Shown here one piece after another: positions 1 through 64,000 of a stretch of DNA of 64,000 bases (the stretch's first letter is position 1; each line of letters opens with the position of its first letter). The position numbers and the translations under genes are program-made. The notes beneath the pieces are model-generated. The model ran no database searches and was not told the origin of the DNA. It saw only the letters and a list, made by a program, of their open reading frames with translations. The stretch lies in NCBI GenBank assembly GCA_025463135.1, contig JAOAPY010000013.1:186001-250000 (forward strand). Reading direction: 5' to 3'. This DNA comes from Acidobacteriota bacterium (GTDB lineage Bacteria > Acidobacteriota > Blastocatellia > Pyrinomonadales > Pyrinomonadaceae).

Positions 1-989
1 TCTTCGCGATTTCGAGAGTAGTGATCAGAATTGACTAGCCTAGCATCAACCGAGGGGTAGTCGTGGCAGGGTTCGCTCGAGCCGGAGTACATGACCGCCC
101 AGTAATTCAGTCGTGCCGTGCTCGGCGGATTCTCACAAAACAGTGGTTTCGGAAACTTTCGTGCAAAGAGCCATAAGCCAAAACACGTCGTTCCGAACAC
201 TATTGCGCAAACTAAGCCCAGAAATAGCCGCCTTTTAAGAGTCCCGGCCCAAGAGAATATTTGGTACAGACGTTTCCTGATGTTTGTTTTCAGCCCGATC
301 CAAGTACCAAACGCTGCAAACAAGTAGCCTGGAGAAGTGGCTAAGATGATGTAACCAATTTCCTTAGTTGAAGGTGGATCAGCTTCCCCAGTTATCATCG
401 CAAGTGGTACCAGCAAACTGTAACTAATTAAGTTATAGATTATTACTGCGGCGACCGCGTTGCGATAAGGAAAGGAAGGTTTCGTTCGCGCCAACTTACT
501 AGACACCCATCCGCCTATGATATAGGAGATCAATGCAACTAAGATCAAGACAGCAACGGTTAAGGGATCGTTCGTCAATGTATCGAGCGCCCCTACGAGA
601 TTCTTAGGAACTGAATAGAAGAGTTCCGGGTCAGTTCGTTCTTGAAGAAAGGCGAAAATAAATCCTGCGATCCCCTGAACAAAAACTACTACAACTGTAA
701 TCAAGAATATGTGCGAGTAGTTGAGTTTAGGAAAAGTCAACAATTGTCGCCACGGCCGAAATTCCAACCTACCGCGTTCTTGGCTCCATTTAGAGAATAT
801 GAGATATAAGAAGGCCCAGATGGGGGTGGAAACGAACGTTGCGAAGGTGGTGCCGAAAAGCAGAGCTAGGAGAGCTACGAGCGCAGCATATGCTAGAGTG
901 ATCGCAACAAACGATTTTATCCGGGGAGTATCGAGTATTTCTTTTCTTCGGTTGTTCGCCTTTTTTTTGTTGGCCTTTTTCGCGACCAT
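1..989 (-). CDS. Polytopic membrane protein of unknown function, C-terminus beyond window
   Basis: An uninterrupted minus-strand frame of 329 codons starts at the ATG read from 989 and leaves the window at base 1, so the C-terminus is missing. A GGGAAGG ribosome-binding site lies about 8 nt upstream. The first 25 residues are very basic (Lys/Arg/Asn-rich). About seven hydrophobic segments follow, near residues 27-50, 55-65, 95-117, 143-163, 177-198, 212-230 and 255-275, typical of an integral inner-membrane protein. I do not recognise a family. It lies 45 nt downstream of the Ig-like/propeller gene on the same strand and may be co-transcribed. The local composition looks more AT-rich than the neighbouring genes, which could indicate different ancestry. 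The frame and topology are seen directly; the function is unknown. Confidence 0.75.
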   Translation of the reverse strand, partial: MVAKKANKKKANNRRKEILDTPRIKSFVAITLAYAALVALLALLFGTTFATFVSTPIWAFLYLIFSKWSQERGRLEFRPWRQLLTFPKLNYSHIFLITVVVVFVQGIAGFIFAFLQERTDPELFYSVPKNLVGALDTLTNDPLTVAVLILVALISYIIGGWVSSKLARTKPSFPYRNAVAAVIIYNLISYSLLVPLAMITGEADPPSTKEIGYIILATSPGYLFAAFGTWIGLKTNIRKRLYQIFSWAGTLKRRLFLGLVCAIVFGTTCFGLWLFARKFPKPLFCENPPSTARLNYWAVMYSGSSEPCHDYPSVDARLVNSDHYSRNRE

Positions 990-1034
990 TTGTTTCCCTT
1001 CCCATAGTGAGTTACGCGCGGGAAGCCCATCGGA

Positions 1035-3188
1035 TCATTTTGTTTTCTGTGTACTGCCGGCTGGGACAATGCGGATGACTGCCTTGTTACTGACGCTACC
1101 TCTCACCGTAATGCTTAGCGACACCGTAGCGGCGTTCGTCAACTCATCAGGTAGTTTGACCGTCACCTGTGTCAACCAGTCATAGTTGGGAACCTTCCCA
1201 AAGTATTCCACGGGCAGCGCATAAACATGCTGCGCGGGATCTTCTGCTTGCACGTTGATCGCCGCAGCATTCTCTCCCGCGAGCAAATTCAAATTGTCGA
1301 CAAAGAGCGTCACGCGCGTGCGCTGATCCGCGCTGAAATTTCTCCTGTTAATTATCGGGAAAGGATCGCGTGTCAAATTCACCGAGTCCAATGCAATCAG
1401 GTTAGTCGTCTGTGGCTCGGTCACGAGAGTTGGCGCCACACTCGGATCAGTTACCAGAAAAAGCGAGCGACCAATCGTCACATACCAATGTCCATCGCGA
1501 GCAAAACTCACGCCCAGATCACTCGCGATATTCGCGGGCGATTGATTGGCCCGAGCCAGGTATGTACGTCCGCCATTGAGGAAGGTCAATTCCCCTGCCG
1601 GACCGAGTGCGCCAATGGTGCTTGTCGTACCGAAAAAGCTTAACTGGTTTTCAATGCCATCCGGGGAACGGGTCCAGACCTGTCGTTGACCTCCGGTTCC
1701 CAGGCGCGTAAAAGCAGCCCAACCTTCATTAACTTGATAGTCAGTTCCCGGATTGGGTTCAGTCGATCGCGGCGGCGCTAAGATGATTTCACCAGAGGTC
1801 GCTTTCATCACGATAGAGAAAGTCTGGTTACTACAGCAAGGGTCGCCTTTGCGATAGATCACGTTAATGCCATCGGTCAAAGTATAGGTATTCCACAGAA
1901 CCGAATCGCTGGTTAACTGAGTGGTCGAGCCGGCGCTATAGCGGTAAATATTGAAATTGGTCGGTGACTGACTACTCCAAAAAACTACGTCACCGGCGGC
2001 GGTAACATCGTTCATGAAATTGCCCGCGATAGTGGCTACCTCGGTGTTTGTGCCACTGCGTAGATCGCGCCGGATCAAATGTTGGCCACTGCTCCAGATC
2101 GCAAAGTCGCCTCTGACCTTCAGTGAACTGGAGCTGTTCGGGTTGCCGAGACTTTGCAGTGCGCCATCACGCCATTCGTAGATAAGATCTGTCAGAGAAC
2201 TACCATTTAGGCGCTGGGTCACGAAGATGGCTCCAGGTGATGTCAAGAAGCCATATCGCGAGACTCTGGTCGGATCATTAAGCACCAGGGTATCCTGCCC
2301 GCTGTTGCGATCCCGTATCTTCAAGACGTTGGCGCCGTCCGTGGTCTCAAGAAAAAGTATACGATCGCGTTGCGCATCCAGGATGGACCCGCTGACAGTC
2401 TCAACCTCAGTCAGCTTGTCGCCGGCCTCCACAAATACGGGGCGACTAATCCTCGCCAGTTGGTTCCTGGTGTCAAGGGCATCGAATCTGATCGTGACGT
2501 GGCGGCCATCATAGGCGGCAAGCGAGACGTTCACATCCACGCTTGACTGTCCGCCGGCTATGGTACTGCCATCGATGGTGACAGTGATTGAGGAACAGCC
2601 CGCCGGGTCGTCATCCGTGCACAATGCAGTCAGGTGGAGAGCCGGCCGCGCGACAGTCTCAGCTAAGGGTGCAGTGACAGTCAGCGTCGGACGCTGATCA
2701 TGAATAAAGTTCTGTTGCGCCTGGGCTGAGCCATTCATCACGTCTGTCGCTGTGACAGTCAACACCTTCGCGCCTCTCGTCAAACCCGCTAATGAGACAA
2801 TACCGGTCCACGCCGGGCACCCGTACTCACATGGACCCGACGTAGTAAATACAAGCGCAGTCTCGCGCCCATCAACGTTCGCCTTGACACTCTGGAGTTC
2901 GAAAGTGGAGCTAACAGTGACTGCGACCGTCAGGTCATTTCCAGTCAGGCCATTGTTAACTGGCTGGACGATCGCGATGCTAATGTTGGGGGTCCGAGCC
3001 GGAGAACCGGCACCAGGGTTGGTGACCTTCGGACGGGCATTGCCGGTGAAGTTCGCCAGCGAAAGTAGAAGTACAAGGCAGGCAGGTTTTCTATTCTTCA
3101 GAATCAGAGCAATTGCGCGGCGGCAAAGAAGTGACCATCCTACCAACCCAGTCAAAAACAAACCGGCTTGCGGTCTTGCTGATCCCAT
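1035..3188 (-). CDS. Secreted protein with Ig-like domains and a beta-propeller-like region
   Basis: This 717-residue protein has a hydrophobic export segment around residues 35-50 (LVLLLSLANFTGNA type). Two to three Ig/cadherin-like beta domains follow (about 70-260, with phrases such as SIAIVQPVNNG and VTATDVMNGSAQ). Next comes a long region of repeated beta-strand units resembling a TolB-like propeller (about 265-590) and a C-terminal beta domain. Two Cys pairs in the Ig part suggest disulfides and an extracytoplasmic location. The start is uncertain: the N-terminal 30 residues precede an otherwise normal signal sequence, and no better ATG is present. The gene follows citrate synthase by 27 nt on the same strand, although the functions look unrelated. 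The role is unknown; surface or periplasmic binding is an inference. Confidence 0.7.
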   Translation of the reverse strand: MGSARPQAGLFLTGLVGWSLLCRRAIALILKNRKPACLVLLLSLANFTGNARPKVTNPGAGSPARTPNISIAIVQPVNNGLTGNDLTVAVTVSSTFELQSVKANVDGRETALVFTTSGPCEYGCPAWTGIVSLAGLTRGAKVLTVTATDVMNGSAQAQQNFIHDQRPTLTVTAPLAETVARPALHLTALCTDDDPAGCSSITVTIDGSTIAGGQSSVDVNVSLAAYDGRHVTIRFDALDTRNQLARISRPVFVEAGDKLTEVETVSGSILDAQRDRILFLETTDGANVLKIRDRNSGQDTLVLNDPTRVSRYGFLTSPGAIFVTQRLNGSSLTDLIYEWRDGALQSLGNPNSSSSLKVRGDFAIWSSGQHLIRRDLRSGTNTEVATIAGNFMNDVTAAGDVVFWSSQSPTNFNIYRYSAGSTTQLTSDSVLWNTYTLTDGINVIYRKGDPCCSNQTFSIVMKATSGEIILAPPRSTEPNPGTDYQVNEGWAAFTRLGTGGQRQVWTRSPDGIENQLSFFGTTSTIGALGPAGELTFLNGGRTYLARANQSPANIASDLGVSFARDGHWYVTIGRSLFLVTDPSVAPTLVTEPQTTNLIALDSVNLTRDPFPIINRRNFSADQRTRVTLFVDNLNLLAGENAAAINVQAEDPAQHVYALPVEYFGKVPNYDWLTQVTVKLPDELTNAATVSLSITVRGSVSNKAVIRIVPAGSTQKTK

Positions 3189-3215
3189 TGGTTGCCTTTA
3201 CCCAATTCGGCGCGG

Positions 3216-4358
3216 CTACCGTTCATCGATCGGAACGTACGGAAGGTCGCGCGCGCCGATGTATTCCGCGCGCGGGCGGATCAGTTTGTTATCGGCGTAC
3301 TGTTCGAGGATGTGACCGGTCCAGCCACTGATGCGGCTGACTGCAAAGATTGGCGTGAATAGATCCAGCGGGATGCCCATCGAGTAATAGGCCGAAGCCG
3401 AGAAGAAATCGACGTTTGCGAACAGGCCCTTCTCTTTCATCATGACCTCTTCCACCCGACGAGACATTTCGTACCACTTGGTATCGCCGGCGCGCTCGCC
3501 CATCTCTTTTGAAAACTGTCGCAAGTGCGTCGCGCGTGGATCCTCCGTGCGATAAACGGCGTGACCGAAGCCCATAATCTTTCGCTTCGCAGCAAGGGCC
3601 TGCTTGATAAAAGGTTCCACATTCTCGACTGAGCCGATCTCGATCAGAGTTTTCATCACCGCCGTATTGGCGCCGCCATGCAGCGGTCCGGACAGCGCGG
3701 CAATCGCCCCCGTGACACCGGCATACATACTGGCCAGCGTGCCGGCAATCACCCGCGCCGCGAACGTCGAGGCATTTAACTCGTGATCGGCATGCAGGAT
3801 CAGGCACTTGTCGAACACCACCGCATCGTGTTCAGAAGGCGGCTCGCCGTTGAGCATATAAAGAAAGTTCGTCGCTATGTTTTGTCGCGCATCCGGTTCA
3901 ACCGGTTCCAATCCGCGGCGCAGACGATCACTGGCTGCGACCAGCGCGGGAAATTGTGCGGTTAATCTTGTCGCGGTTTTAAGGGCAGTCTCGCGTGAAA
4001 GATCGCGCGCCGATTTGTCATAGAATTCCAGCGCCGAAACCGCGGTGCGTAAAACATCGATAGGGTCCGCCTCGCGCGGATACCGGCGCAGGTTGTCCAG
4101 TATCTCAGCAGGCAAAGCATACTGCGCGGCCAGCGAGCGTTTGAGCTCAGTCAGCTCCGCCGCAGTTGGCAATCGTTTATGCCAAAGCAGGAAGACAACT
4201 TCTTCAAACGTAGAATAGGTCGCGAGATCGTGAATGCTGTAGCCCTGGTAGATGAGCTCGCCCTTTTCGCCATTCACATCCGAGATTGAGGAGCTCGCCG
4301 CAGCCACACCTCTGAGTCCGGCAGTTGACGGGGCGGCGGCTTCCTTTGCTTTGTCCAT
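3216..4358 (-). CDS. gltA: Citrate synthase family protein
   Basis: Condenses oxaloacetate and acetyl-CoA to citrate (TCA cycle entry) in the cytoplasm. The 380-residue length fits the short Gram-positive/archaeal-type citrate synthase. The sequence has the substrate- and CoA-binding signatures: HADHELNAS with His189/His192, GPLHGGAN with His227, FGHAVY with catalytic His266, NVDFFSA with catalytic Asp317, and SRISGWTGH with Arg342. The first 20 residues are an Ala-rich extension before the usual start of the fold. A 2-methylcitrate synthase role cannot be excluded from sequence, but no prp genes lie nearby. The ATG has only a weak ribosome-binding site. A MITE-like repeat lies upstream. Confidence 0.93.
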   Translation of the reverse strand: MDKAKEAAAPSTAGLRGVAAASSSISDVNGEKGELIYQGYSIHDLATYSTFEEVVFLLWHKRLPTAAELTELKRSLAAQYALPAEILDNLRRYPREADPIDVLRTAVSALEFYDKSARDLSRETALKTATRLTAQFPALVAASDRLRRGLEPVEPDARQNIATNFLYMLNGEPPSEHDAVVFDKCLILHADHELNASTFAARVIAGTLASMYAGVTGAIAALSGPLHGGANTAVMKTLIEIGSVENVEPFIKQALAAKRKIMGFGHAVYRTEDPRATHLRQFSKEMGERAGDTKWYEMSRRVEEVMMKEKGLFANVDFFSASAYYSMGIPLDLFTPIFAVSRISGWTGHILEQYADNKLIRPRAEYIGARDLPYVPIDER

Positions 4359-4453
4359 GCGTCTAAGCGGTCCTTTGGAACGATTTTGTCGAAGATAGCA
4401 GAGTGCCCAATACGAGACAAGTGAAGGACAAGTTTATGGGAATCATCCTGCTT

Positions 4454-4571
4454 CGTTTAGGAATCGGACTTGTGCCCGCGTTGTACATCCGCTCGAAATG
4501 CTAAGGGGTAAGACCCCGGTCCGCTCTCGGTTCTGTAATGATCCCTGCGCACAAGTGCGCTTACTAAACGG
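4454..4571. repeat. MITE-like element, CCGTTTAG family, copy 1
   Basis: The left end begins CGTTTAGGAATCGGACTTGTG and the right end is GCGCACAAGTGCGCTTACTAAACG, so the termini are inverted repeats of about 25 bp. The right end is nearly identical to that of the 96-bp element at 14299-14394, and the interiors differ. It lies in the gap between citrate synthase and the DUF62 gene and has no coding capacity. The left arm carries more mismatches, suggesting an older copy. Confidence 0.75.
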
Positions 4572-4580
4572 ATCAAGCAC

Positions 4581-5411
4581 CTACTTCTTCGCTGATACAC
4601 TGACCTCTTGGCCGACTGCTACTTTCATTAACTGCGCGGCTGAATGATTCTGCGCGGCGATTTCAAGAAAGCCGGCGCTGCCCCAGATAGCGAATAATTT
4701 TGAGCGGTGGTCGCCCTCATCGGAAAAGAATTGCCGGAAGGCGGTTATCGTAGTTCCCTTGAGCTTCAAACGCACTCCACCTTCAATCATCGCGGGCGTC
4801 AATTCCCTTTGGGTCAAGTTCGTCAGGCAATTACCAAAGCGGTCAATGTGAATAATGCGAGCGCGAAGATTTCCCTTCCCTGAACGTTCGGGAGAAAGCA
4901 GCGCCAGGCGGCATGGATCCGTAATTACTGTCCCGAGTTCCGCGGGCTTGACCCCCAATGAAAGCGCACCCGCCACAGGTGCGAAGATGTCACGTCCGTG
5001 GAAAGTACGGCTTACCGGACGGCGAAAGTATTTTTCATTGGTAACGTGAAAGATGCGCGCTTTGGCTTCCCGCTCGAGGATGTAACTGAACAGGCCGTTG
5101 TCAGGCCCCACGAAAAATTGTTTCCCGGCCGCGATCACCAGCGGACGTCTCGCGGAGCCGACGCCTGGGTCTACAACTGCCAGATGAATTGTTTTCGCAG
5201 GAAACGCCTGATAAGCCGCCAGGAGCGTAAATGCGCCGGCTTCAATGTTATGAGGAGGAATGTCATGCGTGATGTCCACGAACTGCGCCCGAGGGTTCTC
5301 GCGAAGCATGACGCCTTTCATCGCGCCGACAAAATAATCAGCCAGCCCGAAATCTGTAAGCAGCGTGATGAGTGTCGTCAGGCGAGGCTTTGTTGGTGAC
5401 ACACTGATCAT
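4581..5411 (-). CDS. SAM hydroxide adenosyltransferase (DUF62 family)
   Basis: Members of this family hydrolyse S-adenosylmethionine to adenosine and methionine using an activated water or hydroxide. Related enzymes are the chlorinase and fluorinase. The 276-residue protein has the family signatures in order: LLTDFGLADYF (Asp20), VDITHDIPPHN (46-54), VVDPGVGS (Asp81), FVGPDNGLFS (101-109) and RTFHGRDIFAP with His138, Arg140 and Asp141. The Asp-Arg-His set marks the hydrolase rather than the halogenases. The C-terminal domain has RFGNCLTNLTQREL. It stands alone between a MITE-like repeat and a small palindrome, so context adds nothing. The family call is firm; its role in this cell is unknown. 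Confidence 0.9.
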   Translation of the reverse strand: MISVSPTKPRLTTLITLLTDFGLADYFVGAMKGVMLRENPRAQFVDITHDIPPHNIEAGAFTLLAAYQAFPAKTIHLAVVDPGVGSARRPLVIAAGKQFFVGPDNGLFSYILEREAKARIFHVTNEKYFRRPVSRTFHGRDIFAPVAGALSLGVKPAELGTVITDPCRLALLSPERSGKGNLRARIIHIDRFGNCLTNLTQRELTPAMIEGGVRLKLKGTTITAFRQFFSDEGDHRSKLFAIWGSAGFLEIAAQNHSAAQLMKVAVGQEVSVSAKK

Positions 5412-5432
5412 AGTCTTTCGTGCTATGCGTGT

Positions 5433-5457
5433 GTTTAGAGTAGTCGCTACTCTAAAC
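5433..5457. repeat. Small palindrome with GTTTAGAGTAG arms
   Basis: Perfect 11-bp arms GTTTAGAGTAG and CTACTCTAAAC surround a 3-nt centre, 22 bp upstream of the DUF62 start codon. The same GTTTAGAGTA outer arm caps the larger element at 44440-44531, so this may be a deletion derivative of that family. Confidence 0.7.
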
Positions 5458-5480
5458 GCCTCTCGACTGCAGAAGAAGAA

Positions 5481-5518
5481 ACGCGGGGACGCGATGTTTT
5501 TTCACCGTGTCCCCGCGT
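5481..5518 (-). terminator. Possible terminator hairpin after the glycine-zipper gene
   Basis: Perfect 10-bp arms ACGCGGGGAC and GTCCCCGCGT are separated by 18 nt. Read on the minus strand, the hairpin follows the end of the 5554-6615 gene and is trailed by a pyrimidine-rich TTTCTTCTTCT run. It also resembles the CGCGGGGA repeats at 45541-45664, so it could be a repeat rather than a dedicated terminator. Confidence 0.45.
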
Positions 5519-5553
5519 CTTTCGTTTCTCCGCGTTTTTCTCGCGCTCGTTCT

Positions 5554-6615
5554 TCACTGGAGGTGAGTATCAGTTGAGGTGCGAATTCTGAGCTGCTGTC
5601 CGTGGGCCAGCCGCAAGTCTTTACCTCGCGAGCTTAAGACTCCGGCCGTCCCGACTGAGCCGCCAACTGCTGCTCCGATTGCCGCACCCTTGCCGCCGCC
5701 CGCGATGGCCCCGATGATGGCGCCGATGCCGGTGGCGGCTCCGACTTTGGAAATGTCGTCCTTAGTCGAATCTTTGCCTCTCACACCACCTTCGCGATCC
5801 ACGTCTCCCACGCCGCTACTGCCCGCGTCGGGGAGCACTTCAACAACTTCGGCGTGAATATTCATGGTCCGATTGTCGGGCAGCCGTAGTTGTTCGAAAG
5901 ACAGCTGCAATTGCGCCGTGCCTTTCAGCTTGCCCGCGCGTTGCACATGCGTAACCCGCCCTTCGATTACGCCGCCCGCATATTCCTTTGGTTCAATCAC
6001 GCGGGCCTGAAAACGATCGCCGCTCTGGCTGATGTCCGTCGATAGCGAGTTCTCTAACTCGATCAGAAAGACCGTGTCGCGCGGTATGGAAAGACTGCCA
6101 CCGTTGTCCGCCGGGCTCGCCGTATCATGTCGGGTATCAGGCGGATTATCACGCGGGTCGTGACTGGTTGTATTGCTGTTCGGAATTGGATCAACCGGTG
6201 TGGTCGAAGACTCCGGGGTTTGATCGACTGGCTGGGAACTCGCTGTGCTGCGCCTTTTGAATCCGGAAGGAAGCGATGAATTGAACGATTGCCGCTCGTA
6301 ACCCGCAGCATAACCGATCTCGAATCCCTGGTGGTAGCCGTCGCGGTAATCTTCAACTGGCCCCCAGGCGTCGACGTAGGCGCGATCCGCCCGCTTGTAA
6401 TCTTCTTTGTTTGCGTAGTCACGAGTAGCGCGCGCTGCCTGGTCGCTATAGCCGGCCTGATAGCCGTCTGAGTATCCGGTCCGGTACCCTCTCTCAAGGG
6501 CGGTTGAGCCCTGGCTTTGCGTGAGCGCTACGCGAGCACTGGTCGGCGCCACGACTGCCCCCGAAACCACAGTTATGGCAAACAGAAATACCAGGAGTAA
6601 CTTCATAATTCTCAT
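5554..6615 (-). CDS. Exported glycine-zipper protein with GY-repeat N-terminus
   Basis: A 353-residue protein of unknown function. I start it at MRIMKLLLVF, where a GGAG-type ribosome-binding site lies about 8 nt upstream; the frame extends 27 codons further without a better start. A signal peptide covers about residues 1-27. Next comes a Tyr/Gly/Asp repeat (GYRTGYSDGYQAGYSD, later GYHQGFEIGYAAGY). A Pro/Thr/Asp-rich low-complexity linker and a beta-rich domain with FLIELENSLSTDIS and GRVTHVQRAGKLKG follow. Near the C-terminus is a glycine zipper (GAIIGAIAGGGKGAAIGAAVGG). Glycine zippers of this kind occur in outer-membrane lipoproteins, so an envelope location is likely. No operon partner is evident. 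Confidence 0.75.
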   Translation of the reverse strand: MRIMKLLLVFLFAITVVSGAVVAPTSARVALTQSQGSTALERGYRTGYSDGYQAGYSDQAARATRDYANKEDYKRADRAYVDAWGPVEDYRDGYHQGFEIGYAAGYERQSFNSSLPSGFKRRSTASSQPVDQTPESSTTPVDPIPNSNTTSHDPRDNPPDTRHDTASPADNGGSLSIPRDTVFLIELENSLSTDISQSGDRFQARVIEPKEYAGGVIEGRVTHVQRAGKLKGTAQLQLSFEQLRLPDNRTMNIHAEVVEVLPDAGSSGVGDVDREGGVRGKDSTKDDISKVGAATGIGAIIGAIAGGGKGAAIGAAVGGSVGTAGVLSSRGKDLRLAHGQQLRIRTSTDTHLQ

Positions 6616-6954
6616 ATTTTTCTCTCCGGAGATATATGCGTTAGCAGCTTTGCCGTCGCGTCCGGGACCCAACCTCGTGCGAGCAGATGCTACCACAATA
6701 ACTTACTCAGACGACAAACTTTGTGTGCTTGACGGGTCCCACTGTCCATCCTAGACTCCAGATGTACTTTGCGGAACCCAGCAATGCCGACATGAACCTG
6801 GGAGGGACGGACATCCCGCCGGTGTTCCAATACGAGCCAGATGCTTGTGCTGCATCCACTCGTTGCCTTTTGGGAGAGTAAGGATCGACCTGCCTCGAAA
6901 TGAACGGCTTGCGTTCGACGCTTTTCAGATGCTCAGATTTGGCGTGTGGTTGGT
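6616..6954. other. Intergenic gap between divergent genes
   Basis: A 339-bp gap between the glycine-zipper gene (minus) and the cysteine desulfurase (plus), which should hold both promoters. An 88-codon minus-strand frame spans most of it, but it overlaps the start of the next gene, has no ribosome-binding site I trust and shows no familiar motif. I see no tRNA or convincing hairpin. Confidence 0.5.
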
Positions 6955-8178
6955 ATGAGCAAAATGAAAACAATACTTTCTGATCGCCGGGTTTATCTGG
7001 ATCATAGTGCTACAACTCCGGTCGACCCGCGCGTCGTCCGGGCCATGCTGCCCTATCTGACCGAGAAATTTGGAAATGCTTCAAGCGTGCATTCCTTTGG
7101 GCAGGAGGCCCGCGGCGCCGTGGACCGGGCGCGCCGAAGCGTAGCCGCCCTGGTGAAAGCGCGGGCTAACGAAATAGTTTTCGTTTCGGGCGGCACCGAG
7201 GCCAACAACCTGGCGCTCCGCGGCCTCTGCGAAGCGGCCGCCCAACACGGAAACCACATCATCACGTCCGAAATCGAGCACCCTTCGGTGCGCGGTGTTT
7301 GCGACTCTCTGGAAAAGCAAGGATGGGAAGTCACTCGCCTGCCCGTTTATGACAACGGAATCATAAAAGTCGCAGACGTGCGTGAAGCCCTGCGATCTGA
7401 CACTGTCCTCATCAGCGTGATGCTCGCGAACAATGAAATCGGAACCATCCAACCGCTTGCCGCAATCGCACAACTGGTGCGAGAGGCGCGCGCGGGCGTT
7501 AACCCAAACCTGTGGTTGCATACGGATGCCGTTCAGGCAGCGGGACGAATTCCCATCGACGTCGAGTCGTTGGGATGCGATTTGCTTTCCTTGTCGGCAC
7601 ACAAGCTCTACTCACCGAAAGGAGTGGGCGCGCTCTTTGTACGGCGAGGCGTACGGTTGATTGGTCAGAATGTCGGCGGGCACCAGGAACGCGAGCGGCG
7701 CGCAGGCACTGAATCCGTTCCCGGCATCGTGGCCTTTGGCGCGGCGGCCGAGATTGCGCGTCTGGAGTTAGATCAGCAGGCTGAATGGGTGCGCGGGTTG
7801 CGCGACAAGTTTGAAGCCGGCGTTATTGCACGCATCGAAGATATTGTATTCAATGGCGATCTAGACGAGCGTCTGCCACATCTTTCCAATATCTCTTTTC
7901 GTTTTATCGAAGGCGAAGGCTTGCTGATCAATCTTGACCTGCAGGGAGTAGCTGTCTCGACTGGTTCCGCATGTTCATCGGGTACGCTGGAACCTTCCCC
8001 GGTAATACGCGCCCTTGGTCGTAACGATGAGTTGGCGCGAGGTTCAATTCGCTTCAGCTTTGGGAAGGACAATACTGACGCGGACGTCGACTATGTTCTG
8101 GAAGTCTTGCAGCGCGCGGTTACCAATCTGCGGCGCCTTTCGCCCCTGACGCGCAGGGCCATCCTTGAAGCGGTTTGA
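6955..8178 (+). CDS. Cysteine desulfurase (NifS/IscS-like), PLP-dependent
   Basis: Removes sulfur from L-cysteine, giving alanine and a protein persulfide for Fe-S cluster or other thio-cofactor assembly. The 407-residue protein shows YLDHSATTPVDPRV near the start, SGGTEANNL, the His-containing SEIEHPSV, the PLP Asp in LHTDAVQAAG, the Schiff-base lysine in SAHKLYSPKG (Lys217) and the persulfide cysteine in GSACSSGTLEPS (Cys340). I use the ATG at 6955 rather than a GTG three codons upstream. No Fe-S scaffold gene is next to it, so the acceptor is unknown. The gene is followed by a GTGGCAC-type repeat and faces the convergent DUF5916 gene. Confidence 0.93.
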   Translation: MSKMKTILSDRRVYLDHSATTPVDPRVVRAMLPYLTEKFGNASSVHSFGQEARGAVDRARRSVAALVKARANEIVFVSGGTEANNLALRGLCEAAAQHGNHIITSEIEHPSVRGVCDSLEKQGWEVTRLPVYDNGIIKVADVREALRSDTVLISVMLANNEIGTIQPLAAIAQLVREARAGVNPNLWLHTDAVQAAGRIPIDVESLGCDLLSLSAHKLYSPKGVGALFVRRGVRLIGQNVGGHQERERRAGTESVPGIVAFGAAAEIARLELDQQAEWVRGLRDKFEAGVIARIEDIVFNGDLDERLPHLSNISFRFIEGEGLLINLDLQGVAVSTGSACSSGTLEPSPVIRALGRNDELARGSIRFSFGKDNTDADVDYVLEVLQRAVTNLRRLSPLTRRAILEAV

Positions 8179-8184
8179 GCGAAC

Positions 8185-8292
8185 GTGGCACGAGCATCCT
8201 GCTCGTGTTGCTTTAGACACCAGGTAGTTTGTCGGTAAACTCCACGGGCGGGACGCCCGTGCCACGATTACGGGCGGGACCGTCCGTGCCAC
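8185..8292. repeat. GTGGCAC...GTGCCAC palindromic cluster, copy 1
   Basis: Three palindromic units lie in tandem between convergent genes: GCACGAGCATCCTGCTCGTG, then CACGGGCGGGACGCCCGTG, then ACGGGCGGGACCGTCCGTG, bounded by GTGGCAC and GTGCCAC. The same boundaries and CCCGTGCC cores recur at 41335-41393. The position at the 3' ends of both genes would let the hairpins act as transcript ends. Confidence 0.75.
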
Positions 8293-8298
8293 ATTTAA

Positions 8299-10881
8299 TC
8301 AGCTTCCAAAACTCTTTCTGAAAAGATAAGACATCTTTACAAAGAATGTGCGGCCGTTGCGGCGAAAGCCTGGTTCCAATTGACCGTTGAAGGGACTGTA
8401 ACCGTTACGCGTCAGGTCATCGTTGTAACCAAGGTAAAAAGCCGTGCCCGGATTTGGCGTCCAGCCCAACAGGAATTGGCCCCTCACATTCGAAGAGAGC
8501 GAATCATAGTCGGCTCGGGCCCGCGCAAACAGGAAGCGGGTAAACTGATAAGTCGAACGCAGCACATAGATGTTGTCGTCAAAGGCCACCCGTCCCGTGT
8601 CGTATCGAACCAGCCGGCTCTTGTTGTAATCCAGCGAAAAGTTCAGTGCGTTGGTCGGTTGAAAGCCAACGCCGAGCGAAATATCCCATTGGCCACCCGG
8701 TCCGGGATCAAGCGGAGCTGACGAATTCAACAATCCGATGGGGCTGACCCGCGGATACTTCGGACCGGCGCCGAAATCGAGATCAAAAGCATTCGTCGAG
8801 TGCAAAGCGAAGAAGTTGAAATTGTATTTCTTACTGGGACGGCTGTTGCCGAATATGTAGGGACTAGCCTGGCGCGTTGAACGTTCGGGGTCGGGACCAA
8901 AGAAAGCGCCGTCGTGAGTGAAAGTACGAGCAACACCAAACTCCTCTTCAAAAAGTCGCTCGTAACTACCGACGAAACCAAAGCCGACGGAGCTGCTGCG
9001 TTGCAGAGTCAGTTGAATCTGCGCCTCGTCTTCAATGTTCTGGCTGCGGCCCTGCCAATCAAAGTTGGTGCGCGTGGAATTGAAGACGCGCCAGGAAATC
9101 AATTTGGCTTTGGGCTTGGGCTCAGAGTTGTAACTCAAAAACAGATCGTGATAGTTCGTGTTGCGCCGTCTCGTAAAACCGACATCCGCGCGATAATCCT
9201 GCGTCCGACCCTGGCCACTCAACTGATAGGAAAAGTGGCGTCCGCTCATGTTGTAGTTGTAGTTATAGCCAAAGCCGTTGCCGGTGCGATAACGGCTTCT
9301 GGTCGATAACGAATTGCCAGACTGATCTGAACCGTCGTAACAGGGAGATGAGGACGCGGGCTGATACAAATCGGCCCGAGGGTCGGCAAAGCAGCGGCGC
9401 GAGGCCGTGCCCACCACCTGAAATGTCAGCGTCTTCTGCGGACCAAATTTGAAGCGGCCATCGACGCTCATCAGTTGATTATGTTTCTCGATAAAGTTAT
9501 AGCTCGTCGCGAGCAGGCCGATGCTTGATTCCTTCCCCACGTCGCGCTTTAAACGCAGTACGGCGATATAAGCGTTCTTATCAATAAATCTTCGAATGCC
9601 CGGAAGAGTGAGAGGGTCTGTTCGTTCTTCTTCGCTGAAGTTTCCCGGTGCGTTATCACTGGCCAGCAGCAGTCCAAACGTATTGCGCCCGCGTTTGCCC
9701 GTGAGTTTGACGGCCACATCAGGATCAACAATTGCTCGCGTGTGCACCACCTGGAGCGGTGTCTGAAAAATATCGATACCTTCGAGAAAGAAGGGACGTT
9801 TCTCCTGAAAAAAAATGGGAAAGCGCTGGTTCGCGGTTACCACGGTCTGGTCGGCCTCAACCTGCGCAAAGTCAGGATTGATTGCCAGGTCCAGTGTGAC
9901 TGTAGGCGTGAGCCCATACTTCAGTGTCAGTCCCGGATCGAACTTAATCGGGCTGTTGAGCATGCGTCCCGGATCGACCGCCGCCGGATTAGCAGCGAGC
10001 GCAGCCACGGACAAGGCACTCACCCTTTTGCCTGTTTCGGACAAAGTGAGACTGGGAATCACCTCCAGCGTTCTTTCCGTCGAGATGCCTTCAAGGCCGG
10101 TCAGATGCGCTGCCTGAGTCAGCGTGCCGGGGATGTCTCGGCTTATCGGCACCCAGGAATCCAACTCATCATTGAAACGATCGATGTTGCGCCAGACATG
10201 AAAGCCCCAAAGTTTGTCTTTACCGGCCTCATAGCGCAGCGACTTAAAGGGAATCGCAACCTCGAGCGTCCAGCCATCGCTGGTCAGCATTCCTTTCGAC
10301 TCCATGACGATGTCGACGCTGTAATCAGTGTTGGAGCCTTCGGTTGTAATTCCATCCTGCTGCACGCCCAATGGATTCCAGCCAAGGATGTAGGCCTTTC
10401 GTTGATCGTTAAAGGTATCGAGAAAAATACGGACATTGTCTTCGCCAAAAACCTGATCGCGCTGAGCAACACTGGCGCGTATCTTGTCGGGTTCGTCATA
10501 AGCATGAAACGCAAAGTAGAAAAATTTGGAGTCATAACCGATGAAGGCTTCGCTGGGTTTGGAAGGAGTGATGTTGTCGCCCGGATTGATTTGGTAAAAA
10601 TCTCGCAGCACCACCGCCTGCTTCCAGACTTCATCGTCCAACTTGCCGTCGATCACCGGCGGCTTATCAAGACGCGGAATGTGCAGCGGCCGGGCCTTTT
10701 CCGCGGGCACCGTGATACGCACATGGCCTGCCGCCGGCGCCTCCTTTACGGCGTTCAATCCAGGGGAGGGCGAAACGGCAGCAGGCGTGGCATTAGTCGG
10801 AAGCGAAGTTGTTTGCGCGATCGCGTGCGCCGACAAAGAACAGAGCACGGCGCAGATAGAAATGAAGTTCTTCAGACGCAA
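8299..10881 (-). CDS. CBM9-like/DUF5916 outer-membrane protein
   Basis: An 860-residue exported protein. A signal peptide (about 1-22, ending SAHAIAQ) is followed by an Ala/Pro linker. A carbohydrate-binding family 9-like (DOMON-type) domain comes next at about 65-260, with PPVIDGKLDDEVWKQA, DSKFFYFAFHAYDEP and DGWTLEVAIPFKSL. The rest is a long DUF5916 region ending in a predicted beta-barrel with alternating aromatic strands and a C-terminal YLFRKSFGS. Proteins with this layout are common in Acidobacteriota and Bacteroidota and are thought to be outer-membrane proteins; substrates are not established. The start codon appears to be TTG, as no in-frame ATG fits the signal peptide. It stands alone, convergent with the cysteine desulfurase. 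Confidence 0.85.
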   Translation of the reverse strand: MRLKNFISICAVLCSLSAHAIAQTTSLPTNATPAAVSPSPGLNAVKEAPAAGHVRITVPAEKARPLHIPRLDKPPVIDGKLDDEVWKQAVVLRDFYQINPGDNITPSKPSEAFIGYDSKFFYFAFHAYDEPDKIRASVAQRDQVFGEDNVRIFLDTFNDQRKAYILGWNPLGVQQDGITTEGSNTDYSVDIVMESKGMLTSDGWTLEVAIPFKSLRYEAGKDKLWGFHVWRNIDRFNDELDSWVPISRDIPGTLTQAAHLTGLEGISTERTLEVIPSLTLSETGKRVSALSVAALAANPAAVDPGRMLNSPIKFDPGLTLKYGLTPTVTLDLAINPDFAQVEADQTVVTANQRFPIFFQEKRPFFLEGIDIFQTPLQVVHTRAIVDPDVAVKLTGKRGRNTFGLLLASDNAPGNFSEEERTDPLTLPGIRRFIDKNAYIAVLRLKRDVGKESSIGLLATSYNFIEKHNQLMSVDGRFKFGPQKTLTFQVVGTASRRCFADPRADLYQPASSSPCYDGSDQSGNSLSTRSRYRTGNGFGYNYNYNMSGRHFSYQLSGQGRTQDYRADVGFTRRRNTNYHDLFLSYNSEPKPKAKLISWRVFNSTRTNFDWQGRSQNIEDEAQIQLTLQRSSSVGFGFVGSYERLFEEEFGVARTFTHDGAFFGPDPERSTRQASPYIFGNSRPSKKYNFNFFALHSTNAFDLDFGAGPKYPRVSPIGLLNSSAPLDPGPGGQWDISLGVGFQPTNALNFSLDYNKSRLVRYDTGRVAFDDNIYVLRSTYQFTRFLFARARADYDSLSSNVRGQFLLGWTPNPGTAFYLGYNDDLTRNGYSPFNGQLEPGFRRNGRTFFVKMSYLFRKSFGS

Positions 10882-10984
10882 GTAAGAATGTCCGTTAATT
10901 GATTAATATCAGATTGACTAGTATCTCTGGAGTTCTTGCAACAATGAATCCGTGAATCAAGTCGCCTGGCTTCAATCCCCTCAA

Positions 10985-11048
10985 TCCCGGAGGGACGAAA
11001 TTTCTATAGAAATACATTCCAAAAACAGGCACATCAGCTCCGAAGGAG
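10985..11048. repeat. CCGGAGG-type short interspersed motif pair
   Basis: TCCCGGAGGGACGAAATTTC continues to TATAG at 11009, followed by AGCTCCGAAGGAG at 11036-11048. A close relative lies at 56351-56378. The two halves resemble each other (CTCC/TCCC-GGAGG-A), suggesting a paired repeat. It sits in the 253-bp gap between the DUF5916 start and the end of the DUF4097 gene. Confidence 0.5.
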
Positions 11049-11134
11049 AGGAATGTGCCCCAATTATCCCGAAAATTTCTTCTTTACGATACTGAAGCCA
11101 AAGCGATTGCAGCCACTCATCAATCGCGGCTATG

Positions 11135-13039
11135 TCAGCGTTGGCGCAGGATTACGTGGCCGTCGCCGGTATTGAGTGTAAAAACCGCGCCACCCCGGCC
11201 GACCTTCCAGCGTTTTACACGCGCGGAGGGAGCGGCCTCTTCAGAAATGTTCAGACCCTCGTTGCTTACTTCCTCGGCGTTTGTTTCGATCACGAAGTTC
11301 GAGTCGGCGGGCACACCCAGCACGATTGAACCGTCGCCGGTGTGCGCCTGCAGGCCGGTGAAGGTTCCTTCGAGCGTGATTGATCCATCGCCGGTTCGTG
11401 CGTCTACTTCACCCTGAAAACCTGTTACGCGGATGCGGCCGTCTTCGGTGTTGGCCTTCAGGCGGCCTTGTCCCCCATCGACTTCGATCGATCCATCACC
11501 GCTGCGGGCCACCAACTCTCCGGAAACACCCTGCACGCTTAGGTGTCCATCGTCGGAGGAAAAATTCAGGTTGGCGCTGCGCGGTACGAAAACCTCCAAA
11601 GCGGTCGAGCCGTCATCGTCCGTCCCTTTATTGGTAGTGTTGGCGATGATCGAAATTGACGATCCCTGCTGACTCGCTTCGATGCTGATGTTCTTCAGAG
11701 ACTCTTCATGGTTGGCGCGCTTGACGGCAGTGTAACTAACCTCAGGTTTGTCCCAGGCACGAATTGTTACGGCGCCGTCATAGGTGGAAATTTTGACGCT
11801 GGGTGTTCCGCTAACCGGAAAGCTTTTCGATTCGCGATCGATGAACCTTCCCCAACCTGACTCATTGCCCTTGCCCGCGCCCGCACGGTTGCGAAACGGC
11901 TCGCGCGTTTGTTCGCGCACCTGGCGCTGTACTGTGCGCTGAATCTCACGCTGGGCTCGTTCAACCTCGCGTTGTGACTCGCGGATCGAGCGCTCGACTT
12001 CACGTTGGATCTCGATTTGCTCGTCTCGGTTTAGTCTTTGAACGTCTACCTGCACGCGCGTCGCCGCGCGCGTGGCTTCGCGAATCTCTTCATTGAGATC
12101 CTGCATATGCGTGTCTGATTTGTCACCCTTGTGTTTTTCCTTATTGGCCTGCAGGTTCGTGGAGGGACTCAGAGTTCGCCCATCGCCGGCACGTTTGATC
12201 GTGATGCGGCCATTGACGTTACCCAGCTTGATGCGTGGTCCGCCCGTACCAATTTGTCCAAAAAGCTCATGGCCCACATATTCACCGTCGATCACCGGCA
12301 AGCCGAAGTCGTTACTTACGCCGCCGTGGACGGTGCCGGCGCGCAGTTGCGCGTTGGCGTCAGACGGAATAACCAAAGCAATGTTGCCATTCACTGAATT
12401 GAGCGTGACCGGCTTGGCTGTGTCCAGCTGCGTGAAGGTAGCTTCCAGACCACCATTCACAGTGGAGAGCCTGACTTCGCCCATCAACGCTCGCGCCTTA
12501 ACGTAACCATTAATTGACGAGGCCTTGACATCACCCTCCGCGCCGTCGATATCCAGCGAGCCGTTAATAACCTCAACTGACTCAATACGCGCCCGGCGCG
12601 GAATAGTCAGCGAGTACTCGACAGAGGCCGGGTTGTTGGAACGTCGACCTTCTTCGTCGGTAAACATCTGGTCGCGATCAGGATAGCCCGTCTTGATTCT
12701 GACGCTATCGGCAGTGGCGCTCACTTCGATCTTCGCTTCCTCCAGGCGTTCCCGCCGGTAAGCTCGTTTGACGGCGTCGACCTTCACTTCATTTTGGTCC
12801 CACACGGCGATACGCACTCCGCCATTGATGTTTTCAACGCTGACTCGACCGTTAGCGGAGAGCGGGTAGGATTGATGAAACTCTTCGCGAATCTCGTCGG
12901 CACTGGCTTTCTGCAGCTCCGTCAAATCGGTACTCTGCGCGCCAACCAGGGTGCTGATTGACGCTGCCCTGCCGCGAGTGCCGGACTGCGTCGCCAATGC
13001 GATAGTAATTATGAATGCTGTTATCAGTGTTCTCTTCAT
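11135..13039 (-). CDS. Two-module DUF4097 protein with charged coiled-coil linker
   Basis: A 634-residue exported protein of unknown function. I start it at MKRTLITAFI, which has AAGGA 8 nt upstream. The longer frame reads back through the palindromic element at 13071-13186 and its first 60 codons are not credible. A signal peptide ends near residue 30. The first DUF4097-type beta-solenoid module (about 60-285) has regularly spaced turns such as VENINGGV, ASSINGYV, LSTVNGGL, LNSVNGNI and LGNVNGRI. Residues about 315-382 are almost only Arg, Glu, Gln and Val (REVERSIRESQREVERAQRE), predicted coiled coil. The second module (about 410-634) uses Asp-Gly turns (STYDGAV, SSDDGHL, ARSGDGSI, ANTEDGRI, ARTGDGSI). 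It is the third such gene downstream of the ECF sigma/anti-sigma pair. Confidence 0.85.
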   Translation of the reverse strand: MKRTLITAFIITIALATQSGTRGRAASISTLVGAQSTDLTELQKASADEIREEFHQSYPLSANGRVSVENINGGVRIAVWDQNEVKVDAVKRAYRRERLEEAKIEVSATADSVRIKTGYPDRDQMFTDEEGRRSNNPASVEYSLTIPRRARIESVEVINGSLDIDGAEGDVKASSINGYVKARALMGEVRLSTVNGGLEATFTQLDTAKPVTLNSVNGNIALVIPSDANAQLRAGTVHGGVSNDFGLPVIDGEYVGHELFGQIGTGGPRIKLGNVNGRITIKRAGDGRTLSPSTNLQANKEKHKGDKSDTHMQDLNEEIREATRAATRVQVDVQRLNRDEQIEIQREVERSIRESQREVERAQREIQRTVQRQVREQTREPFRNRAGAGKGNESGWGRFIDRESKSFPVSGTPSVKISTYDGAVTIRAWDKPEVSYTAVKRANHEESLKNISIEASQQGSSISIIANTTNKGTDDDGSTALEVFVPRSANLNFSSDDGHLSVQGVSGELVARSGDGSIEVDGGQGRLKANTEDGRIRVTGFQGEVDARTGDGSITLEGTFTGLQAHTGDGSIVLGVPADSNFVIETNAEEVSNEGLNISEEAAPSARVKRWKVGRGGAVFTLNTGDGHVILRQR

Positions 13040-13070
13040 CTGGTTGTTCCTTAATACATGATTTTTCAAA

Positions 13071-13186
13071 GTCCGACAAACTTCAGTTTGTCGCTGCGTA
13101 TAGTTAGAAGTTTTCTTGCCCGTCAGATCGCGGCTCCCGTCGAGTTCATTCACTGCTCCGCATCGACAAACTGAAGTTTGTCGGAC
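13071..13186. repeat. Paired palindromic element, GACAAACT-TC-AGTTTGTC subfamily (116 bp)
   Basis: Each end carries GACAAACTTCAGTTTGTC or its complement, itself a palindrome with a TC centre. The 23-bp termini, including the outer GTCC/GGAC, are perfect inverted repeats. The element lies between two DUF4097 genes and its right edge is 1 bp from the stop codon of the upstream one. Related copies are at 25343-25420, 33544-33632, 37350-37560, 48928-48952, 57654-57712 and 62164-62218. Confidence 0.9.
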
Positions 13187-13187
13187 C

Positions 13188-14138
13188 TCAGCCCACGCGT
13201 TTGAGATGAATGCTTCCATTCAAAGTCTTGAGCAGCAACTCACGGCCACCGCCCCCAATTGTTCCGCTTACATGTTTGCGACTCACTCGTCCGGATAGGG
13301 TCAAGGGAAAATCAGAGTCGATGCTGCCGTTAAAAGTTTCGGCCTCAATCTGAGTACTGAGAACACCCGGTAGATCCAGATCAATACCGCCATTCACGGT
13401 TTTGAACTCCAACGAGTCGCTCCAGTTCGCACTTCCCATCCTGGCGGTGATCTCACCATTGACTGTGTTTGCCTGCGCATATCCACTCGTTGAAATATTG
13501 ATGCTGCCGTTAACCGTGCGCGAATCAACATTGCCGGTCAACGACGTCGCCCTAATTTCGCCGTTGATGGTCCGGCCGATGAATTGCACACCCGACGGGA
13601 CCCGCACCACAAAATTGACGCTCACATCGTTGTTGCGCACATGTGAATGGTCTCGGGCGTCCCCAGGCTCACAGGTATTCGGTTGATCGGAAGGATCGTT
13701 GGGATAGACAGCACAGATTGTCACTCCCTTGGCATGCGGCACGACTCTGATGTTAACAGCGACCGGATCGCTGCGGCGTGCTTTCTTCGTGGCTACGACT
13801 TCGACCTGATTGCCTGCCGCAGGTTCCGCGATGATGCCGCCGTTAATACCTTTGATCTCAATCGACTGTCCGGCGGCCACCAGCCCGGTCCAACGAAAAG
13901 GCTCGACCTTCTCTGCCTGCCCTGCCGTCGGACAAGTAACTGACGATGGAATTCCACTGGCATAAACAGTCGAACCCATTTCCAGCCAGGACGCTGTCAA
14001 ACCATGGATGCTGCGGGTTACTGTCTGAAGCCGCTCAAGATCTTTCACCACACCTGAGAGGGCGGCCAGAACAAGCAGAAGAACAAAGAAACGGTTCTGT
14101 CTCGTGCGTCCTTTTTGAGTTGTGCCTGCGTTAGCCAT
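13188..14138 (-). CDS. DUF4097-like secreted beta-solenoid protein (second of three)
   Basis: A 316-residue protein with a basic N-terminus and a single export segment (about 17-31, FFVLLLVLAALSGVV). A beta-solenoid-like region follows with turns IKGINGGI, GRTINGEI, SRTVNGSI, ANTVNGEI, FKTVNGGI, AETFNGSI and LKTLNGSI at roughly 20-25 residue spacing. Two Cys pairs precede the solenoid. The ATG has a strong GGAAGGAAA ribosome-binding site. It is shorter than its paralogue downstream and lacks the coiled-coil linker. The repeats between it and its paralogues may separate the transcripts. A structural or sensory envelope role downstream of the ECF system is an inference. Confidence 0.82.
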   Translation of the reverse strand: MANAGTTQKGRTRQNRFFVLLLVLAALSGVVKDLERLQTVTRSIHGLTASWLEMGSTVYASGIPSSVTCPTAGQAEKVEPFRWTGLVAAGQSIEIKGINGGIIAEPAAGNQVEVVATKKARRSDPVAVNIRVVPHAKGVTICAVYPNDPSDQPNTCEPGDARDHSHVRNNDVSVNFVVRVPSGVQFIGRTINGEIRATSLTGNVDSRTVNGSINISTSGYAQANTVNGEITARMGSANWSDSLEFKTVNGGIDLDLPGVLSTQIEAETFNGSIDSDFPLTLSGRVSRKHVSGTIGGGGRELLLKTLNGSIHLKRVG

Positions 14139-14159
14139 CTTGCTTTCCTTCCTTATTAC

Positions 14160-14209
14160 CGGACCGAAGCCGGTCTCCCCTTGGTACGATCACTACCGGC
14201 TTCGGCCCG
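14160..14209. repeat. Inverted repeat with CCGAAGCCGGT arms
   Basis: CGGACCGAAGCCGGT and ACCGGCTTCGGCCCG form 15-bp arms with one mismatch and a 20-nt spacer, immediately upstream of the ribosome-binding site of the second DUF4097 gene. It resembles the other paired palindromes in layout but has a different sequence. Confidence 0.7.
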
Positions 14210-14298
14210 TCTGCGTTGCTCTACTACCAAAACACCGTCCTGGATCGCTTTGTGGCAAATAAATCAGGATTCATCTATTGATGAAGGTCATTCTTTTT

Positions 14299-14394
14299 CC
14301 GTTTAGAGAGCGAACTTGTGCGCGTGGGCCACGCAGGATGCATGTGTAGCATGAACCTCGCTAACGTTGGCGCACAAGTGCGCTTTCTAAACGG
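14299..14394. repeat. MITE-like element, CCGTTTAG family, copy 2 (96 bp)
   Basis: The termini are 25-bp inverted repeats with about two mismatches: the left begins CCGTTTAGAGAGCGAACTTG and the right ends CGCTTTCTAAACGG. The right end matches that of 4454-4571 almost exactly. No coding capacity. It sits in the 373-bp gap between two DUF4097 genes. Confidence 0.85.
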
Positions 14395-14433
14395 TACAGA
14401 TCTGGGGATTGGGTTACTCCGAAATGCGTTTGC

Positions 14434-14499
14434 GTGCGAAGAGTTTGTGCGGTTAGTGCGAAAAGTTTGTGCCGTCGTGCCAAGAATTTGCGCTATTTC
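14434..14499. repeat. Three imperfect 21-23-bp direct repeats
   Basis: Three units follow each other: GTGCGAAGAGTTTGTGCGG.. at 14434, GTGCGAAAAGTTTGTGCCG.. at 14456 and GTGCCAAGAATTTGCGC.. at 14477. They lie just 3' of the DUF4097 gene ending at 14512 (minus strand). Spacing of 22 and 21 bp is about two helical turns, which would suit protein binding, but no function is known. Confidence 0.55.
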
Positions 14500-14511
14500 G
14501 CAAGAAGGAAG

Positions 14512-15615
14512 TTATTGCTTTTGCAGATGAATAGTTCCCGAGAACGAAGCCAGCTCCAGCTTTGCATCGCCACTGCCATGAATGCCCTCCAGGCGGCGCA
14601 GCGTAACACTGGAAACATCAACCAAAACTTTCGTCTTCACCCTGACGCCCGCCTCGGGAAAATCTTTCTTCGGCGCAGCGACGGGCAGGGGTGCAGGGCC
14701 CTCCACCGGCGGAACCGGAACTGCACTCCTCGGGGCGGCCTTCGGTGCCGGCTGTGCACTTGACTGAGGAATCAACGTGAGCGGAAAGTCTGTGATGATT
14801 TCTGCCTTTTGAGAGAACCTGGCACTGAGCTGGAACGAGGACTCCTCGGGCAGCGTTAAAGTCATATCACCGGACATGGTGCGGAAGCTATAACGACCAC
14901 TTCGGGCCAACGGGCCGGTAAGAGACAAACTTCCATTCAAGGTATCCGCGCTAAGCCGTGCATGGGTAACGTGGTCGAGCATGATCTCACCACCGAGGCT
15001 GTGCGCTTCGAAAGTGTCGGCGGCATCAGCGGGACTAACAGCGGTGGCCTCGATACTTCCACCTGCCGAATGAAGATTGATCCGGCCGCTGGAGTCCCTC
15101 AGTGAAATGCCGCCGCCGATGCTGCCCGCCTGGACGGCAGTGGTCGCATGTTCTATCGTCACGTCGCCATTTTGCGTATTCACATAAGCTGTGGCCACCT
15201 CAAAGACATTAATATCACTGTCGCGGGTGCGCAGTTGGACAGTGGCGCCGCGCGGTACATCCAGTTCGATTTCACTCGACGATTCACAAAAGCCAGGCTG
15301 TGTTGGGCCTTGTTCCTTATCCAGGATCAGCAACTCGATTTTTCTTACGGGGCTGACCTCGGCGCCCTGGTCTTTGCGCTGGAACTTAATCTCCGCCGCC
15401 TCGCCGGAGCGAACACGAACTTCGTTGCGGTCCCATCCATGGACGGTGATACCGCCCGAAACTGAACACGCTGACACCGTCACATGCGAATCCGTAGCAA
15501 TCGAGCGCTCGACTTTTGCGCCACGCCCCTTCTCGTTCCGCTTCTCGTCGTGTGCGTAGACCGACGACGACGCGAATATCAAGATTAGAAAAATTAAGGA
15601 GGTTCGGAAATTCAT
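14512..15615 (-). CDS. DUF4097-like secreted protein (first of three)
   Basis: A 367-residue protein with a clear signal peptide (MNFRTSLIFLILIFASSSVYA). A DUF4097-type region of Gly-rich turns follows (SVSGGI, NTQNGDV, GSIGGGI, HSAGGSI, HSLGGEI, DTLNGSL, RTMSGDM). A Pro/Ala-rich linker (about 285-325) leads to a final strand region ending HGSGDAKLELASFSGTIHLQ. I use the ATG at 15615; a GTG five codons upstream is possible. It starts 24 nt after the end of the anti-sigma factor gene, so co-transcription with the sigma/anti-sigma pair is very likely. It may be the envelope target or sensor partner of that regulator (inference). Confidence 0.8.
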   Translation of the reverse strand: MNFRTSLIFLILIFASSSVYAHDEKRNEKGRGAKVERSIATDSHVTVSACSVSGGITVHGWDRNEVRVRSGEAAEIKFQRKDQGAEVSPVRKIELLILDKEQGPTQPGFCESSSEIELDVPRGATVQLRTRDSDINVFEVATAYVNTQNGDVTIEHATTAVQAGSIGGGISLRDSSGRINLHSAGGSIEATAVSPADAADTFEAHSLGGEIMLDHVTHARLSADTLNGSLSLTGPLARSGRYSFRTMSGDMTLTLPEESSFQLSARFSQKAEIITDFPLTLIPQSSAQPAPKAAPRSAVPVPPVEGPAPLPVAAPKKDFPEAGVRVKTKVLVDVSSVTLRRLEGIHGSGDAKLELASFSGTIHLQKQ

Positions 15616-15639
15616 TATTGCCCTGAGCACTGGTTCTTT

Positions 15640-16536
15640 CTAGTGCTGTCTGTTCGAAAGCCGCGAATCGGCAACCTGATTCAAGAAGTCCACTTTCGTT
15701 TGATAAGCAGTGAACATGAACTCTGCCGCATCGGGATCATTAGGATTGCTCTTAGCGGCGTTGCGCGTGGCCGCAATCGCCCGATCCAACATCGCGAGAT
15801 TGCGTTCGTACTCTGATTGCAGCGCCGGCCTCATAGGTACGGCATGGTTAGACTTGATAGACGTATCCAGAGCGGCAATGGTTTTTATGTAGCTGCGTTC
15901 ACCAGGCAAGAGTTTGACGTGGGCAGACTCTGCCTCATTGTTCGCACGCGGGGTAACCGCTCGCTTCGGTCGGTACACGACCGGTCTGTAACTCACCCCG
16001 GGATTTTTATTTCCCGTAGTTGGCATTTGCGCCACCGCTACTTTGGGGTTCGGAGTAGTAGCGGGAACAGGCGAGGTCGAATTGTTTACTGCTACTTCAG
16101 GATGCTTACTAATCGGGGCGGTCCTGAAGCGCAGCAAAGCAAACGTCACGACAAAGAGAACGACCGCTGCCAAACCGGCATAGCCAAAAGCACGTTGCGG
16201 CGAGACCGCAAATAAATCCGCGATTGACTGCGTCCACTTGCGAACCAGGGGCACCGACGCGCCCGCCGCTGCCAAACTCGGTCGCGCGGGATTGAGGAGT
16301 CGCTTCTCAGCGATGGCCGCATCGAGACGATGACGCAAGCGCTCAGTCGGCACGTTCAGAGCAAGCTCCGGTTCGAGCGCCGCGGAGAGCAATAGACTCT
16401 CGTCCTCGAGTTCGCGAGCCGCGCGCTTGCAAGCCAGGCACGACGTTAGGTGCGCGCCGACGCTTTCCATTATTTCCAGCGACAGCTCGCCATCAAAATA
16501 GCTCTGCAGAATTCCTTCTGTGACACACTCTTTCAT
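15640..16536 (-). CDS. Membrane anti-sigma factor with zinc-finger (zf-HC2) domain
   Basis: Holds the cognate ECF sigma factor inactive at the membrane until an envelope signal releases it. Starting at MKECVTEG (GGAGGGG ribosome-binding site 5 nt upstream), the 298-residue protein has the anti-sigma zinc motif GAHLTSCLAC (His29, Cys33, Cys36). One transmembrane helix follows at about 117-137 (GYAGLAAVVLFVVTFALL). The periplasmic part has a Pro/Thr-rich stretch and a C-terminal helical region (YERNLAMLDRAIAATR). Its ATG overlaps the sigma factor TGA by 4 nt, giving translational coupling and matched dosage. A longer upstream frame was rejected because it runs through the sigma gene. Confidence 0.9.
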   Translation of the reverse strand: MKECVTEGILQSYFDGELSLEIMESVGAHLTSCLACKRAARELEDESLLLSAALEPELALNVPTERLRHRLDAAIAEKRLLNPARPSLAAAGASVPLVRKWTQSIADLFAVSPQRAFGYAGLAAVVLFVVTFALLRFRTAPISKHPEVAVNNSTSPVPATTPNPKVAVAQMPTTGNKNPGVSYRPVVYRPKRAVTPRANNEAESAHVKLLPGERSYIKTIAALDTSIKSNHAVPMRPALQSEYERNLAMLDRAIAATRNAAKSNPNDPDAAEFMFTAYQTKVDFLNQVADSRLSNRQH

Positions 16537-17099
16537 CGAACCCCTCCGATCTTGCCGAACACCCTTGCAAACTGTTTTCTTCCTCGCGCTACCAGACTGC
16601 CGACGTTCGTCTCTTTCAGTGAAAGCGTTTCGGCAATTTCGCGATACGAAAGTCCCTGCTGTTTTAGAAGCAGGCAACTGCGCATTGGCTCCTTTATTTT
16701 ATCAAGAGCGCGCCGCGCCTCTTCAATCTCAAGGCGTCGTTCGTAATCCTCTTCCGGAGCCTTCCAGCCCTCGCCGAATGTTTCCTGCGAGTACACGGTG
16801 TCGCGCGCCATCGATCGGCTTTGGCCCCGAATCGTATTGCGCGCCACATTAAGCGTAACCCGAAGTAACCACGGCCGCAGCAGCTCTTCGCCCGGCGTTG
16901 AATCCTGGTAGCGGTAGAGTCTTAAAAAGACCTCTTGTGTTACGTCTTCAGCCAGAGCAGCGTCGCGCAAAACGGCGCGAGCCGTCCGGAAAACGGCACG
17001 GTGGTGAAGCGTGAACGCCTCGTCAAAACTGAGCGAGGACGCCACAGTCGCGATTTGGTCAGGCATGGAGTCTATTAAGGCTCTAGCTTGTCCGCTCAT
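16533..17099 (-). CDS. ECF RNA polymerase sigma factor (sigma-70 family)
   Basis: Directs RNA polymerase to an alternative promoter set. The 188-residue length is normal for the ECF group. Region 2 is visible at about 27-90 with EDVTQEVFLRLYRYQ (51-65) and PWLLRVTLNVARNTIR. After a charged linker, region 4 with its helix-turn-helix lies at about 148-180 (GLSYREIAETLSLKETNVGSLVARGRKQ). It is the first gene of an operon with its anti-sigma factor and at least one DUF4097 protein. ECF systems usually autoregulate from a promoter upstream of the sigma gene, here the 207-bp divergent gap before hemE, but I could not identify a convincing motif there. Confidence 0.92.
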   Translation of the reverse strand: MSGQARALIDSMPDQIATVASSLSFDEAFTLHHRAVFRTARAVLRDAALAEDVTQEVFLRLYRYQDSTPGEELLRPWLLRVTLNVARNTIRGQSRSMARDTVYSQETFGEGWKAPEEDYERRLEIEEARRALDKIKEPMRSCLLLKQQGLSYREIAETLSLKETNVGSLVARGRKQFARVFGKIGGVR

Positions 17100-17306
17100 T
17101 CATTCACCGCTCTCTCGAAAGTGTAAACACCGCTAAACTGCGGTTTGTGGCAACTTTGTCGGCTACGGCCGGCCCAGTCAATTACCGCTTTCCGGGCGGT
17201 GTATTGTAGTCTGATGAGTGTGTCAAGCCAATCAAGCTACAAGGGCGTTGAACGACAGCGAGGACGGGAAAGTTCGAGACCGAATTCTCAGTGATTCGAG
17301 GAATGA

Positions 17307-18359
17307 GTGCCGGAAAACACCCCACACCTGACTGATGAACTTCGCGAAAGTCCTTTTATGCGCGCCTGCCGACGCCAGCCGGCGCCCTACACCCCCATCT
17401 GGTTGATGCGCCAGGCGGGTCGATACATGCCTGAATATCGCGAGGTCCGCTCGCGCATGAGCTTTCTTGAATTGTGCAAGACGCCGGATCTGGCCGCCGA
17501 AGTAACTGTAACCGCCGTCGAGCGCCTGGGTGTCGATGCGGCGATTATCTTCGCGGACATTCTGCTCATTATTGAGCCAATGGGTATCGAACTGGGATTT
17601 GCCGGGGGCGATGGACCCGTAATACATAACCCGGTGCGTAGCTCGGCCGACGTAGATCGCCTGCGTGAGGTCGACGATATCGCTTCACTTAATTTTGTTT
17701 TTGAAGCGATTCGAAAAACTCGCCAGGCCCTGGCGCCTGGTCTTCCCCTGATCGGATTCTGTGGGGCGCCGTTTACTCTCGCCTCGTACATCATTGAGGG
17801 CGGAGGGTCAAAGAATTACATCAACACCAAACGATTGATGTACAACGACAGCGGTGCGTGGCATGCGATGATGGCCTTGATCTCGCGCGCGCTGACAAAA
17901 TATTTGAACGCACAAGTCGACGCCGGCGCGCAAGCCGTCCAATTATTTGATTCGTGGGTCGGCTGTCTGAGCCCCGACGATTATCGCGAATATGTTCTGC
18001 CCCATACGCAAAGCGTGATCAGCAGTGTTGCCCCAGGTGTTCCGGTGCTGCACTTTGGGACCGGCACCGCGGCGCTGCTGGAGCTCATGCGCGAGGCCGG
18101 TGGAGATGTCATTGGCTTTGACTGGCGCGTGCGTCTGGATCAGGCGTGGGAGCGAGTCGGACACGATGTCGCGGTCATGGGTAACCTGGATCCGGTTTCG
18201 TTGTTCGCGAACGTAGAGCACGTGCGCGCCGAAGCAAAGAAGATTCTCGATTACGCCGCGGGACGTCCCGGGCATATTTTCAATCTGGGCCACGGGATCT
18301 TGCCGGAAACGCCGGTCGCCAACGTGATGGCGCTGGTCGAGCGTGTGCATGAGGGGTAG
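17307..18359 (+). CDS. hemE: Uroporphyrinogen decarboxylase
   Basis: Decarboxylates the four acetate side chains of uroporphyrinogen III to give coproporphyrinogen III in heme synthesis; a soluble cytoplasmic enzyme. The 350-residue protein has the N-terminal MRQAGRYMPEYR signature (34-45), the conserved Asp in IIFADIL (Asp84), GFCGAPFTLASYI, LFDSWVGCLSP and the C-terminal NLGHGILPETP motif. The start is GTG at 17307, with AGGA 6 nt upstream. First of three heme genes on this strand, with hemH 97 bp and hemY about 1.3 kb downstream. The order E-H-Y implies the protoporphyrin-dependent route. The oxidation of coproporphyrinogen must be encoded elsewhere. Confidence 0.96.
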   Translation: MPENTPHLTDELRESPFMRACRRQPAPYTPIWLMRQAGRYMPEYREVRSRMSFLELCKTPDLAAEVTVTAVERLGVDAAIIFADILLIIEPMGIELGFAGGDGPVIHNPVRSSADVDRLREVDDIASLNFVFEAIRKTRQALAPGLPLIGFCGAPFTLASYIIEGGGSKNYINTKRLMYNDSGAWHAMMALISRALTKYLNAQVDAGAQAVQLFDSWVGCLSPDDYREYVLPHTQSVISSVAPGVPVLHFGTGTAALLELMREAGGDVIGFDWRVRLDQAWERVGHDVAVMGNLDPVSLFANVEHVRAEAKKILDYAAGRPGHIFNLGHGILPETPVANVMALVERVHEG

Positions 18360-18456
18360 GACCAAAGACGCATTTGTCCATAGAAGTGCGGCGCAACTGG
18401 ATTCTTGCGGGTTGGCACCCTCCTTCGAATTAGCCAATCTATTTTTGATTACGTTA

Positions 18457-19506
18457 ATGACGAAATACGACGCAATACTTATCTTGTCATTCGGCGGGCC
18501 GGAAGGAATGGACGACGTGCTTCCCTTCCTCGAAAACGTTTTGCATGGGCGCAAGGTGCCGCGCGAACGGATGCTGCAGGTCGCGCAGCACTACGAATTG
18601 TTTGGCGGCGTTAGTCCCATCAACGGCCAGAATCGAAAACTGATCGCGGCATTAAAACAGGAACTGGAAGAGCACGGCCCGCCACTGCCGATTTACTGGG
18701 GCAATCGCAACTGGCATCCAATGCTCGCGAACACCTTGCGACAAATGGCGGATGACGGGATCAAGAATGCGCTGGCCTTTGTGACGTCCGCTTACAGTTC
18801 TTACTCCAGTTGCCGCCAATATCTGGAGGACATCGCCGGCGCACAGAAAATGATTGGCGAAACAGCACCGCGAGTCCAAAAAGTTCGCGCGTTCTACAAT
18901 CATCCCGGGTTCATCGAGGCAAACAGCGACAACGTGCGAACTGCACTCGAAGAGATTCCCGAACTTCGCCGCACAGCGACACAGATCGCCTTTACGGCGC
19001 ACAGCATTCCGCGCGCGATGGCTGACAACTGTGCTTATGAAGCGCAGCTTCAGGAGGCAGCCGGTCTGGTGGCGCGCGCCGTCGGTCATGATAATTGGCG
19101 CGTTGTCTATCAGAGTCGCAGTGGTCCACCAACGCAAGCCTGGCTGGAACCGGACATCATGGTCCACTTGAAAGAACTCAAACAGTCCGGGGTCACCGAC
19201 GTAGTCGTTGCTCCCATCGGTTTCGTTTCCGATCACATGGAAATTGTCTATGACCTCGACACTGAAGCGCGCCAATTCTCGGAACAACTCGGACTGAATA
19301 TGGTGCGGGCGCGGACCGCGGGCACACATCCGGCGTTCATAAAAATGATCCGCGAGTTGATTTTGGAGAGAATGCAACCAGACCGGCCAGGAGCTTTCAC
19401 GATTGACCAGCAGCCCTTGCTTGATACCTGCACGGAAGGGTGCTGTGCAAAGGGAATTGTATTCGCAGCAGGCGAGGGGAAGCCACCCTTCCTAACCTCG
19501 AGTTGA
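18457..19506 (+). CDS. hemH: Ferrochelatase
   Basis: Inserts Fe2+ into the porphyrin in the last step of heme synthesis. I start it at MTKYDAILILSFGGPEG, the usual N-terminus of the family, giving 349 residues; the frame extends 38 codons upstream through intergenic DNA. There is no obvious ribosome-binding site at this ATG. Conserved features: YWGNRNWHP, TSAYSSYSSCRQY, FTAHSIP with catalytic His182, YQSRSGPP and VAPIGFVSDHMEIVYDLD. Near the C-terminus three cysteines occur in DTCTEGCC. Some ferrochelatases carry a C-terminal [2Fe-2S] cluster, but whether these ligate metal is unknown. Confidence 0.95.
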   Translation: MTKYDAILILSFGGPEGMDDVLPFLENVLHGRKVPRERMLQVAQHYELFGGVSPINGQNRKLIAALKQELEEHGPPLPIYWGNRNWHPMLANTLRQMADDGIKNALAFVTSAYSSYSSCRQYLEDIAGAQKMIGETAPRVQKVRAFYNHPGFIEANSDNVRTALEEIPELRRTATQIAFTAHSIPRAMADNCAYEAQLQEAAGLVARAVGHDNWRVVYQSRSGPPTQAWLEPDIMVHLKELKQSGVTDVVVAPIGFVSDHMEIVYDLDTEARQFSEQLGLNMVRARTAGTHPAFIKMIRELILERMQPDRPGAFTIDQQPLLDTCTEGCCAKGIVFAAGEGKPPFLTSS

Positions 19507-19619
19507 TCAAGAATACGAGACAGACGCTGATCGAGCGGCCTTAAGGTCGAGGCAACCCACAAGATTCGAAGTCTCCAGGTCCGGAAGGCGGGCTTGCCCC
19601 CGCGGAATGTAACTCAGAC

Positions 19620-21089
19620 ATGCAAGTTCAAAGGCAGCCAAAGCGAATTGTAATCATCGGTGGAGGTATCACGGGACTCGCGGCTGCTCATCGCCTTCTC
19701 GAACTGACAAAAAGTGACCAACCACTTGAAGTGCTGCTCCTCGAAGGAAGTTCCCGAGTCGGCGGCGTTTTGAAAACAACCGAGCGCGATGGTTTTTTGA
19801 TCGAAGCCGGCGCCGATTCATTCATTTCTGATAAGCCGGAGGCGATCGCCCTGGCCCACCGCCTCGGCATCTCTTCCCGCTTAATTGAAACGAACGAAAA
19901 TCATCGCCGTAGTTTCATCGTGCGCAAAGGACGACTGCGGCCTGTACCGGACGGTTTTCAATTGCTCGCGCCCACACGATTCTGGCCCTTTGTCACCACA
20001 GACATTTTCAGCTGGCCGGGCAAGGCAAGGATGGCGCTCGATCTGATCATTCCCAAACGCGCGGCAAACGGTGATGACGACGAGAGCCTGGCTGAATTCG
20101 TGCGGCGTCGTTTGGGACGCGAGGCCTTTGAACGCATGGCCCAACCAATGATTGGCGGGATCTATACTGCCGACCCGGAAAAGCTCAGCCTGCGCGCCAC
20201 GCTGCCGCGGTTTCTCGATATGGAGAAAAACCACGGCAGCGTCATCCGCGCCATGTGGAAACAACGGCGCAATACAACGTTGGTAAGCGGAGCCATGGGC
20301 AAGAAGTCGAGCTCAGCGGAAACTGGTGTGAGCGGTCCGCGCTATAGTTTATTTCTCTCGTTTGATCGCGGCATGCAGGTCCTTGTCGATGAGCTTTCTG
20401 CGCGTGTTCAGGATCAGATTCGGCTGAACACAAGAGCGGAATCTCTGTCGTTGAGCGAATGCGGGACCACCTGGAACATTCGACTAACCGATCGTACCTC
20501 AATTGAGGCTGACTTCGTTTGCCTGGCAATTCCGGCATATGCAGCTGCTGCGCTGTTGCAAGAGACGGACGCGGAACTTTCCCATCTGTTGAACCAAATT
20601 GAGTACGCATCCACTGCCACCATTAATCTCGCCTATAGACGCGTGGATATTCCGCATGCGTTGGATGGCTTCGGCTTTGTGGTGCCCTTCATTGAAAGTC
20701 GATCGATACTTGCGTGTACTTTTAGCAGTGTGAAGTTCGCGGGCCGGGCGCCTGAGGAACATGTACTGCTGCGCGCGTTCCTGGGCGGCGCTTTGCAACC
20801 ACACCTGTTCGAATTGGGCGAAGACGAAATGCTTCGGCGCGTGCGTGAAGACCTGCGCGACTTGCTCGGCCTCGTTAAGCCTCCACTCTTTTCCGTGGTC
20901 CAGAAATGGCGGCGTTCGATGCCCCAGTATCATGTCGGACACCTGGACCTGGTGTCGCGCATCAGAGCTCGCGCACAAACACTGCCGGGGTTACACCTCG
21001 CCGGGAATTCCTATGGCGGCGCAGGCGTTCCCGATTGCATTCGCAGCGGTGAAGCGGCGGCTGAGAAGGCTCTAGCTCCAAACCAGTGA
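19620..21089 (+). CDS. hemY: Protoporphyrinogen oxidase, FAD-dependent HemY type
   Basis: Oxidises protoporphyrinogen IX (or coproporphyrinogen III, in enzymes of the coproporphyrin route) using FAD and oxygen. The 489-residue protein starts with a dinucleotide-binding motif IVIIGGGITGLAAAHRL (10-26). It continues with LLLEGSSRVGGVLKT, GFLIEAGADSF, the substrate-domain phrase MAQPMIGGIYTADPEKLSLRATLP and the C-terminal FAD motif LHLAGNSYGGAGVPDCIRSGEAAA. This oxygen-dependent form implies aerobic growth. It completes the heme block after hemE and hemH, with a 113-bp gap before it. Confidence 0.94.
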   Translation: MQVQRQPKRIVIIGGGITGLAAAHRLLELTKSDQPLEVLLLEGSSRVGGVLKTTERDGFLIEAGADSFISDKPEAIALAHRLGISSRLIETNENHRRSFIVRKGRLRPVPDGFQLLAPTRFWPFVTTDIFSWPGKARMALDLIIPKRAANGDDDESLAEFVRRRLGREAFERMAQPMIGGIYTADPEKLSLRATLPRFLDMEKNHGSVIRAMWKQRRNTTLVSGAMGKKSSSAETGVSGPRYSLFLSFDRGMQVLVDELSARVQDQIRLNTRAESLSLSECGTTWNIRLTDRTSIEADFVCLAIPAYAAAALLQETDAELSHLLNQIEYASTATINLAYRRVDIPHALDGFGFVVPFIESRSILACTFSSVKFAGRAPEEHVLLRAFLGGALQPHLFELGEDEMLRRVREDLRDLLGLVKPPLFSVVQKWRRSMPQYHVGHLDLVSRIRARAQTLPGLHLAGNSYGGAGVPDCIRSGEAAAEKALAPNQ

Positions 21090-21145
21090 CCTCTGAGGGG
21101 TTATTCTCAAAATAGATCCGTCGAGCGCAGCGTCCAGAACCCCGA

Positions 21146-21439
21146 TCATGCTGCTTTCTTCACAGCCGACTCAAGAATCTCATGAAGCAGCGTCTGATAG
21201 GGCCGTCCCTTTTTCGCTGCGAGCTTTCGCAGCTTTGCGAGCAGTGCAGGTTCGATGCGAAAAGCAATTAGCTGCTTCGCCTTTCCCGTCCTTGGTCTGC
21301 CGACGCGCGTGGCTCTTGCCAACGCTTCATCGGTCGACTCAGGAATGTCGCTGAAATCGATCTTATTTTCCAAAATACGCTTTGCGCTCTTTGCGGGACG
21401 CTCGGCGGGCGCTGATGATGCGGATTGTCTCTTGGCCAT
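21146..21439 (-). CDS. BrnA-like antitoxin (ribbon-helix-helix)
   Basis: A 97-residue basic protein of the BrnA antitoxin type. Characteristic phrases are ENKIDFSDIPESTDEALARATRVGRPR and a C-terminal ribbon-helix-helix segment, KAKQLIAFRIEPALLAKLRKLAAKKGRPYQTLLHEILE. BrnA normally binds and neutralises the ribonuclease BrnT and represses the brnTA promoter. AAGGAG lies 9 nt upstream of the ATG. Its 5' end overlaps the remnant of brnT in another frame by 77 nt, so translational coupling was probably original. Since the partner is truncated, this is now an orphan antitoxin or DNA-binding protein. Confidence 0.85.
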   Translation of the reverse strand: MAKRQSASSAPAERPAKSAKRILENKIDFSDIPESTDEALARATRVGRPRTGKAKQLIAFRIEPALLAKLRKLAAKKGRPYQTLLHEILESAVKKAA

Positions 21440-21521
21440 TGGTGGAACTCCTTAACGTGTAAACGAGCAGGACGATGCGGTTCGCTGTTGATCGACCGAG
21501 TCGCCTTTGAAATATCCCCAT
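21363..21521 (-). pseudogene. 5'-truncated BrnT-like toxin
   Basis: A 52-codon frame overlaps the start of the antitoxin gene. Its translation contains GRSTANRIVLLVYTLR and ends ETIRIISARRASRKERKAYF, which matches the C-terminal half of BrnT ribonucleases; RIISARRA-RKER is the family hallmark. About 40 N-terminal residues, including the usual FEWDPxKAxxNxxKHGV start, are absent. An in-frame stop lies four codons before the first ATG, and unrelated sequence follows. The domain identity is clear from motifs; inactivity is inferred from the missing half. Confidence 0.75.
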
Positions 21522-21567
21522 GAGAACACATTAGCGTATATACACTATGATAGGTGAGCCCGCACTC

Positions 21568-24027
21568 TTACCTTTGGATTAGCTTTTCGATCCAAGCCTC
21601 GTTGGTTAGTCTTAGGGGCAGGAACGCTTCGCGTGGGGCAGTCGTCTCCACGTGCATGTTGTCGTCGGTATTGATCACGGCGCCCCTGGTCGCCGGACCC
21701 AAACGCATCTCGTCGCAAACGTACCATGCTCGCACGTCGGCTTCAGTCTTCATGCCCACCCGCGACAACTCGTTGGCGATGCGCTGATCACGCATACGCT
21801 CTGCAATGCGATCCAGGTTCAACGGTTCCTGGCTGCCAAGCAGCACCAAATCCTTTCCCTGCGCATTCCCGCCGACTCGGAATACCATGACATGCGGAAA
21901 GACCTGGTGAAAGGTTGCCAGCACTGATCGCAAGCTTTCGTTGGACAGTTGATATACCTGCAGCCATTGCACAAACACCCCGGCATCATTCAATCGCCGG
22001 CGTCCCAACTGGAAGAATTCTTCCGTAAACAGGTTCGCCACACCGGGCACCCAGGGATGGCTGGGCTCGCTCATGATCAGATCATAACGCTCCGGACTGC
22101 CGCGCAGATAAGTGCGCGCATCGTCAATCACCAGATGGAGCCGCGGATCATTCAGCGGGTGATTATTAACGTGTTCAAAGAAGCGCGAGGCCGCGACTGT
22201 CGCCGGTTCGAGTTCAACGCATGTTACCGACTCGATTGGCGACTGCAAGATCGCGCCCGCACTCACCCCGGAAGCAAAGCCAACAATCAATCCATTTTTG
22301 ATCGAAGGCGCCAGCAGTATCGGCAACTGGGCCAGCATGACCTGCGTGGCCATGTCTTCTCCATCCGAGGCATTGGTGCGGCCATTAATCGCCAGTGCGG
22401 TAATGTCCCAATCTTTACGGACCGATACGGTTGAGGTAGGCCCTTCTTCATACATCAACAGTTCATGTCGGCCATTCGGCGGCTTTGTTGCTTCGCTATC
22501 ACTTCCCGGCTCCCGCGATTTGGCAAGCACGCGCACCAGACTGTCGTAGGCGCCTATTGAAAGCTCATTCAGATTCAGGCGCGGAGCAAGTAAAAAGGAT
22601 GCCAGGATCAGTACGACGGATCCGCCGACGGCAAAAGCCCGGACCACGTCGCGATCTTTCGCAGGGTACATGGCAGGGAATGCGATGCCGGCGATCAGGA
22701 AACAAAGCGCTGCCGCCAGGACGATTGTGAAACGCGTGCCGGTCCTGGGGATCAGGATGAAGCCCGCGCAAAAAGCTCCAAAGATTGCGCCCACTGTGTT
22801 CACCGCATAACTGCGCCCAACGAGCCGCACTGATAAATCTTCACGCGCGCCGCTGGCCCACACCAACACGACTGGCATGACCGTGCCCATCAGGATCGCC
22901 GGCAGCAGAACCAGCAAAGCTGCGCAAACTATTTGCAGAGTCAGCAAACCGCCCCAGGTTCCCACGTTTGATTTCAGACCGGCGAGCACCAGCAAGCCAG
23001 GCACCTGATTTACTACGCCAAGGCTCAATAACAACGCCACTCCGGTAGCGATCTCTACCTTGAAAATCGTGCGCCGCAAACTTCGTGTCCGGACCTTGCG
23101 GCCAATCTCATAAGCTCCCAGCGAGAGGCCAATGAGAAACAGGGCCACGACTATGCTGAACGCGTAAGTGCTCGAACCAATCACCATGGTCAGCACGCGT
23201 GTCCAGGCGACCTGCGTGCTTATCGTCACAAAACCCGAAACAAACGCACACGAAAGCCAGAATATGGTCCCTTCGGCAAATGCAGCGGCGGCAGAAACCT
23301 TTTCAACTTGCGCTTGCGGTGCAGCCGAGACAGCTCCCTCAAAATTTTTCGCGTGGGCTCTGTTCGCGCGATCCAGAGCCATCGCCACCAGCCCGATAAC
23401 GACATTAGTGATCGCGGCAACATAAATCGTTCTTCTTAGACCCCAGGTTGGCAATAGGAAAAACCCAGCGGCCACGGTGCCCAGAATCGCCCCACAAAGA
23501 TTGTAGGTGTAGAGCCTGGTTACGGACGTAGACTTAAACCGTCGGCTCCGCATTAGCACTGCGGCCAAAACCGGTAGCGTTGCTCCCATCAGAGTCGTAG
23601 GGACCAGTAAAGTGATTCCGGAGAGGACAAACCGCCACAAGCTAAACACGTAGAAGTTAGGGTGCAGTTGCTGCCAGACGAGCGCGTAGATCTGATCGAC
23701 TAAACGGAAGAGCCAGGGAATAAGCAGAGCGTAAATGGCAATCGCGATCTCAATCAGCCCGTAAGCACGCAAAGGCCTTTTTACGCGGGCGCCCAAACGA
23801 CCAGCGAGCGCGCTGCCCAAAGCGAGACCGCCCATGAACGAAGCCAACACTGTGCTAACGGCCAGCGTGGTCGCGCCAAATACCAATCCCAACATCCGCG
23901 CCCACAACACTTCATAGATCAATCCTGTCATTCCTGACAGAACAAAACAGATGGCGATAACCGAGATGCTGCGCGACGAATAGACGCCGAGTTCATGGGA
24001 CTGCTCGACAGTTCGAAGATTTGTCAT
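21568..24027 (-). CDS. Fused MFS-type membrane protein and spermidine-synthase-like domain
   Basis: An 819-residue two-part protein. Residues about 1-480 contain 12 or more hydrophobic segments beginning VIAICFVLSGMTGLIYEVLWARM, with a repeat of the motif in FWLSCAFVSGFVTISTQVAWTRVL. The C-terminal ~300 residues form a Rossmann methyltransferase fold of the spermidine-synthase type (GLIVGFASGVSAG, VTCVELEPATVAASRFF, LHLVIDDARTYLRGSPERYDLIMSEPSHPWVPGVANLFTEEFF). Fusions of this type are common in environmental bacteria; true polyamine synthesis is unproven and the substrate unknown. I start it at MTNLRTVE, whose ATG lies 2 nt after the DUF58 stop, implying translational coupling. Confidence 0.85.
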   Translation of the reverse strand: MTNLRTVEQSHELGVYSSRSISVIAICFVLSGMTGLIYEVLWARMLGLVFGATTLAVSTVLASFMGGLALGSALAGRLGARVKRPLRAYGLIEIAIAIYALLIPWLFRLVDQIYALVWQQLHPNFYVFSLWRFVLSGITLLVPTTLMGATLPVLAAVLMRSRRFKSTSVTRLYTYNLCGAILGTVAAGFFLLPTWGLRRTIYVAAITNVVIGLVAMALDRANRAHAKNFEGAVSAAPQAQVEKVSAAAAFAEGTIFWLSCAFVSGFVTISTQVAWTRVLTMVIGSSTYAFSIVVALFLIGLSLGAYEIGRKVRTRSLRRTIFKVEIATGVALLLSLGVVNQVPGLLVLAGLKSNVGTWGGLLTLQIVCAALLVLLPAILMGTVMPVVLVWASGAREDLSVRLVGRSYAVNTVGAIFGAFCAGFILIPRTGTRFTIVLAAALCFLIAGIAFPAMYPAKDRDVVRAFAVGGSVVLILASFLLAPRLNLNELSIGAYDSLVRVLAKSREPGSDSEATKPPNGRHELLMYEEGPTSTVSVRKDWDITALAINGRTNASDGEDMATQVMLAQLPILLAPSIKNGLIVGFASGVSAGAILQSPIESVTCVELEPATVAASRFFEHVNNHPLNDPRLHLVIDDARTYLRGSPERYDLIMSEPSHPWVPGVANLFTEEFFQLGRRRLNDAGVFVQWLQVYQLSNESLRSVLATFHQVFPHVMVFRVGGNAQGKDLVLLGSQEPLNLDRIAERMRDQRIANELSRVGMKTEADVRAWYVCDEMRLGPATRGAVINTDDNMHVETTAPREAFLPLRLTNEAWIEKLIQR

Positions 24028-24029
24028 TT

Positions 24030-25421
24030 CTATAGGTAGATGACGTGCGAATTTCGCCAAACGTGAGCGGGTATTGAACCGGGTGCAGACGAAGTTAGCA
24101 GGATCCCGAAATCGCCCGCTGCCGACGCAGCTTGCGGAGAGGCTTCCTCAATTTCCGCCACCTGCGTGAAGAATTCCGAGGCTTCAGCTTGCGGCGCCGC
24201 CAACGCCAGTCTTCGCAAACAGTCGTAAAGATGTTCCAGACCGGAACCAAACCTGCCGCGTTCACTGCCCACGATTAGCCGCACCTCGGCCCGCTCATCA
24301 ATAAAGTGTTTGGCCAACGAGGCTGCGAGTGTCACGCCCCGTTCGAACGCTGCCTTTGCCTCCGCGGTTTCGTCAGCTAACCGCGCGTCCAAAATAACGG
24401 TGATGCGACGCTCATCTTCCGATGTAAATTCGCGGACAGTAAGTCGTCGCGCTCGCGCGGTGGCCTTCCAGTCGATGTGCCTCAGATCATCCTGCGGTTG
24501 ATAATCACGCAGCGAAAACAAATCGTGCCCTACGCCACGCCGCAGCGATGCGCTTCGGCCGGCATACATCGGCAGCAGGTGAAGTTCGTCGCCTATTGCT
24601 TCGGGTTTTGGATAGACAATTAAATCGACGTTCCGAGCTCTCAGACGACGGCGTCGCCGCAGAAACCCGAAGGGGAAGCGCGTCGACAGTTCGAACCCGG
24701 TAATAAGTAAGTGACCTCGATTGGGGAAGAGTTGCTCGACCCTTTGTTCCGCAGCGGTGGCATGCGGCACATAAACAAAATAGGCCAGGGCCCGTTTTTG
24801 AAAGCGCGGGCGTCTTCTTTGCTTAGCGAGTCTTTCGCCGCCTTCGATCGGGCCGCGGGCCTCGACCATCGTGGAGAAAGATGGCAGTAGGCGCTTGGTG
24901 TTTCTTACCGTTACGATCACCGGAGCGGCTTCGCCGGCAAAGATGTGATCGGGAAAGCGAGCCGACACGGTGAGTTCGCGCAGCGAGGCTCGCGCCGACA
25001 TCCAGCCGACAAACATTGTGGACACGAGCACGGAAAAAACCAGAAACAGCAAATTGTTGCCCGTGTTCCAGGCAGCAAAGGCAACGACGGACACCAGAAT
25101 CAAATAGATTCCACCACCCGTAGTCAGTTCAACCGGAAGTTCCAGCCGGCCCAGCTCGAGACGTGCAGAGCGCGCCAGCGGCGGCACAACAAAAATTACA
25201 ATCAGGCCCGCGACAATCAGCGAGAGTATTGCCGCGGCCGCAGCCAGACCCGAGTTATCAGTGCGACGAGCAAGTACCGAGACGAGGGCTGTAGCCAGAC
25301 CGAATACAACCAGCAGAGTGGAGAAGATCGCTTTACGCCAATGTACGACAAACTTCAGTTTGTCGTTACTTCCCCTGGATGCCGGCGCGGGGTCGGCGAC
25401 AAACTGAAGTTTGTCGGACAT
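24030..25421 (-). CDS. DUF58 domain protein with repeat-derived N-terminus
   Basis: Partner of MoxR-type AAA ATPases. The 463-residue protein has two transmembrane segments at about 33-75, a beta-rich middle region (SARFPDHIFAGEAAPVIVTVRN) and the DUF58 signature GRSASLRRGVGHDLFSLRDYQPQDDLRHIDWKAT. A von Willebrand A-like C-terminal half follows (RRITVILDARLADETAEA). The best start is the ATG at 25421, with GGAAGGAAA just upstream. That ATG and the following 25 codons (MSDKLQFV...NDKLKFV) are encoded by a 78-bp palindromic repeat, inserted in frame. It follows moxR by 22 nt and precedes the spermidine-synthase fusion by 2 nt. Confidence 0.88.
   Translation of the reverse strand: MSDKLQFVADPAPASRGSNDKLKFVVHWRKAIFSTLLVVFGLATALVSVLARRTDNSGLAAAAAILSLIVAGLIVIFVVPPLARSARLELGRLELPVELTTGGGIYLILVSVVAFAAWNTGNNLLFLVFSVLVSTMFVGWMSARASLRELTVSARFPDHIFAGEAAPVIVTVRNTKRLLPSFSTMVEARGPIEGGERLAKQRRRPRFQKRALAYFVYVPHATAAEQRVEQLFPNRGHLLITGFELSTRFPFGFLRRRRRLRARNVDLIVYPKPEAIGDELHLLPMYAGRSASLRRGVGHDLFSLRDYQPQDDLRHIDWKATARARRLTVREFTSEDERRITVILDARLADETAEAKAAFERGVTLAASLAKHFIDERAEVRLIVGSERGRFGSGLEHLYDCLRRLALAAPQAEASEFFTQVAEIEEASPQAASAAGDFGILLTSSAPGSIPAHVWRNSHVIYL
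25343..25420. repeat. Palindromic element of the GACAAACT subfamily inside a coding sequence (78 bp)
   Basis: Inverted copies of GACAAACTTCAGTTTGTC bound a 35-bp spacer. At 78 bp the element is a multiple of three and open in the DUF58 frame, and its GGACAT end, read on the minus strand, provides most of the DUF58 start codon. Confidence 0.9.
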
Positions 25422-25443
25422 TTTTCCTTCCGCCTTCATCCTT

Positions 25444-26430
25444 TTAGAGGGGAACGCTGACAGTCTTGACGATTTCGGTAAGCACAGCTTCGGCCTCTTC
25501 GCTGCGGCGGAGTGAAGAAGAAAACCGCGAGCTGACCAGAATGCGATGGGCAAAAACGGGAATGACAAGCCGTTTGATATCGTCGGGAATGCAATAAGCT
25601 CTGTCTTCGGTTAATGCGAGTGCCTGGGCTGCACGAAAAAGCGCCAACGTGCCGCGCGGGCTTACGCCCAGGTCGAGCATTTCGGAATCGCGCGTAGCAG
25701 TCACGATCCTCATCAGGTACTCAACCAGAGCATCGTCGACCGATACCGCTGAGACGTTTTGCTGCAGTTCGAGTACTTCCAAATCCGACATCACCGGCCT
25801 CAGCGACTCCAGAGGGTCTTTGTATTCGCGGTCCCGCAGCATCTGCATTTCCGCGCCGGCCTCTGGATAACCAATACGCAGACGCAGCATGAAGCGATCG
25901 AGCTGCGATTCCGGTAGGGGATAAGTGCCGTGATGTTCGATCGGATTTTGCGTCGCCAGAACGATGAACAGCTGCGGCAGTGGGTGCGTGATCCCTTCGA
26001 CGGTCACCTGCCGCTCAGCCATGGCTTCCAGCAAAGCCGACTGGGTCTTCGGTGTAGTGCGATTAATCTCATCAGCCAGCACCACATTCGCAAAGACCGG
26101 TCCCGGCTTCCACTCAAAAATACCTGTGTGCTGGTTGTAAATTGAAAGACCGATGACATCCGAGGGCAAAAGATCCGAGGTAAACTGCACGCGTTGGAAG
26201 GTGCAATCAAGAGCACGCGCCAGCGCGTGTGCCAGCGTGGTTTTGCCTACGCCTGGAACGTCTTCGACCAGCAGGTGGCCGCCGGCGATCAAGGTGACGA
26301 TGGCCAGGCGCACGGACTCCGGCTTTCCCTTGATCACTGTCTCGATGGCGGCTTGCAGGCGGTCGACAGTCTCGACGGCCCGCGCCGTAAATGCTGCGGA
26401 CCGGTCGTTTATTGTCTCTACGTTTCTCAT
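25444..26430 (-). CDS. MoxR-family AAA ATPase
   Basis: A chaperone-like ATPase that usually acts with a DUF58/VWA protein in assembling envelope or metal-containing complexes. From MRNVETINDR (AGGAAG 9 nt upstream) the protein has 328 residues. It shows Walker A VEDVPGVGKTT (55-64), the MoxR region FQRVQFTSDLLPSDVIG, Walker B VVLADEINR, sensor 1 IVLATQNPIEHHGTYPLPESQLDRF and the C-terminal lid with GVSPRGTLALFRAAQALA. The longer open frame upstream has no ribosome-binding site. First gene of a three-gene operon with DUF58 and the fused MFS/spermidine-synthase-like protein. It is divergent from the pilin gene. Confidence 0.93.
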   Translation of the reverse strand: MRNVETINDRSAAFTARAVETVDRLQAAIETVIKGKPESVRLAIVTLIAGGHLLVEDVPGVGKTTLAHALARALDCTFQRVQFTSDLLPSDVIGLSIYNQHTGIFEWKPGPVFANVVLADEINRTTPKTQSALLEAMAERQVTVEGITHPLPQLFIVLATQNPIEHHGTYPLPESQLDRFMLRLRIGYPEAGAEMQMLRDREYKDPLESLRPVMSDLEVLELQQNVSAVSVDDALVEYLMRIVTATRDSEMLDLGVSPRGTLALFRAAQALALTEDRAYCIPDDIKRLVIPVFAHRILVSSRFSSSLRRSEEAEAVLTEIVKTVSVPL

Positions 26431-26619
26431 CAAATGTCTTCCTGAACCGAGGTTCATTCTACATGTTCGAAGTCGGTGCCGCACCTGAAAAAGAGCAGGA
26501 CACCGGAGCATGACTAAGCGCATCTGAATGTAGTAAACTCCAATCGCTCCGCAGGTCTTAGGAAATCCTGGGAACAATTAATCAGTTTGGACGTGTATTT
26601 AGAGTTGCGAGGAGAGGTT

Positions 26620-27105
26620 ATGAAAAACGACCACACCAGACGTTCGGATGAGGCGGGTTTCTCGCTTATCGAGCTCATGATCGTCATTGCGATCATTGGA
26701 ATTTTGATAGCCGTGGGCGTGACCGGTTGGAAAGCGGCAGTGAAGCAAGCCAACGAAGCGGCGGCTGTTAAGACTATCCGAACCATCTCCGAACAGCAGA
26801 TGCTTTATTACAACGGCCATAATCGGAGCACCTTTGGGACCTTTGATCAGATGTTGAAGGACGGAATGCTCGACACGCGTTTTAACGGCACCACGCCGGT
26901 AGTTGAGGGCTATGTCTTCAATTTGAAAGTGATCGCCAAATCGAGCAACCAACCAGCTAGTTACACAATAAGCGCCGACCCCCAGCAAAGCGAAGGCGTG
27001 GGTGCAACGGGCAAGAACCATTTCTACGCCGACTCGAATTCCAGCACCATACATGTAAACAGTGACCAACCAGCGTCGCCAACGGATCCGCCGCTCGGCC
27101 AGTGA
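26620..27105 (+). CDS. Type IV pilin-like protein (major pilin/pseudopilin)
   Basis: A 161-residue prepilin. A 13-residue charged leader ending Glu-Ala-Gly is followed by FSLIELMIVIAIIGILIAVGV, the class III signal cut by PilD before the Phe, with the conserved Glu5 of the mature chain. The hydrophobic helix continues into WKAAVKQANEAAAVKTIRTISEQQMLYY, and a globular domain completes the protein. The start at MKNDHTRR has GGAGAGG upstream. No other pilus genes are adjacent. The lack of C-terminal cysteines and the position as a single gene leave open whether it is a major pilin, a minor pilin or a pseudopilin. Confidence 0.88.
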   Translation: MKNDHTRRSDEAGFSLIELMIVIAIIGILIAVGVTGWKAAVKQANEAAAVKTIRTISEQQMLYYNGHNRSTFGTFDQMLKDGMLDTRFNGTTPVVEGYVFNLKVIAKSSNQPASYTISADPQQSEGVGATGKNHFYADSNSSTIHVNSDQPASPTDPPLGQ

Positions 27106-27145
27106 CGCTCTGGAATACCGGTCACCTGCAGGTTTTTGTGAGCAA

Positions 27146-27178
27146 AACCGGCCCCAAATCTTCGGATTGGGGCCGGTT
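27146..27178 (+). terminator. Hairpin after the pilin gene
   Basis: AACCGGCCCCAAATC and its complement form 15-bp arms with a 3-nt loop about 40 bp after the pilin stop codon. The T-run afterwards is weak (CAACTTTG), so termination may be partly factor-dependent, but the stem is long and GC-rich. Confidence 0.7.
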
Positions 27179-27254
27179 CAACTTTGTGCAGCCTCTTTTT
27201 GAGGGCGGTATGCCCAATCTCTCTCATCCAATTGCTGTAAATCATTGTCTAACC

Positions 27255-27289
27255 TTGACAAAAACTCAATTGTAACTATAATTGTTACA
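27255..27289 (+). promoter_or_regulatory. Consensus sigma-70 promoter with overlapping operator for the Rrf2 gene
   Basis: A perfect -35 TTGACA (27255-27260) and perfect -10 TATAAT (27277-27282) are separated by 16 bp, 32 bp upstream of the start codon. TGTAAC and GTTACA (27271-27276 and 27284-27289) form an inverted repeat with 7-bp spacing that encloses the -10 box. That is where a dimeric repressor such as the Rrf2 product would block transcription. Confidence 0.8.
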
Positions 27290-27314
27290 GAATAAAGGTT
27301 CCTGAAGTCGTTGT

Positions 27315-27842
27315 ATGTCAACTAGTAGCCGATTCGCCGTGGCGATCCATATCCTGACCCTGATGGCCTGGTCAGAGGACGAACCCCTGAAATCCGAACA
27401 AGTGGCGGAGAGCGTAAACACGAATCCAGTCGTAATTAGACGGATGCTTTGCGAACTTTCCGAGGCAAATCTGGTTATTTCTCAGACAGGGTCGACGGGT
27501 GGATCCAGGCTGAGCCGCCGGGCGGCTGAGATTACTTTGCGGGACGTATACCACGCGGTTGAATGCCCGGGCGTATTTTCTTTGCATCGACAGCCGGCCA
27601 GCCGGCACTGCCCGGTGGGCGTGAACATTGAATCGGTTCTGGGCGCTGTTTTCGAAGAAGCTAATTCGGCGGTTGAACAAGTTCTGGAGAAAATCAGTAT
27701 TAGGGACGTGATGATGCGGCTAAAACCCGGCAGCGCGGCCGCCAGACATCACACGCGGGCGGAAAAGTTACCGCACGACACCGAGGGGACACGAGGTATT
27801 AATAAACGCACGAGATCTGGAACTATCGCGAAAGAGCAATAA
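27315..27842 (+). CDS. Rrf2-family transcriptional regulator
   Basis: A 175-residue winged-helix repressor of the Rrf2 group. The DNA-binding part is RFAVAIHILTLMAWSEDEPLKSEQVAESVNTNPVVIRRMLCELSEANLV, followed by the wing GSTGGSRLSRRAAEITLRDVYHAVE. The cluster-binding region of IscR/NsrR has three cysteines. Here only two remain nearby (ECPGVFSLH...RHCPVG), so an Fe-S cluster is doubtful and the protein may be closer to YwnA-like members. A basic C-terminal tail of about 40 residues is unusual. It is probably autoregulated through the operator overlapping its promoter. Confidence 0.88.
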   Translation: MSTSSRFAVAIHILTLMAWSEDEPLKSEQVAESVNTNPVVIRRMLCELSEANLVISQTGSTGGSRLSRRAAEITLRDVYHAVECPGVFSLHRQPASRHCPVGVNIESVLGAVFEEANSAVEQVLEKISIRDVMMRLKPGSAAARHHTRAEKLPHDTEGTRGINKRTRSGTIAKEQ

Positions 27843-27900
27843 CGCATCTATATAAACGTGAAGCGAACAGAGAGTTCACGAGCGAGAGGCTCTCTGAAAC

Positions 27901-29658
27901 ATGAAAATCTCGCACGAAAGGCGGAGTGAATTGAGTAGGCTTAAGAAAGATCAGGATGTCGGCTTAATGAATTCAGGCAAGGATGAGTTTGCCAGCCCCA
28001 ACGAGGAATTGTTGGAAGACGCAATCTCTATCGAAGATATTGATGATGTACTGCTCAAGTTGCAGACGGCGGGAATCGTCGGGACGGAGTCAGACGAACC
28101 TCTGATTGAGCAGGACTCGGCCGCCAATGCGTCGGCCGGTGATGACGACGAACCTTTGGCTGAGGACGTGGAACTCGATCTGTCAGCCGGAGCGCTCGAC
28201 AAGACCTCGGATCCCGTGCGCGTCTATATGCGCGAGATGGGCATCGTTCCGCTGCTCAAGCGCGAGCAGGAAGTGGCGATTGCCAAACGAATTGAGTGGG
28301 GACAGAAGCGGGCCCATAAGGCCATCGCGCGTTCGCCGATCGCCGTGGTTGCCCTGCTGGATATTGGCAGCGAGCTCGAAGCGGGGAACCTGAACATCCG
28401 TGACATCGTCACCTTCTCTGACCAGATGGAGGCTGACGAGCACGAGGATCGGAGCGAGGAATATCTTCAGTGGACCATTGAAGGTATCCAAAACATTCGC
28501 AAGCTCTACAAGCGAGCGCTGAAAGAGCTTGCGGCCTTGAGGGTGGAACAAACGGTTCCGCATGGCAGAGGCACGAAGAAGCCTTCAAAGAAGCTGCTGC
28601 GCTGCAAGCGTAAGCTGTCGCGAACCAGAATTGAGATCGTTACGGAAATGGCTTTGCTGCATCTCAAGGAAGCCACCCGTCAACGATTGATTCAAGCTAT
28701 CAGTGAACGGCACAAGGAAGTGCGAACGCTGGAGCGCGAGATTGAGAGCTTCACTGAGAAGCTGAGCAAAAAGCGCATCAAGGCGGACGAAAAGAAGGAA
28801 TTCAAACGTCACGTTACCGTGGCCAAGCGTCGCTTGAAAGAGATTGAGGCGGAACATTTTGTCTCGCCGCTGGAAATCAAGCGCTCGTATCAAATGATCG
28901 TGGCCGGCGAAGCTCAGGCTGCACAGGCCAAGCACGAACTGACGGAGGCCAACCTCCGCCTGGTGGTTTCCATCGCCAAGAAATATCAGAATCGCGGCTT
29001 GCAGTTCCTGGATCTCATTCAGGAAGGCAACCTGGGCCTGATGAAGGGCGTGGATAAGTTTGACTGGCGCCGTGGGTACAAGTTTTCGACCTACGCGACC
29101 TGGTGGATTCGTCAGGCAATCACACGGGCAATTGCGGACCAGGCAAGGACCATTCGCATTCCCGTGCATATGATTGAAGTAATCAACAAGCTCAAGAACA
29201 CTTCGCGTGAACTGGTGCGCGATCTGGGGCGTGAACCAACCACGGAAGAGATAGCCAAGCGGATGGACACGTCGGTGGAAAAGGTGCGCAAGGCCTTTAA
29301 GTTGATGCAGGATCCGATCTCGCTCGAGACGCCAATCGGCGAAAGCGGCGATTCGCAACTCGGCGACCTGATTGAAGACAAGTCAACCGAAAGTCCCGCA
29401 GCCCGAGTTATTACTTCGAACCTGCGCGAGATCACGGGCGATGTACTGCAAACGCTTAGCCCGCGTGAGGAACGAGTGATACGTTTGCGTTTTGGTCTGG
29501 ACAATGAAGGACACGAGCGGACTCTGGAAGAGGTGGGCCAGAACTTTAACGTAACGCGGGAACGCATACGTCAAATCGAAGCCAAGGCGCTGAGAAAGCT
29601 CCGACATCCATCGCGAGCCAGAGTGCTTAAGAACTTTATCGAGAGCGAAGCGCGGTAA
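27901..29658 (+). CDS. rpoD: Primary RNA polymerase sigma factor RpoD
   Basis: Housekeeping sigma-70 factor of 585 residues. The N-terminal ~100 residues are acidic and correspond to a region 1.1-like domain. Region 1.2 starts at [30 protein letters not shown] long charged non-conserved insert of about 200 residues follows. Region 2 is intact at about 345-415 ([58 protein letters not shown]). Region 3 is [17 protein letters not shown] and region 4 is [15 protein letters not shown]...[27 protein letters not shown]. The leader carries GAGAGG before the ATG. A strong terminator lies downstream, so it forms its own transcription unit or ends one started upstream. Confidence 0.96.
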
Positions 29659-29667
29659 AACTCCACC

Positions 29668-29723
29668 TAGCACAGACTTCAGTCTGTGTTCCCGGACCAA
29701 ATCACAGACTGAAGTCTGTGCTA
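29668..29723. repeat. Paired palindromic element, CACAGACT-TC-AGTCTGTG subfamily, copy 1
   Basis: TAGCACAGACTTCAGTCTG(TG) and its inverted copy flank a 16-bp spacer just after rpoD. The centre ACTTCAGT is shared with the GACAAACT and CCGACT subfamilies. A diverged copy lies at 50627-50701. Confidence 0.85.
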
Positions 29724-29733
29724 CTTGCTACTT

Positions 29734-29763
29734 AAGGCCACGTGATCTAAACACGTGGCCTTT
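29734..29763 (+). terminator. Rho-independent-like terminator after rpoD
   Basis: AAGGCCACGTG and CACGTGGCCTTT pair as an 11-bp stem around a short loop and end in a T-tract, 76 bp after the rpoD stop codon and just beyond the palindromic repeat. Confidence 0.8.
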
Positions 29764-29816
29764 AACATGTCCGAATTTGGCTTTCATCGAGTTCCCTGCT
29801 AGCTTCCCTTTCCGTT

Positions 29817-30623
29817 ATGCCCACGACAAAGGTTGGCGAGCATCGGCTGTACTACGAGATCCACGGCCAGGGAGAGCCGTTAATCCTGGTTCCCGGTTTC
29901 CGCACTGGACTGTGGTTGTGGTTCAGGCAGGTCGAAACTTTCGCACAGAATTTCCGCACGATCATTTTCGATCCGCGCGGGATTGGCAAGTCCGATCAGT
30001 CAGCCTCGCCCCAGACTGTGAGGGCAATGGCTGATGATCTCGCCGGCCTGTTGTCCGCGCTCGAGATCGAGCAAGCTCACGTCCTCGGTGCGTCCTTCGG
30101 CGGTTTTGTCGCGCAGGAGTTTGCGCTCGCCTATCCGCAGCGAACCCGCAGCTTGATTCTCTGTTGCACCAGTTTCGGCGGCCCACGCCATCTGTTGCCG
30201 CCGCTGCACATCTTGCAGGCAATGGCGGCCAACGAGGGTATGAATATGGAAGAGCCAGCCCTTCAGAACTTTCTGATGGTCTTTTCTTCAAAGTTTAGTC
30301 AGGAAGATCCCGAGGCACTCGCAGAGGTTGTGCGCCTGCGCCTTAGTAATCCGGTCAGCGACCAAACCCACTTTGCGCAATTACAGGCAGCGGCTGCTTT
30401 TAATGTCGAGACCAGAGTAGCGGAGATCGAGGCGCCGGTATTGGTCCTGACTGGTGACGAGGACACGCTGGTTCCCCCGGCAAATTCAGAGAACCTGGTC
30501 GCCAAAATTCCCCAGGCTAAACTCTCGGTCATCGCGGGCGGCAGTCACATGTTCTTTATCGAGCAGCCGGAAGAGTTTAACCGTGAAGTCATCAGCTTCA
30601 TCGATTCAATACGAACCAGTTAG
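29817..30623 (+). CDS. Alpha/beta-fold hydrolase
   Basis: A 268-residue serine hydrolase of unknown substrate. The oxyanion region is LILVPGFRTG (22-31), the nucleophile elbow GASFGG carries Ser93, the acid is in LTGDEDTLVPP (Asp214 or Asp216) and the base in GGSHMFFIEQ (His244). The overall pattern resembles 3-oxoadipate enol-lactonase-type hydrolases. It begins a three-gene run with a KAS III-like enzyme 14 nt downstream and an acyl-CoA ligase, pointing to acyl-chain chemistry, for instance thioester hydrolysis. That role is inferred from context only. No clear ribosome-binding site precedes the ATG. Confidence 0.88.
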   Translation: MPTTKVGEHRLYYEIHGQGEPLILVPGFRTGLWLWFRQVETFAQNFRTIIFDPRGIGKSDQSASPQTVRAMADDLAGLLSALEIEQAHVLGASFGGFVAQEFALAYPQRTRSLILCCTSFGGPRHLLPPLHILQAMAANEGMNMEEPALQNFLMVFSSKFSQEDPEALAEVVRLRLSNPVSDQTHFAQLQAAAAFNVETRVAEIEAPVLVLTGDEDTLVPPANSENLVAKIPQAKLSVIAGGSHMFFIEQPEEFNREVISFIDSIRTS

Positions 30624-30637
30624 AACGGGTATTTATC

Positions 30638-31633
30638 ATGACTATGACTTTCGCAAAAATTACAGGCACAGGGTCATTCGTTCCCGAAAGAGTTCTCACG
30701 AACGAGGATCTGAGCCGCATGTTGGGTGAAGACATTAACGAATTCGTTTCACAGGTCGTCGGCATTCGTGAACGGCATGTCTGCGCGGATAACGAGAGCA
30801 CCGCGGATCTGGCTACAGCGGCTGCTCTCAATGCTCTGAATGCGGCCGGCGTTCGGCCCGAGGAGCTGGACCTCATCATTCTGGCTACTGATACTCCGGA
30901 GTATTTGTCGCCCGCAACTTCAGTGGTGGTGCAACATCGACTGGGTGCGACCAACGCCGGCACCTTCGATCTGAACTGCGCTTGTGCGGGATTCGTTACG
31001 GCGCTGGACACCGCGTCGAAATACATAATTGCCGACCCGGCGTATAAAAGCGTTCTGGTAATCGGGGCCTATGCGATGAGCAAGTACCTTGACTGGACCC
31101 AGAAAAGGACAGCCACCATTTTTGCTGACGGGGCCGGCGCTGTCGTACTGCAAGCGGATGCGGAGGGCCCTGGCTTCCTCGCCTCAAAGCTGGTGGCTGA
31201 TGGCAGCTATCACGATCGCATGGGCATCTATGCCGGCGGAACTTTCATGCCTATCACAGAGGATGTCCTGCGCGAGGGCGAATGGACGAAGGTCCGTTTT
31301 GCGAAAAAGTATCCGCCCGAGGTGAATCTGGAAGGCTGGCCGGCGATCGTTCACGAGGTGTTGCAGAAGGCCGATCTGCAACTGGATGACGTCGCGCTTT
31401 TCCTCTTCACCCAGGTGAATTTGAGCACGATCAAAGCAGTAATGAAAGGTTTGGACCTGCCCATGACGCGCACGCATACAGTCATGGAGAAGTGGGGCTA
31501 TACCGGATCGGCGTGCATACCGATGGTCCTCGACGATGCAGTGCGCGCGGGGAAGTTAGAGCGCGGGCAGGTGGTTGTAATGTGCGCGTCGGGTGGAGGA
31601 CTTAATATGGCGTGCGCGGCGTTTCGTTGGTGA
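30638..31633 (+). CDS. KAS III (FabH-like) thiolase-fold enzyme with altered catalytic triad
   Basis: A 331-residue member of the 3-oxoacyl-ACP synthase III group. The nucleophile cysteine is present in LNCACAGF (Cys116). The C-terminal domain aligns without gaps to FabH over the catalytic His and Asn. The usual HQAN reads TQVN (Thr258 for His), and the usual GNTS reads GYTG (Tyr288 for Asn). Decarboxylation of malonyl-ACP needs that His and Asn, so ordinary chain initiation is unlikely. Acyl transfer, as in other divergent KAS III proteins, is possible. The C-terminal SGGGLNMACAAFRW glycine loop is intact. Neighbours are an alpha/beta hydrolase and an acyl-CoA ligase. Confidence 0.9.
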   Translation: MTMTFAKITGTGSFVPERVLTNEDLSRMLGEDINEFVSQVVGIRERHVCADNESTADLATAAALNALNAAGVRPEELDLIILATDTPEYLSPATSVVVQHRLGATNAGTFDLNCACAGFVTALDTASKYIIADPAYKSVLVIGAYAMSKYLDWTQKRTATIFADGAGAVVLQADAEGPGFLASKLVADGSYHDRMGIYAGGTFMPITEDVLREGEWTKVRFAKKYPPEVNLEGWPAIVHEVLQKADLQLDDVALFLFTQVNLSTIKAVMKGLDLPMTRTHTVMEKWGYTGSACIPMVLDDAVRAGKLERGQVVVMCASGGGLNMACAAFRW

Positions 31634-31745
31634 AGAATCGCGATGGCTAATAAAGGCCCCATTCATTTTCCATTTCTCATTCACCAATCCGCGAATGAAA
31701 AATGGAAGTGGTGAATGCTCTGATTGATCCCGTGGCATTCGTTCT

Positions 31746-33533
31746 ATGAAATACCGAAACATCTATTCACTCTTTCGTGAGCGCGTCGCACAGTACCGCG
31801 ACCGCGATGTTTTCTTCGTTCGCGAAGACGATCACTGGAAAGGGATTTCCTGGGACGTATTTGACCGCGAGGCGCGCGCGTTCGCCTCGGCCCTGATCGT
31901 TTCGGGGCTGCAAAAAGGCGGCTCAGTGGCCATCCTAATGGGCAACGTGCCCGCCTGGCCCATCAGCGATCTCGGTACGATTCTGGCGGGCGGCGTAAGT
32001 GTAGGTCTTTACCCCACCAGTTCCGCGGAACAATGCCAATACGTCATCAACCACTCGGACGCTGAATTCGTCCTGGTCGATTCACCTTTGCAGCTGGACA
32101 AAGTACTCAGCGTTCAAGCCTCACTCGTGACAGTGAAATCGATCATCGCCCTGGATGAATCACTGGCGCGCGATAATCCCGGAGTGATGAGCTATCAGCA
32201 ATTCCTGCAAGTGGGAGCAGAACATCTGTCAGCCACCAGCGAGGTTGTTGAAATGCGAGCAGGTAATGCTCAACCGGACGATACCGTCATCATGGTCTAT
32301 ACGTCCGGCACGACTGGACTGCCAAAAGGCGCTTGCCTGAGTCACCGTTACGTGATCAATAGCGTCGAATCGCTTCATCAGGTAATTCCCTTTTCGGATT
32401 CAGATGTCGCCTTCTCTTACCTTCCCTATTGCCACGTAGCCGAGCGTATTTCGGGTCTCTACAACCGGCTCTATGCCGGCGCCTCCGCGTACTTCGTCAA
32501 TGATCCAACGAAACTCTGGGACTACATGATGGAGTTGGGCCCGCGGATGTTTCCCAGTTTGCCGCGGTTTTTTGAAAAGGTTCATGCGCGTATCGTTGCT
32601 GATCTGGAACAGGATACGCCTGAGGAACAAAGACGTTTTGCCGACGTGCTGACCCTGGGGCGCCAGATCAGTCGTCTGCGGCAAAACAGGGCTGATATTC
32701 CGCAAGGACTCACACAGGAGTACGACCGTGTGGCCGGACCGGTCCTCGAGAGAGTGAGACGTTACTTTGGCGGGCGCATTGAGTTTGCGACCTCTGGTGG
32801 GGCGCCTTTGCCGACTGAGATCGCGGAATTTTTTGATGCCTTGAGTATTCCGCTGTTACAGGCCTACGGCTTGACGGAAAATGTTTGTGTTGCTTTCAAC
32901 CGTCCTGACGACTATAGATTCGGCACCGTGGGACCGCCGATGCCGGGTTGTTCTGTGCGCATAGCCGACGATGGAGAAATTCTGGTGCAGAGTGAGATGA
33001 TGTTCAGCGGCTATTACAAAGAGCCGGACAAGACTGCGGAAGTTTTCCGCGACGGTTGGCTGCTGACCGGCGATTTGGGTGAGTTGGACGCCGATGGCTT
33101 CCTAAGAATCACCGGACGTAAGAAAGAAATCATCGTCACCTCGACCGGAAAAAATATCTCACCGGCCCTGATTGAAAATCTTTTGAAAGAGCATCACCTT
33201 ATCAGTCATGCCCTGGTGTATGGTGACGGGAAGAGCTATCTGGTTTCACTCTTGACGCTCAATCAACTCGAGACCGAAAGCTTTGCCCGCTCGCACGGAA
33301 TTGGCTACGCCGACTTTGCAGAGTTGACCCGGAATAAAAATGTGATTGAGCTGGTCGGCAGAATTGTAGCCGGAGTCAACAACCGGGTTTCATCCACCGA
33401 AGCAATCAGGAAGTTCGCGGTCCTGGATCACGATCTGACAATTGAGGCGGACGAGATCACCCCTACGTCGAAGATAAAGCGGACGATCGTTTCCGAGCGA
33501 TACCGCGACATTTTAGAACGCCTCTACGCGTGA
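31746..33533 (+). CDS. AMP-dependent long-chain acyl-CoA synthetase
   Basis: Activates a carboxylic acid to acyl-AMP and then acyl-CoA. The 595-residue protein is of the long-chain FadD15-like class. It has the P-loop MVYTSGTTGLPKGACLSH (about 180-197), the A5 motif LLQAYGLTENVCVAFN, the adenylation motif WLLTGDLGELDADGFLRITGRKKEIIVTSTGKNISP and a C-terminal Lys in TPTSKIKRTIV. It is third in the run with the hydrolase and KAS III homologue, separated by 112 bp that hold an AT-rich inverted repeat (CATTTTCCATTT type). Substrate chain length is not predictable from sequence. Confidence 0.92.
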   Translation: MKYRNIYSLFRERVAQYRDRDVFFVREDDHWKGISWDVFDREARAFASALIVSGLQKGGSVAILMGNVPAWPISDLGTILAGGVSVGLYPTSSAEQCQYVINHSDAEFVLVDSPLQLDKVLSVQASLVTVKSIIALDESLARDNPGVMSYQQFLQVGAEHLSATSEVVEMRAGNAQPDDTVIMVYTSGTTGLPKGACLSHRYVINSVESLHQVIPFSDSDVAFSYLPYCHVAERISGLYNRLYAGASAYFVNDPTKLWDYMMELGPRMFPSLPRFFEKVHARIVADLEQDTPEEQRRFADVLTLGRQISRLRQNRADIPQGLTQEYDRVAGPVLERVRRYFGGRIEFATSGGAPLPTEIAEFFDALSIPLLQAYGLTENVCVAFNRPDDYRFGTVGPPMPGCSVRIADDGEILVQSEMMFSGYYKEPDKTAEVFRDGWLLTGDLGELDADGFLRITGRKKEIIVTSTGKNISPALIENLLKEHHLISHALVYGDGKSYLVSLLTLNQLETESFARSHGIGYADFAELTRNKNVIELVGRIVAGVNNRVSSTEAIRKFAVLDHDLTIEADEITPTSKIKRTIVSERYRDILERLYA

Positions 33534-33543
33534 TAAGGTAAAC

Positions 33544-33632
33544 ATGTCCGACAAACTTTAGTTTGTCGCTGATTGTGCTACAGGCTGGTAGCTTGTGGTA
33601 CATAGATCGACAAACTGAAGTTTGTCGGACAT
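33544..33632. repeat. Paired palindromic element of the GACAAACT subfamily (89 bp)
   Basis: ATGTCCGACAAACTTTAG.. at the left and its inverted partner ending GTCGGACAT at the right, separated by a unique spacer. It lies between the acyl-CoA ligase stop and the histidine kinase start. The left arm carries a T for the C of the usual centre. Confidence 0.9.
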
Positions 33633-33656
33633 TTTGTTTCGTTGAATGGATCCATA

Positions 33657-36002
33657 ATGCGCGATCGATTTGTACTCGACAGAAAAGAAAACATTCTCTT
33701 CATCAACTTCGCCGATCTGCGCATCGAGAGCCGCGAGCAAGTTGATGAGTTCGCCGGCATGGTGCGCGAGGCGGTCGAGGAACAAGGCAAGAGAGTCTAT
33801 TCGATCGTCAACTACGAGGGCACGGAGATCGCGCCCGAGATCGTGGAATACTATGGCGAGCGCATCAAGGCCCTTCAGGATCGCTATGCAATCTCGACGG
33901 TGCGTTACTCATCAAGCGGTCTGACTCGCTCGGTCCTGCGTTACCTGGGGGCGGCCGTCGATCTCGAATCGAACACCTTCACCACGCGCGACGAAGCCAT
34001 TCGCGCCATTCGCGAAAAAGAAAGCCGCCGGGCAGGTCGCGGAACAATTGCGGCCCGCACAATGCTCGGGCTGCACCGCACGCTGCTGGGTAAACTACTC
34101 CTCGGCTGGTTCGTGGGTCTGGGGTTGCTCGCAGGCATCTACTTTGTAGTCCTGCTTCGCGTGAACGATCCCGGGCAATTGCAAATGGCGCACACGTTGG
34201 GAGCCGCGGTCGTTATCGTCTGGTTCCTGGCTGCGTCACTATGCAGCGCCATCGTTTACTTCACAGTGCTGCGTCCTATTGGACAGATGGATCGGCTGGT
34301 GCGCAGTTTGTTTATCTCGGGACCCGTTGAGCCCATCAAAACCTCGAGTTCGGATGAAGTGGGAGAACTGGCCAGAGTTTTGAATGAAGCTGCGATGCAA
34401 CTGCGCCGAGACATCGAACGTCTGAGCGGTCTTTACCACATTTCGCTCATGATGGGGACCAGTACCGAAGTCAGCAGAATTTGCGAATTGCTCACACGCA
34501 AGGTGGGCCGTTTGCTGGGCGCGCAGATGGGAGTGATCCTGTTGCACGACGAGCCGGGCAATTTCCTGAACGCACAGCTTCCGGCCTATGGGGTGAGTGA
34601 CGATCAAGTCCGCCTGCTGCGCTCCGATCTGAACGAACGAAACATCGCCACCTGGGTATTCAAAACCGGCGAGCCCTACCTGACAAACGACGTCGCCAAT
34701 GATGATCTGATCAGCCGCTCGGCTGCGGAATTGCTGGGCGTGAGCGAGATCCTCGCGGTTCCCCTGCAGGCCGGAGAGCGTACCCTGGGCACGCTGGAAG
34801 TGATGAACAAAGCAGGTGGTTTTGAAGAAGAAGACACGCGTTTGCTGACTATCTTTGCCTCGCAAGCCGCGCAGTTGTTGGTTAGTGCTCAACTCTTTGA
34901 ACAGGTGCGCGAGTCCGAGGAACGTTACCGGCAAATCTTTGACAGCACGCTGGACGGACTCTTCCGCAGTTCAGCGGAAGGGCAACTGGTCACGATCAAT
35001 GTCGCTCTGGCAACGATGCTCGGCTTTGCAAGCGCTGAAGATCTGGTGGGCGCCAGCTTCGTTGACGATCTCTTTGTCGATCATGCGGTTGGCCAGCACC
35101 TGATGGCAGAGTTATCTCGATGCGGACAGGTTCTGGACGCTGAGTGCGAGCTGCGCCACCGGTCCGGCGCTCGCCTGCCTGCGCGCGTTAGTATCAGCGT
35201 CGTAAAGGACAAGGCAGACCAACAGTTCTACCATCTGGGGATTGTCAAGGACATCACCGAACAAAAGCGCCTCTCCGAACAATTAATCATTTCCAAGCAA
35301 CTGGCCGTCGTCGGTGAGCTCGTAGCCGGCGTGGCCCACGAGGTTCGCAATCCACTTTGTGGTATCACCGCGACCCTGAGCGCGTTGGCGAGAAAATTGG
35401 AAGACGCGCATGAAGTTCGTCCTTTTATCGACGTTGTCATGACCGAAGCACATCATCTCAACGAACTGATGGAGCAATTGCTGGAACACAGCCGCCCGGT
35501 GCAACTCGACAGCCACATTGAAGACATTCGCGACCTGCTTCAGGAAGTTCTCGGCGAGTGGAAGGGTCAATCGGAGTCCAGGCAAGTCGTGCTCGAACTG
35601 GAATGTCCCGAGCCATTACCTCATCTGCGGCTCGATCGACGTAAGATGCACGGTGTCTTCGCTAACTTGATCGATAATGCGCTGCAACACACTGCGCCCG
35701 GCGGCAAAGTTCAGATCAAATTGTCCCGGCAATTCGAATCGTCGCGGGCGGGGGCCTTTTCAAATCTTCAGATCGAAGTACAGGATAACGGAGCCGGTAT
35801 CTCGCCCGAAAACCTCACCAGGGTATTCGAGCCGTTCTTCACCACGCGCAGCAGCGGTACCGGGCTCGGCCTGGCGATTGTGCGCAAAACCGTTCACGAT
35901 CACGGTGGCGCCATCACAGTGAGTTCCAGTCCCGGTAAGGGTGCCGCGTTTCTGATTAACCTGCCTCTGGAATTTAACGGGCATGTCCAACAGCAAAGAT
36001 AA
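33657..36002 (+). CDS. Hybrid-input sensor histidine kinase (STAS-like, HAMP, GAF, PAS, HisKA, HATPase)
   Basis: A 781-residue membrane kinase. Order of parts: an N-terminal soluble STAS/SpoIIAA-like domain (about 1-120), transmembrane segments at 145-168 and 183-205, HAMP (205-255), GAF (262-415), PAS (420-540, starting [20 protein letters not shown]), and HisKA with the phospho-acceptor His561 in [10 protein letters not shown]. The ATPase domain has N box LIDNALQH, G1 [10 protein letters not shown] box FEPFFTTR and G2 GTGLGLAIV. The protein phosphorylates the response regulator whose gene overlaps it by 20 nt. The ATG at 33657 is preferred to a TTG upstream. A soluble domain before the first membrane segment is unusual and suggests a cytoplasmic input. 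Confidence 0.93.
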
Positions 36003-37347
36003 AATTCTGGTCGTCGACGACCAGCCGTCGGTGCGATTCGGCCTGCGCAGTCTGCTGCAAACCGAAGGCTATCGCGTGCTGGAAGCGGAAACCGGAGCGC
36101 AGGCCCGGTCGCTGGTCACCGAACAAGCGCCGCAGTTGATCCTGCTGGATCTGCGTCTTCCCGATATCAACGGGTTGGATTTGCTGCCGCAGCTTAAAGC
36201 CATCGACGACGATGTGCCGGTCATTATCCTCACCGCGCACGGCACGATTGACACAGCCATCCATGCGATGAAGCAAGGCGCCGAGAACTTTCTCACCAAG
36301 CCATTCGACGCCGACAGCTTGATTATTCTGATCGCCAAGACCCTCGAACAGAGTCGCACGCGTCGCGATCGCTTGCTGATCGGTCTCGCTCAGGAACGCC
36401 TGGCCTCGGAATATTTTCTGGGACAGAGCGAGTCGATCGTGCGCATTCACAACCGCATTGAACGTCTGGCAGCCTCGGACACTACGGTCATGCTGCAAGG
36501 CGAAACGGGTACGGGCAAAGGCATGATGGCTCGCCTGATTCACCGGCTCAGCGAACGACATGCGAAACCATTCGTGACCATCAACTGCGCGGGACTAAGC
36601 CGCGAATTGTTGGAGTCGGAACTCTTTGGTTATGAAAAGGGAGCGTTCACCAGTGCCGTGCAAAGCAAACCAGGCCTCTTCGAACTGGCCCATGAAGGGA
36701 CAATGTTTTTTGACGAGATTGCTGAAATGGAGCTCTCGGTGCAGGCCAAACTGCTGAACGTGCTCGAGCAAAAACGATTTCGGCGGGTGGGCGGTGTGCA
36801 GGAAAAGGAAGTTGACGTGCGACTGTGTGTGGCGACGAATAAGAACCTGCAGGGAGAAGTCAAACGCGGTCGCTTTCGTGAAGATCTCTATTACCGTCTC
36901 AGCGTGATGCCGATCACGCTGCCGCCGCTGAGAGAGCGCCGTGAAGACATCCTGCCACTGGTCCAGCATTTCATCACGTACTTTGATCAGAAGTTGAACC
37001 GTCGCGTGCAGGGCATCACTCCCAAAGCCGAAGTTCTGCTCGAAAGCTACAACTGGCCCGGCAACATTCGCGAGCTACGCAACGTTATCGAGCGCGCCAT
37101 AATCCTCTGCTCCGGCGATCGGATTCACGCAAGCGATCTGCCACTGGGCGGCGTTGAAGCCTGGGAAACGACCGCCTCCGGGGAAGACGGCGAGCAGTTT
37201 CTGTCGCTGGAAGAAGTGGAGAATCTTCACATTCAACGCATCCTTACGGCGACCAACCAGAACCTCAGTCGCGGCGCCGAAATTCTGGGCGTCACCCGCA
37301 CCACGCTCTACAACAAGCTCCGCAAGTATGGTCTGGATAAAACCTGA
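35983..37347 (+). CDS. NtrC-family sigma-54-dependent response regulator
   Basis: Activates sigma-54 promoters on phosphorylation. The 454-residue protein has a receiver domain (about 5-120) with phospho-site Asp56 in LILLDLRLPD and KPFDA near the end. An AAA+ domain follows with Walker A GETGTGKG and Walker B GTMFFDEIAEM, and with LFGYEKGAFTSA, the sigma-54 contact loop (canonically GAFTGA, here Ser for the second Gly). After YNWPGNIRELRNVIERAI comes a Fis-type helix-turn-helix (NLSRGAEILGVTRTTLYNKLRKYGL). It overlaps the histidine kinase gene by 20 nt, so the two are a coupled pair. A sigma-54-like promoter sits downstream, before the Oar-like receptor gene. Confidence 0.95.
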   Translation: MSNSKDKILVVDDQPSVRFGLRSLLQTEGYRVLEAETGAQARSLVTEQAPQLILLDLRLPDINGLDLLPQLKAIDDDVPVIILTAHGTIDTAIHAMKQGAENFLTKPFDADSLIILIAKTLEQSRTRRDRLLIGLAQERLASEYFLGQSESIVRIHNRIERLAASDTTVMLQGETGTGKGMMARLIHRLSERHAKPFVTINCAGLSRELLESELFGYEKGAFTSAVQSKPGLFELAHEGTMFFDEIAEMELSVQAKLLNVLEQKRFRRVGGVQEKEVDVRLCVATNKNLQGEVKRGRFREDLYYRLSVMPITLPPLRERREDILPLVQHFITYFDQKLNRRVQGITPKAEVLLESYNWPGNIRELRNVIERAIILCSGDRIHASDLPLGGVEAWETTASGEDGEQFLSLEEVENLHIQRILTATNQNLSRGAEILGVTRTTLYNKLRKYGLDKT

Positions 37348-37349
37348 AA

Positions 37350-37560
37350 GTCCGACGAACTTCAGTTTGTCGATGACTCCCGATATCCTGATGGTCGGGT
37401 TATTGGCCAGGTCACGACAAACTGAAGTTTGTCGAACTGGGCTGTCTAAAACTTACTACGAACTTCAGTTTGTCGATGACTCCCGAAATCCTGATGGTCG
37501 GGTTATTCGCCAGGTCACGACAAACTGAAGTTTGTCGAACTCGGCTGTCTAAAACTTGGG
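37350..37560. repeat. Tandem duplication (2 x 103 bp) of a GACAAACT-subfamily element
   Basis: Two nearly identical 103-bp units begin at 37355 and 37458. Each holds GAACTTCAGTTTGTCGATGA, a variable core with CCTGATGGTCGGG, GACAAACTGAAGTTTGTCG and a GGCTGTCTAAAACTT tail. The units differ at only a few positions (for example TATTGGCC against TATTCGCC), so the duplication is recent. It follows the response regulator stop codon by 2 bp. The rest of the 486-bp gap to 37833 holds the sigma-54-like site and leader of the receptor gene. Confidence 0.9.
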
Positions 37561-37712
37561 CAGTGTAAACTCGTGGTGTCCATTAATTGGTCAGTTCGCG
37601 TCCAGGGGCAGGCCCACACGCCCCAATCTCAACTTCAGCTTTACACGTAGTTTGTTCAAGCAGACAACAAATTACCCTCGCCGAGTCCCTCCTTCCGATA
37701 TTGACCTGTTCG

Positions 37713-37728
37713 TGGAGCGGTAATTGCA
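37713..37728 (+). promoter_or_regulatory. Candidate sigma-54 promoter for the Oar-like receptor gene
   Basis: TGGAGCGGTAATTGCA matches the -24/-12 consensus TGGCACG-N4-TTGCW at 10 of 12 fixed positions, with the required GG-N10-GC spacing. It lies 105 bp upstream of the receptor ATG and about 370 bp after an NtrC-family activator gene, which supports the reading. One such match can also arise by chance. Confidence 0.55.
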
Positions 37729-37833
37729 CAAGTCTATGTTTCAACCTTGCCAGGCAACCGTCTCGTGTTGTTTCGGCGCCTCCAGACCAGCAAGTAACAA
37801 GTTAACTTTTTTCTTAGAAGGAGAATTCCGATC

Positions 37834-40800
37834 ATGACCTCCCGGAACAAGTCAGGCCTAATCCTCGCTCTATGTATTTTGCTCGTTGCGAGCGCCACAG
37901 CGATGTCGCAAAGCCAAACCACAGGCCGTATCGTTGGTACTGTTACCGATGAAAAAGGCGGTGTTATCCCGGGAGCGGACATCACCGTCACCAATAAAGC
38001 TACCGGCGAGGAGCGCAAGACTGTCGCTGATGAATCCGGGCACTTCATAGTGCCGCTGTTAGCTCCGGGATCCTACACAGTGGTCGTCACCGGCACCGGC
38101 TTCAAAAAATTCATTTCAGAGGACGTCCGCGTAGCACTCACGGAAACGAGCACCGTCAACGCCGCGCTGGTCGTCGGTTCCGTCGCCGAGACAGTTACCG
38201 TGAATGCAGCGCCGCCGCTGGTGCAGACTGAGGGCGCGCAACTGGGTCGAGTGGTTGATTCGCGCGCAGTTTCAGAACTACCGTTGGCAACGCGCAACTT
38301 CACGCAGATACTGGGACTGTCGCCCGGCGCAGCGACCTATCTGCCGGATAACACAGCGGTGGGACGCAACTCACAAAATATTTCTGTTAACGGCGGTCGC
38401 GTTACCAATAACAATTTCCAGATCAACGGCGTGGATGCGAATTCCATGGGCACAAATTCCGCGCCCTCGCTCGCAATTCCGGCGCCCGAAACAATTCAGG
38501 AGTTCAAGGTGCAGACCTCGCTATACGACGCGACCTTTGGCCGTTCCGGCGGCGGCAATATCCAGGCAGTAACAAAGAGTGGGAGCAACAGCCTCCATGG
38601 CGGCGCCTACGAATATCTGCGCAACCAATCGCTGAATGCCAACAATCCATTTTTGAAAGCCGCGGGTGTGGCGCGGCCGGTGCTCAAACGAAACGTGTTC
38701 GGCGGCTTGCTGGGCGGACCGATTAAGAAGGACAAAGCATTTTTCTTCGTTTCCTATCAGGGTACGCGCGAACGCAATGGCGCTTCGCCCATCAACAGTC
38801 TTTCGTCCAACGTCCTGGTTGATCCTAAACTGACTAACGATCGCTCTGAGGCGACGCTCAAGGCAGCTTACGGTCTGGCAGCAATACATCCCACGGCGCT
38901 GGCCCTCTTGAATACCAAACTTTCCAACGGACAGTTTCTGATTCCCACCCCTACAGCGGCCAACGGCACCTATTCGGGCTCGACGCCGTCGATCTTCAAT
39001 GAAAATCAGTTCAACGGGAACATCGATTATCGTTTGAACGACAAGAATACGTTCGCTTTCAAATTCTTTTATTCAAACGCCCCGCAGACGCTCGTGCTGC
39101 CAAGCTTTCTCGGTGGTGGTCCAAACGTGCCGGGCTTTGGCAACTTTCAGCAAAACAACAACCGCCTGCTGACGATGCAGTATGTGCACATCTTCAGCCC
39201 GAACGTGTTCAATGAACTACGCGCCGGCTATAACTTCATTCGCGTCGATGCTTTTCCCGAGGAGCCGGTTAATGACTCAGCCCTCGGCATCAACCGCGTC
39301 AACGCCAACGCTTTTCCCGGCCTGGGTTTAATTCGCATAAACGCCGCCGCTGGTGGGGTGGTGATTGGCACCTCGGCGACCATCGACGTGAAAGCAAAGG
39401 CACCGTCGACCACCTTGGCTGACACGCTTTCAATTACGAAGGGCAAACACAATTTTCGTGTAGGCGGCGAGTATCGCTACAACGAAAATAATTATGTACT
39501 GAATTTCTTTACGCGCGGCCAGGTTGATTTTCTGAGCTTTACCAACTTTCTGCAGGGAACAACGTTTGTTTCAATCTTTGGCAGCGGCATCGGCGATCGC
39601 AGCTTGCGAGCCAGCGACTACAACCTCTATGCGCAGGACGACTGGAAGGTTAACCGCAAGCTGACCTTGAATATGGGATTGCGTTATGAGCTGGACTTGC
39701 CGGCGTACGACACGCGCGGCCGCATCGCTACGTTCGATCCCACGCTTTACGTTCCGCGTCCGGCGATAGGTGGTGCGGTCGTTGGACCACCGATCGGCGG
39801 TTACGTGCAGGCCGGGAACGTCATTCCCCAGTATGACGTCGCGAGTATGCCCAACGTCGGCAAGCGCGTAGTCAACAGTGTCGATCCGAATAACTTCGCG
39901 CCGCGGGTGGGCTTTGCTTACTCGCCGCTCGAGTCCGGGAAACTCGTGGTGCGCGGCGGTTACGGGATTTTCTATTCACGTACTTCGTTCCAGTACATTA
40001 CGCTCAATGTGATCGCGCCGCCTACCTATGTCTTCGGCGTTAATGTGGGCGCGCCATTGTCTAACCCGTTCTTCCCCGCCCCGGCGCAGAATCAATTTCC
40101 GACCCTGGTGCCCGGCGTCGCCCTGTCAGGAACGCTATTCGATCGCGGCATTCGAACGCCGTACATCCAGCAGTACAACGTCAATGCCCAGTACGAAGTC
40201 TTAAAGGATTACCTGTTTGAGGTTGCTTACGTTGGCACTCATGGTATCAACCTGTTTCGTCAAATCGCCATCAACCAATCCCGGCTGGCAAGCACTGCGA
40301 ATCCGATCACGAATGCCGTGACGGGAGCCGTGATTACAACCAACACGGCCGCAAACGCTGCGTTGCGTGCGCCATTCCAGGGCGTCTCCCTTAACGGTTT
40401 TTTCCAGAACCAGTCAACCGCACAGTCAAATTACAATTCGCTGCAGGTGAGTCTGACTCGACGCTTTTCGCAGGGCCTGCAATTCCTGGCCTCTTATACC
40501 TTCGCCAAGTCGATCGACAACGCTTCGGGTCAGGGCGGCGGCGCCGGTATCGGCGGCGTATTGAATCCGGGTGCGGTCGGCGAGACCAGCGCGATTCTGG
40601 GCAATCAACGCAACAACCGCGCTAATCGCGGTATCTCAGACTTTGACCGCAAGCATCGATTCGTTTTCAGCGCGCTCTATGATTTGCCCAAACCGAAATT
40701 TGCCGGCGACTCTGCCGTTGCCAAATGGCTGCTGTCTGATTGGCAACTGGCCGCCATCGCAACGTCGATGTCGGGCTTGCCGATTGACATCGCGGACACC

Positions 40801-41295
40801 GGCGCCGGCTCCTTCTATGGTCTGTCGGGTGGCAGTGCGCCGCTCGCGCGTCCTAATCTGGTCAGCAATCCCTTCAGTAATGTCCCCGCCGGCTACTACT
40901 TCAATCCGTTCGCATTTGCTCGTCCGGTGGTAGTGGCCGGTGCGGTGATACCCAGCTCAGGCGGGACAGCGACGGCGGCCGCGGTGGGCACGGACTTCGG
41001 CAACGTCGGACGTAACATCCTGCGTGGACCACATCAAAATAATGTGGACTTCTCGATCATCAAGCGCTTTCGGTTTGCCGAGACGAAGAGCCTGGAGTTC
41101 CGCACCGAATTCTTCAACCTCTTCAACAATGTCAACTTCGCTAATCCGATCAGCGACTTGAACGCAGTCCCGGCGACCAACTTCAACGCCGACGGCACCA
41201 TTAATCAGGCCCTGGGAGCTGGCCGCTTCGGCAAGATCATCTCTGCCAGCAACAATCCCCGATTAGTTCAGTTTGCGCTGAAGTTCAACTTCTAA
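37834..41295 (+). CDS. Oar-like TonB-dependent receptor with carboxypeptidase-regulatory domain
   Basis: An outer-membrane transporter or adhesin of 1153 residues. A signal peptide (1-25) is followed by a carboxypeptidase-regulatory-like beta-sandwich (about 28-115, GRIVGTVTDEKGGVIPGADITVTN). A TonB plug region comes next (about 125-255, with LPLATRNFTQILGLSPG and QEFKVQTSLYDATFGRSGGGNIQAVTKSGSN). A long beta-barrel ends in an aromatic residue (LVQFALKFNF). A good AAGGAG site precedes the ATG. Proteins of this type are expanded in Acidobacteriota, often for glycans or peptides; the substrate here is unknown. Control by the adjacent kinase/NtrC pair through the sigma-54-like promoter is an inference. 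Confidence 0.92.
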   Translation: MTSRNKSGLILALCILLVASATAMSQSQTTGRIVGTVTDEKGGVIPGADITVTNKATGEERKTVADESGHFIVPLLAPGSYTVVVTGTGFKKFISEDVRVALTETSTVNAALVVGSVAETVTVNAAPPLVQTEGAQLGRVVDSRAVSELPLATRNFTQILGLSPGAATYLPDNTAVGRNSQNISVNGGRVTNNNFQINGVDANSMGTNSAPSLAIPAPETIQEFKVQTSLYDATFGRSGGGNIQAVTKSGSNSLHGGAYEYLRNQSLNANNPFLKAAGVARPVLKRNVFGGLLGGPIKKDKAFFFVSYQGTRERNGASPINSLSSNVLVDPKLTNDRSEATLKAAYGLAAIHPTALALLNTKLSNGQFLIPTPTAANGTYSGSTPSIFNENQFNGNIDYRLNDKNTFAFKFFYSNAPQTLVLPSFLGGGPNVPGFGNFQQNNNRLLTMQYVHIFSPNVFNELRAGYNFIRVDAFPEEPVNDSALGINRVNANAFPGLGLIRINAAAGGVVIGTSATIDVKAKAPSTTLADTLSITKGKHNFRVGGEYRYNENNYVLNFFTRGQVDFLSFTNFLQGTTFVSIFGSGIGDRSLRASDYNLYAQDDWKVNRKLTLNMGLRYELDLPAYDTRGRIATFDPTLYVPRPAIGGAVVGPPIGGYVQAGNVIPQYDVASMPNVGKRVVNSVDPNNFAPRVGFAYSPLESGKLVVRGGYGIFYSRTSFQYITLNVIAPPTYVFGVNVGAPLSNPFFPAPAQNQFPTLVPGVALSGTLFDRGIRTPYIQQYNVNAQYEVLKDYLFEVAYVGTHGINLFRQIAINQSRLASTANPITNAVTGAVITTNTAANAALRAPFQGVSLNGFFQNQSTAQSNYNSLQVSLTRRFSQGLQFLASYTFAKSIDNASGQGGGAGIGGVLNPGAVGETSAILGNQRNNRANRGISDFDRKHRFVFSALYDLPKPKFAGDSAVAKWLLSDWQLAAIATSMSGLPIDIADTGAGSFYGLSGGSAPLARPNLVSNPFSNVPAGYYFNPFAFARPVVVAGAVIPSSGGTATAAAVGTDFGNVGRNILRGPHQNNVDFSIIKRFRFAETKSLEFRTEFFNLFNNVNFANPISDLNAVPATNFNADGTINQALGAGRFGKIISASNNPRLVQFALKFNF

Positions 41296-41334
41296 AAGGG
41301 AGCGCGCTGAGGCCAGACCGACCTGCGGAGCCAT

Positions 41335-41393
41335 GTGGCACAGGCGTCCCGCCCGTGCCCGAAAGCAACCCACGGGAAAGATGCCCGTGCCAC
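41335..41393. repeat. GTGGCAC...GTGCCAC palindromic cluster, copy 2
   Basis: GTGGCACAGGCGTCCCGCCC and CACGGGAAAGATGCCCGTGC mark its two halves, with the terminal GTGGCAC/GTGCCAC found also at 8185-8292. It lies in the 139-bp gap between the Oar-like receptor and the second acyl-CoA ligase. Confidence 0.75.
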
Positions 41394-41434
41394 GTTTGTA
41401 AACGGGTGGGTTTGACAAGACCACGAGGGTAAAC

Positions 41435-42964
41435 ATGTTCGCCAGAGATTGGACGGCCCGCAGGGCTTTGTCCTCGCCCGACAAGGTGGCGATTATCGAT
41501 GCCGCCACTGGCGGCCGTCTAACCTACAAAGAGTTAGACGAGCGGGCCACACGGCTCGCAAACCATCTTCGCCATCACTGTGGGATTCGCGCCGGCGACC
41601 GGATTGCAGTGCTGGCGATGAACCGGGCCGAGATTCTCGAGGCCTTCTTTGCCGCTGCCAAGCTCACTGCCATCTTGGTTCCACTCAACTATCGCCTCGC
41701 TCCTCCCGAGCTGCAATATATTTTGGAAGACAGCGAGCCCGCGGTATTGCTTTACGAAAACGAGTTTGCGCCCGCGCTGGAACAATTGCGTCCGCATGTT
41801 GCGATCGAGCACTACATCGAATTGGATGGACCGACCGCCGCCAATTACGAGCAGGCCTTGAGAGAGGCAAGCACGGCCGCGGTCGAAGTTGAATCATTCG
41901 ATCCGGAAATGCCTGTGCTCATCATCTATACCTCAGGCACAACGGGCAGACCCAAGGGAGCCTTGCTCTCGCACCGCATGCTCACCTGGAATTCCATCAA
42001 CACGACGATTGGCTGGGACATTATCTCCAGTGATATCACGACTGTGCATATGCCCCTGTTCCATACCGGGGGCTTCAACGTGTTGACCCTGCCGTTGCTG
42101 CATGCCGGCGGCACGGTAGTGATGCTGCGATCCTTTGCTGCGGACAAGGTTTTACGGGCCCTCGAAGAACATCGCTGCACAATCTTCTTCGGTGTGCCGA
42201 CGATCTTTCAAATGATGCTGGACTCGCCGCAATTCGACGCGATTGATCTAAGCGCCATCCGCTATTTCATCTCGGGCGGTGCACCCTGTCCCGTGCCGCT
42301 GATCGAAGCGATTCAGAAACGAGGCATAGCCTTTACGCAGGGCTACGGCCTCACCGAAGTAGGACCAAACTGTTTCCGTCTCAGCCTCGACGATGCTTTG
42401 CGCAAAGCCGGTTCGATCGGTTTCCCGACTCTCCATAGCGAGGCGCGCATCGTCGACGAGACGGGTCATGACGTTGCGCCCGGCGAGATTGGCGAACTGA
42501 TCCTGCGCGGCGGGCACGTCTGCTCCGGCTACTGGAGAAACAGTGAAGCCACGGCCGCGGCCCTTAGCGATGGTTGGTTTTATACAGGCGACCTGGCGCG
42601 GCAGGACGAGGAAGGCTATTACTATATCGCCGGGCGTGCTAAAGATATGATTATCTCGGGCGGCGAAAATATCTATCCGGCTGAAGTCGAAGCCGTGTTG
42701 CATGAGCATCCGGGAGTCGCTTCCGTGGCCCTGCTTGGCTTGCCTGACGCAAAGTGGGGCGAACGGCCAGTTGCAGTCGTCATTTCCAGAGATACAACCG
42801 TCACCGCCGAAGAGATTGTCGAGTTCTGCGCCGGAAAGCTGGCGCGCTACAAAATTCCCAAAGAAGTCTTCTTCGTCCAGGAATTTCCCCTTCTCGCCTC
42901 GGGTAAGGTGTACAAGCGCGTGCTCAAGGAAGAGATCGAAAAGATCGCGAACGGAAATGTGTGA
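41435..42964 (+). CDS. AMP-dependent acyl-CoA synthetase (FadK/medium-chain type)
   Basis: A 509-residue ANL-superfamily ligase. Motifs: P-loop IIYTSGTTGRPKGALLSHR (about 166-184), TQGYGLTEVGPNC, FYTGDLARQDEEGYYYIAGRAKDMIISGGENIYPAEVE and the C-terminal catalytic Lys in PLLASGKVYKRVLKEE. It is of the short FadD/acyl-CoA synthetase class, shorter and different from the 595-residue ligase at 31746-33533. No partner enzymes of a pathway lie beside it, and the next gene is an MFS permease. Fatty or aromatic acids are both possible substrates. Confidence 0.92.
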   Translation: MFARDWTARRALSSPDKVAIIDAATGGRLTYKELDERATRLANHLRHHCGIRAGDRIAVLAMNRAEILEAFFAAAKLTAILVPLNYRLAPPELQYILEDSEPAVLLYENEFAPALEQLRPHVAIEHYIELDGPTAANYEQALREASTAAVEVESFDPEMPVLIIYTSGTTGRPKGALLSHRMLTWNSINTTIGWDIISSDITTVHMPLFHTGGFNVLTLPLLHAGGTVVMLRSFAADKVLRALEEHRCTIFFGVPTIFQMMLDSPQFDAIDLSAIRYFISGGAPCPVPLIEAIQKRGIAFTQGYGLTEVGPNCFRLSLDDALRKAGSIGFPTLHSEARIVDETGHDVAPGEIGELILRGGHVCSGYWRNSEATAAALSDGWFYTGDLARQDEEGYYYIAGRAKDMIISGGENIYPAEVEAVLHEHPGVASVALLGLPDAKWGERPVAVVISRDTTVTAEEIVEFCAGKLARYKIPKEVFFVQEFPLLASGKVYKRVLKEEIEKIANGNV

Positions 42965-42973
42965 AGACTAAAA

Positions 42974-43047
42974 GGACACGGAGAATCGGAGAATTGGCGA
43001 CATGGGGATTTCTCGTGGGGCGTTTCTTTCTCCGCGTCACCGTGTCC
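42974..43047. repeat. GGACACGG...CCGTGTCC inverted repeat
   Basis: Terminal GGACACGG and CCGTGTCC enclose GGAGAATCGGAGAATTGG and TTTCTTTCTCCGCGTC. Related CGCGGGGA/CTCCCCG-type elements are at 5481-5518 and 45541-45664. It lies upstream of the MFS gene, and the longest frame for that gene reads through it. Confidence 0.65.
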
Positions 43048-43091
43048 GCCATGCTCCGTGTCGCTGCGCCTCGTTCTCGGTTCACGGCCCT

Positions 43092-44447
43092 ATGACGACC
43101 CGCACAAAAACCATGTTGGCGCTGGCGATCCTGTTAGCCATCAACACGCTCAACTTTTTTGACCGCCAGGTGTTCGGCGCGATTGCTGAACCAGTCAGAA
43201 AAGAATGGGGCTTGAGCGATAGCGCCATCGGGCTGATCGGTACAGCTTTCACGCTGGTCTATGCGGCAGTGGGACTACCCCTCGGCCGTCTGACCGACAG
43301 CGGCTCGAGAAAGAAGGTCCTGGCGTTTGGTGTCTTTGTTTGGAGTTTGTTGACAGCCGCGTCCGGTCTGGCGATGAACTACTGGCAACTGTTTACTCTT
43401 CGTCTCGGTGTAGGAGTCGGCGAAGCCACGTGCGCGCCCGCCGCCACGGCCCTCATTGGTGACCTGTTTCCCGCCGGCAAACGCTCGAAAGCCCTCTCCA
43501 TTTTCATGCTCGGCCTGCCGGTGGGAATAGCGCTAAGCTATGCGATAAGCGGGTCAGTAGCACACGCATACGGATGGCGCGCGGCCTTCTATGTCGCCGG
43601 TCTGCCGGGGCTGCTTTGTACGCTGGCGGTCTTGTTCATTTACGAGCCGCGCCGGGGATCAGCCGAACTCCATGACATCGGCGCGCGTAAACGGGCGGGC
43701 TCGCCCTTTCGCCTGGTGCTTTCGATTCCCACGATGTGGTGGATCATAGCTTCAGGGGCGCTGCAAACTTTCAACATGTATGCGATCGGTCAGTTCTTGA
43801 CGCCTTTCCTCATGAGGTATCACCACCAGGAAATTCGCACGGCTGGTTTTACGACGATGCTGGTCTTTGGACTGTCCGGGATTCCCGGCCTGTTGCTGGG
43901 CGGAGTTATCGGCGATGCCGTAGGCAAGCGCTGGTCGCATGGCCGGCTGTCTTTGGCAACCGTGTGCTTGCTCGTTTCGGTACCGCTGATCTTTCTGGCG
44001 CTGACGCGTCCGGGCGGAGCAACGACCAGCTTCATAATCCTGATGGGCTGCGGGGTGGCCGTGATGAATGTCTATTATGCGACGGTCTACCCGGCGATCC
44101 AGGATGTGATCGAGCCGTCGTTGCGCGGCACCGCGATGTCCATCTACTTTTTCGCCATGTACGTTCTGGGCGCCGCCCTGGGACCATTGGGCACCGGACT
44201 GGCCAGCGACTTCTTCACGGCACGCGCGGCGGCCGCCCATGGCGTAATTGAAATTACACAGAAGACGCTCGAGCCCTTTCGCGCTGAAGGCTTGCATGCG
44301 GCGATGTATATCATCCCGGCGCTCGGGTGTTTGCTTACTCTGGTTCTGTTTGCAGGTTCGCGGACAATCACCAGGGATATGGAGCGATTGCACAGTTGGA
44401 TGCGCGAGACCGAGCCCAGCGAGACACCTTCGGCAATGGGCGTTTAG
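43092..44447 (+). CDS. MFS transporter, Spinster-like
   Basis: A 451-residue inner-membrane permease with about 12 transmembrane helices. I start it at MTTRTKTMLALAILL; the 30 codons upstream are repeat-derived. The MFS A-motif loop is GLPLGRLTDSGSRKK after TM2, and TM1 carries the LNFFDRQVFGAIAEPVRKEWGLSD signature of Spinster-type transporters, which export lipids or take up organic acids. The substrate is unknown. The stop codon lies within the palindromic element at 44440-44531, so the last residues (SAMGV) may be repeat-influenced. Confidence 0.9.
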   Translation: MTTRTKTMLALAILLAINTLNFFDRQVFGAIAEPVRKEWGLSDSAIGLIGTAFTLVYAAVGLPLGRLTDSGSRKKVLAFGVFVWSLLTAASGLAMNYWQLFTLRLGVGVGEATCAPAATALIGDLFPAGKRSKALSIFMLGLPVGIALSYAISGSVAHAYGWRAAFYVAGLPGLLCTLAVLFIYEPRRGSAELHDIGARKRAGSPFRLVLSIPTMWWIIASGALQTFNMYAIGQFLTPFLMRYHHQEIRTAGFTTMLVFGLSGIPGLLLGGVIGDAVGKRWSHGRLSLATVCLLVSVPLIFLALTRPGGATTSFIILMGCGVAVMNVYYATVYPAIQDVIEPSLRGTAMSIYFFAMYVLGAALGPLGTGLASDFFTARAAAAHGVIEITQKTLEPFRAEGLHAAMYIIPALGCLLTLVLFAGSRTITRDMERLHSWMRETEPSETPSAMGV

Positions 44448-44531
44448 AGTACCGACTTCAGTCGGGTGGTTGTAGTGTGAAACCTTGATTGCAGCGATTG
44501 AAAACCCGACTGAAGTCGGTACTCTAAACGC
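44440..44531. repeat. Paired palindromic element, CCGACT-TC-AGTCGG subfamily with GTTTAGAGTA caps
   Basis: The left GCGTTTAGAGTACCGACTTC and the right inverted copy ending GTACTCTAAACGC give 28-bp arms that are perfectly complementary over most of their length, with a 40-bp core. The internal ACTTCAGT centre is shared with two other subfamilies. It overlaps the MFS stop codon. Confidence 0.9.
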
Positions 44532-44567
44532 CTGGACACGCACGTTCGAACTTTCGCGAGATTGATT

Positions 44568-45530
44568 ATGCGCCGGCGCTCCTTATTACTGATTACAGCC
44601 ATACTGCTGCTGGCGCCAATGGTGCGGGCAGGAACGTGGACCAACGGCACCGTCACTAACTCTTTCGGCTCGCGCAATTACAAACTGTGGATCCCTGATG
44701 GCTACAGTCGTAAGCATGCAGTGCCGCTGGTAATGATGTTGCACGGTTGCACGCAAACTCCCGACGACTTTGCAGCCGGCACGCAGATGAATCAGGTGGC
44801 TGACAGAGAAAATTTCCTGGTTGTCTATCCAGAGCAGCCCGCCGGCGCCAATGCACTCAAGTGCTGGAACTGGTTCGAAGCAGCTCATCAATCCCGTGGT
44901 CAGGGCGAACCAATGCTGTTGGCCGACATCATCAAGAAACTTCGCGGCACGTACAAAGTGAATCCCAAACGTGTTTTTGTCGCCGGAGCATCCGCCGGCG
45001 GCGCGATGGCCGCGATCATGGGAGCCACCTACCCTGATTTGTTCGACGCCATCGGTATCCAGTCAGGCCTCGCGTACAAATCAGCGACGAATCTCGCTGA
45101 GGCTCGTCCGGCAATGAACCATGGTCCCGCGGATCCGGCTCGCCTGGGCCAACTGGCGTTCCAGTCGATGGGTAAGACAAGGCAGAAGATGCGAGTGATC
45201 GTCTTTCAGGGGACAAAAGACAGCGCCGTGGCCCAGGTAAACGCCGATGCATTGATCAGTCAATGGGCGAAGACAAATGATTACCTCGACGACGGCCGCG
45301 CCAATAACAGCGTCGATGACGTGGCGGACGACAGCAGTCAGGGCGTGGTCGCCAACGGATATGCTTTTACGAAATATGTTTACAACGATCGCTCGGGCAA
45401 ACCGCTCATGGAGAAATGGATCGTCCAGGATATGAAGCACGCATGGTCGGGCGGATCCCCCAAGGGCACCTACACCGACCCCAAAGGTCCCAACGCCAGC
45501 GAGGAGATGTGGCGGTTCTTTAAAGGATGA
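44568..45530 (+). CDS. Secreted PHB-depolymerase/feruloyl-esterase-type hydrolase
   Basis: A 320-residue exported esterase. A signal peptide (about 1-22) precedes the fold. The oxyanion loop is PLVMMLHGCTQTPDDFA, the nucleophile elbow VAGASAGGAMA holds Ser142, the acid is in VFQGTKDSAV and the base in DMKHAWSGG. This pattern is the LpqC/PHB-depolymerase family (alpha/beta hydrolase, CE1-like). Substrates in the family include short-chain polyhydroxybutyrate and feruloylated glycans, so the substrate is uncertain. I use the ATG at 44568; a TTG two codons earlier is an alternative. Confidence 0.9.
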   Translation: MRRRSLLLITAILLLAPMVRAGTWTNGTVTNSFGSRNYKLWIPDGYSRKHAVPLVMMLHGCTQTPDDFAAGTQMNQVADRENFLVVYPEQPAGANALKCWNWFEAAHQSRGQGEPMLLADIIKKLRGTYKVNPKRVFVAGASAGGAMAAIMGATYPDLFDAIGIQSGLAYKSATNLAEARPAMNHGPADPARLGQLAFQSMGKTRQKMRVIVFQGTKDSAVAQVNADALISQWAKTNDYLDDGRANNSVDDVADDSSQGVVANGYAFTKYVYNDRSGKPLMEKWIVQDMKHAWSGGSPKGTYTDPKGPNASEEMWRFFKG

Positions 45531-45540
45531 AGCGGAAGAA

Positions 45541-45664
45541 GGACGACACGGAGGCGGGGAGACGCGGGGATTCGGCGACCGGAATTATTTAACGATTTGA
45601 CCGACGCGGCGACAAAAAAGCCTTTCGCGCGACAACTCCCCGTCTCTCCCGATCTCCGCGTCCC
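45541..45664. repeat. CGCGGGGA/CTCCCCG inverted repeat between convergent genes
   Basis: A block beginning GGACGACACGGAGGCGGGGA and ending CTCTCCCGATCTCCGCGTCC forms a loose inverted repeat, filling the 141-bp gap between the esterase and the LarA-like gene. It shares GACGCGGGGA with the hairpin at 5481-5518. Confidence 0.6.
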
Positions 45665-45671
45665 TTCATCC

Positions 45672-46967
45672 TCATCCCTCCAAATACAGGTCTCGCCCAG
45701 CGCGCTCGACCACTAACGTATTGGGATCGGAATCGTAGTCTTCGCGGCGAAACTGGTGATAGTCCATAAAGCCCAGGTTCACGCGCGCGCAGGTTGCTTC
45801 ATCGAGAGCAGAAGCCATCGTGATGCGGAAGCGGGAAACGACGTGTCCGTTTTCGTCAAGGTGTCCGGCGTAAGAGACATGGGCCAAATGCGCCGCCACG
45901 GCCAGATTCGCCTGTAGTTCGGTTGAAAGCGCCACCATCTCGCGCACGCGATCCAGCGGCGCATAACCATATTTCTCGATTAACTCCCCGTGCGTTTCTG
46001 AAATCATGCGCAAGTGGGGCGCATAAATGATCAATTCACCGCCTGCTTCGATGATACCGCCGAGCTTATAGCTTGCTTTGCCGCCCACCCACAGCTCATC
46101 GTAATGCTCGTCAAGCAGTGCCACCACTCGCTTGTACTTGCGACCGGTGTATTTGATGTGGACCTGCCGACTGACTTCAGCCGCGCGCCGAAACGCCTGT
46201 CGAACGTCACCCGCAAAGAGTGCGTGTGTGCGCAATCGATTATTATCGTCGCGGGTCACCACCGAGTTCAGCGAGATGATTCGCGCCGGCACAAAATCCG
46301 CGGCGGCTTCGATCATGTGACGGGTCGGTGTTTCCACGCGGCCAATCACGTTTTCAATAGAAGCCAAAGCACCAAGCCAATGTGTCGCGTGTGTCAGGTC
46401 CGGCCCGGCGACGCCGGGAAAGAAATATTTCGCACCACCGGCAAAACCCGCCACCTCATGCGGCACGGTGCCGCCAAAGACCAAAACGGTATCGTAGATG
46501 CCCGGTCCCAACAGGCGGTTGAGATTCACTTTCACGGCTGCAGTGAGTAGCCCGCCGGTTAACGCAGTCACCTGCTCTGCGCTAAGCTCGCCTATGGTTA
46601 CTAATTCTTCCGGACGGTTCCACTGATGATCGTAGATCCGTCCCGGTGCCGTGCTGCCCTCCGGTAAGCCGATCTTGGACCGCTTTTCTGTCTCGGTCAT
46701 AGGCATATGCGTGCCCTGCGCCACCAGGGCATCGAATTGCGCTACGTTACGCGCCGCCAGAATCTCAGCAGCGAACGGAAAAAGGATGTCGGTGTTGTCG
46801 TCGCGGGTTTTGTCGGAAATGATGGCCAGCACGCGCGCGTCAGGGCCGATGGTGAGCAAGGCCTGTTCGATGATGGCACGCAGTTCGACAGGCGAAAGGT
46901 CAAGGTCCGGACCGCCCTGGCCAACGATTGAGGGTGCTGGGATTGAGGGAGCGGGTTTACTGCTCAT
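45672..46967 (-). CDS. LarA-like nickel-pincer racemase/epimerase family protein
   Basis: A 431-residue member of the lactate-racemase superfamily, whose enzymes use a nickel-pincer nucleotide to racemise or epimerise 2-hydroxy acids. Matching features: IISDKTRDDNTD (LarA D-TR motif), VAQGTHMPMT with His87, and VPHEVAGFAGGAKYFFPGVAG with His170 and the cofactor-linked Lys180. It overlaps the PfkB kinase gene by 4 nt and lies with an SDR dehydrogenase. This suggests a sugar-acid substrate (for example an aldonate 2-epimerase) rather than lactate; that is inferred from context. The cofactor-maturation genes larB, larC and larE are not in the window. Confidence 0.88.
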   Translation of the reverse strand: MSSKPAPSIPAPSIVGQGGPDLDLSPVELRAIIEQALLTIGPDARVLAIISDKTRDDNTDILFPFAAEILAARNVAQFDALVAQGTHMPMTETEKRSKIGLPEGSTAPGRIYDHQWNRPEELVTIGELSAEQVTALTGGLLTAAVKVNLNRLLGPGIYDTVLVFGGTVPHEVAGFAGGAKYFFPGVAGPDLTHATHWLGALASIENVIGRVETPTRHMIEAAADFVPARIISLNSVVTRDDNNRLRTHALFAGDVRQAFRRAAEVSRQVHIKYTGRKYKRVVALLDEHYDELWVGGKASYKLGGIIEAGGELIIYAPHLRMISETHGELIEKYGYAPLDRVREMVALSTELQANLAVAAHLAHVSYAGHLDENGHVVSRFRITMASALDEATCARVNLGFMDYHQFRREDYDSDPNTLVVERAGRDLYLEG

Positions 46968-48046
46968 CTTTGAATTCGCGCCGAGCCGCCCTTTGCGAAC
47001 GCTCGCACCTGCTCGAGCGTCGCCATGGTGGTATCCCCGGGATAAGTTGTAAGCAGGGCGCCATGGGCCCAGCCCAGCTTCAAAGCTTCCTCGGGCGATT
47101 CGCCGCTAAGCAAACCATAAAAAAAGCCGGAAGCAAATCCATCACCTCCGCCAACGCGATCCATGACGTCAAGATCGGCCGTTGGCGATACATGAGGTTC
47201 TCCGTTGACCCAGGCCACCGCAGCCCAACCGTGGCGGTTGGTAGTATGAACTTCACGCAGCGTCGTCGCGACGATCCTGACCTGTGGATGTCTGGCTGCC
47301 ACCCGATCGATCATCGAGAAGAAGGTGTGGGGATCGAGTTTGGAAGTGCCGGCGACCTCGGGACCGGGTATGCCGAGTCCCTTTTGCAGATCCTCTTCAT
47401 TGCCCACCAAAACATCGACGTTCTCGACAATGCGCGCGATCACATCCACAGCGCGGCTCTCGCCTCCGGAAATCTTCCAGAGCTTTTCACGATAGTTCAG
47501 ATCGAACGAAGTTATGGCGCCCACGGCTTTGGCTGCCTGCATGGCTTTGATTATTACTTCCGCCGTGCTCTCTGAGAGAGCGGCAAAAATGCCCCCGCTA
47601 TGAAACCAACGCACGCCATCCTTAAAAATATCGTCCCAGTCAAAATCATCCGGCTTGAGTAGCGCCGCTGCTTCGTTGGCGCGATTGTAAAAGACCACGG
47701 GTGCGCGCACGCCGTGGCCGCGATCGCTGTAGACCGTCGCGATGTTGGGACCATTGACGCCGTTGTGTTCGAACCATTTGTAAATAGGCTTGACTCCCAT
47801 TGCGCGCACGCGCTCGGCAACCAAGTCGCCGATCGGGTAATCGACCATGGCAGAGGCGATTCCGGTCCGTAACCGGAAACAGTCGGACAGGTTGGCCGCG
47901 ACATTGAACTCTCCGCCGCTTACGTGGATGTCGCAATGACGCGCTTTGCGGAAAGGGACGATGCCAGGGTCAAGCCGGTAGACCAGCGCGCCCAGAGAGA
48001 TAAAGTCGAAAGCGCCATGGGGCGAAATTTTGAGACCGCTGTTCAT
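46964..48046 (-). CDS. PfkB-family sugar kinase, KdgK-like
   Basis: A 360-residue PfkB carbohydrate kinase, most like 2-keto-3-deoxygluconate kinase. Visible: N-terminal substrate loop SGGEFNVAANL (about 43-53), the pyrophosphate-side region FDLNYREKLW, VLVGNEEDL and the C-terminal ATP/anion-hole motif LDVMDRVGGGDGFASGFFYG with the catalytic Asp. KdgK would phosphorylate KDG to KDPG in hexuronate and aldonate breakdown. The partners are a LarA-like protein (4-nt overlap) and an SDR dehydrogenase 40 nt upstream. No KDPG aldolase or mannonate dehydratase is in the window. The exact sugar is uncertain. Confidence 0.9.
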   Translation of the reverse strand: MNSGLKISPHGAFDFISLGALVYRLDPGIVPFRKARHCDIHVSGGEFNVAANLSDCFRLRTGIASAMVDYPIGDLVAERVRAMGVKPIYKWFEHNGVNGPNIATVYSDRGHGVRAPVVFYNRANEAAALLKPDDFDWDDIFKDGVRWFHSGGIFAALSESTAEVIIKAMQAAKAVGAITSFDLNYREKLWKISGGESRAVDVIARIVENVDVLVGNEEDLQKGLGIPGPEVAGTSKLDPHTFFSMIDRVAARHPQVRIVATTLREVHTTNRHGWAAVAWVNGEPHVSPTADLDVMDRVGGGDGFASGFFYGLLSGESPEEALKLGWAHGALLTTYPGDTTMATLEQVRAFAKGGSARIQR

Positions 48047-48086
48047 GCGACAAAATCCTTATCTGTGAGCGCGGCGCATGCCATCT

Positions 48087-48917
48087 TCACACGCCGCCGA
48101 AGGCTGAAAAGCCGCCGTCAACCGGAACGACGATGCCGGTGACAAACGCCGATGCCGGAGATAACAGCCAGAGTACTGCGCCCAGCAAATCCTCCGGCTC
48201 TCCAAAGCGGTGCATCGGAGTGTGATTGATTATGCTTTGGCCGCGGGCGCTAAGCTCACCTGTTTCCTTGTCCGTTAATAGAAAGCGGTTTTGTTCGGTC
48301 AGAAAAAATCCGGGAGCAATAGCATTCACGCGAATACGCGGCGAATATTCCTGGGCCAGATGGACCGCCAGCCACTGCGTGAAACTATTGACGCCCGCCT
48401 TGGCAGCGGAGTAACTCAGCACGCGCGTCAGTGGGCGGAACGCACTCATCGATGAGACATTCAGAATCGCGCCCTCGCCCTGCGTCACCATGCGCTTGCC
48501 AAAAATCTGGCTGGGAAGAACGGTCCCCAGCAAATTCAACTCGAACACAAAGCGCAAGGCTTCTTCGGGTATATCGAAGAATGAAAGATCAGGACGCGTT
48601 GTGGCTTGCGGATGATTGCCTCCGGCACCGTTGACCAGGCAATCTATCCGGCCAAATTGATCTACGACCTGTTGCGCCGCCCGTTCCAAACTGTCTTTAT
48701 TCAGCGCGTCGCCTTCGATGATAATCGCTTTGCCGGATCCGGACAGTTGTGAAAGCAGATTTTTCGCTTTGTCTGGATCGCGGGCGAGTAAAGCGACATC
48801 GGCGCCACAACCCACCAGGGCCCGGGTTATGACCTGCCCCAGGACCCCGGTGCCGCCGGTGATCACGACCGAACGCCCGGCGAAGTCATACAACTGAGTC
48901 AGTTCCTTTAGATCCAT
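48087..48917 (-). CDS. SDR-family oxidoreductase, D-mannonate/fructuronate reductase-like
   Basis: A 276-residue NAD(P)-dependent short-chain dehydrogenase. Motifs: cofactor loop TGGTGVLG (20-27), GDALN, NGAGGNHP, catalytic Ser155 in NVSSMSA, Tyr169 and Lys173 in SYSAAKAG, and a C-terminal VPVDGGFSAFGGV. The GGNHPQATT loop and the neighbours are typical of the SDR-type D-mannonate oxidoreductase (UxuB-like). I start it at MDLKELTQLY. A TTG 7 codons upstream would draw its first residues (MSDILGS) from the palindromic repeat at 48928-48952. The first gene of a three-gene cluster for sugar-acid metabolism. Confidence 0.88.
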   Translation of the reverse strand: MDLKELTQLYDFAGRSVVITGGTGVLGQVITRALVGCGADVALLARDPDKAKNLLSQLSGSGKAIIIEGDALNKDSLERAAQQVVDQFGRIDCLVNGAGGNHPQATTRPDLSFFDIPEEALRFVFELNLLGTVLPSQIFGKRMVTQGEGAILNVSSMSAFRPLTRVLSYSAAKAGVNSFTQWLAVHLAQEYSPRIRVNAIAPGFFLTEQNRFLLTDKETGELSARGQSIINHTPMHRFGEPEDLLGAVLWLLSPASAFVTGIVVPVDGGFSAFGGV

Positions 48918-49390
48918 GCTGCCAAGAATGTCCGACAAACTTCAGTTTGTCGATGCCGCAGTTAACACTCACGCCCTTACTATTTGAAATCAAGATTCGG
49001 TGGGCAGTCGAGAACCTTTAGGAAAGCTGTGATCAAGTCATCGCGCCGGTTTGATTCTGCCTCAGCCCGCAAAGCGGGCGAAGCCGCGACTTTCCAATTC
49101 TCATTATCATGTCGATGCAATCCAGGCCTCACATGACGTTAGTGCCGTCGATGATCAATGATCAATGAGAATTGAGAAATGCCAAATGGAAAATGGACCT
49201 ATCGACGTACTCACAAATCTAACGCCTGGTCCATCCGCTTCCCTTCCTTCGTCGCTTGCTACTCGCTTGCAACTCACCTGCGGGTGCGGCCGTGGTTCCA
49301 CGCGCGACCAGAAAGGTTCGCACCCGAACTTCTTCACCCTGGATACCGGACTGTTTGATTGTAGCCATCAGCGCAGGCTCGCCGCTGAAC
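48918..49390. other. Intergenic gap with a half palindromic element
   Basis: A 473-bp gap. At 48928-48952 it holds a single ATGTCCGACAAACTTCAG.. palindrome (GACAAACT subfamily) directly upstream of the SDR gene. At about 49163-49198 there is an AT-rich stretch related to the CATTTTCCATTT repeat at 31660-31725. I see no RNA gene. The short frames here (for example 49155-49337, minus) show no motifs or ribosome-binding sites. Confidence 0.5.
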
Positions 49391-50515
49391 TCATGACCGG
49401 GACAACACATCGGGAAAAAGGTAATCGCGTCCCGCGACCTTTATCGATAGCGAAGGCCAATCAGGCGACATGGTGATGGTCTCAATGCCGTCTGGAGAAA
49501 CAATACTTGTCTCTTCGACTTTTGCACCCGTGATCGATGGGTTCCAGGCAAACGCCTGATTGTCTTTAACACGCTCATCGCTCAACGGGTGGGCCACCCA
49601 ATCTCTCGTGCGATATCCGCAAGCCCCACCCTGGTGATGTAAATGCTCCTCGCCCGGAAATCCTTCGGCGGCATAAGATTGCGCCGCCACGCGGTAGAGA
49701 TCCCGGCCGCTGGTTCCCGGCTGCGTAGCAGCAAAGAGTTGCGCGCCAACGCGGGCCGTGGCCAGAGTACGCCGGCGCAGCTCATCCGGGACCGCGCCGG
49801 CACAGACGAAGCGCGAAAGCGAAGCGATCAATCCATGACGTCGCGCGCAAACAACAACCATCAGGACTTCTTCCCAAACTCGATCTGTGGGAACAGGGTG
49901 TCTGAATCGCTGAATTCGTTCGTCTCCCGCGGCCAGCGAAACAACCGCTCGAATGTCCCGTGCCGCCAGGTCATTTGCCGCTCGCCGAGCGATTTCTTTT
50001 TCAGTCTCGCCCGGCTGCACGGTCTTCATCAAATTTCCAATGATTTCCGCCGCATCGCTACCCAGCTCGCGATACCTTTCTATTTCATTCTCAGTGAGTT
50101 CATAACGGCAGCCGGAAATAGCCCTTTCGATCGTTCTGGCTTCGGAGTTCAAAGGGAGGTCGGACCCTAACGTAGTCCCCTCTTCCAACAGAGCAACCGC
50201 ATGCGTGTGCAGAAACGACGATGACCTTTCCTCTTCCCAGGCAAACTCTATGGGTTCGAATTCTCCTGAGAAGATTTCCTCAGCTAACAAGCGCGGCATT
50301 TCGATCCTGTTCGCGAGGACAAATCGCCGGCCATCGCGCCGCACCAGCAGCGCGCCGTTGCCCTGGTCGCGACTGACGTCAACGCCATTTGTTCCTCCAG
50401 CGCTCAACCAGGAAAAATTGTGCTGGGCGGTAAGCAGGACGCCGCCGAGATTTTCAGCGTCGAGCATGCGCATCAGCCTGCCCGTTTTTTCCTCGATTTC
50501 AGCCTGCCGATCCAT
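49391..50515 (-). CDS. M24-fold (aminopeptidase P/creatinase-like) protein lacking most metal ligands
   Basis: A 374-residue protein with the pita-bread fold of aminopeptidase P: an N-terminal creatinase-like domain (GVLLTAQHNFSWLSAGG, LANRIEMPRLLAEEIF) and a C-terminal catalytic-type domain. In metal-dependent members the ligands are Asp, Asp, His, Glu, Glu. Here the matching segments read VVVCARRHGLIASLSRF (both Asp lost), HHQGGACGYRTRDW (His of GHG lost) and AFAWNPSITGAKVEET (first Glu is Asn, second kept). Only one ligand of five remains, so a dinuclear metallopeptidase is improbable; a metal-independent hydrolase, as in creatinase, is possible. I start it at MDRQAEIEEK; the 31 upstream codons have no support. 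Confidence 0.8.
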   Translation of the reverse strand: MDRQAEIEEKTGRLMRMLDAENLGGVLLTAQHNFSWLSAGGTNGVDVSRDQGNGALLVRRDGRRFVLANRIEMPRLLAEEIFSGEFEPIEFAWEEERSSSFLHTHAVALLEEGTTLGSDLPLNSEARTIERAISGCRYELTENEIERYRELGSDAAEIIGNLMKTVQPGETEKEIARRAANDLAARDIRAVVSLAAGDERIQRFRHPVPTDRVWEEVLMVVVCARRHGLIASLSRFVCAGAVPDELRRRTLATARVGAQLFAATQPGTSGRDLYRVAAQSYAAEGFPGEEHLHHQGGACGYRTRDWVAHPLSDERVKDNQAFAWNPSITGAKVEETSIVSPDGIETITMSPDWPSLSIKVAGRDYLFPDVLSRS

Positions 50516-50626
50516 TTTCTTCACAAGGCGGAGTAATGTGGCCCACGACCCTGGCTTTGTCAACCAGGATATTTTTGTAAAGGATGCTCCTGGCGCCGTC
50601 CTTATCAAGTTCTGATATTTGGTGAG

Positions 50627-50701
50627 GTAGCACAGACTTCAGTCTGCATCGGTGTGCAACTTGCGCGCTGGGTGAGCGGCGCAGGCTGAAGTCCAAGCTA
50701 C
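50627..50701. repeat. Paired palindromic element, CACAGACT subfamily, diverged copy 2
   Basis: GTAGCACAGACTTCAGTCTG at the left and CAGGCTGAAGTCCAAGCTAC at the right, a diverged inverted copy of the 29668-29723 element with the GTAGC/GCTAC caps preserved. It lies between the divergent M24-fold and DUF4404 genes. Confidence 0.75.
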
Positions 50702-50789
50702 TTATCATCCAGGAAGAGATTGGTGTATGTTGGGAACCACGACATTGACTCTATATCAATACTCCGGCCGGCGACGAGGTTAAGCAGCG

Positions 50790-51059
50790 ATGGACAAAGA
50801 AAAACTCCGTGAACAACTGCAGGCATTACATACTGAGCTGCAGCAAGTTGAAACCCTCGACGACAACGAGCGAGAGATGCTGCAAGGGCTGGCGCGAGAC
50901 GTTCAGGAGGTACTGCACGGCGAAGCCGATCGCAACCAACACTATGGCCCTCTGAGTGACCGGCTCAGAGAAACAGTGGCCCAGGTGGAGGCTTCCCATC
51001 CGCGGGCGACGATGTTAATGCGCCAGATTATCGATCAGCTGGCTTACATGGGAATCTAA
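50790..51059 (+). CDS. DUF4404 family small protein
   Basis: An 89-residue acidic, mostly helical protein (MDKEKLREQLQALHTELQQVETLDDNEREMLQGL), with a heptad-like N-terminal half and a C-terminal LSDRLRETVAQVEASHPRATMLMRQIIDQLAYMGI. This matches the DUF4404 family pattern, whose function is unknown. No signal peptide. It is monocistronic, ending 18 bp before the end of the convergent aldo/keto reductase gene. Confidence 0.8.
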   Translation: MDKEKLREQLQALHTELQQVETLDDNEREMLQGLARDVQEVLHGEADRNQHYGPLSDRLRETVAQVEASHPRATMLMRQIIDQLAYMGI

Positions 51060-51077
51060 GTGGAAACGTCCAGCTCT

Positions 51078-52013
51078 CTATGCCGGCATTAGATCTCGAA
51101 CCTCCGGCGGCTCTTCACCAAGCCACTGCGGGTTCTCAGCGGTGCCGTCAAATATTGATGACGTCTTAAACGGTTCGTAACGACCGGTCGCGGCGGCCTC
51201 GCGAGTTTTCGCAAGCAACGCCTCGCGTTCGTCATCACTCAATGGCTGGAAGGAGGCAACCGCGTCGAATGCCTGCTCGAGGATTTCCATGCTGTCAATG
51301 CCGGTGATTACGACAGAGGTGGGCAGACTCAGTGCATAGTGCAGGCATTCAATTGGAGTCACGGTCCGCGACTTCAAGAGGATGCCCTGCGCCATACTCT
51401 TCATTCCCAGCACACCTATGCCGACCTTTACCAATTCCGGCACCACGAGTTGCTCAAAGCTGCGATAGTGCGCGTCCATGACGTTCAAAGGCATTTGCAC
51501 GGTATCGAATTTGAATCCGTTTTCCTGGGCCACCTCGAGCATGTACAGGTGTATGCGCGGATCCTTGTGACCGGTGAACCCGATGTAGCGAATCTTTCCG
51601 GCATCGCGCGCCTCAACCAGTGCAGCGTTCGCTCCCTTTTCGTCAAAGATGCGGTGCGGATCTTCAAAGCGAATGATTTCATGATGTTGGACCAGGTCGA
51701 TGCAGTCGACGCCCAAACGCTGGAGTGACTCGTCTAGTTGTCTCGTCGCTTCTTTTCCTGATCGCCCATCAATCTTGGTCATCACAAACGCCTGCCGGCG
51801 ATAGCCGTCGCGCAACGCCGCCCCCATGCGTAACTCGCTGGCGCCATCGTTGTAGTCCCAACAATTGTCCAGGAAGTTAATGCCGCGATCGATTGCCGAA
51901 CGGACAATCCGGATCGCCAACTGTTCATCAACATTTTTAAGACCGAGGTGCCAGCCGCCAAGGCCAATCGCCGAAACCTTTTCCCCGGTGCTTCCCAACG
52001 TTCGATAGATCAT
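51078..52013 (-). CDS. Aldo/keto reductase
   Basis: A 311-residue NADPH-dependent oxidoreductase with the TIM-barrel AKR signature. The catalytic tetrad is visible as Asp49 (FLDNCWDYNDG), Tyr54, Lys80 (VMTKIDGR) and His110/His111 (DLVQHHEI). Other typical phrases are AIGLGGWHLG, YIGFTGHKDPR and VVITGIDSMEILEQAF. The C-terminal tail is short. The substrate is unknown; this type often reduces aldehydes or sugars. It is a single gene. Confidence 0.92.
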   Translation of the reverse strand: MIYRTLGSTGEKVSAIGLGGWHLGLKNVDEQLAIRIVRSAIDRGINFLDNCWDYNDGASELRMGAALRDGYRRQAFVMTKIDGRSGKEATRQLDESLQRLGVDCIDLVQHHEIIRFEDPHRIFDEKGANAALVEARDAGKIRYIGFTGHKDPRIHLYMLEVAQENGFKFDTVQMPLNVMDAHYRSFEQLVVPELVKVGIGVLGMKSMAQGILLKSRTVTPIECLHYALSLPTSVVITGIDSMEILEQAFDAVASFQPLSDDEREALLAKTREAAATGRYEPFKTSSIFDGTAENPQWLGEEPPEVRDLMPA

Positions 52014-52433
52014 TTACATACCTCCCTTTTAGCATCGCCCAATCAAGGCCTGAAGGTCTCCAGAGTACGAATTTGCCGCCCTCAGTACAAGGCCAATATC
52101 GAGAGGCCCTTCGAATGATAGTACTGTTTCAGCTTGAGATTGAGTGGGAAGCGATCTGACGCCGAAGTCAAACCATCGACTCACCTGACTTAGTTCCTGG
52201 CACATTCAGGGGCCTTACAAAATCGCTCAACAGTTCGCTTTGATGTTCCAAGTATATTGATGCCGTTGAAACCGCGAAGAATGAGATTCGGACTTATCTC
52301 TAACCGAATTGGATGTTCGGCAGAGTACACCACTTCTGATGATAATGATGTATTCACTAAGTAGTCGAAAAGGTTATTATGCGACCATTCGATCGCATAA
52401 TATTTCCTAAAGGCGCGTACGCGAGTGAACACA
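52014..52433. other. Intergenic gap with a perfect hairpin before the DUF4126 gene
   Basis: A 420-bp gap between divergent genes. It contains ATTATGCGA (52376-52384) and TCGCATAAT (52393-52401), perfect 9-bp arms with an 8-nt loop, about 32 bp upstream of the DUF4126 ATG. That position would suit an operator or leader hairpin. A minus-strand frame covering 52190-52672 is a shadow of the DUF4126 gene. No RNA gene was seen. Confidence 0.5.
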
Positions 52434-52895
52434 ATGACTCTTCTCTTCGCCTTTCTAATTGGTTTCTTGGCCGGGCTGCGCTCGCTGACGGCCCCGGCGG
52501 TGACAGCCTGGGCGGTGCACCTGGGCTGGCTCAAATCAGAGCACCCGCTTTCTTTGATTGGCTCACTCCCCGCCGTCATAATTCTCACGCTGGCCGCGTG
52601 TGTGGAACTGGTAATCGATAAGCTCCCCAACACACCGAGCCGTACTTCTCTCCCCGGCCTGTTGGCGCGCATCGTGACCGGTGGAGTAACGGGCGTTTAT
52701 GTTTCCGTCAGTGGCGGGCATGGAGCATTGGTGGGCGCCGGGCTCGGGGCCGCCGGAGGCGTGGTGGGTTGTTTCGCGGGCCACGAGGCGCGGACAAGGC
52801 TGGTTAATGCGATTGGGACGCGGGACACCTACGTGGCTGTAGTTGAAGATCTGATAACCGTCGGCGGATGTCTGTGGATCGTCACGCGCTACTGA
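52434..52895 (+). CDS. DUF4126 family membrane protein
   Basis: A 153-residue membrane protein with about four hydrophobic segments (MTLLFAFLIGFLAGLRSLTAPAV, LPAVIILTLAACVELVID, ALVGAGLGAAGGVVGCFAG and a C-terminal segment). The GLRSLTAPA phrase and the LPNTPSRTSLPGLLARIVTGG loop match the DUF4126 family, of unknown function. A GTG three codons upstream is an equally possible start. The next gene starts 35 nt downstream, so the two are likely co-transcribed. Confidence 0.82.
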   Translation: MTLLFAFLIGFLAGLRSLTAPAVTAWAVHLGWLKSEHPLSLIGSLPAVIILTLAACVELVIDKLPNTPSRTSLPGLLARIVTGGVTGVYVSVSGGHGALVGAGLGAAGGVVGCFAGHEARTRLVNAIGTRDTYVAVVEDLITVGGCLWIVTRY

Positions 52896-52930
52896 TTTTC
52901 ACTTCAAGTACAGAGGAAGGATTTAGCAGC

Positions 52931-53410
52931 ATGGACACATTCACTATTGTGCACGTCATCATAAGCTTGATCGGGATCGGCTCCGGATTGATTGTCCTGT
53001 TCGGAATGCTTGGCGGGAAACGACTCGACGGTTGGACCGCGCTGTTTCTCGTAACCACGGTGGCAACAAGCGTGACCGGTTTCTTCTTTCCGTTCCACGG
53101 TTTTACGCCGGCCATTGCGGTCGGCATCATTTCATTATTGGTGTTGGCGGTTGCCGTCGTCGCGCGCTACGCTCGCCATCTTCTTGGCGCCTGGCGCTGG
53201 ATTTACGTGGTCACCGCCATGGTGGCCCTTTATCTCAATGTCTTTGTGTTGATAGTTCAGTCCTTCCAGAAGGTGCCCGCCCTGAAAGCGTTGGCCCCAA
53301 CCCAGTCCGAGCCGCCATTCTTAATCGCGCAAGTTCTGGCCCTGGTGCTTTTCATCATTCTCACCATTGTGGCCGCGATTAAGTTCCGTATCGAGCCGGT
53401 TCCTAAGTAG
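52931..53410 (+). CDS. Small four-helix membrane protein, hypothetical
   Basis: A 159-residue protein with four predicted transmembrane segments (IVHVIISLIGIGSGLIVLFGML, WTALFLVTTVATSVTGFFF, AIAVGIISLLVLAVAVVARYA, and LAQVLALVLFIILTIVAAI near the end). The start MDTFTIVHV has GGAAGGA upstream. I do not recognise a family. It follows the DUF4126 gene closely. Its last 8 bases overlap the end of the convergent PQQ-propeller gene. Confidence 0.8.
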   Translation: MDTFTIVHVIISLIGIGSGLIVLFGMLGGKRLDGWTALFLVTTVATSVTGFFFPFHGFTPAIAVGIISLLVLAVAVVARYARHLLGAWRWIYVVTAMVALYLNVFVLIVQSFQKVPALKALAPTQSEPPFLIAQVLALVLFIILTIVAAIKFRIEPVPK

Positions 53411-54902
53411 CGCCATTACCGAAACAGTACAACGCGCTTCGAGTTCTGATGTAAATTCGCCCGTCGGCAATCGCCGGCGTCGCAAAGCATTCATCATCCA
53501 ACTCGTTCACCGCGAGTACTTCCCAGTCGCCGGTCGCCTTCACCACCGAGACGGCGCCAGCCTCGCCAATCAGATAAACCTTGTCATCGGCGGCCACCGG
53601 CGACGAAAAATACTTGTCGATCGCACCACGCAGACGTCCCTGCTTGATCACCTTGCCGGTTAACGGATCAAACGAGATCAGGATCCCGCTATCGTTGATC
53701 ATGTACAGCACCCCTTTGTAAAGCAGGGTGGATGGCACCTGGGGAACCGGTTTCTGGTAGCGCCAACGGATTGCCGTCGCAGTTTGATCGCCCTGCCCCC
53801 CGAGCTTGATTGCGAGCAAACCATTCTCTGAGGCCATCATCGCGCGAAAGACTTCCCAATCCCTGGCGTCTAACTTGTCATCGCGGTTTGTATCAAAGGC
53901 TTCAAAGGCATCACCCAACATCTTGTCCATTGGATCGGCGCCGGAGAGTTCTGATTTGGCAATCTGTTGGTCGCCGTTCTTGTCATACCTGGCCAGTCCC
54001 TCGGCGAAGGAAATAGTTGAAACCTGCTTTCCGGGTTGATTGGTGGGAAAGCCCCAGCCGTTGATGTACAGGTATTCCGCATCGTGGCTGGCGATCGATT
54101 TCATTTCGCAAGCCAGACCGCGCACCCACCAAACTCTTTTGCCGTCTTCGACCGAATAGGCCGAAAGTTGAAAGGACTCGGGCACGACGATCTGCTTTGG
54201 ACCATGGCTGGGTTGATAAATGATCGGGGTTGAGTAACCTGAGATGACTACGGGCCGATCGACTTTCCAGCGCACACGTCCGCTGTTCTTGTCGACGGCA
54301 ATCAGGTATGAGCTGGGGCTGTCCTGGTCGATAGGCAGGACTACTTTGTCATCAACCAGGATTGGAGAGGCGCCGAAGCCATAGAACATATTGAATGGTC
54401 CGAGGGGAAGCCGCCACCTCTCTTTACCGGCGCCGTCATAAGAAACAAGGCCGAACTCCTGGAAGAAGACGTAGACGTTCGAACCGTCCGTGACAGGGCT
54501 GGGCGAGGCCGGCCCGTTAACGAGCTGCAGACGGCCGCCATGCACACGCGGCACTTCTCTTTGCCAGAGAATCTTTCCTGTCGGGCGATCGAGACAGATA
54601 ACCAGGAGCTTATAATTTTCCTTTTCCTTTCCGTGCGCAGTGATGAAAATGCGATCGCGTGTCAGCACCGGCGAAGAATGCCCGGGTGGAAGTTCCGTCT
54701 TCCACATTACGTTCTGTTTGGGTCCAAAGTTGACAGGCAGACCGCTGGTTGCCGAAACGCCGCTGCCGTTTGGCCCGCGAAATTGTGACCACTCTTCAGC
54801 GGTGGCCACGTTTGAAACCCTAGAACCAGCGACAGAAAGATTTGTCAGCGCCATCAAGGCAATGAGCAGGGTAACCATTACAATGATGAACCTCGATGTC
54901 AT
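53403..54902 (-). CDS. PQQ-type beta-propeller protein with two embedded EF-hands
   Basis: A 499-residue exported protein. A signal peptide (about 1-27) is followed by WSQFRGPNGSGVSA, the usual start of PQQ-like (outer-membrane assembly BamB-like) propellers. Blades with the W-motif (GKILWQREV, GKERWRLPL, GRVRWKVDR, GKRVWWVRG) cover most of the chain. Between blades, DKNGDQQIAKSE (about 307-318) and DTNRDDKLDARD (about 337-348) are canonical EF-hand calcium loops. Such proteins occur in Acidobacteriota and Planctomycetota. A role in polysaccharide binding or electron transfer is unproven. The start at MTSRFIIVM is the best fit to a signal peptide; its ribosome-binding site is weak. Confidence 0.88.
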   Translation of the reverse strand: MTSRFIIVMVTLLIALMALTNLSVAGSRVSNVATAEEWSQFRGPNGSGVSATSGLPVNFGPKQNVMWKTELPPGHSSPVLTRDRIFITAHGKEKENYKLLVICLDRPTGKILWQREVPRVHGGRLQLVNGPASPSPVTDGSNVYVFFQEFGLVSYDGAGKERWRLPLGPFNMFYGFGASPILVDDKVVLPIDQDSPSSYLIAVDKNSGRVRWKVDRPVVISGYSTPIIYQPSHGPKQIVVPESFQLSAYSVEDGKRVWWVRGLACEMKSIASHDAEYLYINGWGFPTNQPGKQVSTISFAEGLARYDKNGDQQIAKSELSGADPMDKMLGDAFEAFDTNRDDKLDARDWEVFRAMMASENGLLAIKLGGQGDQTATAIRWRYQKPVPQVPSTLLYKGVLYMINDSGILISFDPLTGKVIKQGRLRGAIDKYFSSPVAADDKVYLIGEAGAVSVVKATGDWEVLAVNELDDECFATPAIADGRIYIRTRSALYCFGNGAT

Positions 54903-55053
54903 CCTGCGTGAATAAAGATTTTTTCTAAACACGGCACCAGTCCTGACGAGCAAGGTGGCAAAGCGGCGCGATTCTAATTGATGGAAAGTAAAAAGGAAAC
55001 TTCGCTGTCAAAGCTGTCGAGGTCGCGTCCGGATCGACGCTGAACATGTTTGA

Positions 55054-55309
55054 GCCTGCGGAGCAGGCGTCAGCATAAAGCCTGGGGTTAAGCGTAGCGG
55101 AACCCCAGGTTACGAGGCAATAATGAGATCAGCCTGCAAGGCGGGCGACGGCCGACGGGAGAACAAAATGCCTGACTCGTACACAAACCTTCTCTATCAC
55201 ATTGTCTTTCCGGCAAAGGATCGTCGCCCGCCTTCGCGGGCTCAGAAATGTTGCTGAGCCTTCCTGGGGCCCACGCCCCAGGCTTTATGCTATCGTCCGC
55301 TCCGCGGAC
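55054..55309. repeat. REP-like hairpin cluster flanking a RAYT remnant
   Basis: Hairpins GCCTGCGGAGCAGGC (55054-55068) and GTCCGCTCCGCGGAC (55295-55309) bound the island. GCATAAAGCCTGGGG (55073-55087) and CCCCAGGCTTTATGC (55276-55290) form a long-range inverted repeat. AGCCTGGGGTT..AACCCCAGG adds another stem. The pattern is what REP-associated transposases mobilise. Confidence 0.7.
55168..55257 (+). pseudogene. N-terminal remnant of a REP-associated tyrosine transposase (RAYT)
   Basis: A 29-residue frame starting MPDSYTNLLYHIVF and continuing PAKDRRPP resembles the N-terminal strand of IS200/IS605-like RAYT transposases (typically xxSYTxLxYHIVFSTKxR). After about 21 residues the match stops, and the remaining codons are REP hairpin sequence ending in TGA. 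The His-x-His and catalytic Tyr motifs are absent. It lies inside the hairpin cluster at 55054-55309, so it is probably a non-autonomous derivative. Confidence 0.65.
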
Positions 55310-55319
55310 TAAGAGATCG

Positions 55320-55502
55320 ATGGCTAAGTCAAAACGCAATATTGACATGGAAATTCTTGAAGGCATTCGCGAAATCAAGCGCGGAGAGCATGGTCGGGTG
55401 ATTAATGTACCGTCCGTCAGCGCCGTGCCTGAGAGCGAAGTTCCTCCAGCCCAATGTCCTACTCTTGCATCTGCCCGGTCGAAACAAAGCGCCATCGCTT
55501 AG
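55320..55502 (+). pseudogene. Truncated HigA/NadS-type antitoxin fragment
   Basis: A 60-codon frame opening MAKSKRNIDMEILEGIREIKRG, then EHGRVINVPSV. This matches the N-terminus of Xre-type antitoxins of the HigA/NadS group, which then have a helix-turn-helix of about 50 residues. Here the following codons (PESEVPPAQCPTLASARSK) look like a degenerate version of that helix-turn-helix, and the frame ends early. No toxin is next to it. It is immediately downstream of the REP island and its last 44 bases overlap the end of the convergent gene. Confidence 0.55.
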
Positions 55503-56238
55503 CCTTACGGCAATTCGCGCTGTAGTTGTCTTGCCGCACCTTCGGCATCTTGCCGGGTGCAGCGTTGGCAATTGAGAGCACGGATGCCTTCGACGAACTA
55601 CCCGGTATTTCCGAAGCACAAGAGTCCTCGGTGACCGTGCCAAAATCCTGAATGACTCGCATGCGTCCGTTGGGAAAATCGAGCAGGGCTGCCAACTCGG
55701 TGAGTGTGCCCTGGTTCATGTCGCCGGTTGCCATTAACAGTTCGTCCATGCCGTCGCTGTTAAGGTCGGTCTTGCGAATGATGCTGCCCCTGAAATCCAC
55801 GTCCACATCCGCCACAAGTCGTTGGCCCGCGAAGATAGCTACTCGCTTGGTTCCAAAGTTTTCGGCATGAGACGCATTGCACTCGCTGACGGAAATGACG
55901 TAGGCAGTCTGTAGCTGTCCCGTCGCCGTAAAACTCCCGCTTGCCATATCGACAATCGACGGAACAATTTGGCCCGCGTTGCGCGCGGCCTTTAACGGAT
56001 CTGCGCTGTTGCCGCTTTCGAGCCGTGAACCGCATTTACTCTCGTCAGTTAGATACCTCCGAAAGACTTTCGACAGTACCATCCTCTGGGTCGCCATGGG
56101 GATTCGTGGCGAAGCAATTTTTCGGTCGTTCCTGAAATCGAAGAGGACTGCTTTCGCTGCCGGTGGAGTTTGTTTTTGGGCCAAGAGCTCGACAGGTGAA
56201 AGTGCAAACACGACGAGAATCAAAAGCTTTGTTTTCAT
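55459..56238 (-). CDS. Hypothetical exported protein with FG-GAP-like segment
   Basis: A 259-residue protein of unknown function. I start it at MKTKLLILVVFALSPVELLA, a good signal peptide; the frame upstream has no support. The mature part includes RYLTDESKCGSRLESG, a middle region FTATGQLQTAYVISVSECNAS and the segment DLNSDGMDELLMATGDMNQG, which resembles a calcium-binding FG-GAP/VCBS turn. Four cysteines in the mature chain may form disulfides. No related gene adjoins it. Confidence 0.6.
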   Translation of the reverse strand: MKTKLLILVVFALSPVELLAQKQTPPAAKAVLFDFRNDRKIASPRIPMATQRMVLSKVFRRYLTDESKCGSRLESGNSADPLKAARNAGQIVPSIVDMASGSFTATGQLQTAYVISVSECNASHAENFGTKRVAIFAGQRLVADVDVDFRGSIIRKTDLNSDGMDELLMATGDMNQGTLTELAALLDFPNGRMRVIQDFGTVTEDSCASEIPGSSSKASVLSIANAAPGKMPKVRQDNYSANCRKAKRWRFVSTGQMQE

Positions 56239-56350
56239 TTTGATAGGGATCCTGTGTATGAATTTTTTCGAGATTGTGAACCTGTCGGCCGGCAAAGACA
56301 AGCATAATAGTTTTAGGAAAGCTCTCAGGCGCAACTGCGACAATTTGTTC

Positions 56351-56378
56351 TTGCTCCGGAGGAGCGAAATATTTATAG
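56351..56378. repeat. CTCCGGAGGAGCGAAAT short interspersed motif
   Basis: TTGCTCCGGAGGAGCGAAAT followed by ATTTATAG. CTCCGGAG is a small palindrome. It is the same type as the motif at 10985-11009 (TCCCGGAGGGACGAAATTTC..TATAG). It lies in the 305-bp gap between the hypothetical exported protein and merR. Confidence 0.6.
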
Positions 56379-56495
56379 CAACGAGCGATCTAAAAATATT
56401 GTTTTTATCATTGTTCCCTCGTTCTCATCCTCTTGCGCGCAACCCGTTCGTCCTGGACGGTTAACACCGCTGATAAGATATAGTGAAAGAATCGC

Positions 56496-56527
56496 TTGAC
56501 CCTGGAATTAGTTCCACCCTTTACAAT
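56496..56527 (+). promoter_or_regulatory. MerR-type promoter with 20-bp spacer and operator dyad
   Basis: A -35 TTGACC (56496-56501) and a -10 TACAAT (56522-56527) are 20 bp apart, too long for normal sigma-70 activation but standard for promoters twisted by MerR regulators. The spacer holds the dyad TGGAA-TTAG-TTCCA. It lies 16 bp before the merR ATG and probably drives the whole metal operon. Confidence 0.75.
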
Positions 56528-56543
56528 CTTTGGAGTGACTGGC

Positions 56544-57044
56544 ATGAGTTCCGAAAAGAGTTTCTATAGTTCAGGCGAATTGGCTGAACTGGCGGGCCTT
56601 AGTACTGACACACTGCGCCACTACGAACGCAAAGGCGTGTTGGCTCGCCCGCTTCGCAAAGCTAATGATTATCGTCAATACCCGGCGTCTGCGCTGCAGC
56701 GGGTAAGACTCATTCGCCGCGCGATTGCGGTTGGCTTTACGTTGGACGAATTGGCTTCAGTGTTGAAGGTTCGTGACAGTGGCGGCGCGCCATGCATGGA
56801 GGTTCGCGCATTAGCTGAGGCCAAACTCTCAGACATCGAAACTCGATTGCGTGAAATGTCTGAACTGCGCAAGGAATTGCGAGCTGTTCTTAAAGACTGG
56901 GACACACGGCTGGAGCAGCGAGCCCCAGGCCAACGCGCACATCTGCTGGAATCGCTCAATGCCGGTCGCAATGGAGGGCTTGGCAATCGGCGCCAAGGCT
57001 CAGTCAACCTGGCCAAAAAGAAAAGGGAGATGAGATCAAAATGA
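56544..57044 (+). CDS. MerR-family metal-responsive regulator
   Basis: A 166-residue activator. From MSSEKSFYSSGELAELAGLSTDTLRHYERKGVL it has the MerR winged helix-turn-helix (GELAELAGLSTDTLRHYERKG, then RQYPASALQRVRLIRRAIAVGFTLDEL). The C-terminal part is a dimerisation coiled coil with one cysteine, in GGAPCMEV (Cys84), where metal-binding MerR proteins place their first ligand Cys. A second C-terminal Cys pair is lacking, so the inducer is uncertain. The ATG used here has TGGAG upstream; the longer frame starts in the -35 box. It overlaps the next gene by 4 nt and is first in the copper/silver-type efflux operon. Confidence 0.9.
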   Translation: MSSEKSFYSSGELAELAGLSTDTLRHYERKGVLARPLRKANDYRQYPASALQRVRLIRRAIAVGFTLDELASVLKVRDSGGAPCMEVRALAEAKLSDIETRLREMSELRKELRAVLKDWDTRLEQRAPGQRAHLLESLNAGRNGGLGNRRQGSVNLAKKKREMRSK

Positions 57045-57580
57045 AAGTTCAACGTGCTCTTACTATCGCAATTGGAACAATGACTGTAGGTTTGGCAGTT
57101 TTCATCGCTAACGCTCAACAGCAGGAAAAGAAATCACCGTCTGCTCAACCGATGTCCGGCATGAGTGACATGCACGACGAGAAGATGAACGAACGGGGCG
57201 ATCACGTGATGGGCTTTGACCACACGAAAACGACGCACCATTTTCGGTTGCTCTCAGACGGCGGAGCCATCGAAGTTGGCGCTAATTCTTCGCAAGATAC
57301 AGAAAGCCGCGATCAAATCAGAATGCATTTGGGCCACATCGCAAAAATGTTCGCCGCTGGTAACTTTAAAGCGCCCATGTTGATCCACGATCAGGTTCCG
57401 CCAGGCGTACCGACGATGCAAAGGCTAAAGAGTGATATCCAATACAAGTTCGAGGAGACCGAACAAGGCGCGCGGATTCGGATATCTACCAATAGCCCTG
57501 AAGCCTTGCAGGCAGTTTATGACTTCCTGCGATTTCAGATTAAGGAACACAAAACCGGAGACGCTTTGGAAGTTGGCTGA
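57041..57580 (+). CDS. Secreted His/Met-rich protein of the metal operon
   Basis: A 179-residue protein with a signal peptide (about 1-25, ending IANA) and a Met/His/Asp-rich stretch after it (MSGMSDMHDEKMNERGDHVMGFDHTKTTHHF). A folded domain of about 110 residues follows (RDQIRMHLGHIAKMFAAGNFKAPMLIHD and later AVYDFLRFQIKEHKTGD). The Met/His cluster resembles periplasmic copper-binding segments. I do not recognise the folded domain; similar proteins in metal operons are sometimes misnamed aspartate carbamoyltransferase. Its ATG overlaps the merR TGA by 4 nt, showing coupled translation. A metal-chaperone role is an inference. Confidence 0.8.
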   Translation: MKVQRALTIAIGTMTVGLAVFIANAQQQEKKSPSAQPMSGMSDMHDEKMNERGDHVMGFDHTKTTHHFRLLSDGGAIEVGANSSQDTESRDQIRMHLGHIAKMFAAGNFKAPMLIHDQVPPGVPTMQRLKSDIQYKFEETEQGARIRISTNSPEALQAVYDFLRFQIKEHKTGDALEVG

Positions 57581-57653
57581 TAATTTTGAAAGACTTTGCC
57601 ACCGGAACAGGACCTGGAAGTCTCGCTCGACTCTTCAATTCGTGGGACTTTGG

Positions 57654-57712
57654 TGTCCGATAAGCTTTATTAGAGTGTCGTATCGCCGCGACAAACTAAA
57701 GTTTGTCGGACA
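57654..57712. repeat. Asymmetric palindromic element, GACAAACT subfamily variant
   Basis: The ends are TGTCCGATAAGCTT and, inverted, TGTCCGACAAACTTTAG, with GCGGCGATACGACACTC between (read on the minus strand). The element at 62164-62218 has the same two unequal ends, so this is a distinct subtype duplicated within the metal operon. Confidence 0.8.
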
Positions 57713-57782
57713 TTTGCCGCGACACTGACTCACTACAAGTTGTGCAGCATTTAGGTGTTGCCAATAAAGGGGACGGTTCGAA

Positions 57783-57921
57783 GGCAATGAGGTCAGTACC
57801 ACCTGCGGTAGCGGGTGGGTTGTCGTTGGAGCAGCAATAACGCCGAGAGGATCTGGTTTGACCAGCGATCTTGTCCGGGAGCAGACCCACCCGCTACCGC
57901 AAGTGTACTGACCTCATTGCC
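57783..57921. repeat. 139-bp inverted-repeat element with GGCAATGAGG termini
   Basis: Left GGCAATGAGGTCAGTACCAC plus CTGCGGTAGCGGGTGGGT and the right inverted copy ending CTCATTGCC give about 38-bp termini with two or three mismatches around a 63-bp core. It has no coding capacity. It fills much of the 463-bp gap (57581-58043) inside the metal operon, together with the element at 57654-57712, and could weaken read-through. Confidence 0.85.
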
Positions 57922-58043
57922 TCGCAGTGACTCGCCGGGCAGTCCTTTCTTTCTCAGCAACACGCTAACGGAGCACTACTCCACTACACTGCACTACAGC
58001 ATTCCTTGACAAGGTGGGAGGGCTTCCATAGATTGGTTAAGGC

Positions 58044-58436
58044 ATGGTAATCCGTTTAGCATCACTTGCGCTGATCCTGGTAATTGGGAGTAGCGTCTTC
58101 GCTGGCAGTCCTCTGCATTCCAATGAAAAGGAGTGCAGCATGCCCGAGATGGCTGGTATGGATTGCTGTAAGAAGGCAGTTCAAGCCGCGAACCTGACGC
58201 GAGAGATTTCGACCGCACGTTTGTGCTGTGCCCTCATTTGTTCGCACAATGGAACCACAGGTTCGACCGGAACCAAACTACCGCGCCCGTCTACAAGCCA
58301 ATCGTTTGCAATTCATCAGTCGTCTATCCAACCCACAGATTTATCACTGCAGTTACCCCTTCGTTCAAGGTGGCCAGATACCGCCCCTCCATATTCCAAT
58401 CCCGCTTATATTCGACACCTCGCTCTTCTGATCTAG
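58044..58436 (+). CDS. Small secreted Cys-rich protein
   Basis: A 130-residue protein with a signal peptide (MVIRLASLALILVIGSSVFA) and a cluster of six cysteines in the next ~45 residues: ECSMPEMAGMDCCKKAVQ and RLCCALICSHN. The Ser/Thr/Pro-rich C-terminus is probably disordered. The CxMPxMxxMxCC pattern suggests soft-metal (Cu, Ag or similar) binding, consistent with its place between merR and cusA. I do not know a named family. The ATG has AAGG close upstream. The lower confidence reflects the absence of a recognised fold. Confidence 0.65.
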   Translation: MVIRLASLALILVIGSSVFAGSPLHSNEKECSMPEMAGMDCCKKAVQAANLTREISTARLCCALICSHNGTTGSTGTKLPRPSTSQSFAIHQSSIQPTDLSLQLPLRSRWPDTAPPYSNPAYIRHLALLI

Positions 58437-58547
58437 AGAACCCAGGGCAGTAGTGTGTCTTCTCGTCGCTGTTCGTTGGTTAGGACAGCGGGGTTACGCG
58501 TCTGTGTATTCAGACGCATTGTCTCTGATGAAGAAAGGTCGAATGTT

Positions 58548-58967
58548 ATGTCCAAATTCATTCTCGCGTTTTGTCTTCTCACACTTTTGTTACTCATCGC
58601 CTGTGGTTCCAAGTCAGCCACGGTTGACGCTGGCAAGGTTATCAAGAGTGCGCCGATCGGAAATCTAACCGTCGCACTGTCGAATTCTTCCGGGCAGATC
58701 AAACATGGCGGTGATCAGTTCTTCATAACGTTCAAAGATTCCTCGGGCAAGCCGGTGGATGTCGGCGCCGCTGCGCTAACATTTCACATGCCGCAGATGG
58801 CCTCGATGGCCGCTATGAACGATTCTGCCACGCTCACGACCACGGATACGCCGGGAGTCTATCGTGCCAAGGCCAACGTTGAGACGGCCGGCGAGTGGCA
58901 GGTCCAAGTATCTTTTGAAGGGCCCGCAGGAAAAGGGCAGACCTCTTTCTCAGTAACAGCACAATAG
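58548..58967 (+). CDS. FixH/YtkA-like lipoprotein
   Basis: A 139-residue lipoprotein. The signal peptide ends in the lipobox LLLIAC, then GSKSATVDAG. The mature domain (TVALSNSSGQIKHGGDQFFITFKDSSGKPVDVGAAALTFHMPQMASMAAMNDSATL...GVYRAKANVETAGEWQVQVSFEGPAG) matches the beta-sandwich YtkA/FixH-like domain, whose Met-rich HMPQMASMAAM segment is typical of copper-related members. The start at MSKFILAF has AAAGG upstream. It precedes cusA by 48 nt, so co-transcription is likely. A periplasmic metal-binding role is inferred. Confidence 0.85.
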   Translation: MSKFILAFCLLTLLLLIACGSKSATVDAGKVIKSAPIGNLTVALSNSSGQIKHGGDQFFITFKDSSGKPVDVGAAALTFHMPQMASMAAMNDSATLTTTDTPGVYRAKANVETAGEWQVQVSFEGPAGKGQTSFSVTAQ

Positions 58968-59015
58968 TTTCTGAGTTAGACCGCGGGACAGCGGCGGTCT
59001 GAGGAGAATACTGCC

Positions 59016-62180
<3,165 letters not shown>

Positions 62181-62344
62181 TCGCGGCGTTACGACAAGCT
62201 AAAAAAGCTTATCGGACATCAAACTGACCCACTACCGAAGCGACGGTGCGGAGATGAGCGAAGAATTCAGAAACGAGACAAGCGGGAAAACGTCAGACGG
62301 AGATCGCGTATCCCTGACTGACACTGAGAAAGAGGGTGGTATTC

Positions 62345-63781
62345 ATGAATAGACTCCGGATTTCGCGCGTCATTATGGTCGGCACTTTAGCATTGGCGCA
62401 GGTTAGCGTTAGTGCTGCTTCAGTGTCGGCTCAATCATCACTACACAACGGAGTGGCAATCACAACCCCGCCTGAAAGTAGCCTCTCTGTGAATGTTAGT
62501 CTGCCGTTGGTCCCAGCAGCAGCGGTAACGAAGTATGCGGACCTGCAGACAGGCATGACTATAGATCAGGCCGTCGCCTATGCGCTCGAACATAACGGAG
62601 AATTGCTGGCGTCGCGGAAAGAGATCGACGCCGCTAGCGCACTCGTCAGGCAGGCGGGGCTCCGAGCTAATCCGAAAGTTGACGCAAGTGTTTCGAAGAC
62701 GATCACCGGTACGGACAACAATATTACTCTCAACGGGATGCTTCCATTGGAACTCGGCGGCCGTCGTCCAGCCCGGATCATAGTCGCTGAACGCGAACTC
62801 GAAATGCGGCGGCAAGACGTTGCCAATCGAGAGCGAATGCTCGCAGCCGATGTGCGCGCCAAATTCGGCGAAGCCCTGGCGGCCATTCTCAAGCTCGGGC
62901 TCGATGAGGACCTGATTGCTACAAGCCAGCGCAACTATAACCTGGTTGCCGCCCGGGTGACTGAAGGTGGCACCGCTCCCTTAGAACGGAACATGGTGTT
63001 GGTTGAACTCAATCGTCTGCGTTCGACGCGCGAAATCGCTGAAGGCAAAGCTCAAATAGAAATGCTGGAATTGCAAAACCTTATCGGCATGAGTCCGGAA
63101 GAGCCGCTTCGTCTGCGCGGAGACTTCAACGATGTGATTGCTCCACTGCCACCGCTTACAACTTCCGTCGATCTTGCATTCTTATATCGCCCGGATCTGA
63201 AATTGGCGAAAGCCGCCGAGAGTTTCGCCGTAGCTCGCATCGAGCAGGCGCGCGCTGGCGGAAGGTTAGATGCAAGCTTAACGGCGGGTTACCAGCGAAT
63301 GAATTCCAGTTACCCGCTAAATGGGATCAACGATGCGGGACAACTAAATCCGATTCGGAGCACGTTTCACTATTTCACGGTGGGCGTGTCTCTTGACCTG
63401 CCGGTGCGGAACAAGAACCAGGGAACAATCGAAGCGGCTGTCGCAGAAGCCGAAGGGGCAAAGCGCCGGAGAGAGTATCTCGAGCTAACGGTGCGGCGGG
63501 AAGTAGCGTCAGCGTATGCGCTATACAACAGCACCGCACGCGCGGCAGAGATCTTCCGCGTGGGAGTCAAGGACCAGGCCAACGCTAATCTCGATGTGGT
63601 TAGGCAGACGTACGAGCTTGGCTCAAAGACTCTGATTGACTTTCTCGGAGAGCAACGACGCTTTATCGAGTTACAGAACGGATACATTGACGCGCTGCTC
63701 GATACCCACAAGGCGCGTGTAGAGATTGAACGCGCTGTTGGTTCGCCGACCCCAGCCAGACAGCAGGTGACACAAAGATGA
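62345..63781 (+). CDS. TolC/CusC-family outer-membrane efflux protein
   Basis: Outer-membrane channel for the efflux pump. The 478-residue protein has a signal peptide (MNRLRISRVIMVGTLALAQVSVSA). Two outer-membrane-efflux repeats follow: helices such as GMTIDQAVAYALEHNGELLASRKEIDAASALVRQAGLRANPKVDAS, then LAFLYRPDLKLAKAAESFAVARIEQARAGGRLDASLTAGYQ and ELGSKTLIDFLGEQRRFIELQNGYIDALLDTHKARVEIERAVG. I start it at MNRLRIS, with GAGGGTGG upstream. It ends with ATGA shared with the next gene, the periplasmic adaptor. The order pump-channel-adaptor differs from E. coli cusCFBA. Confidence 0.92.
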   Translation: MNRLRISRVIMVGTLALAQVSVSAASVSAQSSLHNGVAITTPPESSLSVNVSLPLVPAAAVTKYADLQTGMTIDQAVAYALEHNGELLASRKEIDAASALVRQAGLRANPKVDASVSKTITGTDNNITLNGMLPLELGGRRPARIIVAERELEMRRQDVANRERMLAADVRAKFGEALAAILKLGLDEDLIATSQRNYNLVAARVTEGGTAPLERNMVLVELNRLRSTREIAEGKAQIEMLELQNLIGMSPEEPLRLRGDFNDVIAPLPPLTTSVDLAFLYRPDLKLAKAAESFAVARIEQARAGGRLDASLTAGYQRMNSSYPLNGINDAGQLNPIRSTFHYFTVGVSLDLPVRNKNQGTIEAAVAEAEGAKRRREYLELTVRREVASAYALYNSTARAAEIFRVGVKDQANANLDVVRQTYELGSKTLIDFLGEQRRFIELQNGYIDALLDTHKARVEIERAVGSPTPARQQVTQR

Positions 63782-64000
63782 ACGAACCCGACGAAATCAA
63801 ACAAACATCGACCACTGACGTCAAACGTAGCCGGAACCGTAACAGAAAGATCGCCACGGTCTCTGTCGTTGCTGTGGTAGCTGCCGCGGCTATTGCGCTG
63901 CTTCTCTACCTACTCATCCCGCAAGGTAAGGGCGGACGACCCGTGCCTGCGCCACGCAACATTGGCGTCCAAACCTCGAATCAGGAGACCAACGCTCTGT
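63778..64000 (+). CDS. cusB: Periplasmic adaptor (CusB/HlyD-like), N-terminal part
   Basis: The frame starts at the ATG overlapping the TolC gene stop by 4 nt and stays open to the window edge (74 codons). The sequence MNEPDEIKQTSTTDVKRSRNRNRK is followed by one transmembrane helix (about 27-48, VSVVAVVAAAAIALLLYLLIP) and a Pro/Gly-rich linker, typical of membrane-fusion proteins of RND pumps. The position after the pump and channel genes supports the call; the diagnostic barrel-sandwich and lipoyl domains lie beyond the window. Confidence 0.7.
   Translation, partial: MNEPDEIKQTSTTDVKRSRNRNRKIATVSVVAVVAAAAIALLLYLLIPQGKGGRPVPAPRNIGVQTSNQETNAL

Follow-up and report, generated by a model that had tools for sequence, protein, structure and literature searches.

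A KAS III-like subfamily with a rebuilt active site, encoded beside CoA-activation and uptake genes in several bacterial phyla

The KAS III-like gene at 30638..31633 (+ strand, 331 aa) belongs to a distinct subfamily in which the nucleophilic Cys has been kept while the rest of the active site has been rebuilt. It was found in the window analysed here, a stretch of 64,000 nucleotides from an Acidobacteriota bacterium, and was assigned by Pfam, alignments and the signature of its clade. As the active-site replacement is shared by 104 proteins from several phyla, mostly encoded beside genes for acid uptake and CoA activation, the enzyme probably catalyses a different, previously undescribed reaction. 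Whether it is a Cys-acyl enzyme that makes or breaks bonds on CoA thioesters without decarboxylation, within a CoA-dependent catabolic route, we consider an evenly balanced question.

Both Pfam domains of the family, ACP_syn_III and ACP_syn_III_C, score well over cut-off in this protein, and its structure model, a monomer, superimposes on FabH with a Z score of 48 and an rmsd of 1.5-1.6 Å. In the phmmer alignment with FabH from Aquifex (A. aeolicus) the C-terminal domain is free of gaps, as had been stated in the first-pass annotation of this DNA. The same alignment upholds the central observation of that annotation: Cys116 is intact, Thr258 is found at the position of FabH His244, and Tyr288 at that of Asn274. 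Of the Cys-His-Asn triad only the Cys is left, in this protein and in the whole clade. Additional changes had been overlooked at Phe304, Thr81 and Asp140/Glu of FabH, which are replaced by Ser318, Asp85 and Tyr145, and at the CoA/ACP contacts; W32, R36, R151, F213, K214 and R249 are all lost in the clade. The Phe of the FGGG/FGAG loop of FabH is absent from the protein. The full signature comprises D85, C116, Y145, M147, N230, W234, T258, Q259, H280, Y288, G290, S291, C293 and S318. The natural reading of these residues is that the protein has lost malonyl decarboxylation, a reading that gains strength from the absence of Phe304 and the ACP-docking residues.

hhalign pairs Asp85 with the Glu that is catalytic in HMG-CoA synthase, in both the bacterial and the archaeal type. 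It precedes Cys116 by 31 residues, and the acidic base of HMG-CoA synthase precedes its Cys by about 32. In PhlA, a subunit with the KAS III fold, the Claisen residues described as lost are precisely this pair of Cys and Glu (PMC6392133). Asp85 is likely to be the base.

The KAS III genes of the other loci were located by tblastn with seeds. Among 104 distinct clade sequences, which include loci fetched after the signature had been defined, Cys116 and Tyr288 are invariant (104/104 each) and Thr258 is present in 103/104. Asp85, Tyr145 and Trp234 are equally invariant (each 104/104), and Ser318 occurs in 102/104. Canonical FabH proteins have His and Asn in 38/38 cases. This conservation of the Thr/Tyr signature is far beyond chance, and the first-pass caveat that relatives might have canonical His and Asn is not borne out. 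A local mutation or sequencing error is ruled out by a change that is common to 104 distinct homologues. The clade is monophyletic with a support of 100/100 in a tree computed with the signature columns removed, which also rules out that these columns have created it. A decayed housekeeping FabH is ruled out as well, since the genome codes for a separate canonical FabH with HQAN and GNTS motifs (L001). Clade members span Acidobacteriota, Myxococcota, Chloroflexota and other phyla. A test for the nearest relatives, in which PRK06840-like proteins and HMG-CoA synthases were included, was weak due to long branches. A search of the open-licence literature returned nothing relevant on the subfamily or the operon.

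With the NCBIfam subfamily model for 'beta-ketoacyl-ACP synthase 3' the protein exceeds the cut-off even though every decarboxylation residue is gone. For this reason, automatic annotation probably misnames the genes of this clade as beta-ketoacyl-ACP synthase III.

The open reading frames around the gene are arranged as the first-pass annotation had described them. The gene is preceded, with a spacing of 14 nt, by that for an esterase-like alpha/beta hydrolase (29817..30623, + strand, 268 aa; Pfam Abhydrolase_1, 1.3e-31). The sequence of the hydrolase contains a GASFGG nucleophile elbow along with an Asp and a His that complete a Ser-His-Asp triad, and among solved structures its best matches are Est1 esterases (1e-45). 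In Blastocatellia, Chloroflexi and Acetothermia, orthologues are encoded immediately 5′ of the KAS III gene. An acyl-CoA ligase of the long-chain/FadD11-like type (31746..33533, + strand, 595 aa; Pfam AMP-binding, 1.2e-72) follows after 112 nt. Its top NCBIfam match is FadD11 with 357 bits, which is under the FadD11 cut-off, and it is kept adjoining the KAS III gene in Blastocatellia.

The genes described next lie further downstream, on the + strand, too. A sensor histidine kinase (33642..36002, 786 aa) and an NtrC-type sigma54 response regulator (35983..37347, 454 aa), both classified from their sequences, accompany the cluster in a subset of Blastocatellia only; both occur at the same place in four loci (L036, L037, L116 and L134), the regulator with 70-75% identity. 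A TonB-dependent receptor-like outer membrane protein with a CarboxypepD_reg domain (37834..41295; Pfam OMP_b-brl_4, 6e-197, and TonB_dep_Rec) comes next, and most Acidobacteriota loci have a TonB-type receptor in the vicinity of the KAS III gene. The second acyl-CoA ligase (ACS2, 41435..42964, 509 aa) shares 51% identity with the ligase found in the Acetothermia cluster and 70% with a copy in L141, a locus that continues the G049 cluster; it is a probable outer member of the gene set. For two more genes membership is uncertain. One codes for an MFS transporter (43002..44447), and MFS genes of about 32-34% identity follow the cluster in other Blastocatellia. The other codes for an esterase of the PHB-depolymerase family (44562..45530; Pfam Esterase_PHB, 2.2e-39), of which a 50% identical copy lies beside ACS2 in L141.

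We compared the gene neighbourhoods of the clade with those of canonical FabH. Of 71 distinct clade loci, 58 have both a hydrolase and an acyl-CoA ligase within 6 kb, but none of 21 canonical FabH loci does; these FabH loci, rather than random ones, are the control, and the neighbour classes are common in bacteria. By class, ACS was found in 60 of the 71 loci, ABH in 59, transport in 49, TetR in 44, SDR in 30 and thiolase in 15. Around canonical FabH the SDR is the only one of these classes to be seen (20/21). Recurrent neighbours of clade genes are TonB receptors, transporters of the Liv-type ABC or MFS classes, TetR regulators, SDRs and an SCP-x thiolase, the last either alone or accompanied by DUF35, and the gene set thus points to uptake-coupled CoA catabolism and not to fatty-acid synthesis. 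The acyl-processing set that had been suggested at first therefore stands as far as its conserved neighbours are concerned, while its extent of three genes does not: the set is larger and looks catabolic and uptake-linked. The ligase is conserved as a neighbour class without being a single orthologous gene throughout the clade, and some loci have a CoA-transferase instead.

The gene set is variable among loci, which is a counterpoint to the reading that we prefer. Only TetR, KAS III gene and ligase are adjacent in Myxococcus, and none of the neighbour classes was found in the Labilithrix loci. In Holophagae, Bacteroidota, Neomarinimicrobiota and some Chloroflexi, a FabG-like SDR is encoded directly upstream of the KAS III gene. 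An SDR beside the gene might just as well reduce newly formed beta-ketoacyl-CoA, a counterpoint to the catabolic direction. DUF35 was present in 3 of the 71 counted loci and in two found later (L177, L178), with none nearby in most of the clade; KAS III gene, thiolase and DUF35 occur together in L052-L054, L177 and L178.

In the route that we propose, a compound would be imported via a TonB receptor, porin, MFS or Liv ABC system, the hydrolase would open an ester, and activation of the acid would fall to the acyl-CoA ligase or, in some loci, to a CoA-transferase. The KAS III-like enzyme, using CoA rather than ACP, would then load the acyl group onto Cys116 and make or break a bond without malonyl decarboxylation, by Claisen or retro-Claisen (thiolase-like) or by aldol-type chemistry. 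Asp85 may act as general base and Tyr288 as acid, with Ser318 and Thr258 shaping the oxyanion site. Finally, the SDR, thiolase/DUF35 and MaoC neighbours would process the products. The catabolic reading is favoured by the uptake and CoA-activation genes that dominate the clade neighbourhoods and by the CoA-transferase and MaoC of Chloroflexi loci, and a role other than that of FabH by the genome having its own canonical copy.

The subfamily was compared with known systems. It resembles FabH in fold, length, Pfam domains, nucleophilic Cys and 33-37% sequence identity, but differs in the five active-site positions and in its catabolic neighbourhood. OleA belongs to the thiolase superfamily, too, performs a non-decarboxylative Claisen condensation on acyl-CoA and has an alpha/beta hydrolase and an AMP ligase adjoining. 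OleB is a haloalkane-dehalogenase-like enzyme, whereas the cluster has an esterase-type Ser hydrolase and acyl-CoA ligases in a TonB/Liv/TetR context. OleA catalysis depends on His285 and on Glu117 from the other subunit (PMC7064751); the canonical His position is Thr in our protein, which reaches about 63 bits with OleA compared with about 195 with FabH. Membership in OleABC is thus not supported, OleB, OleC and OleD having been compared by description; the likeness to the OleA/B/C order that had been remarked upon holds for the gene classes and for nothing beyond them. The steroid aldolases Ltp2/Sal, which have DUF35 partners, share the superfamily and the location in catabolic clusters, and SCP-x/DUF35 relatives lie near clade genes. 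They are a thiolase-fold precedent for a Tyr that replaces canonical residues and has taken over catalysis (PMC12329534). However, they represent the SCP-2 thiolase branch and have lost the nucleophilic Cys (PMC12329534), so that the precedent is a loose one.

The enzyme might instead be a pure acyltransferase or thioesterase that passes the acyl group from Cys116 to an alcohol, an amine or water with no change of C-C bonds. KAS III-fold acyltransferases with altered triads are known (CerJ and ChlB3, both Cys-His-Asp, with C113, H296 and D301 in ChlB3; PMC9573744), Cys116 is invariant, and neighbouring hydrolases could act on the resulting ester. Among KAS III-like acyltransferases and starters of the CerJ, ChlB3 and DpsC type the triads are Cys-His-Asp or Ser-His-His, none being Thr/Tyr (PMC9573744). 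As CerJ-type enzymes, which were compared by description, retain a His beside the Cys while in the clade a His is missing from both canonical positions, and as an invariant Asp at the HMG-CoA synthase base position suggests alpha-carbon chemistry, we regard this as rather unlikely. That same Asp would fit an aldol enzyme like HMG-CoA synthase, or its reverse, acting on acetyl-CoA and a beta-keto acyl thioester. The common fold and Cys nucleophile agree with this, as does the thiolase/DUF35 context of some loci, where a complex may form as in archaeal thiolase/HMGCS and in PhlABC (PMC6392133, PMC12329534). Yet HMG-CoA synthase retains both His and Asn, DUF35 is confined to the few loci named above, and the protein obtains 43-68 bits against model cut-offs of 244-360, which makes this distinctly unlikely.

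It seems very unlikely that the protein is a ketosynthase that still decarboxylates, with Thr, Tyr and Ser standing in for His, Asn and Phe and a FabG-like SDR reducing the product towards a modified fatty acid. The upstream SDR, the FabH fold and the NCBIfam score would be in accordance with it, but all known decarboxylation and ACP-docking residues are lost clade-wide, no ACP gene was recognised nearby in a non-exhaustive look, and transport and CoA-activation genes surround the gene. There is hardly any room for a non-catalytic subunit scaffolding a thiolase. PhlA, which has the KAS III fold, is catalytically silent (PMC6392133) and has lost its Cys; in the clade, Cys116 and Asp85 are both invariant, and a thiolase neighbours the gene in few loci.

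The non-decarboxylative Cys-acyl enzyme remains our preferred reading. Somewhat more tentatively, we propose that a thiolase-superfamily enzyme with a new active-site set (Cys, Asp, Tyr, Thr, Ser) performs a new CoA-dependent C-C step that may be central to an undescribed catabolic pathway across Acidobacteriota, Myxococcota, Chloroflexota and other phyla. This residue combination is new for a superfamily where new chemistry has arisen from changed residues time and again. A genome of Myxococcus xanthus carries a copy of the gene, which makes the proposal testable in a genetically tractable organism. That the active-site replacement is fixed across phyla, within conserved operons linked to uptake, points to an as yet undescribed catabolic route of soil bacteria.

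Three genes lie on the forward strand, an alpha/beta hydrolase (ABH, 29817-30623), a KAS III-like protein (KS, 30638-31633) and an acyl-CoA ligase (ACS, 31746-33533), separated by 14 nt and 112 nt. Pfam/NCBIfam confirmed all three classes, and the positions in the first-pass annotation were borne out. A phmmer alignment with solved FabH likewise upheld its claim that the catalytic His and Asn are replaced by Thr258 and Tyr288 (residue numbers of this protein) while Cys116 is intact. As the protein exceeds the cut-off of the NCBIfam subfamily 'beta-ketoacyl-ACP synthase 3' (272.8 versus 249 bits), automatic annotation would probably name it FabH; a separate canonical FabH is also encoded by this genome. 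By eye, both sides of the unit also show short palindromes just outside it (about 29685-29720 and 33545-33635), namely agactgaagtctgtg, gacaaactgaagtttgtcgg and sequences that differ little from these.

Relatives were drawn from 60 whole genomes and a scan of GTDB contigs. Thr/Tyr is present in every relative with about 42% identity or more, while all below about 41-43% have HQAN and GN(T/M/S)S. A later profile search of 297 Acidobacteriota genomes separated the clade (at least 449 bits) from three canonical matches at about 300 bits, and the 15-residue signature was identical in the held-out clade loci that it yielded, a few of which duplicate earlier ones. Myxococcota and Chloroflexota loci added later agree, except for one copy from a deep-branching Chloroflexota locus (L171), where Asn258 replaces Thr258, while Tyr288 and Asp85 are kept; with locus L170 it may represent an early branch. 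Asp85, Cys116, Tyr145, Met147, Asn230, Trp234, Gln259, Tyr288, Gly290 and Ser291 occur in all 104 distinct sequences, and Thr258 (103), Ser318 and Cys293 (102 each) and His280 (100) are nearly fixed. The clade is monophyletic: even with the signature columns removed, it was split from FabH at 100/100 in a tree built from 35 of its members and 20 FabH proteins.

The replacements extend beyond the catalytic pair. The clade is changed at the positions of FabH His244, Asn274, Phe304, Phe87, Trp32 (retained in a quarter of the clade), Arg36, Arg151, Phe213, Lys214 and Arg249, all of which vary little or not at all among the canonical proteins; this numbering follows an E. coli sequence checked by motif positions only. 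In FabH, decarboxylation depends on His244, Asn274 and Phe304, and Lys214/Arg249 belong to the ACP-docking patch. Asp85 is new compared to FabH and was aligned by hhalign with the catalytic Glu of one Myxococcus and one archaeal-type HMG-CoA synthase. AlphaFold2 models the protein with high confidence (pLDDT 96.6), and the predicted fold is FabH-like (Z 48). Judged from these sequence comparisons, the active site appears remodelled as a whole.

Neighbours were counted as same-strand matches within 6 kb at 71 distinct clade loci, each flanked by 3 kb or more in both directions. A ligase is found at 60, a hydrolase at 59 and both at 58 of these. The ligase/hydrolase pair is absent from all 21 canonical FabH loci, 20 of which have an SDR alone, presumably FabG. 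Further clade neighbours are transporters of any type (49/71), TetR (44), TonB receptors (40), SDR (30) and SCP-x thiolase (15). The layout is TetR-TonB-ABH-KS-ACS-ABH(-MFS) in Blastocatellia, TetR-TonB-SDR-KS-ABH-ACS-thiolase-ABH or TetR-KS-thiolase-SDR-Liv ABC in Holophagae and Thermoanaerobaculia, SDR-ACS-ABH-KS-ACS-thiolase-DUF35-ABH-Liv ABC in Chloroflexi/Acetothermia, and TetR-KS-ACS in Myxococcus. In two Chloroflexota loci a CoA-transferase of the acetyl-CoA hydrolase/transferase type adjoins the KS gene, one of them also having a MaoC hydratase. At three Labilithrix loci (L068, L070, L078) the signature is intact and the usual neighbours were not found within 6 kb. Since the ligases represent more than one orthologous family, what is conserved is a class of step.

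In the window, the three genes are followed by a histidine kinase, a sigma54 response regulator, a TonB receptor and another ligase (ACS2), then by genes for an MFS transporter and an esterase of the PHB-depolymerase family (33642-45530). The kinase-regulator or TonB-ACS2-esterase order recurs at five related loci (L036, L037, L116, L134, L141), and the set seems to extend through ACS2 to about 43 kb. The proposed three-gene acyl-processing set thus holds for its conserved hydrolase and ligase, but these genes are part of a larger, uptake-linked set (TonB, Liv ABC, MFS).

Some loci have additional genes. L152 encodes a further KAS III-like protein directly upstream of KS (5711-6721 of the 12000 nt locus, read with KS on the plus strand), and L164 has one near KS (1334-2347). 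It departs from the canonical triad in a different way (Cys-His-His by eye, PRK06840-like) and is accompanied by a CoA-transferase-like gene. Between thiolase and SDR, the Thermoanaerobaculia loci L156 (8084-9322) and L164 (9355-9669; KS orientation) encode a protein of 105-110 aa without Pfam match, ending in GPDVSHPNTIGDLxIVGPDVTHPNFIYWNKDSV.CP.QL. The Thermoflexia genome of L080 encodes, in addition, an archaeal-type HMG-CoA synthase beside a thiolase gene (locus L138).

The clade occurs in 39 of 297 sampled Acidobacteriota genomes, this one included, in 75 of 195 Myxococcota and in 11 of 251 Chloroflexota genomes; the contig scan added single loci from Bacteroidota/Ignavibacteria, Neomarinimicrobiota, Acetothermia and Thermotogae. 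One Acidobacteriota copy (L028) clusters with those from Chloroflexi, Acetothermia and Ignavibacteria in the tree, which suggests lateral transfer.

We favour a reaction without decarboxylation in which Cys116 would carry the acyl group, the substrates would be CoA thioesters rather than ACP-bound, and Asp85 would serve as the base and Tyr288 as the acid. The likeliest reaction is a catabolic step of the retro-Claisen, Claisen or aldol type, its direction, like the acylation and the carrier, being what we infer. The superfamily offers precedents: an acidic base is known from HMG-CoA synthase, aldol chemistry by a Tyr on the thiolase fold from Ltp2/Sal (PMC12329534), acyl transfer by altered triads from CerJ/ChlB3 (PMC9573744), and complexes of KAS III, thiolase and DUF35 proteins from PhlABC and the archaeal thiolase/HMGCS (PMC6392133); the residue combination of the clade is found in none of them. 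Membership in OleABC is not supported: OleA is only a remote relative by phmmer and relies on a Glu from its partner subunit (PMC7064751), and the hydrolase here is esterase-like.

The initial observation is correct, and the case for it is stronger than first described; its interpretation took the right direction with too small a scope. The protein is a novel, as yet uncharacterised type of KAS III-like enzyme encoded in a conserved operon, its function being predicted from sequence and gene context.
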